A program made the position numbers and the translations under genes. Positions 1 to 35,211 of a stretch of 35,211 nt of DNA are shown one piece after another. The notes beneath the pieces were generated by a model. It was not told the origin of the DNA. It did no database searches and saw only the letters and a program-made list of their open reading frames with translations. The DNA comes from a virus. The stretch is taken from positions 1 to 35,211 of the IMG/VR virus record IMGVR_UViG_3300036985_003430; one strand, 5' to 3'. Every line of letters begins with the position of its first letter. The stretch's first letter is position 1.

Positions 1-127
1 ACGGATCAATCGTGACAAGTGATAGGGCTATTGCGAACGCATCAGGCGCATTTATCCCGCTCCAAGCTGGCGATACTGGAGTAAGAAGTATTCAAAGCGT
101 GACCATGCTCGGCGGCGATGTGGGATT
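1..127. repeat. Terminal direct repeat, left copy (circular contig overlap)
   Basis: Bases 1-127 are identical to 35085-35211. A length of exactly 127 matches a common assembler k-mer size, so this is best read as the overlap of a circular or circularly permuted assembly, not a biological terminal repeat. The reading frame crossing the join is intact. Unique genome length is therefore 35,084 bp. Confidence 0.93.
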
Positions 128-326
128 GTTCACGCTTGTCTTGGTGAAGCCTCTTTGCCAAATGCAAATCATAGGAGTTGACGCACCCGTTGAAATCGAT
201 CCCTTTCTTAATTTCGCACAATGTCCACCGATTCAGGACAACGCTTACCTCAATTTCATTTGTTGCCCAAACGGATCGCTCTCAGGCACTCCGATTCACG
301 GGCTAATTAAAACCGTTTTCAACTAA
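1..326 (+). CDS. Virion structural protein, C-terminal part (gene continues from 34550)
   Basis: This is the 3' part of the gene that begins at 34550 and crosses the contig join; joined, it encodes 286 residues. Position 1 is the second base of an Asn codon, so the GTG at 12 is an internal codon and not a start. The segment PLQAGDTGVRSI is mirrored by PLQAGDAGIRSI in the next gene (339-1493), which marks the two as tandem paralogs. They lie between small virion-like genes and the lysis cassette, so a role as a virion surface or tail-associated protein is likely. I do not recognise a named family. The gap to the next gene is 12 bases. Confidence 0.8.
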   Translation, partial: GSIVTSDRAIANASGAFIPLQAGDTGVRSIQSVTMLGGDVGLFTLVLVKPLCQMQIIGVDAPVEIDPFLNFAQCPPIQDNAYLNFICCPNGSLSGTPIHGLIKTVFN

Positions 327-338
327 CCAAATAACATT

Positions 339-1493
339 ATGCCCGGATTCACTTCATTTGACGACTTCATTCAGGAAACTTCAGTTAACGGAAAGTTCTT
401 TCGTTCTGATTGGAACAAAAACTTTAACCCAACCACAGCGGCGGTTGCGGGTGAGTGGCATTCTCTATTCCGAGGGGGTGGCAACCCAGCGGCAGACGCT
501 ATCTTGAACACGGGAACGAACCTTTCGTTTCAGCAACTCACCGACACCACGACGAACGCAACAGGCATTTTACATGGCGGCAACGTAGCACCTGACTACA
601 AGCACCTAGTCAACGCCAGCGCGTTTAGCGCAGCGGCAACTACCATGCCAGCCGTTGCGGTGCTTGTGGATATTGTAGGCTTCTATCGCGTGACTTCGGT
701 AACGACTACCACAGCACAAGCGGCAACGAACACGCTTACCGCACGTGGGGATTTTACGGCAGATGCAGAAACGGATACTATCACTCATTCGTTCTTCAAT
801 TTACTTCCGCTTACTACTGTCAGATTCACTACCACAGCCACGCTTCCCGCTGGTTTAGCTCTCGCAACTGACTATTTTGTTATTAAGGTAACAGATACCA
901 CTTGCAAGCTCGCGACAAATTACGCGAACGCCGTCACTGGAACAAGTATCAACATCACAAGCACCGGCACGGGAGTGCATACGCTGAACTGCTTGCTTCC
1001 TCGTTACACAAACGGCGCAGGGGTTCAGGCTATCTTCATCAACTCCAACGCCACACCGCTCGGAGTTTCCGCGCCCAACCTTAGCCTTGGATACACGAAC
1101 AGCGCAGCGACCGCATCGAGAGCTACGCCAGGCGTGCTGCCAATCGGTAAGGTCGCAGCCTCGAACTCCCTTGTTATTTACTCAGGAACGGGCGCGGGCA
1201 AATACAACCCGATGATGCCGTTGCAAGCTGGGGATGCAGGCATCAGATCAATCGAAACCATTCAAAACTCAACCAGCTATTCTACGGGTGAATACTCGGT
1301 TCTGCTTATAAGGCCTCTTATCACATTACCAATGACAACCATCGGAGTTGCAGCGGAACGCGACTTGATGAACCAAGTCCCATCTCTTCCTCGGATCTAT
1401 GACGGAGCGTGTTTGACTTGGCTTCTTTATTCAGGAGTCGCCACACCTGTAAACAGTTCGTTTATCGGCCATCTTGATTTTGCGTGGGGTTAA
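339..1493 (+). CDS. Virion structural protein, paralog of upstream gene with an inserted beta domain
   Basis: A 384-residue paralog of the gene before it. Shared landmarks are an N-terminal GF-S motif, LHGGNV, a TTxMP-rich segment, LPRYTNGAGV and PLQAGDAGIRSI. Between the TTMP and LPRYTNGAGV blocks (about residues 118-217) it carries roughly 100 extra residues with the pattern DTITHSFF, TLPAGLALATDYFVI, GTGVHTL. This pattern is that of a modular beta domain I know from many phage structural and fibre proteins (FCCH-like, of the type 'TLPAGL..GTDYYVI'). The insertion explains most of the length difference (384 against 286). Function is inferred from context: virion surface or adhesion. No ribosome site of AGGAGG type precedes the ATG. 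Confidence 0.75.
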   Translation: MPGFTSFDDFIQETSVNGKFFRSDWNKNFNPTTAAVAGEWHSLFRGGGNPAADAILNTGTNLSFQQLTDTTTNATGILHGGNVAPDYKHLVNASAFSAAATTMPAVAVLVDIVGFYRVTSVTTTTAQAATNTLTARGDFTADAETDTITHSFFNLLPLTTVRFTTTATLPAGLALATDYFVIKVTDTTCKLATNYANAVTGTSINITSTGTGVHTLNCLLPRYTNGAGVQAIFINSNATPLGVSAPNLSLGYTNSAATASRATPGVLPIGKVAASNSLVIYSGTGAGKYNPMMPLQAGDAGIRSIETIQNSTSYSTGEYSVLLIRPLITLPMTTIGVAAERDLMNQVPSLPRIYDGACLTWLLYSGVATPVNSSFIGHLDFAWG

Positions 1494-1496
1494 ATA

Positions 1497-2399
1497 ATGC
1501 TTATCGGGAATTACAGAGTTCTGAATAAAATGATCGGTCGAACCATATCAGGATCGACGTTGAATGATCGTGCATCTTCTGGCAAAAACGGAAACATTAG
1601 AGGATTTCTTTTGAGTTCTCCCCGTGCATCTATCCCGCTTGGCGCCACCTCGCCGACATCATGGGCATTAGCTACAAAGAGCGGCGGCATTGCATCATTC
1701 ACCGGCACTAAAGGAGCTGGTAATTTAGCCAACCTAAACCTAGCTGGAGGATTGAACGGGACAGCGGCATTGACGGGAACGGGCAATATCACAAACGCAG
1801 GGATTGTTTACATCATCGTTGCATCCGCAGCGCTCACTGGTAACGGGGCAATCGCGGCGGCAATCAAAGGAGCGCTTAGTCTTGAGTCAAATCTAGTTGG
1901 CGCGGGCGCATTATCTTCTGACTTGGTTGGAGCTTTATCAGCGACAGCATCACTCACGGGAAGCGGAGACTTATCGGGAGACTTAGCAGGAGCATTGCAA
2001 GCAGTCGCAAACTTACTCGGAAGCGGTGAGGTCTCAGCCGATGTTACTGGCAGCATCCAGATGATTTCCAATCTGAGCGGCAACGGTGACGTAAGCCAAG
2101 CAGCCGCAACGATGATATGGAAGATGGTTGCAGATCTTGCTGGGTCATCGAACGTAACCGCTTCAGTTGTTGCAATAGGAAACATCATCGCAACGATACA
2201 AGGAAACGGAGAACTTACAGGCGCACCAAGAGCAACGGCGGGAGTTAGTTCAGATATTACAGTTACGGGCGATTTACTCACAACTTCCAACGTTGGAGCG
2301 GCAGTAAGAGATACACTGCTTCAAGATCTGGACACCATAAACGAAGGCGTCCAGAAGGCGTCTCTCGGAATTCCTCACTCTGACAATCTAACTAATTAA
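1497..2399 (+). CDS. Low-complexity virion-associated protein with 20-residue repeats
   Basis: A 300-residue protein rich in Ala, Gly, Leu, Ser and Thr. Residues about 125-205 are four consecutive 20-residue units starting GAL/GSI with the pattern GALxAxAxLxGSGDLSGDLA; looser units precede them. Such repeats are common in phage surface and tail-associated proteins and probably form an extended beta or fibrous region. The C-terminal tail is non-repetitive (AAVRDTLLQDLD). It follows the previous gene by 3 bases and is the last gene of its module: boundary motif GGGGGCCACT begins 3 bases after the stop codon. I cannot assign a specific function. Confidence 0.65.
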   Translation: MLIGNYRVLNKMIGRTISGSTLNDRASSGKNGNIRGFLLSSPRASIPLGATSPTSWALATKSGGIASFTGTKGAGNLANLNLAGGLNGTAALTGTGNITNAGIVYIIVASAALTGNGAIAAAIKGALSLESNLVGAGALSSDLVGALSATASLTGSGDLSGDLAGALQAVANLLGSGEVSADVTGSIQMISNLSGNGDVSQAAATMIWKMVADLAGSSNVTASVVAIGNIIATIQGNGELTGAPRATAGVSSDITVTGDLLTTSNVGAAVRDTLLQDLDTINEGVQKASLGIPHSDNLTN

Positions 2400-2400
2400 A

Positions 2401-2412
2401 CGGGGGCCACTC
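2401..2412 (+). promoter_or_regulatory. Module-boundary motif, copy 1 (CGGGGGCCACTC)
   Basis: CGGGGGCCACTC one base after the stop codon of the repeat protein and 58 nt before the ATG of the lysis-module hydrolase. Identical cores occur at 3933, 7210, 9721 and 33056, always at a junction between functional modules. The first and third copies also share ATGAC about 7 bases after the motif. Function unknown; late promoter, leader or recombination boundary are the candidates. Confidence 0.7.
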
Positions 2413-2458
2413 CAACGCCATGACTTTTGACGGCGACTGAAAAAAGGTGTGTCATTCA

Positions 2459-3052
2459 ATGAAGGCAATCATAACATTTACAGGCTTTCGTGAATCCGAG
2501 CATTCCCGCAACGGTTTCGAGGATGGATACTTTCGCGTCGTCAGAAACTTCGCGTCGAAAGAGATCACGACTTATCAGCCGCGCACATGGACGACGAAGA
2601 TTGAACAATTAGCCGACCAACTCAGGCGGCAAAATGTAACGAGCGTTGCGATTCTAACCTATTCTCACGGGCAAGCAGCGGCAACGGCATTTGCTCGATA
2701 CGCCTACGAGATCGGGCTTGATGTCGATTTATGGATTGCTTGCGATCCGGTTTATCGCCCGACATGGTTGCCGCGTTCAACCATGTTTCAGCCGTTCGCG
2801 TTCCGTGCCATGCTGAAAAAAGGAACGATCAAAGTCCCGAAAGGCATTCGCCGCGCCGTGTATATCCGCCAAGAGCGCGACAGGCCATGCGGTCACGATC
2901 TAGTCGCATCAAATCCAGATCAAACAGTTGAGCTTAAGGGCGCGTATCATTCATACGGCCATTCACAGATCGATGAATCGAGTGAGTATTGGAACCTCGT
3001 TCGGGAAGAACTAACCGCGTGGGCAAATCCACCTAAAGCATTCTTACCATGA
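2459..3052 (+). CDS. Alpha/beta-hydrolase-like protein of the lysis cassette
   Basis: Counting from ATG 2459 the protein is 197 residues; a GTG at 2447 in frame would add four residues and is less likely. The segment AILTYSHGQ (residues 64-72) resembles a serine-hydrolase nucleophile elbow with Ser69 in S-H-G. Asp96 in ACDPV and His164 or His168 in YHSYGHSQID fit the order Ser-Asp-His of a catalytic triad. It lies directly upstream of a small membrane protein and the amidase and overlaps the former by 4 bases, so an accessory lysis esterase or lipase, analogous to LysB, is plausible. That role is inference from position; the fold assignment rests on three short motifs only. Confidence 0.6.
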   Translation: MKAIITFTGFRESEHSRNGFEDGYFRVVRNFASKEITTYQPRTWTTKIEQLADQLRRQNVTSVAILTYSHGQAAATAFARYAYEIGLDVDLWIACDPVYRPTWLPRSTMFQPFAFRAMLKKGTIKVPKGIRRAVYIRQERDRPCGHDLVASNPDQTVELKGAYHSYGHSQIDESSEYWNLVREELTAWANPPKAFLP

Positions 3053-3159
3053 TCCAGCCCGGCGTAGAACCCAAAGACCGCTTGCGACATCTTTACGATG
3101 TCGCAGTCACCGCCGTCATCATCACGGTAGCCGCGGCAATCTTAAAATACACCTCATGA
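3049..3159 (+). CDS. Small membrane protein, holin candidate (36 aa)
   Basis: A 36-codon frame with ATGA overlaps on both sides: its ATG (3049) overlaps the hydrolase stop and its stop (3157-3159) overlaps the amidase ATG. The N-terminus is charged (EPKDRLRH); residues about 18-33 form one hydrophobic segment (VAVTAVIITVAAAIL) ending in KYTS. Perfect translational coupling within a lysis cassette supports a real gene. Size and single membrane segment would suit a small holin or pinholin, but it could be a leader peptide only. Confidence 0.6.
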   Translation: MIQPGVEPKDRLRHLYDVAVTAVIITVAAAILKYTS

Positions 3160-3710
3160 AAAAGATCATCATACTAGACCCCGGCCACGGAATGAGCAAT
3201 CGCAAGCAAGGCGTGTTCGATCCGGGCGCAGTATCTAGCGGAATAACTGAAGCTGATATTGTCATGGAATGGGCGAACGAATTGCGGGAAGTTTTACTGA
3301 ATAGAGGCAAACGAGTAGTCCGAACCCGCGTCAGCCATTCCGACCCAGCGTCCATCAGCGAAAGAGCCAAGATAGCGAAAGATTATCACGGCGACATAAT
3401 GTTATCGCTTCATTGCAACGCCTCGGACGGAAAAGCCAGCGGAACAGAGACGTTTTACCGAGGGACAAATCATAAGACAAAAGCTGCAAAAATCACTGCT
3501 GCTGTATGCGGTGCGCTAGGGACAAGGAACCGAGGCGCGAAGACCGAAAGCGAGAGTCAGCACAGCACCATCGCCATCATGTCATTTCAGCCGTGCTTCT
3601 TGCTTGAAATCGGATTCATCGACAACGCATCGGACAGAGCGAAAATGATCGATCCTGATTTAAGGCTATCCGCTTGCAACGCAATAGCGGAAGTACTGCT
3701 AAACGCTTAA
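3156..3710 (+). CDS. N-acetylmuramoyl-L-alanine amidase (Amidase_3), endolysin
   Basis: A 184-residue protein consisting of a bare Amidase_3 catalytic domain, which cleaves the amide bond between MurNAc and the stem peptide of peptidoglycan. The zinc and catalytic residues of the family are all in place: His11 in DPGHG, Glu32 in GITEAD, His86 in SLHCNA, Glu151 in LLEIGFI. There is no signal peptide and no separate cell-wall-binding domain, so it needs a holin for export. Translation is coupled to the upstream small membrane protein by a 4-base overlap. This is the most secure gene of the lysis cassette. Confidence 0.93.
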   Translation: MKKIIILDPGHGMSNRKQGVFDPGAVSSGITEADIVMEWANELREVLLNRGKRVVRTRVSHSDPASISERAKIAKDYHGDIMLSLHCNASDGKASGTETFYRGTNHKTKAAKITAAVCGALGTRNRGAKTESESQHSTIAIMSFQPCFLLEIGFIDNASDRAKMIDPDLRLSACNAIAEVLLNA

Positions 3711-3730
3711 CCACTCACTAAAGATTACTC

Positions 3731-3928
3731 ATGGAAATTCCCGTCTCTTGGATTCTCGCCACTCTAATTTCTCTCTCAGGAGTAATAGCAACGCTCGCCG
3801 GTATCATCTGGCGCAACTTGCAATCCCGCCTCGACGCACAAGACGCATTGATCGAACATTTTCGCAAAGATATTGACCGACTGTCCAAGGGCTGCGGCGT
3901 AGAGGTCTGTCATTGGCGTCACCGCTAA
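3731..3928 (+). CDS. Membrane-anchored coiled-coil protein, holin- or spanin-like
   Basis: 65 residues. Residues about 6-27 form one transmembrane segment (SWILATLISLSGVIATLAGIIW), followed by an amphipathic, charged helix (QSRLDAQDALIEHFRKDIDRL) and a cysteine-containing tail (GCGVEVCHW). One membrane anchor plus a periplasmic or cytoplasmic helix is the layout of small holins and of inner-membrane spanins. The position, 20 bases after the endolysin, supports a lysis role. Which of the two it is cannot be decided here. It ends the lysis module; the boundary motif follows 5 bases after the stop. Confidence 0.7.
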   Translation: MEIPVSWILATLISLSGVIATLAGIIWRNLQSRLDAQDALIEHFRKDIDRLSKGCGVEVCHWRHR

Positions 3929-3932
3929 ACAA

Positions 3933-3944
3933 CGGGGGCCACTC
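3933..3944 (+). promoter_or_regulatory. Module-boundary motif, copy 2 (CGGGGGCCACTC)
   Basis: CGGGGGCCACTC 5 bases after the stop of the lysis module and 54 nt before the portal ATG. Same 12-mer as copies 1, 3 and 4. Confidence 0.7.
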
Positions 3945-3986
3945 TCACACGGCGACACACGCGAGAGACGCTGGCAATCTCAGCGC

Positions 3987-5708
3987 ATGGGAAAAATCTT
4001 AGATTTCGTTAAGTCCGCATTCACGCCAAGCGGTGAAGAATTAGTGACGGCGGCATCAGATCGCAATGATTCGCTCTCTCAGTCGATCAATCTACCGATG
4101 GCGAGGGACAGAATGCTTGAGTTTTTCGAGCGCGAGCAGTTACCGGGCGACGTAAAGCAAACGCTTGCCGCTGCTTTGAATGGCGATCTTCACTATCAGC
4201 ATCTTCTCTTTACGGCTATGATTGACTCATGGCCGAAGCTGCAATCGAACATCGGAGAAATTGCAAGAGCGGTCGCTGACTCACCGTGGAAGGTAATGCC
4301 GTTTGCTATTCGTGGCGACGATCCAACGCCAGAGTCAGAAATACTCGCGAAGGAGATCGAGGAAATCGTATGGAGAATGAAGCCGGACGTTAAGCGCGGC
4401 GAAAACAACCTGGAAGAGATGATCTCCACGTTCGCGATGAGCTATTTCATCGGACATGAGGTAGAAGAAATTCTTTGGAGCAAGGATAAAGACGGAATGT
4501 GGAAGCCACGCGCCACGAAGCCGGTTCCTGCGCGTTTCTTCGGCTATCCCTATGACACGATGCGTCACGGCGACGACAACGAAGACAGGCTGATGCTTGA
4601 CACCAGTGGACTGACGGGGAGCCGGAACTACGTCGATTTCCCAGACAACCGTTTCCTGATCGGGATCAACAAAGGACACATCGGACACGCCTCAGTCGCA
4701 GCACCTCTCCGAGCTCTCGCTCCCTACTGGCTCGCTGCCGTCTATGGTCTCAAGTGGTTTATGAACTTCACTCAGCTTTACGGCATCCCATGGAGACACG
4801 CCGAAGTAGCAGACCCGAAAGATGACAACGCAGTTGCCAGCATGCTCGCAGGCATCGGAAGTCGTGGTTATCTCATCACTCGACCTAAAACGAAGATAAA
4901 CCTAGTGGAATCGTCCAAAGGCGGAGGAAACCTACCGCAGCGCGAGCTTATCGACCTAGCTGACAAGCAGTGCGATACGTTCATCCTTGGACAAACCCTG
5001 ACCAGCGGAACAGATGGAAGCGGAAGTCGTGCGCTTGGAGAGGTTCACGCCGACACGAAGCAAGCGAGAATTGATGCAGTTTGCGATTTCGTCGGGCGCG
5101 TTCTCACTTATCAATTCATCCCCGCAATCATCGCCGTCAACTATGGCACCGGACGTGAAGACGCGCCGGAGATATGGGTAAAGCGTGAGATCGTGAAAGA
5201 TGAGAAAGCCAAGGCCGAGCGCATGGAAATTCTGACCCGCATGAACTTGCCGATGTCAGAGGCTTTCGTTTATGAGGACCTCGGCGTGCCTATCCCAGCG
5301 GAAGGCGACAAACTTTTTCAGCTCGTCCCTGTAAGGACTCCAGAGGTTACACAAAAAGGAACGCCACCACCTGACGAGACTAAGGACGAGCTGAAAGCAA
5401 TTCAAGCGGCTGCTGCCGCATCAGATAAACTCAAAACCGTGGACATGCTCGCTGATTCCGTGCTCGAGAGCCTAACGGGAGTCACCCGCGAATGGCTCTC
5501 ACCTGTCCGCCCAGCTTTTGAACGTCTCGCAGCCCTAGCAATGTCCAAAAGCGTCACCGATGAAGACTTCATGGCCGCGCTCGACAAAGCTCAGAAAGAA
5601 ATGCCTGAGCTATTCGACCGGATCAAAACCGAAGCCCTGCAAGATGCTTTCGAGAAAGCAATCGGAACGGCCATGATCGCCGGAAGCGTCAAACGATACG
5701 AAGAATGA
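3987..5708 (+). CDS. Portal protein, Mu gp29-like (DUF935)
   Basis: 573 residues, close to the Mu-type portal length. Portal proteins form the dodecameric ring at the capsid vertex through which DNA is packaged and to which the tail attaches. Typical family features are FTAMIDSWPKLQSNIGEIARAV-like N-terminal helices, the RAxKPVPARFFGYPYD segment, and WFMNFTQLYGIPWR in the middle, followed by GTDGSGSRALGEVH. The C-terminal 120 residues are Ala/Glu-rich and helical. It is the first gene of the head module and overlaps the next gene by 4 bases. The assignment rests on these motifs plus the following Mu-type genes. Confidence 0.88.
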   Translation: MGKILDFVKSAFTPSGEELVTAASDRNDSLSQSINLPMARDRMLEFFEREQLPGDVKQTLAAALNGDLHYQHLLFTAMIDSWPKLQSNIGEIARAVADSPWKVMPFAIRGDDPTPESEILAKEIEEIVWRMKPDVKRGENNLEEMISTFAMSYFIGHEVEEILWSKDKDGMWKPRATKPVPARFFGYPYDTMRHGDDNEDRLMLDTSGLTGSRNYVDFPDNRFLIGINKGHIGHASVAAPLRALAPYWLAAVYGLKWFMNFTQLYGIPWRHAEVADPKDDNAVASMLAGIGSRGYLITRPKTKINLVESSKGGGNLPQRELIDLADKQCDTFILGQTLTSGTDGSGSRALGEVHADTKQARIDAVCDFVGRVLTYQFIPAIIAVNYGTGREDAPEIWVKREIVKDEKAKAERMEILTRMNLPMSEAFVYEDLGVPIPAEGDKLFQLVPVRTPEVTQKGTPPPDETKDELKAIQAAAAASDKLKTVDMLADSVLESLTGVTREWLSPVRPAFERLAALAMSKSVTDEDFMAALDKAQKEMPELFDRIKTEALQDAFEKAIGTAMIAGSVKRYEE

Positions 5709-6313
5709 TTCAGATCGATGTCAGTATCGACAGCAAGGTTTCCGAGGAACTCGGCGCGTTGATCGACTCGCTCACGGGCAGCGGATTAACTGACCTCAAC
5801 GAGGTCGGAGGTAGACAGGCGAGGGAAGGGGCGGAGACGTATCACCTAGCATTCAGCCAGCGCGGTGGATGGAAGGGTGGTCGCTACATGCAAGGCTCAC
5901 TTGGAAAGTCCGGAGAGTTCGGATCAAAAGTCGCGGCTGGCTGGTCATTTCGCACCGCTGATCCATCCGGCGCAGTGATCGGAAACAATGCGGATTACTA
6001 CGCTTTTAAGGTGAATGGAGGAACGATCACACCGAAGCGCGTTTCATGGCTCACTATTCCGCTGATTCCAGATGCGAAAGGCCGACGCGTTGCTGATTAT
6101 GAGATTTACGCCAGAAAGAAACTCTTTCGGCCAAAGGGGAAGAATGTGCTCATGGAAAAGACCGATGACGGTGGAGTGCGCGGCGTTTATGCACTTGTGA
6201 AAAGCGTCACCATGCCGCCGATGCCGGACGCGATACCGCCCGAAGAATTACTTGCTGACGAATTCTCGAAAGGCTGGCTCGATGCTCTAACTGATAAACT
6301 TGAACTCTTATGA
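5705..6313 (+). CDS. Virion morphogenesis / tail-completion protein (gpG-like)
   Basis: 202 residues, between portal and minor head protein and coupled to both by ATGA overlaps. The N-terminus MIQIDVSIDSKVSEELGAL and the central SWFRTADPSGAVIGNNADYYA-type stretch followed by GGTITPK resemble the Mu gpG / HK97-gp10-like group of head-tail joining proteins. In Mu the corresponding gene lies near gpF. The assignment is by pattern and position; a strict family call needs a profile search. Confidence 0.55.
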   Translation: MIQIDVSIDSKVSEELGALIDSLTGSGLTDLNEVGGRQAREGAETYHLAFSQRGGWKGGRYMQGSLGKSGEFGSKVAAGWSFRTADPSGAVIGNNADYYAFKVNGGTITPKRVSWLTIPLIPDAKGRRVADYEIYARKKLFRPKGKNVLMEKTDDGGVRGVYALVKSVTMPPMPDAIPPEELLADEFSKGWLDALTDKLELL

Positions 6314-7209
6314 TCACTCAGCCCATGCTTTATGAGGACGCAATCCGCTTCATCCTCGACAAGAACCCCAACCCGCGAGAATGGGATTCGACATCGTGGG
6401 CAAGCGAAGAAGACGCGGTAAAGTTCCGCTCGTTCTTTTCGTCACGGGTTGAGAACGCACGTTTTCTTGATCGAGCGCAGGCTTTCATTTTTGACTACAT
6501 GGCAGGAACTACTGAAAAGGTTGTTTCGCCTAGCGGAGTTGAAAGCATTGCTATTCGGGCCGGTGGCCGTGCCGAGTTCGTCCGGGCGATGCGTGTCTTC
6601 ATGGTCAAGGAAGGCATGGCGAGCGAGGGTGAATTCTCAGAGGTGAACCAAAACGATTTATCCACCATCAAAAGCGAAAGCCGCCTACGCCTGATCTTTG
6701 ACACGAACGTGCGACAAGCCTACGGGTTCGGGAATTGGAAGCAAGGGATGACACCCGCGGTTCTTCGCCGCTTTCCGGCTGCTCGCCTCATTCGCAAGCG
6801 CAAGGTCGGGATCGAGCGCATGAGACACGCAGAGCATGAAGGCGACGTGAGGCTGAAAACTGATGAAGGATGGTGGGCGATGTATCAAAACGACCCACAG
6901 ATCGGCGGCTTCGGGGTGTCATGGGAGCCGTATGGCTTTAGATCAGGCATGGGACAGCAGGACGTTAGCCGAGAAGAAGCGAAGCGGTTAGGGCTGGAAG
7001 TCGATGACGTGAAGGAAACCGCAAAGCCTCCCGAACTCAACGAAGGGTTGAGCGCGAGCGTCAAGACGATGAATCCCGACGTGAAGAAACGATTGCTTGA
7101 TGAATTGAAGCAGAAACGCCAGTCGCTAGGCAGCAAGACCGCCGACGATTATGCACGCGAAGCCGTTGCTAGAATCAGGGAAAAGGAAGATCGGATCGTC
7201 ATGGATTAA
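6310..7209 (+). CDS. Minor head morphogenesis protein, Mu gpF-like
   Basis: 299 residues. The segment LRLIFDTNVRQAYGFGNW (about residues 122-139) is the signature of the Mu gpF / SPP1 gp7 family, minor capsid proteins bound to the portal that help DNA entry or head assembly. It is followed by an R/K-rich piece and RHAEHEGDVR, where the family often has a His-rich metal-like region. The C-terminal 70 residues are predicted helical and charged. The gene ends the portal module; copy 3 of the boundary motif starts on the base after its stop. Confidence 0.82.
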   Translation: MITQPMLYEDAIRFILDKNPNPREWDSTSWASEEDAVKFRSFFSSRVENARFLDRAQAFIFDYMAGTTEKVVSPSGVESIAIRAGGRAEFVRAMRVFMVKEGMASEGEFSEVNQNDLSTIKSESRLRLIFDTNVRQAYGFGNWKQGMTPAVLRRFPAARLIRKRKVGIERMRHAEHEGDVRLKTDEGWWAMYQNDPQIGGFGVSWEPYGFRSGMGQQDVSREEAKRLGLEVDDVKETAKPPELNEGLSASVKTMNPDVKKRLLDELKQKRQSLGSKTADDYAREAVARIREKEDRIVMD

Positions 7210-7221
7210 CGGGGGCCACTC
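7210..7221 (+). promoter_or_regulatory. Module-boundary motif, copy 3 (CGGGGGCCACTC)
   Basis: CGGGGGCCACTC immediately after the stop codon of the gpF-like gene and 55 nt before the GTG of the protease/scaffold gene. Followed by CCACAGAATGAC, comparable to CAACGCCATGAC after copy 1. Confidence 0.7.
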
Positions 7222-7264
7222 CCACAGAATGACATTGTGAGGTTTTCTTGCTCAATTTCACAGC

Positions 7265-8281
7265 GTGCTTCAACTCGTTACATCAGCCAACCTTGTTACT
7301 GCGATTTCCTTTTCCGGAAATAGCAGCGAAGCACCTGCTGAAATCGTATTCCTACCAGAGGGAAGCCATAAGATTTTCCCGCTGTCTAACAAAAACGGCA
7401 TTCAGATTCACATTCCAGCCGACAAAGGCGAAGCAATCGCAGCCGCTCTCAATAAAGACCTGCAGAAGCGCATGGGCGACCCAGTAAAGCCTTGGACTGA
7501 CTTTGAGCACACCCGCAAGTTCCCGGCATCTGCTTACCCGACTTCCTTCCGTTACGAAAAAGGGAAGGGCGTCATGGCTGCGATGGACTGGTCGAAAAGT
7601 GGTCGTGATGCAGTAGAAGGTCGCGACGTCCGCTATTTCTCGCCCGAATTTTACGTAGATAGCAACGGATTCCCTACCGGCTTACCGCTAAAAGGTCCAA
7701 TCGGCGGATTAGTCACCGAACCCGCATTCCGAGACATCGGAGCTATTGCAGCCAGCGAATCACACCAAACAAACACTACAAACATGACACTAGTATACGC
7801 CTCCCTCTCGATCAGCGCAGCCGCTGAAAATGCAGAAACCGAAGCTGTAAAAGCTATCGAAAATCTTAAAGTAAAAGCAGCCGATGCAGATCGCCTTGAG
7901 ACTGAAAACAAGGATCTCAAAACTAAAGTTGAAGCAGCCGAGGCGAAAGAAGTCGAAGCCGTCAAACAACGCGCCTCTGATCTTGTGAGCGCAGCCGTCA
8001 CAGATGGCCGCTTGCTCGCTAAAGACACCGAGAAGCAAGACAAGTTCCGCGAAAAGATTTCAGCAGGTGACAGCTTTGCTGAAGAAATTCTTGCTCAGCT
8101 TCCAAAGCTCAATGATGAACTCGGCAATCCAATCGTCAAAGCAGGCGCGGCAGCAGGCCAAGACAGCGAAACTCGCGTTACTGCCGCTCTCACATCTGCT
8201 CGCGCCGAGCTGGGCGAATCCGCTGGCTTCCAGATCGTCTGGGAACGCGCCGCCGAAATCGATCCTCGAGCATTCGCATAA
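7265..8281 (+). CDS. Capsid maturation protease with fused scaffold (Mu gpI-like)
   Basis: 338 residues from a GTG start; no in-frame ATG lies upstream within the gap. Residues 1-165 resemble the phage I-like protease: DFEHTRKFPAS, GVMAAMDWSKSGRDAV, RDVRYFSPEFYVDSNG and LVTEPAFRDIGAIAAS are typical of the Mu gpI family. Residues about 180-260 are Ala/Glu/Lys-rich and coiled-coil (DADRLETENKDLKTKVEAAE), as expected of a scaffold. In Mu the protease gene contains a second in-frame start that gives the scaffold gpZ; an equivalent ATG exists here at 7784. The position directly before decoration and capsid genes is conserved. Confidence 0.85.
   Translation: MLQLVTSANLVTAISFSGNSSEAPAEIVFLPEGSHKIFPLSNKNGIQIHIPADKGEAIAAALNKDLQKRMGDPVKPWTDFEHTRKFPASAYPTSFRYEKGKGVMAAMDWSKSGRDAVEGRDVRYFSPEFYVDSNGFPTGLPLKGPIGGLVTEPAFRDIGAIAASESHQTNTTNMTLVYASLSISAAAENAETEAVKAIENLKVKAADADRLETENKDLKTKVEAAEAKEVEAVKQRASDLVSAAVTDGRLLAKDTEKQDKFREKISAGDSFAEEILAQLPKLNDELGNPIVKAGAAAGQDSETRVTAALTSARAELGESAGFQIVWERAAEIDPRAFA
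7784..8281 (+). CDS. Possible internal scaffold product (gpZ-like, nested in protease gene)
   Basis: An in-frame ATG at 7784 (MTLVYASLSIS) lies exactly between the protease-like half and the coiled-coil scaffold half and is preceded by an A/C-rich stretch similar to the leaders of the neighbouring capsid genes. It would give a 165-residue scaffold protein. In Mu the scaffold gpZ is made in this way from gene I. Here it is inference from that precedent and the position of the ATG. Confidence 0.4.
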   Translation: MTLVYASLSISAAAENAETEAVKAIENLKVKAADADRLETENKDLKTKVEAAEAKEVEAVKQRASDLVSAAVTDGRLLAKDTEKQDKFREKISAGDSFAEEILAQLPKLNDELGNPIVKAGAAAGQDSETRVTAALTSARAELGESAGFQIVWERAAEIDPRAFA

Positions 8282-8317
8282 TACCAAACCAAAACAAATA
8301 TCACACACCTAAAAAAT

Positions 8318-8704
8318 ATGAGCACCTTAGCAAATCAAAGTCCAATCCTGCCGTTCGTGAACGGCGCGGTCGCTGTAACCCGTGGAAAAATCGTCAAAGT
8401 CTCCGCGGGAACGACTATTGTCACCACCGCGGCCACTGAAGTAACACTCGGCGTAGTTATTAACGACTGCGAAGCAAGTGGAATCGTCAGCGTCGCCCCT
8501 TCCGGTTCCGGCGCAATCGTCTTCGTAGAAGTTTCTGCATCAGGTATCGCTATCGGCGACAACCTCGTTCCAGCCGCTTCCGGCCAGTGCAACAAGTCCA
8601 CGACCGCAACGCATAAAGTGTTCGCGGTTGCTCTTGAGGCTTCCACCATCGCGGGACAGCTAATCAAAGCCGTTCTTTCTCCGTCATACATCATCCTTCC
8701 TTAA
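8318..8704 (+). CDS. Capsid decoration protein (DUF2190-like)
   Basis: 128 residues, all-beta composition, with the sequence style of DUF2190 proteins: FVNGAVAVTRGKIVKVSAG at the N-terminus and LGVVINDCEASGIVSVAPSG in the middle. These are small trimeric head-decoration or stabilisation proteins, normally encoded right before the major capsid gene, as here. The 36-base leader is A/C-rich and has no AGGAGG ribosome site, unlike the early genes of this phage. Confidence 0.75.
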   Translation: MSTLANQSPILPFVNGAVAVTRGKIVKVSAGTTIVTTAATEVTLGVVINDCEASGIVSVAPSGSGAIVFVEVSASGIAIGDNLVPAASGQCNKSTTATHKVFAVALEASTIAGQLIKAVLSPSYIILP

Positions 8705-8742
8705 TTTTAACCCAAAAATTCACACCTTAACTCCATAAGATC

Positions 8743-9648
8743 ATGGCTACTCCTGCAAACATCTCCACACTAAACCAATTCGCAAAGGGACTCTTTCAAT
8801 CGACCTCTTCGCCTTTGGCTGACTTCCTCGCTCCCATCGTCACAACCGGCGCGGCACAATTCACCATCATTGACTACGCCAAGCGTTCCGGCTTCCAAGT
8901 GCCTAACGCAAAACGCGCAATCGGTGGCGATTCCACAGCCGTTCAAACCGATGGTGAGCGCCTTTCAATCAGCCTCAACCCTTATGCTTTGCATGACATC
9001 ATCGACACGCACGAACTTGACCATGCAACCACTGGAGAAGGCTCTCGTTTGCTCCGTGAGGCTCGCGTTCAAAACCTCGTTTCTCAGGCTGGCAACAGCC
9101 GCCTGAATGAGACTCTGACCGTCCTTCGCGCTGGCGTCGCTGCCTCTGCCGAAGTTTGGGGCGCATCGGATGATCCAGTTGCTGACATCGACGCTTACAT
9201 GGAAACCATCGCAAACGCGACCGGCCTCATTCCTAACCGCGTCGTTTTCAACCTTGGCGCATGGTCGATCTTCAAAAATCACAGCAAAGTGATCGCTCGT
9301 TACCCTGGGACGCAGAAGATCAATCCTTCAATCGATGATATTGGCAGTCTCTTCCTCAATCCGAACGCGAAGTGCATGGTTTCGACCGCCATCAAAGACA
9401 CTCCGCTGAACGGCACTTCCACTAAGTCGAAAGCGCTTGGAACTGAGGTTTGGCTGTATTTCGCAGAGGAAAGCGCAAACACCTTCGACGCATCCGCGTT
9501 TAAGACGTTCCGCGTATCCGCGAACCCTTTCGGCGGCGTTCGCGTCCTTCAGAAAGACTTCGGCGAAAAAGTCATCACCGAATGGACTGAGGCAGCATAC
9601 GTCAACAACGCTGCTTGCGCCGCTCGCCTCACAATCACCACTGTCTGA
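8743..9648 (+). CDS. Major capsid protein
   Basis: 301 residues. Position after protease/scaffold and decoration genes, the length, and segments such as NPYALHDIIDTHELD, NRVVFNLGAWSIFKNH, and the C-terminal FRVSANPFGGVRVLQKDFG followed by VITEWTEAAYVN are typical of HK97-fold major capsid proteins of Mu-like heads. It should form the icosahedral shell. It is the last gene before a strong rho-independent terminator, which would give a discrete, abundant capsid transcript. An A/C-rich leader without Shine-Dalgarno precedes the ATG. Confidence 0.85.
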   Translation: MATPANISTLNQFAKGLFQSTSSPLADFLAPIVTTGAAQFTIIDYAKRSGFQVPNAKRAIGGDSTAVQTDGERLSISLNPYALHDIIDTHELDHATTGEGSRLLREARVQNLVSQAGNSRLNETLTVLRAGVAASAEVWGASDDPVADIDAYMETIANATGLIPNRVVFNLGAWSIFKNHSKVIARYPGTQKINPSIDDIGSLFLNPNAKCMVSTAIKDTPLNGTSTKSKALGTEVWLYFAEESANTFDASAFKTFRVSANPFGGVRVLQKDFGEKVITEWTEAAYVNNAACAARLTITTV

Positions 9649-9671
9649 TCCGTTCAGTTTGTCGTTAGCTC

Positions 9672-9708
9672 AAGCCGCCGTTCCTGCCAGTGGGACGGCG
9701 GCTTTTTC
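9672..9708 (+). terminator. Rho-independent terminator after the capsid gene
   Basis: Stem AGCCGCCGTTCC (9673-9684) pairs with GGGACGGCGGCT (9692-9703), 12 pairs with one G-T wobble, 7-base loop, followed by TTTT. A strong hairpin 24 bases after the capsid stop. Transcription of the tail genes must start again downstream, where boundary motif copy 4 lies. Confidence 0.9.
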
Positions 9709-9720
9709 ATTGATTTCACA

Positions 9721-9732
9721 CGGGGGCCACTC
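9721..9732 (+). promoter_or_regulatory. Module-boundary motif, copy 4 (CGGGGGCCACTC)
   Basis: CGGGGGCCACTC 13 bases after the terminator T-run and 43 nt before the next ATG. This placement, directly after a terminator and before a gene cluster with no other obvious promoter, favours a role in starting late transcripts. Confidence 0.72.
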
Positions 9733-9763
9733 CCGCACATAGCGGTTAGAAAACAATCACCTC

Positions 9764-10201
9764 ATGATTCTAATCGTGCCTTGGATAACCTTTACCGCCG
9801 ATGATGTAAAAGCTCGCATGAGTGCGCGGGAGCTTGAGGTTTATGAGGTAACCGCAACCGAAGACGACGTGACACCGATTGACCGCATGGCGGCAATTGT
9901 CGCGCAAGTTCTCGCAATGTTTCGAGGCGCGATCCGATCGAACCCAGCAACGACCCAAATGGGAGCCGCTGGAACTCTGCCTGATTTATGTATTTATTAC
10001 GCCGCTGTGATTGGAAGAAATTCTCTCATCGGCTTAAACCCAGTTTCCGAGGGCATGACCGATCCAAGGCGCGAGGAACAGAAAGCCGCCGAAAAGATGC
10101 TCGCCGATCTCCGCACTATGTCTTCGCAAGCGTTCGCTGACGATCCTGTCGCGGCTGCCGCCTCATCGTCTTACGGCGGCGAAGATTTACTAGATTTCTA
10201 A
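9764..10201 (+). CDS. Head-tail connector protein (gp36/DUF1320-like)
   Basis: 145 residues. A mostly helical N-terminal part (FTADDVKARMSARELEVYE) and a central helix with GAIRSNPATTQMG, GTLPDLCIYYAAVIGR resemble the Mu gp36-like and related head-tail adaptor proteins. The C-terminus is Ala/Ser-rich and probably flexible. First gene after the capsid terminator, followed after 3 bases by the tail-terminator-like gene; this order (adaptor, terminator, tube) is conserved in long-tailed phages. Confidence 0.65.
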   Translation: MILIVPWITFTADDVKARMSARELEVYEVTATEDDVTPIDRMAAIVAQVLAMFRGAIRSNPATTQMGAAGTLPDLCIYYAAVIGRNSLIGLNPVSEGMTDPRREEQKAAEKMLADLRTMSSQAFADDPVAAAASSSYGGEDLLDF

Positions 10202-10204
10202 TCC

Positions 10205-10660
10205 ATGTCACGACTCCGCACACTAGCAAACACTATGAAAGCACGGCTCGAGGATCAAATCCCCGAGTTGGCTGATCGCGTGATCGTGTATCGCCGGCAT
10301 GACATCGAGAGCCAGTTTGAGCAACGCATGGCGAAGTCGAAAGGCCGCTGCGTCGTCATTCGTTTAATCAGCGCGAAGAATACCAGCAAGGCCGACGCTA
10401 GCTTCTATGAGGGCAATTTCACCGTCTCGCTTTTCACCGTGCCATTGCTCACTGCATCGGACACAAAGGACGCTGACGATCTGCTGGCAGAGATTGAAGC
10501 CGCGCTGAATAATTGGTGGCCCACAACGCTGAAATCCAACACGCGAATGAAGCTGAAATCGGGCGACATCACTTTCCGAGACGAAAACGAGTTTGACATC
10601 GCGCAGATCATTTTCACTTCGCCCCTCTCGTCCCTACAAGCCGTCACAGGCGACGTTTAA
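10205..10660 (+). CDS. Tail terminator / minor tail protein U-like
   Basis: 151 residues: N-terminal helix (LRTLANTMKARLEDQIPELADRV), then alternating beta strands and a helix (DADDLLAEIEAALNNWW). This is the layout of tail terminator proteins that cap the tail tube and join it to the head. Position between connector and tail tube agrees. Motif support is modest. Confidence 0.55.
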   Translation: MSRLRTLANTMKARLEDQIPELADRVIVYRRHDIESQFEQRMAKSKGRCVVIRLISAKNTSKADASFYEGNFTVSLFTVPLLTASDTKDADDLLAEIEAALNNWWPTTLKSNTRMKLKSGDITFRDENEFDIAQIIFTSPLSSLQAVTGDV

Positions 10661-10687
10661 CAACAAACCACCACCATCATCATCATC

Positions 10688-10894
10688 ATGTTAGAAGAAA
10701 CCGCACCCGCCACAGAAATAGCACCGAAAGCAGCAAAGCCAGCCGTCAACAAGACCGCGCAAGTGATCGCCTTGAAAGTTATCCGATACGGAAATTTTAC
10801 TTGCGCTCCCGGTCACAAGATCGAAGCGATGGATTTCGATGAAGCATCTCTCCGCGTCTCATCCGGCGAAGTCCAACTCGTCAAAGTTAACTGA
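10688..10894 (+). CDS. Small phage protein before the tail tube (68 aa)
   Basis: Residues 1-25 are Ala/Pro/Lys-rich and probably disordered; residues 26-68 (VIALKVIRYGNFTCAPGHKI...) resemble small phage proteins with the pattern 'GxxxxPGxxxE' that often lie in this position of head-tail operons. Function unknown. The leader just before the ATG consists of CAT/ATC triplet repeats (about 10668-10687). Confidence 0.6.
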   Translation: MLEETAPATEIAPKAAKPAVNKTAQVIALKVIRYGNFTCAPGHKIEAMDFDEASLRVSSGEVQLVKVN

Positions 10895-10932
10895 ATCACT
10901 CTCACAACCTCAAAACACACCCTTAAAATAAT

Positions 10933-11466
10933 ATGAAAGACATCATCATTGGATCACACGCTTGGTTCGCCCGCGAAGGCTCAACCGTTGGCGCTTCGCC
11001 CGTCGTTTCCACCGCTCTCCCTGTCTTCGCCTCTACCGAGGCTGACTGGACGCAACTCGGCTCGATTGAGCAATGGGAGCCTCAGATCGAACAAACCAAA
11101 GTCACCCGCCGCGCACCCGTCACAGGCGGAGGCAAATATGAAGACCGCAAGGAATTCATCCTGGACTCGAAACTCGTTCACGCCTTCGCGATCCAACAAT
11201 TCGGCGAGCTTGAATTTGAGCTTCTGTCAAACGCTGATGGAGTGACTGCCGGCGCATACGTTCCGAACAGCCGCAGCGAGGCGATCGAAGGATGGCTTCA
11301 CCGTGAGGCATACGAGCAGGACGGCGATCTCATCGACACTTCCGACACATGGGTATCGCTCACCATGGATTCCTTCCAATTCGCCGAAAACCTCAACCCG
11401 CACACATTGATGGCGCGAGTCCTTGGCAATGTGCTTAATGAAGGAACTCTCTCAAACTTGAGCTAA
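10933..11466 (+). CDS. Major tail tube protein
   Basis: 177 residues. The N-terminal GSHAWFAREGSTVGASPV, a central antiparallel-beta pattern (KYEDRKEFILDSKLVHAFAI) and the C-terminal SLTMDSFQFAENLNPHTL are typical of tail tube subunits of long-tailed phages, which stack as hexamers around the tape measure. Position after terminator-like gene and ahead of the tape measure agrees. No sheath gene is present, so the tail is non-contractile. Confidence 0.7.
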   Translation: MKDIIIGSHAWFAREGSTVGASPVVSTALPVFASTEADWTQLGSIEQWEPQIEQTKVTRRAPVTGGGKYEDRKEFILDSKLVHAFAIQQFGELEFELLSNADGVTAGAYVPNSRSEAIEGWLHREAYEQDGDLIDTSDTWVSLTMDSFQFAENLNPHTLMARVLGNVLNEGTLSNLS

Positions 11467-11475
11467 TCCGCTGAA

Positions 11476-11955
11476 ATGGAACTCTTCGGCTCATTCGCTC
11501 GCATCACCTACGACCCTGATGGCATCGCTCTAGTTCTTCTCGACTATAATGATGACCTTTGGGAGCCGTTGGCGATCAATGGCGATCAAATGGTTCAAGT
11601 TCAAGGATTTGTTCGGGCGGCAGGCATCAAGGCGTTTGCGAGAGGCAATGAAAAAACCTCGCTCAACTTCATGAAGTGCAATATCGAAACGAGCGTCGTC
11701 GAAGGATTCGCCAGGCTACTGAGTGACATCGTAGCACTTCCAAAATCTACCGCTGATATTCTCATCAGTTTAGAAGACGGGAGAAACTGGCGGATTCCGG
11801 ACGCGGCGATCCAAAGCTGGCCAGCAAGCCAAGAAGCGCGGCTGACGAGGCAAACCGTGGAGATCATCGGCGGGAAAATAGCAGGCGACGCGGGAGTTTA
11901 TATCCCCGGCCAAACGTGGGGCGAAATCAATTACCAGTGGGAAAATCTAGGATAA
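11476..11955 (+). CDS. Tail-associated protein of unknown function
   Basis: 159 residues, mixed alpha/beta; ATG 10 bases after the tail tube stop. Segments GSFARITYDPDGIALVLLDY and GRNWRIPDAAIQSWPASQEARLTRQTVEI look like a tail-tube-related or tube-associated fold (paired beta strands with a helix), so it may be a second tube-like or baseplate-adjacent subunit. I do not recognise a named family. It stands where tail assembly chaperones usually stand, but I see no slippery frameshift site at its end. Confidence 0.5.
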   Translation: MELFGSFARITYDPDGIALVLLDYNDDLWEPLAINGDQMVQVQGFVRAAGIKAFARGNEKTSLNFMKCNIETSVVEGFARLLSDIVALPKSTADILISLEDGRNWRIPDAAIQSWPASQEARLTRQTVEIIGGKIAGDAGVYIPGQTWGEINYQWENLG

Positions 11956-11961
11956 AAAATC

Positions 11962-13515
11962 ATGGCAGCAGACCTAACAGGACTTACACCGGGCGGAGTG
12001 GACGACACTTACAAATGGCTCGCTCATTTCGGCGTTCAAGGCGCGTTACCAGCGGACGGCGGGACTCCCGTGGCCCTATACAAGGGCGACGGCACGGCAA
12101 CGCCCATTGCTATGACTGCTACGAAACTATTCGTCAACGGGATCGAGGTATTGGCCGCGAAAAACAAGTTGAACGCGACAGTTGCGCCAACCGTAGACGA
12201 TGACGTGACTTTCAATTACTCAGTCGGATCGAAATGGTATGATCTGACCGCTCAGGAAGCATACCTTTGCTTTGACGCCACCAACGGCGCGGCCGCATGG
12301 GAGAAAGCCACGCTGACCGCTGATGAGCTTGGAGACGCTGCCTTTAAGAATACCGGCACTGGCGCGGGAACGGTAGCTGCTGGCAATGACAGCCGATTCG
12401 CCGATGAGCGCGTCCCGACCGCAGCGGGATTGACGAGTAAATTCGGAACCAACAAAGCCACGATTGCGAACGGCGACAAAGTTACGATTCTCGACTCAGC
12501 CGTATCATTCACGCCGAAGCACGTCTTGTGGAGTTTGATCGTATCGACTCTAACCGCGGCATTCAACTCGCTATACGCCACCGCAGCACAAGGAACGACC
12601 GCAGAAGGAGCGTTGCAGCGGTCAGGCGGGACGATGACGGGAAATATAAAAGGCACGCAATTGCTCGCAGACGACGACTCTCAATCTGTCCTACCTAATA
12701 CTCGCCGACTCATCGGCAGTGACGGCACGACAACCACAGTAGATTGGTCTGGCACAGGCTATAACAGCGGCGCAGCTATGAGCTTTGCAATCGGAGGTTA
12801 CGATTACTCGGTGCAATTTGGATTCAACGCCAACGGTAACAACTACGGAGTAGCAGTGGGCGTCAATTCCAACGGCTACAACGGCGGAGCAGCAGTGGGC
12901 TACAACGCCAACGGTAACACCAGCGGAGCAGCAGTGGGCTACTATGCCAACGGTAACACCAGCGGAGCAGCAGTGGGCTACTATGCCAACGGTAACACCA
13001 GCGGAGCAGCAGTGGGCTACAACGCCGACGGTAACAACGGCGGAGCAGCAGTGGGCTACAACGCCAACGGTAACACCAGCGGAGCAGCAGTGGGCACAGG
13101 CGCCTATGCCACTTACGGTGGGGTCGCTCTAGGCAACTCCACCAGCGTCGACACAAGTCAAACTAACACCGACAACTCAGGTAACATTGCTATCGGTGGG
13201 GACTTATCATATGTTAACTGCGCCAAAATCGCAGGCGGTCTACTTGATACGGTCATGCTCGGACGCGGCACAGCACCAACCCAAGGTCTTTGGTATGGCG
13301 TAAACGGCACAGCTTATCAGGTGATGGATGGCAGCGGCAGCATTAAAGCGGGTCTTCCAATCGTAACTGCAACTTACACGGTTGGCACTGTTCCAAGCGC
13401 GGTAACTTATGCACGAGGTTTAATCTACGTTCCCAACGAATTGGGCGGCGCGGTTATCGCTTTTTCAGACGGCACAAACTGGAGACGAGTTACAGACAGA
13501 GCAATCATTTCATAA
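11962..13515 (+). CDS. Tail fibre / adhesin with Hep_Hag-like repeats
   Basis: 517 residues. Residues about 121-147 carry the common fibre motif GTGAGTVAAGNDSRF. Residues about 296-378 are six near-perfect 13-residue repeats GAAVGYNANGNTS plus one degenerate copy; this periodicity matches the left-handed beta-roll heads of YadA-type trimeric adhesins (Hep_Hag). The end (VIAFSDGTNWRRVTD) is a frequent fibre C-terminus. A receptor-binding role, probably as a trimer, is likely. An AGGA lies 10 bases before the ATG. Its place between tail tube and tape measure is unusual for a fibre gene. Confidence 0.75.
   Translation: MAADLTGLTPGGVDDTYKWLAHFGVQGALPADGGTPVALYKGDGTATPIAMTATKLFVNGIEVLAAKNKLNATVAPTVDDDVTFNYSVGSKWYDLTAQEAYLCFDATNGAAAWEKATLTADELGDAAFKNTGTGAGTVAAGNDSRFADERVPTAAGLTSKFGTNKATIANGDKVTILDSAVSFTPKHVLWSLIVSTLTAAFNSLYATAAQGTTAEGALQRSGGTMTGNIKGTQLLADDDSQSVLPNTRRLIGSDGTTTTVDWSGTGYNSGAAMSFAIGGYDYSVQFGFNANGNNYGVAVGVNSNGYNGGAAVGYNANGNTSGAAVGYYANGNTSGAAVGYYANGNTSGAAVGYNADGNNGGAAVGYNANGNTSGAAVGTGAYATYGGVALGNSTSVDTSQTNTDNSGNIAIGGDLSYVNCAKIAGGLLDTVMLGRGTAPTQGLWYGVNGTAYQVMDGSGSIKAGLPIVTATYTVGTVPSAVTYARGLIYVPNELGGAVIAFSDGTNWRRVTDRAIIS
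12847..13119 (+). repeat. Tandem 39-bp repeats in the fibre gene
   Basis: Seven consecutive 39-bp units starting at 12847, 12886, 12925, 12964, 13003, 13042 and 13081. The core GGAGCAGCAGTGGGC is identical in six and has one change in the first. Two adjacent units are fully identical. Unit length is a multiple of 3, so copy number can change without breaking the frame. Confidence 0.95.
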
Positions 13516-13524
13516 ATTAAAATC

Positions 13525-13902
13525 ATGATTCCATACGAAATACTAATTAGAGGAAACGCAGACGGCACTTATTCAGGCTCACACACTATCGACACAGCAG
13601 GAGGTGAGGCGAGAGCTATCACGCCAGCAGACTTATCAGACATTGCGCCAGCTATTAACGCAGCGTTTCTAGCAGCAAAGGAATCGGCAGAATCCGAACT
13701 ATCTGCCGAAAAAACAAAGGTTGTATCTTTGGAAAGCTACAAAGTCTCCATGGTCGTAAAGGTTGCATCCGCGCTAGCTAGTAACGATCTGGAAACAATC
13801 CAAGCACTCGCAGTAGAGTTCCTGACACCTGAAGCGGAATTAAAACGGGCAGCTAAACTAGCGGAATACGAAGCATTAAAAGCCGAACTTGGAATTCAAT
13901 AA
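13525..13902 (+). CDS. Fibre-associated small protein
   Basis: 125 residues. N-terminal half beta (YEILIRGNADGTYSGSHTID), then a helical region with a coiled-coil stretch (AKESAESELSAEKTKVVSLE) and a final helix of Ala/Glu/Lys. Small proteins of this shape commonly follow tail fibre genes and may act as fibre attachment or assembly factors. It lies 9 bases after the fibre gene and 3 before the tape measure. Function is inferred from position. Confidence 0.5.
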   Translation: MIPYEILIRGNADGTYSGSHTIDTAGGEARAITPADLSDIAPAINAAFLAAKESAESELSAEKTKVVSLESYKVSMVVKVASALASNDLETIQALAVEFLTPEAELKRAAKLAEYEALKAELGIQ

Positions 13903-13905
13903 TCG

Positions 13906-15798
13906 ATGGCATCTGACAAAGACATCAAGATTAACATCAAAACTTACGCCGACACCAAGGGCGCGAAGGACGCGAAGAATGCGATCGATGAGAACAAGAA
14001 GGCTTTACAGGAATGGCAGGCGGAACTTAACAAGTCGATCAAAGACAAGGGAGGCTCATCGGGATTGGCGGTAGATCCCACCGAGATGAATCAGGCGAAA
14101 GCAGCAGCCGACCAAATGGGCGATGCCGTCCAAAATTCAGCAGTGGCAGCAGCGGGATCAATCGAAGCGCTTGAGAATGAATTGAAAAAGCTTGAGTCCC
14201 AGCTTAGGAAGATTCCGGTCGGATCTGCGGCGTTCATCGACATGGCAAAGAAGGTTGATCTTGCGAAACAATCCCTCAACACCGCGAGGACTACGGCACT
14301 AGTCACTTACTCTAGGGAGCTTCAAAATGTCCAAAATAACGGACGGCGAATGGGTAACGTCATGCAGAATGCCGGCTATCAAGTTGCCGACGTTGCGGTG
14401 CAGCTCGAAATGGGAACCTCTGCCGCCCGTGCCTTCACTCAACAAGGCTCACAGCTTCTTGGCGTTCTCGGACCATGGGGCGCAGTCGCAGGCGCGGCAC
14501 TTGCAATCGGCGGCGCGGTATTTTCCGCCACACAAGAAACAAAAGATCAAAAAGAGGCCGTCGACAGTCTTGAGGAAACATACAGGAGGCTGATCCAAGC
14601 CGAAAAAGATGCAGCCACCGCTTTGAATATCGAATCTATACAAAAAGGAACAAAAGCGTATGAGGCGAGGAAAGATCAGATCCAAGGAATCCTTGGTTTT
14701 CTATCTCGTCAGATCGCATTCGAGAAACAGCTACTTGATATTGAGACAGGACGCCAAGACGCCGAGGCAGCATTTGCAATCAAGCAGATCGAAGGGTCTG
14801 ACATGGACGAAGAATCTAAGCTACTAAACATTTCAAAAATCCGAAAAGATTCAGCGGAGAAAAAACGCCAAGCCGATCTTGCTGATATAGAAATGGAAAA
14901 TAAAAAAGCCACCCTTGCTAGAATTGCTGCGGTCGCTGAGATGGAAAAAGCAGATCAGACCGTTGAGCGTCAAGGGGGCATAGCGAATGACGCCCAAAAA
15001 AGAAACGATCTTGCATCTGATAAGTTAAATCGACTCAAAGACAGAAGTGCTGTAATCGATGAAGAAATTGCAAATCAGGAAAAAAAGGTTGCACCTCAGA
15101 AAGTGGCAAAATATCTCGGTTTTCCGAATACGCATGCTGAGGAAAAAGCAACGCTGGAAGCACTTAAAAATGAAAAGAAATACATTCCAAAAGTAATCGC
15201 TGAAATTGAAGAAGATTTGAAGAACGCATCTTCAGAATCTGCCACTGATGCCTTAATTAAAGCGGAAGAGGATCTAGCGAAAGCTAGAGAGGCGGCGGCA
15301 AAAGCAGCGCAGGAAGAGGCGTATGCACTAGCTCTAGCTGAATCCAAAAAGAAAACCATCAATTCACAAAAAGACATCTCACTAGGCGGAGCTGATATTG
15401 ATTTACGAGTCGGAACAAAAAAAGCTCAAGAGCAATCAGCTAAGGAAGCGCGTGAGAAGCAAATCCAACAAGCTGAAGCCGAGCTCAATAGACAGCAATC
15501 GCTCATCCCCGGCAGTCAGTTACGGGCGTCTTCGCAGCTCAAGAATGCAGGATTGGGCGTGCAGAATCCGAACGCGCAGGCTTTACGCGATACATTGCTC
15601 GGCGCATCGGAAACCCTAAGCAAAGGCGCGGACGAAAAAGAGCTTCTGAAACTCGCTAATGATTTCAAGTCACTAACCGTCAATATGTCCGGCACGAAGA
15701 TCGAGTTTCTCAAGCAGATCATCGCCGCGCAAAACACCGCCGTGCAGGAAATCAACAACCTAAAGGGACAAGTCAAAAACTTACGTGATAACAAATAA
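13906..15798 (+). CDS. Tail tape measure protein
   Basis: 630 residues, the determinant of tail length and a factor in DNA ejection. The N-terminal 150 residues and residues 210-600 are long charged coiled coils. Residues 155-208 carry the lambda-gpH-type segment: GYQVADVAVQLEMGTSAARA, FTQQGSQLLGVLGPWGAVAG, and a hydrophobic Ala/Gly-rich stretch that may insert in the membrane. The length would suit a fairly short non-contractile tail (roughly 90-100 nm by the usual 1.5 angstrom per residue rule). Stop and next start overlap as TAATG. Confidence 0.9.
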   Translation: MASDKDIKINIKTYADTKGAKDAKNAIDENKKALQEWQAELNKSIKDKGGSSGLAVDPTEMNQAKAAADQMGDAVQNSAVAAAGSIEALENELKKLESQLRKIPVGSAAFIDMAKKVDLAKQSLNTARTTALVTYSRELQNVQNNGRRMGNVMQNAGYQVADVAVQLEMGTSAARAFTQQGSQLLGVLGPWGAVAGAALAIGGAVFSATQETKDQKEAVDSLEETYRRLIQAEKDAATALNIESIQKGTKAYEARKDQIQGILGFLSRQIAFEKQLLDIETGRQDAEAAFAIKQIEGSDMDEESKLLNISKIRKDSAEKKRQADLADIEMENKKATLARIAAVAEMEKADQTVERQGGIANDAQKRNDLASDKLNRLKDRSAVIDEEIANQEKKVAPQKVAKYLGFPNTHAEEKATLEALKNEKKYIPKVIAEIEEDLKNASSESATDALIKAEEDLAKAREAAAKAAQEEAYALALAESKKKTINSQKDISLGGADIDLRVGTKKAQEQSAKEAREKQIQQAEAELNRQQSLIPGSQLRASSQLKNAGLGVQNPNAQALRDTLLGASETLSKGADEKELLKLANDFKSLTVNMSGTKIEFLKQIIAAQNTAVQEINNLKGQVKNLRDNK

Positions 15799-17894
15799 TG
15801 TCCGCCATTTGGAAAATCAAAGTCGGCAGCGATCCAATCGAGACGCTGGAATCTGCCGGAGTCGAAGTCGCGAGCGTGAATTTTCTTGAACAATCGACAA
15901 GCTCTTTACGCCTCAGAATCAGCAGGGATTTCGACGAGGCAGCCGATCGATTCACTTACGGGATGGCAATCATTTTATACAAAAGCAACACGATAGTATT
16001 CCAAGGCAAAGTGCGATCCAATCCACGCGATGCCGATCCTGAATCCGAAAGCCAGATGATTGAGGTTTTTGACGCATGGGACGAGGCGGAGCGCACGACT
16101 TATCAAGAATCATGGAGCCTTGGCGGCCCGTTCACGGTGATGATACCAAAGGCCGTACTTGGACTTGATGACACGGGAGCCGCGATCGACACGGGCGAGC
16201 AGATAAAGGCAGCCATCGACTACGCTGCGAGCGTGGGTATCGCTGTGCAATCCGGAACATTCCCTAGCGGGATCACTTTCTGGCCGTCGCAGATCGAAAA
16301 CTTGACGATTTCCGAGGTGATTCGGACATCGATGCGCTATCATCCTGACTGGACGCTTGTAACGGATCACACGACCACGCCGCCGACAATCAGCGTAATC
16401 AGCCAAGCCACCGCCGATACCGTCAGTTTCTCCGTTGCTGGCAGTGATGCAGTGCAAGGTTTTTCCGTTCGGTCAGTATCGGAGCGCGTCCCCGAATCCG
16501 TGCGGATCATTTACGAATCACTCGCAGATTTCAGCGGCGTGACCTCTACGAGCGTTTCAGTCGATAAATTTCCCTCAGCCGGTCCCGACGCAGGGGCGAA
16601 CGTGCTCAACACGACAATCCAACTTTCTGGTCTCCGCACGACGAGCAAGACGCAACAGGTCGAAACGCGCACCCTGCCGACCGATCAAGAAACACTTCGC
16701 GCATGGCTAAAGCTGAAATTCCCGAAGCTGGCCGACGTTCCTGATGCTCGGTGGCAACTTACCGTGCCGCTGATTACCGTCGTCCCTGATGGCACTCAGC
16801 CGCCATCAATCAATGCGGCAACGCCGAGGCAAATCATCTCAGACCCGACCGACGTGCCTCGCGAGCTTGTGCGCGGATCGGTGCAAGATTGGATGCGCGT
16901 AAAGGTTGGAAAAGTGAACGTAGCTTTCGGGATTCGATTCCATCCAGGTTACGTTCCGACCGAAAAGGAAAAGAAGCTCATCCCGGACACCACACCAAAT
17001 CTCGTCGTCACAGCTACCAACGCCACGACGAGAAACTATCGCGGCCTCGCGTCCTTTGTGCCCGGTGAAGATGCGCCGAGTGGACTTGCTGAGCAGTTTT
17101 ACAACTCTCTCGCAACTACTCAATACGCCGGATCAGTGACGCTCGCGGAAGATGAAATCACGGAACTAGGATTACTCGGCAAGGCTCTGAATCTGACAGG
17201 CGGACGCAGCGAATGGACAAGCATGAACGCACTGATAACTTCCGTGAGCTATGATATTGAAAACGGCACGACAAATATCACCTTCGGACCGCCTCGATAC
17301 CTCACGCCGGGTGACTGGATGGAACTGCAACGCGCACTTCGCAACCGCACGCCAACTTGGCAATCAAACCGCAATTCGGACGAGCCAACGGATGACGGCA
17401 GCACGATTGTCGGTGATTATGATGTCCCCTCGAATGAGTCACTCCAAACTTTCAACGCGCCATGCGCTTTCCGCGTAATCATAAACGGAAACTTGGCCAC
17501 TGGCTTTTCTTGGGAGATCTCCAGTGTTGGAAGCTCGATCACAGATGACGCTAATGGTCCGCGAATTGATCTCAGCAGCGCAGGATTTGACGACGCGAAC
17601 GCGATCACCGCGACTAAGTGGATCGTCTTAGAGGCTACTGTGACAGCTGGCGTCATTTCAAGTTGGGCGTTCGCGGCCGTGGACGCATCGGACACGAAAG
17701 AAGTGGAGTTCGACACTGTGACCCCGCCCGCCCAAAACAAGATCAGATTGCGAATCGGCAAGATTGAGTTTGACGGCGACGACGAGCCGGCAGTCATCCA
17801 ATGCACTCATGAATCGCAGATGATTACTTACGGATTTATAAACGGCGCATATTGCAAAGTATTCGCCGCGCATCCATATAATGAAGCGACCTAA
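15798..17894 (+). CDS. Tail tip / baseplate hub protein
   Basis: 698 residues, directly after the tape measure and coupled to both neighbours by TAATG overlaps. The N-terminal half (WKIKVGSDPIETLESAGVEV, LRLRISRDFDEAADRF, FQGKVRSNPRDADPESE) has the style of hub or baseplate proteins of long-tailed phages that resemble the gp27-like tube-initiator fold: two beta barrels with a central domain. From about residue 520 it turns into a separate beta-rich region after a Ser/Asp linker (NRNSDEPTDDGSTIVGDYD). Assignment by position and general pattern. Confidence 0.65.
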   Translation: MSAIWKIKVGSDPIETLESAGVEVASVNFLEQSTSSLRLRISRDFDEAADRFTYGMAIILYKSNTIVFQGKVRSNPRDADPESESQMIEVFDAWDEAERTTYQESWSLGGPFTVMIPKAVLGLDDTGAAIDTGEQIKAAIDYAASVGIAVQSGTFPSGITFWPSQIENLTISEVIRTSMRYHPDWTLVTDHTTTPPTISVISQATADTVSFSVAGSDAVQGFSVRSVSERVPESVRIIYESLADFSGVTSTSVSVDKFPSAGPDAGANVLNTTIQLSGLRTTSKTQQVETRTLPTDQETLRAWLKLKFPKLADVPDARWQLTVPLITVVPDGTQPPSINAATPRQIISDPTDVPRELVRGSVQDWMRVKVGKVNVAFGIRFHPGYVPTEKEKKLIPDTTPNLVVTATNATTRNYRGLASFVPGEDAPSGLAEQFYNSLATTQYAGSVTLAEDEITELGLLGKALNLTGGRSEWTSMNALITSVSYDIENGTTNITFGPPRYLTPGDWMELQRALRNRTPTWQSNRNSDEPTDDGSTIVGDYDVPSNESLQTFNAPCAFRVIINGNLATGFSWEISSVGSSITDDANGPRIDLSSAGFDDANAITATKWIVLEATVTAGVISSWAFAAVDASDTKEVEFDTVTPPAQNKIRLRIGKIEFDGDDEPAVIQCTHESQMITYGFINGAYCKVFAAHPYNEAT

Positions 17895-19102
17895 TGGCTG
17901 ACCGCGTTACATTCCGAGAGCGAACGGCAGGAGTCTGTGTTGCTAAGACATTCATGGATTGGGTCGCAACTCCCCCAGTAGACAAAACTGGGGTGTCGAT
18001 CACAGACCCCCGCGTTAAGTTCGTCAAAGGGTGGGAAACAGGCGGAACTGACCCCGTAGATGGAAGCGTGGAGTGTGGTGACGGCACTGCGTATCCAATG
18101 CGCGTAACAATCGCCCAACTTGCCGAATTGATGAGCAGGGTTAGAGATGCTAAATGGGTAAGTGGTTCCGCTACGCAGACTGCTGACGATGGAATGGGGT
18201 CTGTATACGCTGCCGTAGTAACCCTCACATCAGTTACACCGCCGACTGAAAAAGTCGAATGGGAACTTACAAACGGTGATACTAACGCAGCTTACACACG
18301 CAGAGCTTGGGTTGCGGTAACCAATGATGAAACTCCTGATAAACCTATGGAAGATTATGGGGACACTTATTTCAGCGATCCCACATACCTAACGGTAGGA
18401 GGAATAAACGGAGGGACGACTTACCCACTTGCTTATCGAGAAGCGATAGCTGAACGGGCTTTGTGGGCTAACGGATTTCCGCTAGTCGATCCAAACCAGA
18501 CTGGATACTATAATGCAGACGAAATACTGGACAATACTTATTTACTATATGGCGGTAACGACCAATTTAAAACAGGTTTTTCCTTCTTCGGACAAAGTTG
18601 GGTGGAGGACGGGACAGGGGTTGAACCAACTATATATGCCCCATTCTCTACGATTCAAGATGCATCAGCAATGTCCCCAGCCTTCCCTTATCGACTTGGG
18701 TCTGTCCGTATTGCTTTCTCTACGGTAGTCGCATGGGTTGATTTGAATGAATCAGGAAACCCATACGACTCCTTGAATGAGATTTATGTTGGGGTTAGGT
18801 TCTTAACGATAAATTCATTTGATGGCGGCCTCCGCCTAGATATATCTCACTCGACAGACCTTAACTATCTAATCGGACCAAAGAGCGGTAAGCTCGCTGA
18901 CTTAAAGTTAAAACTTTCGGGCGCGGGTAATTATGTCACTGCCGCAATCTATGGATCGGAAGAGTGCCTCTACGGAGCCTGCGTCCCAACGTCAACGGAT
19001 TGGGAATTTGAGGCAACCGCGTGGTGGCCTTACAAGAAGCTCGATGGATCGCCAGCTTGGAACGCCTCGACAGGAGCGCCGATAGGAGATATTTCAAGCT
19101 GA
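17894..19102 (+). CDS. Tail tip-associated protein / putative adhesin
   Basis: 402 residues, last gene of the late operon. Beta-rich, with many Thr, Gly, Tyr and Trp residues, for example in VEWELTNGDTNAAYTRRAWV and TYLTVGGINGGTTYP, a composition usual for distal tail or receptor-contacting proteins. No catalytic motif is visible. It overlaps the hub gene by TAATG, so the two are probably made together and assembled at the tail tip. I see no clear hairpin terminator in the 157 bases that follow. Confidence 0.55.
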   Translation: MADRVTFRERTAGVCVAKTFMDWVATPPVDKTGVSITDPRVKFVKGWETGGTDPVDGSVECGDGTAYPMRVTIAQLAELMSRVRDAKWVSGSATQTADDGMGSVYAAVVTLTSVTPPTEKVEWELTNGDTNAAYTRRAWVAVTNDETPDKPMEDYGDTYFSDPTYLTVGGINGGTTYPLAYREAIAERALWANGFPLVDPNQTGYYNADEILDNTYLLYGGNDQFKTGFSFFGQSWVEDGTGVEPTIYAPFSTIQDASAMSPAFPYRLGSVRIAFSTVVAWVDLNESGNPYDSLNEIYVGVRFLTINSFDGGLRLDISHSTDLNYLIGPKSGKLADLKLKLSGAGNYVTAAIYGSEECLYGACVPTSTDWEFEATAWWPYKKLDGSPAWNASTGAPIGDISS

Positions 19103-19221
19103 TTCACGAAGTTCAAGCGTTCCGTTCATTTTTTCCATAGATTTGCCGGTGTTTATCCTAAGTATTTAAAGAGCTCAAGGCGGTTTAAATGATTATCTTT
19201 GCCGAAAAGGTATAAAAATAC

Positions 19222-19251
19222 TTTACAGACGCATTGTATGTGTTTTTATAC
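19222..19251 (+). promoter_or_regulatory. Promoter of the early operon
   Basis: TTTACA (19222-19227) and TTATAC (19246-19251) are separated by 18 bases, 8 bases before the ATG of the first early gene. This leaves a very short leader, so the first transcript may be nearly leaderless. The 157-base gap from 19103 to 19259 is otherwise AT-rich with the pair TTTAAA...TTTAAA around 19169-19190 and holds no gene. Confidence 0.5.
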
Positions 19252-19259
19252 GCCCAGCA

Positions 19260-19466
19260 ATGAGCACAAAACAAGTTATCGTAAAACATAAAGGAGGACG
19301 ACCTGTAACTGGCCGGACTAAAAGCAAGCCATCTATCACGATGGATAAAAAAATCGAGAAGATGGGCAAAAAAGCCGCTCGCCTAGAGGGAATGAGCTTT
19401 TCCGCGTGGGTCGAAAGAGCCTGCCGAGAAACTCTCGCAACCATCACAGGAAAAGCATCAGCATGA
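19260..19466 (+). CDS. Ribbon-helix-helix-like small DNA-binding protein
   Basis: 68 residues. N-terminal basic segment KHKGGRPVTGR looks like an AT-hook; then SITMDKKIEKMGKKAARLEG and MSFSAWVERACRETL fit a strand-helix-helix of the Arc/CopG type. First gene after the early promoter, so an autoregulator of the early operon is plausible. A gene of the same plan lies at 28141. No AGGAGG site precedes the ATG. Confidence 0.6.
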   Translation: MSTKQVIVKHKGGRPVTGRTKSKPSITMDKKIEKMGKKAARLEGMSFSAWVERACRETLATITGKASA

Positions 19467-19588
19467 ACCGCCGCCGAATTTACTCAATGGCCTGCCGTTT
19501 GTTTGCGCGAAATGCGCGACATAACCCGCAACGCGCTGCGAAGTGGGAAGCGATGATTCACCGATACGAGGAAAAGAAGACAGCGTGA
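19463..19588 (+). CDS. Small basic protein of unknown function (41 aa)
   Basis: ATG at 19463 overlaps the preceding stop (ATGA); 41 residues, strongly basic (NRRRIYSMACRLFARNARHN) with a C-terminal helix (WEAMIHRYEEKKTA). The coupling at both ends supports a real gene. An in-frame upstream start at 19406 lies inside the previous gene and is not preferred. No family recognised. Confidence 0.5.
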   Translation: MNRRRIYSMACRLFARNARHNPQRAAKWEAMIHRYEEKKTA

Positions 19589-19980
19589 GCTACACCGAAT
19601 TTCAAAAAAACATGAACACAACGAATACAGAAGGTCAAGAAGCGCTAGAACCCTGCGAGCCGCAAACGCTGGCGAAATATGCCGATCTGGCAGAGAAAGT
19701 GAGTGACGAGCATCTTGAAGCTTCCATCGAAATTATGGAAGAGAGTCTACATACTGGCAATTGGGGCAAGAATCGCCTCGAGATCCTAATAGCCGAGCGT
19801 TCGCGCCGTTGGAGAATCCGCAAGGGCGAAGGGAGGGGAGCGAAGGGAGGGGAGCGAAATGATCCTTCTGTTCACTGTCCCTACTTTCTTGCTCTTCGTC
19901 CTATGCGTCGAAGGCGCGGCATTTTACAACTGGCTCGACTCTATCAAGAGCGAGATCGACCGCACTCTTGGCCGCGCTGA
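19585..19980 (+). CDS. Unknown early protein, frame extended by a 14-bp duplication
   Basis: Most likely starts at GTG 19585 (GTGA overlap with the preceding stop) or ATG 19612. The first 85 or so residues, with SDEHLEASIEIMEESLHTG and NWGKNRLEILIAERSRRWRI, look like a compact helical protein. From 19827 a 14-bp tandem duplication shifts the frame. Without one copy the gene would stop at TGA 19860-19862, giving the usual ATGA overlap with the next gene. The present frame runs on for about 39 residues of unlikely composition (ALRPMRRRRGILQL) antisense to sense use in the next gene. The C-terminus is therefore probably new or aberrant. Confidence 0.55.
   Translation: MSYTEFQKNMNTTNTEGQEALEPCEPQTLAKYADLAEKVSDEHLEASIEIMEESLHTGNWGKNRLEILIAERSRRWRIRKGEGRGAKGGERNDPSVHCPYFLALRPMRRRRGILQLARLYQERDRPHSWPR
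19827..19858 (+). repeat. 14-bp tandem duplication carrying a ribosome site
   Basis: CGAAGGGAGGGGAG at 19827-19840 and again at 19841-19854, followed by CGAA of a third unit. Each copy holds a GGGAGGGG Shine-Dalgarno-like core; the second copy serves the ATG at 19859. The length is not a multiple of 3, so copy number switches the upstream reading frame. Confidence 0.9.
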
Positions 19981-20053
19981 CTGGGTATTTCCGTCAGTCA
20001 GAAGCCGCCAAGCGTGGATGCGAACGAACCTGATCAAATCATACACAAACTAG
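19859..20053 (+). CDS. Small membrane protein, early region (64 aa)
   Basis: 64 residues; an N-terminal hydrophobic segment (MILLFTVPTFLLFVLCVEG) is followed by a soluble, charged part ending in KSYTN. GGGAGGGG lies 7-10 bases before the ATG. It could be an inner-membrane protein acting on host physiology or superinfection; no family recognised. Confidence 0.55.
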   Translation: MILLFTVPTFLLFVLCVEGAAFYNWLDSIKSEIDRTLGRADWVFPSVRSRQAWMRTNLIKSYTN

Positions 20054-20057
20054 AATC

Positions 20058-20276
20058 ATGCCATTTTTAACAGATATTGAAGATACGCGCCGATATTCTG
20101 CGCCACGTGAACTCGACAACGGTTCGGACGAAGAATTGAGCGCATACGATCAGGGCTTTGAGGATCGCATTTGCTGCTATGAGCGCGATCACAATCCATA
20201 TTCCCAAGACGCTGACCGCTTGCAGTGGTTGTGCGGATGGGATAGCGCAGATCAACAATGGGAGGAATCACCATGA
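20058..20276 (+). CDS. Unknown acidic early protein (72 aa)
   Basis: 72 residues, acidic, rich in Asp, Glu, Cys, Tyr and Trp (SDEELSAYDQGFEDRICCYE, LQWLCGWDSADQQWEE). Small proteins with the 'AYxQGxxD...NPY......WxxGW' plan are common in phage early regions; this one fits (SAYDQGFED, HNPYSQDADRLQWLCGW). Function unknown. Overlaps the next gene by ATGA. Confidence 0.6.
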   Translation: MPFLTDIEDTRRYSAPRELDNGSDEELSAYDQGFEDRICCYERDHNPYSQDADRLQWLCGWDSADQQWEESP

Positions 20277-20455
20277 GATTCTACGCCATTCACACGCTGA
20301 GCGATAAGACGCTCGCGGCTATCATTCAGAGCCTTCGCGAGCTATCCGGCCAGAAAGGACTTCATCCATCCGATACGGAGCGTCTAGAGGCATACGTTCG
20401 CGAGCAAAACAAGCGTGAACGCGCCGCAAAGAAAGCAAGGAGGGCTTACGCATGA
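20273..20455 (+). CDS. Unknown small helical early protein (60 aa)
   Basis: The start is ATG 20273, decided by the GGGAGGAAT ribosome site 6-14 bases upstream and the ATGA overlap; an in-frame start at 20258 lies before that site. Helical and basic at the end (EQNKRERAAKKARRAYA). No family recognised. Confidence 0.6.
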   Translation: MRFYAIHTLSDKTLAAIIQSLRELSGQKGLHPSDTERLEAYVREQNKRERAAKKARRAYA

Positions 20456-20742
20456 ACCGATCCGAAAGACTACTCCGCGAGGCTCGCCGGCATTCGATGT
20501 TCTTACTTCTCAGCATCGTTCTAACCGTTTCTGCTATCATCGGTGCGGCTATCGGCTACCAAGATGAATCGCCTGGACTGCTGGCGGTTTCAGCACTCGC
20601 CGCCGTCTTGTTTATCCATCATTCGATCCGTCAAGCGATGGAAAGCGCACGACACATGAGGCTTCACGAACTCGAAAACCAATTTTTACAGCCTCCTGGC
20701 AAAGGCAACCCGAACGCGGCTCGCGATGCAGAGCAAATTTAA
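20452..20742 (+). CDS. Two-helix membrane protein, early region (96 aa)
   Basis: AAGGAGGG lies 7-14 bases before the ATG, which overlaps the preceding stop. Two hydrophobic segments, about residues 17-36 (FLLLSIVLTVSAIIGAAIGY) and 42-58 (GLLAVSALAAVLFIHHS), between basic ends. An early inner-membrane protein; possible superinfection or host-modulation role is only a guess. Confidence 0.6.
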   Translation: MNRSERLLREARRHSMFLLLSIVLTVSAIIGAAIGYQDESPGLLAVSALAAVLFIHHSIRQAMESARHMRLHELENQFLQPPGKGNPNAARDAEQI

Positions 20743-20755
20743 CGAATATAAAAAT

Positions 20756-21796
20756 ATGAGCACGACCATAACAACACAACCCGCACCCCGCGATCTAAAA
20801 TCAATGATCGCTTCCCCGGCAATGCTACAGCAATTTGCTGCGGCACTTCCTAAGCACCTTTCTCCTGAGCGATTCGGACGCATTGCGATCACCGCTTTGA
20901 GTAGGACGCCGAAGCTCAAGGAATGCACTCAAGAGAGCGTTTTCAAATGCTTGCTCGATCTTTCCGCGATGGGATTAGAGCCGGACGGCAGGCACGCGCA
21001 TTTGATTCCTTACGGACAAGAATGCACGTTGATAATCGACTACAAAGGACTCGTTTCACTTGTGAGAAGATCCGGCGACGTTGCAAAAATTCACGCTGAT
21101 ATCGTGTGCGAGAATGACGTTTTCGAGCATTCTATGGGGGAGGTCCAAAAGCATACTTTTGACCTTAACCAAGGACGCGGACAAGCATACGCAGCATACG
21201 CTCAAGTGTGGCTAAAAGACGGCAGCGTTCAAGCGTCGATCATGTCTAAAGATGAGATTGAGGCGATCCGTGAAAAATCATCCGCATGGGGAGCTTGGTT
21301 AAAATATAAAAAGCGCGGTCCATGGAATGACAACGAAGGGGAGATGTGGAAAAAAACCGCATTTCGCCGCCTCACTAAATGGCTGACGATCTCCCCCGAG
21401 ATCGCCGACGCAATCACAAAGGCTGATGAGCATGAGTTCAACAATCCTCGCAACGTCACGCCGAAAGCGGAGTTGCCGAAAGAAAACCCCTTCCGCCTCG
21501 CTGCTGAGAAAGAAGAGGCGCCACAGCCTGCACCACGACCTACGCCGGAAGCCGAAGTTGTGACGAAAGACGACGACCAAGAGCAAGCCGACATCGAAGC
21601 GCGGAACGAAGCTCGCTTTTCGATTTTTGAAGCGATCAAGGAAACCGCCGTCACTCCCGACACATTCTTCGCCCGTGCGAAAAAAGCAGGATGGACAGAA
21701 TCGAACGAAAGCGAACTGACCACCGAAGACATGGTGCAACTAACTGAAAACGCACAAGCGATTGCTGACGGCGTGCAGAAAGGAGGTGCGAAGTGA
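20756..21796 (+). CDS. recT: RecT-family single-strand annealing recombinase
   Basis: 346 residues from ATG 20756 (MSTTITTQPA); an upstream ATG at 20726 lies within the preceding gene. Classic RecT features: FGRIAITALSRTPKLKECTQ, FKCLLDLSAMGLEPDG, HLIPYGQECTLIIDYKGLV, RSGDVAKIHADIV, then WKKTAFRRLTKWL. RecT binds single strands made by a 5'-3' exonuclease and anneals them to homology, driving phage recombination and concatemer formation. The C-terminal 100 residues form a Pro/Glu-rich linker and a helical tail. The partner exonuclease follows at once with an ATGA-type overlap. Confidence 0.93.
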   Translation: MSTTITTQPAPRDLKSMIASPAMLQQFAAALPKHLSPERFGRIAITALSRTPKLKECTQESVFKCLLDLSAMGLEPDGRHAHLIPYGQECTLIIDYKGLVSLVRRSGDVAKIHADIVCENDVFEHSMGEVQKHTFDLNQGRGQAYAAYAQVWLKDGSVQASIMSKDEIEAIREKSSAWGAWLKYKKRGPWNDNEGEMWKKTAFRRLTKWLTISPEIADAITKADEHEFNNPRNVTPKAELPKENPFRLAAEKEEAPQPAPRPTPEAEVVTKDDDQEQADIEARNEARFSIFEAIKETAVTPDTFFARAKKAGWTESNESELTTEDMVQLTENAQAIADGVQKGGAK

Positions 21797-22620
21797 GTGA
21801 TCTAAAATCACTCTTCCCAGATTGCGAAATCTCCATGATGCCGCAACGATCCGCTGAATGGCACGAAATCCGCAAGGACAAGCTGACCGCCTCACAAGCT
21901 GGCGCATGGCTCGCTGAGCGTCCTTCTTGCCGATTGACCCTCCCTGAGATTAAAGCCGTCCTAGACGCGAAAGAGATCATCTACAAATCCACGCTCAATA
22001 AGGATCAGCTTCTAGCTTTATCGGACAACTGGCCGCTGGGAGTCACGCAAGGTTCACTCGATGCTCAACAAACCGCGATCTATAAGATTCTCGGCAATCT
22101 ATCAGGCTGCAAGGTCCCGGATCAGTGGGAAGTGGACCCTGATGGACCGCCGCCGCGCAACCCTGCTTTGTGGGCTGTGTGGAACGGGCTGCGACTCGAA
22201 AAAGAAGCGGTTGCGGAATTCCAAGAATGGAGCGGAGAGAAGATCATCGAAGTGGGATTCGCTAAGTCTTTGACGGGATCGGCGGGATGCTCGCCGGATG
22301 GACTGATCGATGGTAAGCCAATCGGCTTTGAAGGAAAAGCACCGTTGCCCGCGACTCACGTTAAATATCTGTTAGAGGATAAACTGCCGGATATTTACCG
22401 CGATCAGGTTCATTTCTCGATGGCTGTCACAGGCGCGAAAGGATGGTGGTTTCAGAGCTACTGCCCGGGATTGCCTCCGTTCCCGATCTTCATCGAGCGC
22501 GACGAATACACCGAGCGCATGGCTGCCGGATTAGCGGAGTTTAACGATACGCTGATGGCCGCTGAGCATCAAATTGCAAGCCTTTGGGAAGCGACATTTA
22601 AAACGAAGGAGGAAGCATGA
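21793..22620 (+). CDS. YqaJ / lambda-exonuclease-type recombination nuclease
   Basis: 275 residues, GTG start at 21793 with AAGGAGGTG 6-14 bases before it. PD-(D/E)XK core: RSAEWHEIRKDKLTASQAG at the N-terminus, then LRLEKEAVAEFQEW (Glu), GCSPDGLIDGKPIGFEGKAP (Asp, Glu-x-Lys) and YRDQVHFSMAVTGAKGW. This family forms a toroidal 5'-3' exonuclease that works with RecT or Beta. An insertion of about 45 residues separates the first helix from the core (residues 46-110). Start and stop both overlap neighbours by 4 bases, so the recombination genes are translationally coupled. Confidence 0.9.
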   Translation: MSDLKSLFPDCEISMMPQRSAEWHEIRKDKLTASQAGAWLAERPSCRLTLPEIKAVLDAKEIIYKSTLNKDQLLALSDNWPLGVTQGSLDAQQTAIYKILGNLSGCKVPDQWEVDPDGPPPRNPALWAVWNGLRLEKEAVAEFQEWSGEKIIEVGFAKSLTGSAGCSPDGLIDGKPIGFEGKAPLPATHVKYLLEDKLPDIYRDQVHFSMAVTGAKGWWFQSYCPGLPPFPIFIERDEYTERMAAGLAEFNDTLMAAEHQIASLWEATFKTKEEA

Positions 22621-23003
22621 AGCCCGGCGAATCAAACAAGCTCTACTTGCTCAACACGCTGCAAACGCTTTTCGGAGAGGAAAACGTGGTTTGTGAATAC
22701 CGATTCCATGACGTGCGACGCTGGCGTTTCGATTACGCGGTACCATCCGTCAAACTAGCTTTTGAATATCACGGACATTCTGGATTCATCGGCGGAAAAA
22801 CGAGCGGTCACAGCACAATCAAAGGGTTGACGAATGACTCCGAGAAGATGAATCAGGCCGCCGCTTACGGTTGGCGAGTGCTGGCGTTCACCGCGCTTCA
22901 TTTCCGAGCGACTGAGCGCACGAAGCACAAGCTGCGACTCCCGAAAGACACGATCATGCAGGTGATCGCCGGGATGCAGTTAGAACGGGAGGCGGTGAAA
23001 TGA
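22617..23003 (+). CDS. PD-(D/E)XK-like endonuclease
   Basis: 128 residues. RRWRFDYAVPSVKLAFEYHG (residues 34-53) holds the pattern Asp39 ... Glu50-x-His52 typical of a group of small phage nucleases (VRR-NUC or DUF559-like, 'RFDFAxP...A.EvxG'). The usual third Lys is replaced by His or lies elsewhere. NDSEKMNQAAAYGWRVLAFT matches the helix and strand that follow the core in these proteins. A junction-resolving or recombination role is likely from its place after RecT and exonuclease. GAAGGAGGAAG precedes the ATG. Confidence 0.75.
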   Translation: MKPGESNKLYLLNTLQTLFGEENVVCEYRFHDVRRWRFDYAVPSVKLAFEYHGHSGFIGGKTSGHSTIKGLTNDSEKMNQAAAYGWRVLAFTALHFRATERTKHKLRLPKDTIMQVIAGMQLEREAVK

Positions 23004-23251
23004 AATCATTATTTGACATGGACGCCGTGAAACGCCTCTCGCCATACAAGGAGTGGGAGCGCAAGAACAGGATCAAGGTGCATTTTTCGCCGAACTCAGA
23101 GGAAACGCCGTGGATAGCAGCGAGGACGATACTAAACATAGCTGATTACGCGACGAGTCACGGAGACGACTTGATGGGAACGGGAGATACCAGAGACGAA
23201 GCAATCTCTGATTTAACACGAAAAACAAACATTAAACCATTTGGATTATGA
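23000..23251 (+). CDS. Unknown early protein (83 aa)
   Basis: 83 residues; GGGAGGCGG precedes the ATG, which overlaps the nuclease stop. The middle (PWIAARTILNIADYATSHGD, TGDTRDEAISDLTR) has the look of small HicB-like phage proteins with an alpha-beta pattern ('G.GdT.eEAi.dL'). Function unknown. Confidence 0.55.
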   Translation: MKSLFDMDAVKRLSPYKEWERKNRIKVHFSPNSEETPWIAARTILNIADYATSHGDDLMGTGDTRDEAISDLTRKTNIKPFGL

Positions 23252-23442
23252 AAACCAACACAGAACTACAAAAAGAAAACGCCGACTTAAAACGAATGAA
23301 CGAGCGCTTGAAGAATCGACTCACGAAGGCGCTTAAACAGGCTGCCAACAATCACGAAAGGCGGGGAGAATCGCATCACAGGGCTTTTGAGCAACTTTGC
23401 CCGATGCCGCCTTTTGACAAACTAACAGTAAAAATTCAATGA
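23248..23442 (+). CDS. Short coiled-coil protein (64 aa)
   Basis: 64 residues; the first 30 form a heptad pattern (TELQKENADLKRMNERLKNR). Overlaps neighbours by 4 bases at each end. No domain recognised; could be a partner of the replication proteins that follow. Confidence 0.5.
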   Translation: MKTNTELQKENADLKRMNERLKNRLTKALKQAANNHERRGESHHRAFEQLCPMPPFDKLTVKIQ

Positions 23443-24287
23443 ACTGGCTTAATTTAAATATACAAACTCTCGACTCTGAGAACTTTTTAGGCAGTGATCC
23501 GATAGATCGCGCGACATGGTTGTGCCTTCTTCGATATTGCATCGGACAAGAAAACGGCGGCGTGATAAACGACTGTTTAGGGTGGGGTGACCGTAAGTGG
23601 CAACAGCTTGTCAGAGTCACTAAAAAGGAGGCTTTGCGTGATTGCGATCTTTGGCAATGGGGCGAGCAAACCCTTATAGTGTGGGGGTATCCTAAGGATA
23701 AAGAAGATGAAATCAAGCATCTCCGAAGCATCGGAAAGCAAACATCAGAAGCTAAAAAAGCTGCTGCAAAAGCTAACGGATCGAAGGGAGGGAGGCCAAC
23801 GCATAACCCAACGCATAACCCAACGCATAACCCAACGGAAGAACCCAAAATAACCCAAACGGAACCCATAGAAAGGAAAGGAAAGGAAGTAGAAAGGAAA
23901 GGAATAGAAGAGAGAGAGTGCGCGAGCGAAAACCCGACGCCTCAAATTCTCGACTTTGGCGATCAAGCTCAGCAAGTCGTCAGTGCCTATCCGCGCCGGG
24001 AGAAGGTCGCAAGCGCACTCAAGATTGTGTTTGGCCATCTAACCGCAGGCGAGAACTTTGAAGCGATGCTGAGCGGCACGAAGGCGGCGGCAGCCGTCAT
24101 CCGAACGCTCCCAAGCGGATCATCCAATCGATACGTCCCCGGGGCCGAAAACTTCTTCATCTCGAAACGATGGGCGGACGATCCTGAGACCCTCAAGCGG
24201 CAAGGCGATTCAAAAACGGGATCAACACCCACAAGCGAGGAAGACTTTATTAAACAAATGGGCGGAAGAGCCTCAAACCTAGATTAA
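23439..24287 (+). CDS. Replication initiator-like protein (lambda O / DnaT type)
   Basis: 282 residues. The N-terminal 105 residues (RATWLCLLRYCIGQENGGVI, WGDRKWQQLVRVTKKEALRD) resemble the winged-helix start of phage replication initiators. A linker follows with GGRP, three NPTH repeats and a charged EERK-rich stretch; the C-terminal 90 residues form a separate helical domain (VASALKIVFGHLTAGENFE, NRYVPGAENFFISKRW), the part seen in proteins that bring in the helicase loader. The gene for a DnaC-like loader is next. The linker DNA carries 12-bp repeats that may be the origin. The assignment is by domain order and context. Confidence 0.65.
   Translation: MNWLNLNIQTLDSENFLGSDPIDRATWLCLLRYCIGQENGGVINDCLGWGDRKWQQLVRVTKKEALRDCDLWQWGEQTLIVWGYPKDKEDEIKHLRSIGKQTSEAKKAAAKANGSKGGRPTHNPTHNPTHNPTEEPKITQTEPIERKGKEVERKGIEERECASENPTPQILDFGDQAQQVVSAYPRREKVASALKIVFGHLTAGENFEAMLSGTKAAAAVIRTLPSGSSNRYVPGAENFFISKRWADDPETLKRQGDSKTGSTPTSEEDFIKQMGGRASNLD
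23797..23918 (+). other. Candidate replication origin: 12-bp iterons plus purine tract
   Basis: CAACGCATAACC occurs three times head to tail (23797-23832) with a partial fourth (CAACGGAAGAACC), followed at 23871-23918 by a stretch of purines broken only by two T residues. Both lie in the linker of the initiator gene. In lambda, iterons bound by O lie inside gene O next to an easily melted tract; the same plan here suggests an origin. It could also be mere low-complexity coding sequence. Confidence 0.45.
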
Positions 24288-24290
24288 AAA

Positions 24291-25022
24291 ATGAAAACTC
24301 ACACCGAAATGCAACCGGTCACTTGCGACCGATGCACAAACCCAGCAAGGCAGTCTGATGTCGAACTGAAGAAATTCTACTCCTTGATGCGTCTAGAGGC
24401 TCTTTGCGAGTCTTGTGGGGAGTATGAAGAGAAAGAGCAGGAAATGCGGCTACAGGCGCAAAAGAAGCGCAAGGAAGAGGTAACGCGGCAGGCAATGCTC
24501 GACGTAATTCCGCCGAAGATCAGAAGAACAGAAATATCACGAGCCGATTTTAATCTTGGCCTATGGCGCAGAATTGAGGATTGGAAGCCATCAAGGGGGA
24601 AATGGCTAGGGATCGTCGGCATGGCCGGACAGTGCAAAACACGCTGCATCGGCTTACTGGCAGAGCGTTTAATCCTGGAAGGCCATAGAGTTGTCTGGAC
24701 TACGGCCGTAGAGCTACAAGAGCGCACCGACGACCAAAGAAGCGATGACCGGCATATCAAAGCAGAGGCGACCGCATATTTCAAATCGTGCAAACGCGCA
24801 GGAATCCTCATTCTTGACGATTTCGGGAAAAACACTTGGACGCCAACGGTGGAGCGAAACCTTTTCAGCTTGATCGATCACCGCACGACTCACGATCTGC
24901 CGGTGCTTTGGAGCGCGAATACGCACCCGATAGACATCGGCAAAAGCGGGGAAATGTCCAAAGACCGAGCAGCGCCTTTGATCGGCAGACTGCTAGAGGC
25001 ATCAAGAATTGAAAAAGTATGA
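24291..25022 (+). CDS. DnaC/DnaI-like helicase loader ATPase
   Basis: 243 residues. N-terminal zinc-finger-like Cys12, Cys15, Cys39, Cys42; then an AAA+ core: Walker A IVGMAGQCKTRC at residues 108-119, Walker B ILILDDFG at 172-179, and sensor-like LPVLWSANTHP. Loaders place the replicative helicase at the origin. The Walker A loop reads GMAGQCKT; the Gly before the catalytic Lys is Cys, a rare change, while Lys116 and Thr117 remain. No phage helicase or primase gene is visible, so the host DnaB is probably recruited. Confidence 0.85.
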   Translation: MKTHTEMQPVTCDRCTNPARQSDVELKKFYSLMRLEALCESCGEYEEKEQEMRLQAQKKRKEEVTRQAMLDVIPPKIRRTEISRADFNLGLWRRIEDWKPSRGKWLGIVGMAGQCKTRCIGLLAERLILEGHRVVWTTAVELQERTDDQRSDDRHIKAEATAYFKSCKRAGILILDDFGKNTWTPTVERNLFSLIDHRTTHDLPVLWSANTHPIDIGKSGEMSKDRAAPLIGRLLEASRIEKV

Positions 25023-25216
25023 ACGCTCCAGAACTGCAAAAAGAACTAGAGCTCGCGGCATGGGAAATGGCCGAGGCGGAAGGCTACGAAAGACAAGCGA
25101 AAGCGTTGAGAACGAAGGCCATCAAGCGAATCGCCGCCGCACATTGCGAAATCGAAATCGCAATCATCCAAGCAAAATCAAAAACCAAGAAAGAACAAAC
25201 ATTGCATGAAAAATAA
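25019..25216 (+). CDS. Small helical protein (65 aa)
   Basis: 65 residues, entirely charged helix (APELQKELELAAWEMAEAEG ... AAHCEIEIAIIQAKSK). Overlaps the loader gene by 4 bases and the next gene by 11. No family recognised. Confidence 0.5.
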   Translation: MNAPELQKELELAAWEMAEAEGYERQAKALRTKAIKRIAAAHCEIEIAIIQAKSKTKKEQTLHEK

Positions 25217-25700
25217 TTTTATCGACGAAGTGAAAAAAGCAGTCGGAGCGGCTGCGATCACGGAACGGTTTTCACGGCTAAAATGCTCTGAAATCGTTCT
25301 ATTGATTAAGAAAAAAAATGGTTACACATACGCTGAAATCGCAGCCATCTTGACGGTCCACGCGGAAACAGTGAAGTCGTGGGTATACGGAAAGCGTATA
25401 CCAAACGAAGCAACCCGCTTTCGAATCATTCGGACGTTCGCGGACCCGAAAGTGCAACCGCCCGGCAAGGTATTGCAAGCCGTCAAGGACACGCATCACA
25501 TGCACTGGGAGGCTGAGCGAGGATGGACGGTTAGATTCACAATCGTCCTCAACCAGAAACTAGTGGGGAAACGCCGTAAGATCCGATTAAGGACTCACGA
25601 TTTGAGCGAGGCGTTGAAGCGCAGGGATATTGCAATCGGCTGCTACACGAACCTCGGCTTTGCGATCGCAAACCGCATCCAAAGTAAAGCGAAGAAATAA
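25206..25700 (+). CDS. Helix-turn-helix protein with integrase-arm-like C-terminal domain
   Basis: 164 residues. Residues about 38-60 (GYTYAEIAAILTVHAETVKS) are a clear helix-turn-helix. Residues about 100-155, with WTVRFTIVLN, GKRRKIRLRTHDLSEALKRR and DIAIGCYTN, resemble the three-stranded arm-binding domain of tyrosine integrases ('GKRkri.lgT.dl.EA..rr'). No catalytic domain follows. Last gene of the early operon, so a transcription or recombination regulator is likely; it is the best candidate for a master regulator in the genome. The arm-domain resemblance is from sequence pattern only. Confidence 0.6.
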   Translation: MKNNFIDEVKKAVGAAAITERFSRLKCSEIVLLIKKKNGYTYAEIAAILTVHAETVKSWVYGKRIPNEATRFRIIRTFADPKVQPPGKVLQAVKDTHHMHWEAERGWTVRFTIVLNQKLVGKRRKIRLRTHDLSEALKRRDIAIGCYTNLGFAIANRIQSKAKK

Positions 25701-25722
25701 TCACTTTCCCGAATAAATATTG

Positions 25723-25752
25723 TTGACGGCAATTAAAATCGGGTATTATATA
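25723..25752 (+). promoter_or_regulatory. Promoter of the accessory region
   Basis: TTGACG (25723-25728) and TATATA (25747-25752, spacing 18) or TTATAT (25746-25751, spacing 17). A good sigma70-type promoter 38 bases before the next ATG, right after the helix-turn-helix gene. Confidence 0.65.
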
Positions 25753-25790
25753 CGCACATCGCCAACGCGACAAACCAACCGACCAACAAA

Positions 25791-26105
25791 ATGACAACAC
25801 GCAGCACCTCAGAAATCACCGCAGACCTTAAATCAGCAACCGCAGAGCGCGCACAATATCGCGCGCTGCATAATGAGGGGCAAGGCGGATATGCAACCGA
25901 CAAAAAAATCGAGCAACTTGCCGCCGAGTTGACCGCAGCCGTAAAAGCTCAATCACCGCTTGCAACCCTCGCGGGAATTGAAACGGCTCGTGCATGGGCA
26001 AAAGAGCAAAACTGGACTGCTAAAGATATGCAAGCAGCTAACAATGCATGCCTTGCTCGTGGATACTCATTATCTGAGCTGCAAGCCGCTATTAAGACCA
26101 TCTAA
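25791..26105 (+). CDS. Unknown accessory protein (104 aa)
   Basis: 104 residues, helical, Ala-rich (SEITADLKSATAERAQYRAL, ETARAWAKEQNWTAKDMQAA). First gene after the promoter; the leader CAAACCAACCGACCAACAAA has no Shine-Dalgarno sequence. No family recognised. Confidence 0.55.
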   Translation: MTTRSTSEITADLKSATAERAQYRALHNEGQGGYATDKKIEQLAAELTAAVKAQSPLATLAGIETARAWAKEQNWTAKDMQAANNACLARGYSLSELQAAIKTI

Positions 26106-26130
26106 TTCACCCCACTAACACGACACGACA

Positions 26131-26150
26131 CAAACCAAACCAAACCAAAC
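26131..26150 (+). repeat. CAAAC-type leader repeat
   Basis: Four tandem CAAAC units with no ribosome site, 7 bases before the next ATG. A very similar leader stands at 26465-26491 before another gene and a looser one at 25771-25790. Possibly an unstructured translation enhancer. Confidence 0.6.
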
Positions 26151-26156
26151 AAAATT

Positions 26157-26453
26157 ATGAAAAACATCATCATTGCATCCAAACGATCAAACACCGGCAG
26201 CATCCACGATCTTGCAACCGACGCCATGAACCGGGTAATCAAAATCCCGGCAAGCGCCGGATACATCATCATTCTTGCCGCCTACTATGGCGGCAAGGGT
26301 TACAGCACTCACTCCACCGCTGAGGCCGCGGGCAAAAAAGTAAAAAACCTTATAAAAAACAACTACAGCTTCCGGGTTTTTGACGCTGATGGATCATACC
26401 TCGATTGGGATGGGTGCGATTTCCGGAGAGGGGATGCAAATCGTGACCTGTAA
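26157..26453 (+). CDS. Unknown accessory protein (98 aa)
   Basis: 98 residues, alpha/beta; YIIILAAYYGGKGYSTHSTA in the middle and FRVFDADGSYLDWDGCDF at the end. The terminal 'DADGSYLDWDG' recalls the repeat units of the following genes, so it may belong to the same group. Leader of CAAAC repeats. No function assigned. Confidence 0.5.
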   Translation: MKNIIIASKRSNTGSIHDLATDAMNRVIKIPASAGYIIILAAYYGGKGYSTHSTAEAAGKKVKNLIKNNYSFRVFDADGSYLDWDGCDFRRGDANRDL

Positions 26454-26493
26454 TAGCATGATCCCAAAAAACCAACCAAACCAAACCAAACAT

Positions 26494-26706
26494 ATGACAA
26501 TCGCACAGCAACTAAAGATCAAGGACTTCCCGTTCATCATCAAAGATAAAAACGGCAATCAAATCTATCATGAAAACGCCGATGGCTCTTGGTGCAAAAA
26601 AGAACATGATGCCAATGGCAAAAAAATCTATCATGAATACTCCACTGGATATTGGTGGAAAAGTGAACGTGATGCAAATGGCAATGACTATGGTAAATAC
26701 GACTAG
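26494..26706 (+). CDS. Repeat protein 1 of 4 (MORN/YD-like units), shortened
   Basis: 70 residues from ATG 26494. N-terminal cap MTIAQQLKIKDFPFIIKD, then two 21-residue units of the type DANGKKIYHEYSTGYWWKSER and a broken third. The stop at 26704-26706 is followed by GGTGTTATCAGAGATAGCC, which closely matches the sequence coding for VIRDN in repeat protein 3, so this copy has lost its normal end. A terminator follows. The units resemble MORN_2/YwqK and YD-type repeats, which make beta surfaces; biological role unknown. Confidence 0.6.
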   Translation: MTIAQQLKIKDFPFIIKDKNGNQIYHENADGSWCKKEHDANGKKIYHEYSTGYWWKSERDANGNDYGKYD

Positions 26707-26742
26707 GGTGTTATCAGAGATAGCCTAGCAACTCCTAGCAAC

Positions 26743-26772
26743 GCCTCATCCTCTCGCGGGGATGGGGCTTTC
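26743..26772 (+). terminator. Rho-independent terminator between repeat proteins 1 and 2
   Basis: GCCTCATCC (26743-26751) pairs with GGATGGGGC (26760-26768), 9 pairs with one wobble, 8-base loop, then TTTCT. Genes 2-4 then need their own promoter; the short 20-base leader offers only AT-rich hints (ACTATAAACAT). Confidence 0.7.
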
Positions 26773-26792
26773 TGGGCGCAAACTATAAACAT

Positions 26793-27236
26793 ATGACAAT
26801 CGCACAACAACTAAACGTAACCGCATTTCCGCTCATTATCAATGATGCCAATGGCAAAAAAATCTATCATGAAAACTCCGATGGCTCTTGGTGGAAAAGT
26901 GAACGTGACGCCAATGGCAAAAAAATCTATCATGAATACTCCTATGGCTCTTGGTGGAAAAGTGAACGTGACGCCAATGGCAATGAAATCTATCATGAAT
27001 ACTCCTATGGCTCTTGGTGGAAAAGTGAACGTGATGCCGATGGCAATGAAATCTATTTTGGAGACTCCAAGGGCTTTTGGTTGAGGTATGAACGTGATGC
27101 CGATGGAAAAGAAATCTATCATGAAAACTCCAATGGCTCTATCAGAGACAATCGACCAAAGCAAGTCGAACTAACGCTCGAACAGATCGCAGCTAAGCTC
27201 GGCATCAGCGTATCGCAACTTAAAATCAAAGACTAA
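26793..27236 (+). CDS. Repeat protein 2 of 4 (five 21-residue units)
   Basis: 147 residues: cap MTIAQQLNVTAFPLIINDA, four full units (e.g. DANGNEIYHEYSYGSWWKSER) and a partial fifth ending SIRDNRPK, then LTLEQIAAKLGISVSQLKI, which looks like a helix-turn-helix or a short helical hairpin. The same C-terminal piece closes repeat protein 3. The stop and the next ATG are separated by one base, so genes 2-4 form one array. Confidence 0.65.
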   Translation: MTIAQQLNVTAFPLIINDANGKKIYHENSDGSWWKSERDANGKKIYHEYSYGSWWKSERDANGNEIYHEYSYGSWWKSERDADGNEIYFGDSKGFWLRYERDADGKEIYHENSNGSIRDNRPKQVELTLEQIAAKLGISVSQLKIKD

Positions 27237-27237
27237 T

Positions 27238-27621
27238 ATGAAAACAATCGCACAGCAATTAAACGTAACCGCATTTCCATTTAGAATCAAAGATGAAGAT
27301 GGTAAAAGAATCTATGGTGAAAACTCCGATGGCTATTGGTGGAGATGTGAACGTGACGCCAATGGCAAAAAAATCTATTTTGAAGACTCCGAAGGCTCTT
27401 GGTGGAAAAGTGAATATGATTCCAATGGCAATCAAATCTATTTTGAAGACTCCAATGGCTTTTGGTGGAGATGTGAATGTGATGCAAATGGCAAAGAAAT
27501 CTATTATGAAAACTCCAATGGTGTTATCAGAGACAACCGACCAAAGCAAGTCGAACTAACGCTGGAACAGATCGCAGCTAAGCTCGGAATCAACGTATCG
27601 CAATTAAGAATCAAAGACTAA
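27238..27621 (+). CDS. Repeat protein 3 of 4 (four units)
   Basis: 127 residues: cap MKTIAQQLNVTAFPFRIKD, units such as DSNGNQIYFEDSNGFWWRCEC, ending VIRDNRPK and LTLEQIAAKLGINVSQLRI. Cap DNA is nearly identical to that of gene 4, which shows recent duplication. Confidence 0.65.
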   Translation: MKTIAQQLNVTAFPFRIKDEDGKRIYGENSDGYWWRCERDANGKKIYFEDSEGSWWKSEYDSNGNQIYFEDSNGFWWRCECDANGKEIYYENSNGVIRDNRPKQVELTLEQIAAKLGINVSQLRIKD

Positions 27622-27622
27622 T

Positions 27623-28144
27623 ATGAAAACAATCGCACAGCAACTAAACGTAACCGCATTTCCATTCAGAATCAAAAATGCCGATGGTAAAAGAATCTAT
27701 GGTGAAAACTCCGATGGCTTTTGGTGGAGATGTGAACGTGACGCCAATGGCAAAAAAATCTATGGTGAGCACTCCGATGGATATTGGTGGAAAAGTGAAT
27801 ATGATTCCAATGGCAATCAAATCTATTTTGAAGACTCCAATGGCTATTGGTGGAAAAGTGAATTTGATGCAAATGGCAATGAAATCCATTGTGAATACTC
27901 CACTGGCTATTGGCGGAAAAGTGAACATGATTCCAATGGCAATCAAATCTATTTTGAAGACTCCGACGGCTCTTGGCGGAAATGGGAATTTGATGCAAAT
28001 GGCAATGAAATCTATTATGAAGATTCCGATGGTTATTGGAGCAAAAGAGAATATGACAGATTTGGCAATAAAATCCATTATGAAGACTCCGATGGTGTTA
28101 TCGTAGACAACCGACCAAAGATCAAAACCGAGCTAACCGAATGA
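27623..28144 (+). CDS. Repeat protein 4 of 4 (seven units)
   Basis: 173 residues: cap MKTIAQQLNVTAFPFRIKN, seven 21-residue units, ending VIVDNRPKIKTELTE. It lacks the IAAKLGI tail of genes 2 and 3. Aromatic residues at fixed places in each unit (IY, W, WW, E-Y) suggest a regular beta stack. Overlaps the next gene by 4 bases. Confidence 0.65.
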   Translation: MKTIAQQLNVTAFPFRIKNADGKRIYGENSDGFWWRCERDANGKKIYGEHSDGYWWKSEYDSNGNQIYFEDSNGYWWKSEFDANGNEIHCEYSTGYWRKSEHDSNGNQIYFEDSDGSWRKWEFDANGNEIYYEDSDGYWSKREYDRFGNKIHYEDSDGVIVDNRPKIKTELTE

Positions 28145-28371
28145 TAAAACGACCAGTAGGCCGACCGCTAGGCAGCGGCAAAGGAAGAAAAATGAAATCA
28201 TCTAGCTTGTCGATGATGCCTGAGCAATGGTCAAAAATGGACAAGCTATCCGGCGGCAAGAAACACCGCTCGGCATGGCTTAGAGCGATGATCGATCAAC
28301 ACAAAGATAAACAATATGAGCGAAACACCGACACATCCAGAATTGTGCGAAAACTGCAATCCCTTAGTTGA
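28141..28371 (+). CDS. Ribbon-helix-helix-like small DNA-binding protein
   Basis: 76 residues. RPVGRPLGSGKGRKMKSS is an AT-hook-like basic start; SLSMMPEQWSKMDKLSGGKK and HRSAWLRAMIDQH fit strand-helix-helix. Same plan as the protein at 19260. Likely a local transcription regulator. The last 19 residues overlap the next gene. Confidence 0.6.
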   Translation: MIKRPVGRPLGSGKGRKMKSSSLSMMPEQWSKMDKLSGGKKHRSAWLRAMIDQHKDKQYERNTDTSRIVRKLQSLS

Positions 28372-28657
28372 GTCATCTAGGCTTGAATGGGTCAAAGTAG
28401 GGGGGATGAATATAGGTCTACATCGCCAACCGCTGACTTGGGTTTTACGCGATAAATACTCCGATGACGTGATAAAAATGAACGCCAAGTATTCACAGAA
28501 ACTTGCTACTAAATCCCGCGAGCTTGCCGACATGGCAGCGCGGCTAACCACAATCACCGAACAGCGGGACAGACTGGCAAAGGCATTGGGTGAAATCAAA
28601 AGAACCGACTCAAGAAAGATAGATAAATATGAGCGAGGAAATCAAAAGAGAGTTTGA
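28316..28657 (+). CDS. Unknown protein with coiled coil (113 aa)
   Basis: 113 residues; starts inside the preceding gene in another frame (56 bases overlap). N-terminal Cys pair (CENCNP) and a long helix SRELADMAARLTTITEQRDR typical of small phage early proteins. No family recognised. The long overlap makes the start less certain; an internal ATG at 28409 is an alternative. Confidence 0.5.
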   Translation: MSETPTHPELCENCNPLVESSRLEWVKVGGMNIGLHRQPLTWVLRDKYSDDVIKMNAKYSQKLATKSRELADMAARLTTITEQRDRLAKALGEIKRTDSRKIDKYERGNQKRV

Positions 28658-28832
28658 GGAGTGGGCTTTATCACGAGGATTAAGCACTAAGAAGCTATTA
28701 CCTGTATCTGAGATTTACTACATGGAATCTATGCAAAGAGCATGGGAAGCATGGCAAGCGGCTAGGAATCAGCGTCACTCTGATGAGTTGCACGATCAAA
28801 CCATAATCACGGGGACAACTCCCGAAAGTTGA
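28629..28832 (+). CDS. Small early-type phage protein (67 aa)
   Basis: 67 residues: FEEWALSRGL and MQRAWEAWQAARNQ are the hallmarks of a very common small phage protein family ('FE.wa...g......WeaWqAa') of unknown function. Overlaps the preceding gene by 29 bases. Its 3' end contains CACGGGGACAACTCCCG, a degenerate look-alike of the boundary motif. Confidence 0.65.
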   Translation: MSEEIKREFEEWALSRGLSTKKLLPVSEIYYMESMQRAWEAWQAARNQRHSDELHDQTIITGTTPES

Positions 28833-28865
28833 CCTCTTCGACTAGCAAAACGATAAAATGCGAAT

Positions 28866-29501
28866 ATGACTCCGAAGCAAATAATGACCGCGAAAAACAT
28901 TGAAATCGAAACACTGCAAACCGCAGATTTAATCCCTTACGCCCGAAACGCCCGAACGCACTCAGATGCGCAGGTTGCACAGATTGCAGGATCGATCCGA
29001 GAGTTCGGCTTCACAAACCCCGTCCTGATCGACAGGGAGAACGGCATCATCGCTGGGCATGGACGAGTCCTAGCAGCGCAAAAGCTCGCACTAAATAAAG
29101 TCCCGTGCATCCGGCTAGGCTATCTGAACGAGAAACAGAAACGCGCTTACATCATCGCAGACAACAAGCTCGCGCTGAACGCCGGGTGGGACGAGGAGAT
29201 GCTCGGCATCGAGCTGGCGGACTTGCGTGAGGCTGACTTTGATCTTGGATTGCTGGGCTTTGATGAGTCCGAGCTTGGTTCTTTTGACGTGGAAGAAGGC
29301 GACATGCCTGAGCTATCAAGTGATGACAAGCAGCCGTTCCAGCAGATGACCTTCACCGTCCACGACGAGCAAGCCGAGGACGTGCAAGCGGCAATGACGA
29401 AAGCAAAATTTATGGGGCATGGAGAATCCGCTGTGAACGAAAACAGCAACGGCAACGCGCTGGCGTTTATCTGCCAATCCTTCAACCGGGCAAATCCATG
29501 A
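28866..29501 (+). CDS. ParB-like (ParB/Srx nuclease-fold) protein
   Basis: 211 residues. The N-terminal 110 residues are a ParB domain: LIPYARNARTHSDAQVAQIA, GFTNPVLIDRENGIIAGHGR, VLAAQKL and AYIIADNKLALNAGWDEEM. In phages this domain without the central helix-turn-helix is often found beside DNA methylases or modification enzymes; here the Mom-like gene follows with a 4-base overlap. The C-terminal 90 residues are acidic and unrelated. It may bind or nick DNA, or read CTP as ParB does; not testable by sequence. Confidence 0.82.
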   Translation: MTPKQIMTAKNIEIETLQTADLIPYARNARTHSDAQVAQIAGSIREFGFTNPVLIDRENGIIAGHGRVLAAQKLALNKVPCIRLGYLNEKQKRAYIIADNKLALNAGWDEEMLGIELADLREADFDLGLLGFDESELGSFDVEEGDMPELSSDDKQPFQQMTFTVHDEQAEDVQAAMTKAKFMGHGESAVNENSNGNALAFICQSFNRANP

Positions 29502-30268
29502 TAAACACAAAATCAAATCCATTTCTTGCAGAATGCAGAGTGTCGCCAATCAGCCTAAAGGATGCGCGCAAGATCACGGTGGCAAAGCATTACATGGGGA
29601 CTTGGCCACAAGGCGCAAAGGTCGCTTTTGGGCTGTTCAAGAAATCAAAATGCGTCGGCGTGATGGTTGCTGGGTATGCTCCAACGACGGAAAGAAAGGT
29701 AGCCAAGTGGTGCCGAAAAATTCAGAAGAGCCAATACATCGAGCTGCAAAGGACTTGGATCAGCGATGAGATGGGTCACAACACAGAATCATGGATGATG
29801 GCTCGCGTCATGCGTCTTTTCAAAAAATCCGGAGTTTGGCTTGTAATGACTCACAGTGGAGGATGCAAGGATGACGTCGGATTCATATTTCAAGCTTCTG
29901 GATGGCTTTATTTTGGTGCCGATCCATGCAATGATTTTTACGAAACAGAGCGTGGCGAATACAAAAATCTTGTAAGCGCAATGAGATTTGGACGCGTCAG
30001 CAAGGATATTTTGAAACGCGGTCAACAAGCAATCGGCGAGCATCTATTTGGCGCAGGTAAAATTGTAAATGCTCGACGCCACCTCTACATCTACCCGATC
30101 AATCGCGGATTACGGCAACGATTGAAAAAACAAACATTGCCATTTCCAAAAAATCCTGCTATCTATCGCCTCGATCAAAAGTGGCATCCCGCAAACGGAG
30201 TTGTGAGCACGGGGCTTAAACCTGCAAAGGTTTCTGATTCAATACCAGACAACTCCGCCATTTTATGA
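29498..30268 (+). CDS. Mom-like DNA modification protein 1 (GNAT fold, divergent)
   Basis: 256 residues. Alignable by eye with the second Mom-like gene: KHYMG (His31-Tyr32) with CHYSG, VAFGLF with LHFGVF, YIELQRTWI with [17 protein letters not shown] with TIYRASGF, and LPF near the end. Mom of Mu turns adenine into N6-carbamoylmethyl (glycinamide) adenine and so protects phage DNA. Here the Asp and the Tyr of the second motif are His and Phe, with two extra residues, so substrate or activity may differ. From codon 234 the frame runs through a tRNA-like element. Confidence 0.75.
   Translation: MINTKSNPFLAECRVSPISLKDARKITVAKHYMGTWPQGAKVAFGLFKKSKCVGVMVAGYAPTTERKVAKWCRKIQKSQYIELQRTWISDEMGHNTESWMMARVMRLFKKSGVWLVMTHSGGCKDDVGFIFQASGWLYFGADPCNDFYETERGEYKNLVSAMRFGRVSKDILKRGQQAIGEHLFGAGKIVNARRHLYIYPINRGLRQRLKKQTLPFPKNPAIYRLDQKWHPANGVVSTGLKPAKVSDSIPDNSAIL
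30197..30260 (+). ncRNA. tRNA-like cloverleaf nested in the 3' end of Mom-like gene 1
   Basis: 64 nt ending in CCA (30258-30260). Acceptor GGAGTTGT pairs with ACAACTCC over 8 pairs, discriminator G257. D-like arm AGC/GCT with GGG in the loop. Anticodon-like stem AAACC/GGTTT (5 pairs) with loop TGCAAA. T-like arm CTG/CAG around the loop TTCAATA preceded by A and followed by C. The loop is 6 nt, the variable region absent, so it is a compact, non-canonical tRNA; if T is position 33 the anticodon would be GCA. Read from the sequence by hand. Confidence 0.6.
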
Positions 30269-30490
30269 GCGCAAATACTTTGATTTTAGCGCATCAATGC
30301 CGCATCGCACAAGCGCATCAGGATCGCGCTTTAGCTGGCGATAAAAATCAGGATTTTGCAAGGCATCCTTTGCCCTTAGCAAATCGTCACGATGATCCCC
30401 TAATCTCGGAAACTTTGCAGCAAATCGTATTGCTGCTGACCAATCCTCTGACCGCATCAAATCCAAAAGTTGAGATAGCTTTGTTTCCAC
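30263..30490 (-). CDS. Small phage protein on the opposite strand between the two Mom-like genes
   Basis: 75 residues from a GTG at 30490, on the minus strand among + strand genes. LMRSEDWSAAIRFAAKFPRL, GDHRDDLLRAKDALQNPDFY and RQLKRDPDALVRCGIDALK match the style of a widespread small phage protein ('FPRLG.h...i..a......P.fy.qlgkdp.alv.aGi.aL'). The amphipathic helices and this pattern are hard to produce by chance. It converges on Mom-like gene 1, overlapping its end by 6 bases. Function unknown. An opposite-strand frame 30265-30540 fits the ATGA junctions but has no protein-like pattern. Confidence 0.65.
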   Translation of the reverse strand: METKLSQLLDLMRSEDWSAAIRFAAKFPRLGDHRDDLLRAKDALQNPDFYRQLKRDPDALVRCGIDALKSKYLRS

Positions 30491-30536
30491 AGGCGGAAAG
30501 AAACAAAATTAAAAAAAACTTCCACCAATTTTTCGC

Positions 30537-31277
30537 ATGAGCGCAAAGAAGATTATTGTGAAGCCGATCAGCTCGCAAGACGCGGCGCGAATCGTAAAGT
30601 CTTGCCACTACTCGGGCAAGGTGGTGCCTAACTCGCAACTACACTTTGGCGTTTTTCTGAATGGAAAATGCGGCGGAGCGATGCAGTTCGGACCATCTAT
30701 GCGCAAGGATCTAATCCAGGGGCTTGTGCGGGATACGGGATGGAATGGATTTATCGAACTCAACCGCATGGCGTTTGCCGATTGGCTGCCGCGCAACTCG
30801 GAGAGCCGTGCAATATCCGTAGCGTTACGATTGATCCGCAAAGCATACCCCCATATTGAATGGGTGATTTCATTTGCGGACAGCACGCAATGCGGAGACG
30901 GCACCATCTACAGGGCGAGCGGCTTTGTTCTGACCGCAATCAAAAAAAACACCGAGCTGGTGATCAACCCAAGAACGGGTGAGACAATGGCGACAATGGC
31001 CGCATATCATAAAGGATACGCATCGGAGATTTCAAAATGGGAAAAGCTATCTGGCCACATGCTACGCTACATCTACTTCCTCAACCCGGCGGCACGAGAA
31101 CGCTTGACTGTGCCGATTTTACCATTTACTGAAATCCAACGTCGCGGTGCAGGAATGTATCTCGGCAAACCAAAACGCGCCGGAAGTGACACGAAGGACA
31201 CGGCAGACTTCCAGTCTGCAAAGGACGGTTCAACCCCGATCCCGGCGCTCCACTCGCAACCTACGTCCAAACCATGA
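30537..31277 (+). CDS. mom: Mom-like DNA modification protein 2 (GNAT fold)
   Basis: 246 residues (Mu Mom is of similar size). His24-Tyr25 in [16 protein letters not shown] (residues 72-80), and Asp115 ... Tyr125 in [19 protein letters not shown], with the spacing of ten residues, match the His-Tyr and Asp/Tyr residues proposed, as I recall, for the Mu Mom centre. Expected role: N6-carbamoylmethylation of adenine in phage DNA against host restriction. The conserved part ends near residue 212 ([10 protein letters not shown]); the last 33 codons are the tRNA-like element and a short tail. The gene precedes the terminase genes. Confidence 0.85.
31177..31252 (+). tRNA. tRNA-Gly(UCC)-like element nested in the 3' end of Mom-like gene 2
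   Basis: 76 nt, the standard tRNA length, with encoded CCA (31250-31252). Acceptor GCGCCGG (31177-31183) pairs perfectly with CCGGCGC (31242-31248). D-like stem GTG/CAC, loop with GG. Anticodon stem GCAGA/TCTGC perfect; loop CTTCCAG is 7 nt with T33 and anticodon TCC. T-loop TTCAACC; T-stem imperfect, best with a bulged A (GGACGG with CCGATCC). Discriminator T73, C2-G71, C35 and C36 are the bacterial glycine identity positions. A8 replaces the usual T. It is either a modified tRNA-Gly, a remnant or a dedicated tRNA-like RNA. Confidence 0.65.
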
Positions 31278-31699
31278 GCGCGAAGAAACAACCTAGAGAA
31301 GATGATCCGAAGATCGGAAGGCCATTGATAAAAATCGACCCTGCAACGGTTGGAACGCTCGCTGGCATCGGTTGCTCGAACAAAGAAATCGCTGCCGTTG
31401 TCGGTTGCTCGGTTGATACTTTGGCAGATCGTTTCTCCATGGAAATCGAGAAAGGGAAGGAAAACGGGAAAACAAGGCTCAGGAAAAAGCAGTTTGAATT
31501 GGCACTAGGCGGCAACGTCGCGCTTTTGATTTGGCTCGGCAAGCAGATGCTCGGACAGGCTGAAAAGGTCGAAGCTAAGACAGAGCATACCGGCAACGTC
31601 AACGGCACGCTGAGCAAGGAAGATGCCGAAGCAGTGAGTGCATGGGCGGCAGACATTCGAAAACATATCAGAGGGACTCGCACCCACAAAACGAAATGA
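31274..31699 (+). CDS. Terminase small subunit-like DNA-binding protein
   Basis: 141 residues, immediately before the large terminase and overlapping it by [24 protein letters not shown] and SVDTLADRF form a helix-turn-helix as in small terminases that pick the packaging site. The middle ([31 protein letters not shown]) is the helical part common to these proteins. ATG overlaps the Mom-like stop. Confidence 0.8.
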
Positions 31700-33054
31700 G
31701 TCCTGCTGAGTTCGCGGTCATGAAGCTAGGCAAACGCCCGTATGACTGGCAGGCCGAAGCGATGGAATCCGTGGGATTACAAGCCGAAGGTGGTCCGCCC
31801 CTCTCCTTAGTTGCCGCTAACGGATCAGGCAAGACCAGCGATGTGATCGCGCCGATTGTTTTGTGGTTTTTGAACGCATACCCAAGAGGGCAAGCTATCA
31901 TCACTTCGGGTTCATTCCGGCAGGTGGAGAAGCAGCTATGGCCCGCAATGCGAACGCACCGCCGCGTCTTTTCAAATTGGGATTTCCTTCAAACCGAGAT
32001 CAAGACACACGAAGAGGGCTTCGCACTTGGCTTTTCGACTGACGACCCCGGACGGGCCGAAGGTTGGCATCCAAAGCTCGGCAATCATACCGACCCCGTA
32101 ATGATCGTGGTCGACGAAGCGAAGACCGTGCCGGAAGGCGTTTATGAGGCGTTTGATCGATGCACAAGACTCTTCCAAATATGGGCAAGTTCACCGGGAG
32201 CGCCGCGTGGCGCATTCTACGACTCCCATCACTCAAGGGCCGCGCATTTCCACTCAATCAAGGTCAGCTCTGACATGTGTCCGCACATCGACCCAGCAAA
32301 GCGGCAGCGTGACTTGGAGACTTACGGATCAGACCATCCAATCTTCCGCTCAATGCACCTTGCTGAGTTCAGCGAGGACGTGGACCGGCTTGTGATCGAT
32401 TCACAGCGGCTTGCCAAAGCCATCGAAAGCCAGCCGCAAATGAACGAGGAAGGCGAGACCGTAGCATTTTGCGACTTCGCAGCGGGGCGCGACGAAAACG
32501 TACTGGCGATACGAAGGGGGAATCACGCTTTCATTGCTAAGGCATGGGTAGAAAAGGACACGATGCAAGCGGCGCGTGAGTTTGTGCATCAGTTCGCGCT
32601 GAATGGATTGCAGCCCGGGCAAGTGTGGGGAGATGCTGACGGGTTAGGAACCGTAATGATTGACGCCATCGAAGAGCTCGGCTTCTTCATGAACCGATTT
32701 CACGGCGGACAAGCTGCGAGCGATCCTGAAGAATACGCGAACCTCATCGGCGAAGTGTGGCACGTTGGAGCTCGTGAGATCGAGCGGGGCCGCGTTCACC
32801 TCGGACAGCTCGACCCGATCACCTTCAGGCAGATCACCACGCGGAAGAGCGAATGGAGCGACAAGGGCAAGCTGCGCTGTGAGAGCAAGGAGAAGATGGC
32901 AAAGCTCGGCATCAAGTCCCCTGACCGCGCTGACGCTCTGCTAGGCTGCATCGGCTGCGGCTCACGGTTAAGCGGTGCGGTTTCCGCGAAAAACATCATT
33001 CAGCAGCCGAGGGATTCAATTCAATTCAGCACGGGACTCGTGACGGGATTCTAA
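31696..33054 (+). CDS. Terminase large subunit
   Basis: 452 residues from ATG 31696, chosen for its ATGA overlap with the small subunit; a longer frame from 31642 lies within that gene. ATPase part: Walker A AANGSGKTS (residues 40-48), Walker B VMIVVDEAK. Nuclease part: FCDFAAGRDENVLAIRRG, VWGDADGLGTVMID and SPDRADALLG supply the Asp residues of an RNase H-like centre. It powers DNA translocation through the portal and cuts the concatemer. The gene ends the packaging unit; copy 5 of the boundary motif starts at once after it. Confidence 0.92.
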   Translation: MSPAEFAVMKLGKRPYDWQAEAMESVGLQAEGGPPLSLVAANGSGKTSDVIAPIVLWFLNAYPRGQAIITSGSFRQVEKQLWPAMRTHRRVFSNWDFLQTEIKTHEEGFALGFSTDDPGRAEGWHPKLGNHTDPVMIVVDEAKTVPEGVYEAFDRCTRLFQIWASSPGAPRGAFYDSHHSRAAHFHSIKVSSDMCPHIDPAKRQRDLETYGSDHPIFRSMHLAEFSEDVDRLVIDSQRLAKAIESQPQMNEEGETVAFCDFAAGRDENVLAIRRGNHAFIAKAWVEKDTMQAAREFVHQFALNGLQPGQVWGDADGLGTVMIDAIEELGFFMNRFHGGQAASDPEEYANLIGEVWHVGAREIERGRVHLGQLDPITFRQITTRKSEWSDKGKLRCESKEKMAKLGIKSPDRADALLGCIGCGSRLSGAVSAKNIIQQPRDSIQFSTGLVTGF

Positions 33055-33055
33055 T

Positions 33056-33066
33056 GGGGGCCACTG
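33056..33066 (+). promoter_or_regulatory. Module-boundary motif, copy 5 (GGGGGCCACTG)
   Basis: GGGGGCCACTG two bases after the terminase stop codon and 76 nt before the next ATG. One base differs at the end (CTG for CTC) and T for C before it; the ten-base core GGGGGCCACT is identical to the other four copies. Confidence 0.68.
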
Positions 33067-33131
33067 CTGCCGCTATCACACACCGATCTTGAGGCGATAT
33101 AACACAAGCCAACTCGCAAGAGATACGATCC

Positions 33132-33470
33132 ATGGCGGCAACATACGAAATCCCAAGCATTACCAGAGGCGATACGTTCGCGGCACGCAATATCGCGACC
33201 GTCACGCAATCCGCCGCCGCCGTTGCTGTTTCTTTCGCATTGATGGAGATAGTCACAGCAGCCGGAGTGACCGTCGTTACATGGGACACCGAAGAATCTA
33301 CAGCGAACATTACCGGAGTAGGATCCAACGTTATTCATATTAACGAAATTTCCGATTCAGTTACCGCAGAGTGGCCGCTAGGCAAGCACGATTTCACGCT
33401 CAAAGTAAGACTAACAGCGAGCAGCGATAAAATCACCCTGCTAAAAGGTAGTGTAACCGTCCTAAAATGA
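33132..33470 (+). CDS. Small beta-rich virion protein
   Basis: 112 residues; SITRGDTFAARNIATV at the start and ITGVGSNVIHINEISDSVTA, EWPLGKHDFTLKVRL match a common phage structural protein of BppU-like fold ('ITRGDtf......G.y.ydl.v'), found next to fibres and decorations. First gene after boundary motif copy 5. Overlaps the next gene by 4 bases. Specific role not known. Confidence 0.6.
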   Translation: MAATYEIPSITRGDTFAARNIATVTQSAAAVAVSFALMEIVTAAGVTVVTWDTEESTANITGVGSNVIHINEISDSVTAEWPLGKHDFTLKVRLTASSDKITLLKGSVTVLK

Positions 33471-33949
33471 GCGATCCAATCGAAATAACTCTGACGCAGA
33501 CTCCACCGATTGAACTTTCAGTCAGTGATGAAACTGTTTTTCAGGTCGCCATCGAAGAGAATCCTGAGATCTCCGTCACCATTGAAGAACCAAGCGCGGC
33601 AGATGTCACAGTATCTATTTCTCAGCCTGCCGATCTAATCATCGAACTCCCGGCTGAAACCGTCATTAACTTAGAGGTAACTCAACCACCCGCGATCCTC
33701 GTCCAAATCATGGAGGCCGGAGAATCCACCGGGGTTTCTGGATGGGTTACGCTCAAAGATTCATGGACCACCGCCCCCGTGTTGATCGACACCATCGCAG
33801 CGGGGGAGGTTTATCAATACGCTTATGGAGCTACCATCTACTACCGCCTCGTACCTTCTCCCTACGATTCAAGTTTGGATCAATTCTTCTCCGCATTCTC
33901 AAGCCCTAACTTGTCCGGGCTAATTGTGACAAGAGCGCAACCAATCTAA
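33467..33949 (+). CDS. Unknown virion-associated protein with low-complexity N-terminus
   Basis: 160 residues. The first 85 residues are alternating Val/Ile with Glu/Pro/Thr in short repeats (IEITLTQTPPIELSVSDETV and similar), the rest is a compact beta domain (GWVTLKDSWTTAPVLIDTIA). Repeat beta segments of this kind are frequent in phage spike linkers. Function inferred from position only. Confidence 0.5.
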   Translation: MSDPIEITLTQTPPIELSVSDETVFQVAIEENPEISVTIEEPSAADVTVSISQPADLIIELPAETVINLEVTQPPAILVQIMEAGESTGVSGWVTLKDSWTTAPVLIDTIAAGEVYQYAYGATIYYRLVPSPYDSSLDQFFSAFSSPNLSGLIVTRAQPI

Positions 33950-33965
33950 AAAAAGAAAAAACATC

Positions 33966-34397
33966 ATGCCAAAATCAACCACATTCTCAAACGATCTTGC
34001 TTTGCTGATCTTCAATGCGACGGCAATCGCCAACATCGCAGACAACGCATCAGCAGCGCCAGCAACCAGCCTTTACCTTTCGCTGCATACAGCAACGCCC
34101 GGCATTGGTGGTTCACAGCTTACCAACGAAGCAGCCTATACAAACTATGCTCGTATTGCGATTACCCGCAACGGCGCAGGATGGACAGTAGCAAGCGGCG
34201 CAGCAACAAACGCGGCACTTGCTCAGTTTCCTCAATGCGGAGCTTCTGGCGCAACTCTCACCCACGTTGCAATCGGCACAGCATTGAGCGGTGCAGGCAA
34301 GGTTCTTTACGCAGGCGCACTTTCAGCGTCACTTGCTGTATCCAACTTGATTCAGCCCCAGTTTGCAATCAACGCCCTTACCGCAACTGAATCCTAA
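33966..34397 (+). CDS. Phage structural / fibre-like protein
   Basis: 143 residues. LYLSLHTATPGIGGSQLTNE, AAYTNYARIAITRNGAGW and VAIGTALSGAGKVLYAGALS match a widespread phage protein pattern ('LylsLHTadPg..g.q.tnEa.Yt.YaRv.v.r...gw') of virion surface or tail fibre proteins. Probably part of the same surface assembly as the paralogs that follow. A-rich leader, no Shine-Dalgarno. Confidence 0.7.
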   Translation: MPKSTTFSNDLALLIFNATAIANIADNASAAPATSLYLSLHTATPGIGGSQLTNEAAYTNYARIAITRNGAGWTVASGAATNAALAQFPQCGASGATLTHVAIGTALSGAGKVLYAGALSASLAVSNLIQPQFAINALTATES

Positions 34398-34399
34398 TC

Positions 34400-34546
34400 A
34401 TGTCCACTCCACATAAATGTTCGGAATGCGGAGAGGTGGTATTGATCGAGGTTGAGGTAATTACTCGCACTTGTGATCATACCGAAGCTCCAATCATAGC
34501 TGAGATGGAAGCCGTTGCTTACGGCGTTGGGGGATTACAGGAATAA
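34400..34546 (+). CDS. Small CxxC protein (48 aa)
   Basis: ATG 34400 to TAA 34544-34546. KCSEC near the N-terminus and CDH at residue 25-27 could bind one zinc ion with partner help. Two bases after the previous gene and three before the next, so coupled with the virion genes. Function unknown. Confidence 0.55.
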   Translation: MSTPHKCSECGEVVLIEVEVITRTCDHTEAPIIAEMEAVAYGVGGLQE

Positions 34547-34549
34547 ATC

Positions 34550-35211
34550 ATGGCGGGATTTGCGTCAGTATCAGAGCTAGCATCTGCTGAGGAATCCGGC
34601 AAGGTCAGGTATTCTAGCTTTAGGAAACAATCGAATCAGATTTCCCCTCAGGGAATATGGTTTGATCTTTCTTTGTCTGCCGGTTTCCCCTCGCCTCAGT
34701 ATTACGCAGCGACCCCTTTAACTGCCATCGCGCTAACCCAATCAGGCGATGGAGGGTTATCTCACGGAGGTAACGTATCGCCTTTGACTAAGCACGTTCG
34801 TCACATCATGGCAATGACCACGACAGCAACGCCATTGCCAATGCCTATGATGCTTCTGGATTATCTCATGTTCTACCCGTTCATCGACGAGGGCACAACT
34901 GATGAGCAATTCCTAACGAATACAGTCACCCTGCCCCGCTACACGACAGGCGCGGGAGTTAAGATCATGGCGGTATCAGTGGCAGGTCGAACAGGTGGAC
35001 AATCGTTTTTTGTGAACTACACCAACCAAAACGGAACAGCGGGTAGAATCAGTTCAACAGTCATTCAAAATTCAGTATCAGTGAACGGATCAATCGTGAC
35101 AAGTGATAGGGCTATTGCGAACGCATCAGGCGCATTTATCCCGCTCCAAGCTGGCGATACTGGAGTAAGAAGTATTCAAAGCGTGACCATGCTCGGCGGC
35201 GATGTGGGATT
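34550..35211 (+). CDS. Virion structural protein, N-terminal part (continues at position 1)
   Basis: Starts ATG 34550 (MAGFASVSELASAEESGKVR) and leaves the window at 35211; with 128-326 it makes 286 residues. Contains LSHGGNVSPL, TTTATPLPMPMMLLDYLM and LPRYTTGAGVKIM, all mirrored in the paralog at 339-1493, but lacks the inserted beta domain. Function likely virion surface or tail-linked; no named family recognised. Confidence 0.8.
   Translation, partial: MAGFASVSELASAEESGKVRYSSFRKQSNQISPQGIWFDLSLSAGFPSPQYYAATPLTAIALTQSGDGGLSHGGNVSPLTKHVRHIMAMTTTATPLPMPMMLLDYLMFYPFIDEGTTDEQFLTNTVTLPRYTTGAGVKIMAVSVAGRTGGQSFFVNYTNQNGTAGRISSTVIQNSVSVNGSIVTSDRAIANASGAFIPLQAGDTGVRSIQSVTMLGGDVG
35085..35211. repeat. 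Terminal direct repeat, right copy (circular contig overlap)
   Basis: Exact copy of 1-127; see the left copy. Confidence 0.93.

Follow-up and report, generated by a model that had tools for sequence, protein, structure and literature searches.

A tandem array of small YD-repeat proteins in an uncultivated phage, part of a large and almost undescribed phage family

Introduction

YD repeats are known as the material of toxin-storing shells and from neuronal adhesion receptors such as teneurin. Proteins of the RhsA type use a PxxxxDPxG autoprotease motif (PMC8765631). In phages the nearest cultured point of reference is Verrucomicrobia phage P8625, a lytic siphovirus whose host is a marine Opitutae strain (PMC4642752), and its gp42 is the only clear relative among cultured phages of the proteins that we describe here. 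The motif TIAQQL was not found in the papers searched, and searches on YD-repeat families of phages returned nothing on this one. What is already known is the YD repeat class; what is new is a free-standing, small, multi-copy phage version of it, which forms a large family that is almost undescribed.

The array lies in IMG/VR virus record IMGVR_UViG_3300036985_003430, whose 35,211 nucleotides are the window analysed here. The exact direct terminal repeat formed by its first and last 127 bases (1-127 = 35085-35211) makes it likely that the genome in the record is complete. With P8625 as the clear cultured relative, and a terminase closest to those of Akkermansia phages (42% identity), we infer that the host probably belongs to the Verrucomicrobiota. 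Elsewhere in the window, the open reading frame at 11962-13515 (NANGNTSGAAVGYY), a protein of the virion region, carries a 39-bp repeat in seven copies (12825-13095) that resembles a YadA-like head repeat.

Results

Organisation of the array

The features of the array are listed below; L121 is a 20-kb contig from a near-identical phage.

26471..26491, plus strand: CCAAA pentamer repeat leader, directly 5' of gene 1 and shorter by one unit in L121
26494..26706, plus strand: gene 1 (70 aa); short form, conserved; cap and two full units, closing with a short DYGKYD end
26704..26792, plus strand: spacer between genes 1 and 2; begins at the stop, holds a terminator-like hairpin (11 bp, GC-rich) and a remnant of coding sequence for GVIRD; nearly all identical in L121
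26793..27236, plus strand: gene 2; cap, five units (the last a DNRP capping unit), tail kind A
27153..27233, plus strand: gene 2 tail module, kind A (IAxKLGI..QLKIKD)
27238..27621, plus strand: gene 3; cap, four units, tail kind A; AlphaFold pLDDT 92.1
27538..27618, plus strand: gene 3 tail module, kind A
27623..28144, plus strand: gene 4; cap, seven units, no helical tail (end KIKTELTE); AlphaFold pLDDT 94.2

All four reading frames open with an N-terminal cap, M(K)TIAQQL....FP(F/L), followed by 21-residue units, and Tandem Repeats Finder detects a 63-bp period in each of them (scores 172-451), which confirms an earlier sequence-only reading of the locus as four tandem genes with a common cap and repeat. 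By count genes 1 to 4 have 2, 5, 4 and 7 units, as that reading had estimated, with a further fragment of a unit in gene 1, and its placing of a C-terminal helical tail in genes 2 and 3 (QVELTLEQIAAKLGI.VSQL.IKD) and none in gene 4 holds as well. In genes 2-4 the array of units ends in a capping unit, ..IR/VDNRPK. A single base separates gene 2 from gene 3 and gene 3 from gene 4 (TAATATG), which suggests that the three genes lie on one transcript. The first three units of gene 2 are 92-97% identical to each other, and genes 3 and 4 have units in common at 94% identity. A second CCAAA pentamer repeat, at 26130-26155, also stands directly before a gene; shuffled sequence gave zero chance matches to these two repeats (26130-26155 and 26471-26491).

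Gene 1 had been read as a cut-off copy with its former end visible after the stop. The remnant is real, as GGTGTTATCAGAGA after the stop matches the end of gene 3, but the reading of a broken copy had to be corrected. In L121 gene 1 has the same short form with the DYGxYD end kept (94% nucleotide and 88.6% amino-acid identity to the window), and the segment 3' of the stop is identical over roughly 80 nt. This post-stop segment, with its 11-bp hairpin, has a minimum free energy of -33.7 kcal/mol (z -3.5). Because both the short form and the segment recur in L121, gene 1 on this comparison is not a fresh wreck: its short form is old and has been retained, with a terminator-like element behind it. 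The hairpin spacer (26718-26778) also occurs in contig L156, at 86% identity over 66 bp; blastn gave no other match between L156 and the window, and no repeat genes were found in L156. We offer the reading that this spacer may be a recurrent terminator or a small mobile element; an Rfam search of the window gave no match.

The repeat unit and its predicted fold

Among 479 collected units the consensus has Asp at position 1 (86%), Gly at position 4 (85%) and Tyr at position 21 (69%), which is the repeat of about 21 residues with a YD..G motif that characterises the YD/Rhs class. The distance from the cap to DNRPK is an exact multiple of 21 in 108 of 128 distinct copies from viral contigs, and these copies hold 2 to 9 units. 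In an hmmsearch against solved Rhs chains, the family profile found six at E-values of 5.4e-6 to 4.7e-5, with Tse15 (8uy4) at 5.4e-6, RhsP (8h8a) at 9e-6, Tse5 (8cp6) at 1e-5 and RhsA (7q97) at 5e-5; the alignment runs without gaps over about four 21-residue periods in E-Y-D register. Homology to the solved YD-repeat shells is thus seen at the profile level, and single-sequence matches are weak: with the Pfam model RHS_repeat, gene 4 reaches E 0.29, below the gathering score, and the best of 24 members 5.7e-4.

Structure prediction, which the sequence-only reading had proposed as a check for beta stacks, agrees with this assignment. AlphaFold models genes 3 and 4 (pLDDT as listed above) as beta strips with two strands per unit, and an antiparallel strip of this kind is indicated by prediction, from AlphaFold and from Foldseek and VIA comparisons. 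Rhs, teneurin and Tc proteins account for all of the best 25 Foldseek matches in the PDB, and structure matches by VIA cover 89 residues (Z 11.1, rmsd 3.0 Å) and 164 residues (Z 13.3, rmsd 8.6 Å).

Pfam, PHROGs and NCBIfam hold no family for the whole window proteins. Matches to SH3, B3, sigma-70 region 4, glucan_65_rpt and mad1 were set aside as short or sub-threshold. No PADLOC model matched over the protein body, the one match being 21 tail residues against the 60-position model mad1 (E 2.8e-5). The likeness of tail kind A to Sigma70_r4/HTH is weak (E 0.009-0.2 over 16-20 residues), and AlphaFold shows one 8-residue helix and a short turn there. On sequence and models we place the units in the YD repeat class, and the proteins outside the Rhs effector family because they are too small for a cocoon (median 127 residues among 297 family reading frames, longest 697) and because the PxxxxDPxG motif occurs in 0 of these 297.

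A large phage family with copies that expand within lineages

A profile built from 24 members showed that at least 163 stretches in viral contigs encode a relative, and 75 loci from among them were retained. The highest numbers of profile matches per record are 29, 19, 17, 16, 16 and 14, where long genes may count twice or more; the 29 belong to a 72.7-kb record, where 21 capped copies lie in separate islands within the first 53 kb. Bacterial and archaeal genomes, scanned twice, yielded only two short contigs, of which L045 looks phage-like, and a cellular origin was rejected on these grounds.

The cap is nearly invariant across the family, and the tails fall into at least four kinds: IAxKLGI..LRIKD (A), KAIELLTKEGLLVDGKILK, VVEIDGKKYKLTEI and EYTMEELxxKLGxxFKIKK. 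Tail kinds are mixed in 0 of the 23 records that have at least two classified copies, against a mean of 18.9 and a minimum of 13 after shuffling, and for 68 of 116 copies the nearest paralogue lies inside the same record, where 5.6 would be expected. Since tails are unmixed and nearest paralogues share a record, these comparisons indicate that each phage lineage expands its own copies. Tail kind A may itself be a copied cap, as hhalign aligns the two over 19 columns in a weak, short match (P 1.8e-5, probability 78%). We also considered whether the tail is a tag common to other phage proteins and rejected this, as six whole records have kind A only on family members and on one orphan remnant. 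A tblastn search with three tails against cultured phages returned P8625 or chance-level matches only.

Two unusual arrangements were noted. In contig L017 an orphan kind-A tail without cap or units (3930-3999) lies just 5' of an intact copy and looks like the fossil of a lost copy. Contig L119 has larger frames (5290-7380 and 2017-3108; 697 and 364 aa) in which several blocks of YD units are embedded between other domains.

Unit turnover and selection

Most structural genes of the window and L121 are 92-100% identical in nucleotide sequence, with dN/dS of 0.02-0.33. Gene order in the array is the same, and the unit numbers are 2/4/3/4 in L121 against 2/5/4/7 in the window; in genes 2-4 the one-to-one correspondence of units is lost. 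Contigs L096 and L120 have flanks 99.5-99.9% identical and arrays that differ by exactly two units, a difference that could reflect assembly collapse of repeats, and in L028 and L031 (94-97% identity) the second gene has 3 and 2 units. In several other near-identical contig pairs the unit number is stable, and all of these counts come from metagenome assemblies, which can collapse tandem repeats. Duplication and recombination, as proposed from the sequence, are nevertheless supported, both by unit numbers that differ between near-identical phages and by units that are nearly identical within and between genes of the window. Stable numbers with no sign of recombination, which would have spoken against the proposal, were not the outcome of this comparison, though several pairs are stable.

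Not all of the divergence is special to the repeats. Against L121, dN/dS is 0.68 for gene 1, and it is 0.58 and 0.90 for the neighbours at 28141 and 28316; the region around the cluster, 26101-29275, diverges more than the structural block as a whole. Because these neighbours are also high in dN/dS, the whole segment appears to be fast-evolving or mosaic, and part of its divergence reflects mosaic exchange.

Within the units we compared 315 close pairs from 32 loci. At the strand positions 9, 11, 17 and 19, pN/pS is 1.68 (95% bootstrap 1.27-2.59), a value obtained by simple counting between paralogues and for which only the bootstrap excludes 1; neutral simulations of these positions gave 0.65-1.27. 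When variable positions were chosen on half of the loci and tested on the rest, pN/pS was 1.88 (1.32-3.03). In contrast, the ladder positions 8, 10, 16, 18 and 20 have a pN/pS of 0.14 (0.04-0.45). These counts point to purifying selection on the ladder residues and an excess of amino-acid change at alternate strand positions, and the contrast supports the changing selection that had been suspected for this family. We do not claim a clean sheet with one variable face, as strand parity with turns of four and five residues suggests that both faces mix fixed and fast positions.

Genome context

Upstream of the array lies RecT, together with exonuclease-, nuclease- and helicase-loader-like genes that were named by eye. 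Downstream are a ParB-like protein and two adjacent Mom-family DNA-modification genes (29498-30268 and 30537-31277; Pfam Mom E 2e-37 and 1.6e-52). The Mom stretch is missing from L121, where a ParB/DNA-methylase-like reading frame, read by eye, stands instead; one reading that we offer is that the two phages may have exchanged anti-restriction cargo. In other phages the genes beside family members include Erf, RNA ligase, polynucleotide kinase, DNA ligase, primase/helicase, thymidine kinase and thymidylate synthase. Judged by these neighbours, the setting appears early and concerned with DNA metabolism, not structural, and it includes ordinary metabolism genes. The repeat proteins show neither an evident signal peptide nor a membrane segment.

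Discussion

The explanation that we favour, tentatively and at a little under even chance, is that these proteins are modular binding strips, expressed early and used in the conflict between phage and host, probably for counter-defence. A counter-defence role is plausible, and the evidence for it is context and selection. The short N-terminal cap would seed an antiparallel beta strip, to which each 21-residue unit adds two strands and which the DNRP(K) unit closes; in most family members a short C-terminal tail follows. The strip would be the binding surface, with the ladder residues holding the sheet; point changes at alternate positions, changes in unit number and the shuffling of copies could each retune its specificity. 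The cap, and the tail where present, would be constant handles, and the array would allow new combinations by recombination, possibly aided by the phage RecT. Acting inside the cell early in infection, the proteins would most likely bind and neutralise, or decoy, a variable host component, for example a defence protein.

The genes that adjoin the array also bear on the alternative that survives best, a housekeeping scaffold whose copy number sets the dosage, such as a chaperone or an organiser of the replication complex. Replication and recombination neighbours and a tail that is constant within each phage would suit such a protein, but fast change at alternate strand positions and gain and loss of units between near-identical phages would be unusual for it, and we regard it as unlikely. 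Somewhat less likely again is neutral or selfish expansion, in which a slippage-prone repeat spreads through phage genomes without function. In its favour are the ease with which repeat DNA slips and recombines, the presence of copies that are truncated or have internal stops, and the orphan tail in L017; against this stand the constrained ladder positions, the nearly invariant cap, the intact state of most copies and the retention of gene 1 as a one-to-one orthologue.

The sequence-only reading had also named antigen-like or adhesin families, and this part finds no support. YD-repeat strips do occur in teneurin adhesion proteins, and diversifying selection with unit turnover would fit a surface ligand, so that an adhesin or receptor-binding decoration of the particle, varying with the host surface, is conceivable. 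It is improbable, however, given proteins with no evident signal peptide or membrane segment and an array that sits beside RecT, exonuclease- and helicase-loader-like genes, outside the structural block, with early neighbours in other phages too; moreover, none of the 207 distinct reading frames listed was recognised as being fused to a tail or fibre protein. Least likely is that the proteins mimic or cap the shells of host Rhs/YD polymorphic toxins and so play a counter-toxin or immunity-like part. Although the units are directly homologous to Rhs cores, the shared part is only the generic repeat, and neither a linked toxin gene nor a linked immunity gene was recognised.

Returning to the binding strips, a broader form of the idea is that phages at large possess a modular binder system, with a constant cap, a strip that diversifies at alternate strand positions and in unit number, a phage-specific tail and up to tens of copies. 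Recombination between these copies would yield new specificities against the defence factors of the host, and the system would be a viral counterpart to recognition repertoires built from repeats. We hold this more doubtful than the favoured explanation. At the least, many uncultivated phages carry stand-alone, multi-copy, fast-evolving YD-repeat proteins; if these have host defence factors as their targets, the course of the arms race would be readable in the arrays, and the cultured phage P8625 offers a direct route to testing such binding.

Comparison with known systems

Several described repeat proteins are alike in part. Short repeats are likewise found in DUF6745 (HREDGPA) proteins, but their unit sequence is different, and no DUF6745 was detected in the proteins of the array; in contig L075 a 585-aa protein (1436-3190) joins three HREDGPA blocks of the DUF6745 type to a complete cap-unit-tail protein. 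Predicted models of YwqK-type and MORN-repeat viral proteins are weakly alike (BFVD E about 0.02), and the MORN and YwqK models in Pfam and NCBIfam gave no sequence match to the window proteins.

The repeat unit of P8625 gp42 (AKA60293.1) is the same as in the window family, at 53% identity, and its tail is of kind C (EVDGKKYKLTEL). It differs in being a single copy, annotated as hypothetical, with the N-terminus MKKLSDTYKELGIDFTFPIVI in place of TIAQQL...FPF.

The Rhs/YD cores (RhsA, Tse15, RhsP and Tse5) and the teneurin and TcC shells share with our proteins the 21-residue period, the [E]YD..G motif, two strands per unit and the predicted fold. The Rhs and Tc shells are closed cocoons of about 100 kDa, whereas the window proteins, at 70-173 aa, are predicted to be open strips. 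In Rhs effectors the autoprotease motif precedes a variable C-terminal toxin, and in the phage family no appended toxin was recognised. Compared with the Rhs cores, the phage proteins have a different N-terminal cap and tail, and many copies in each phage.
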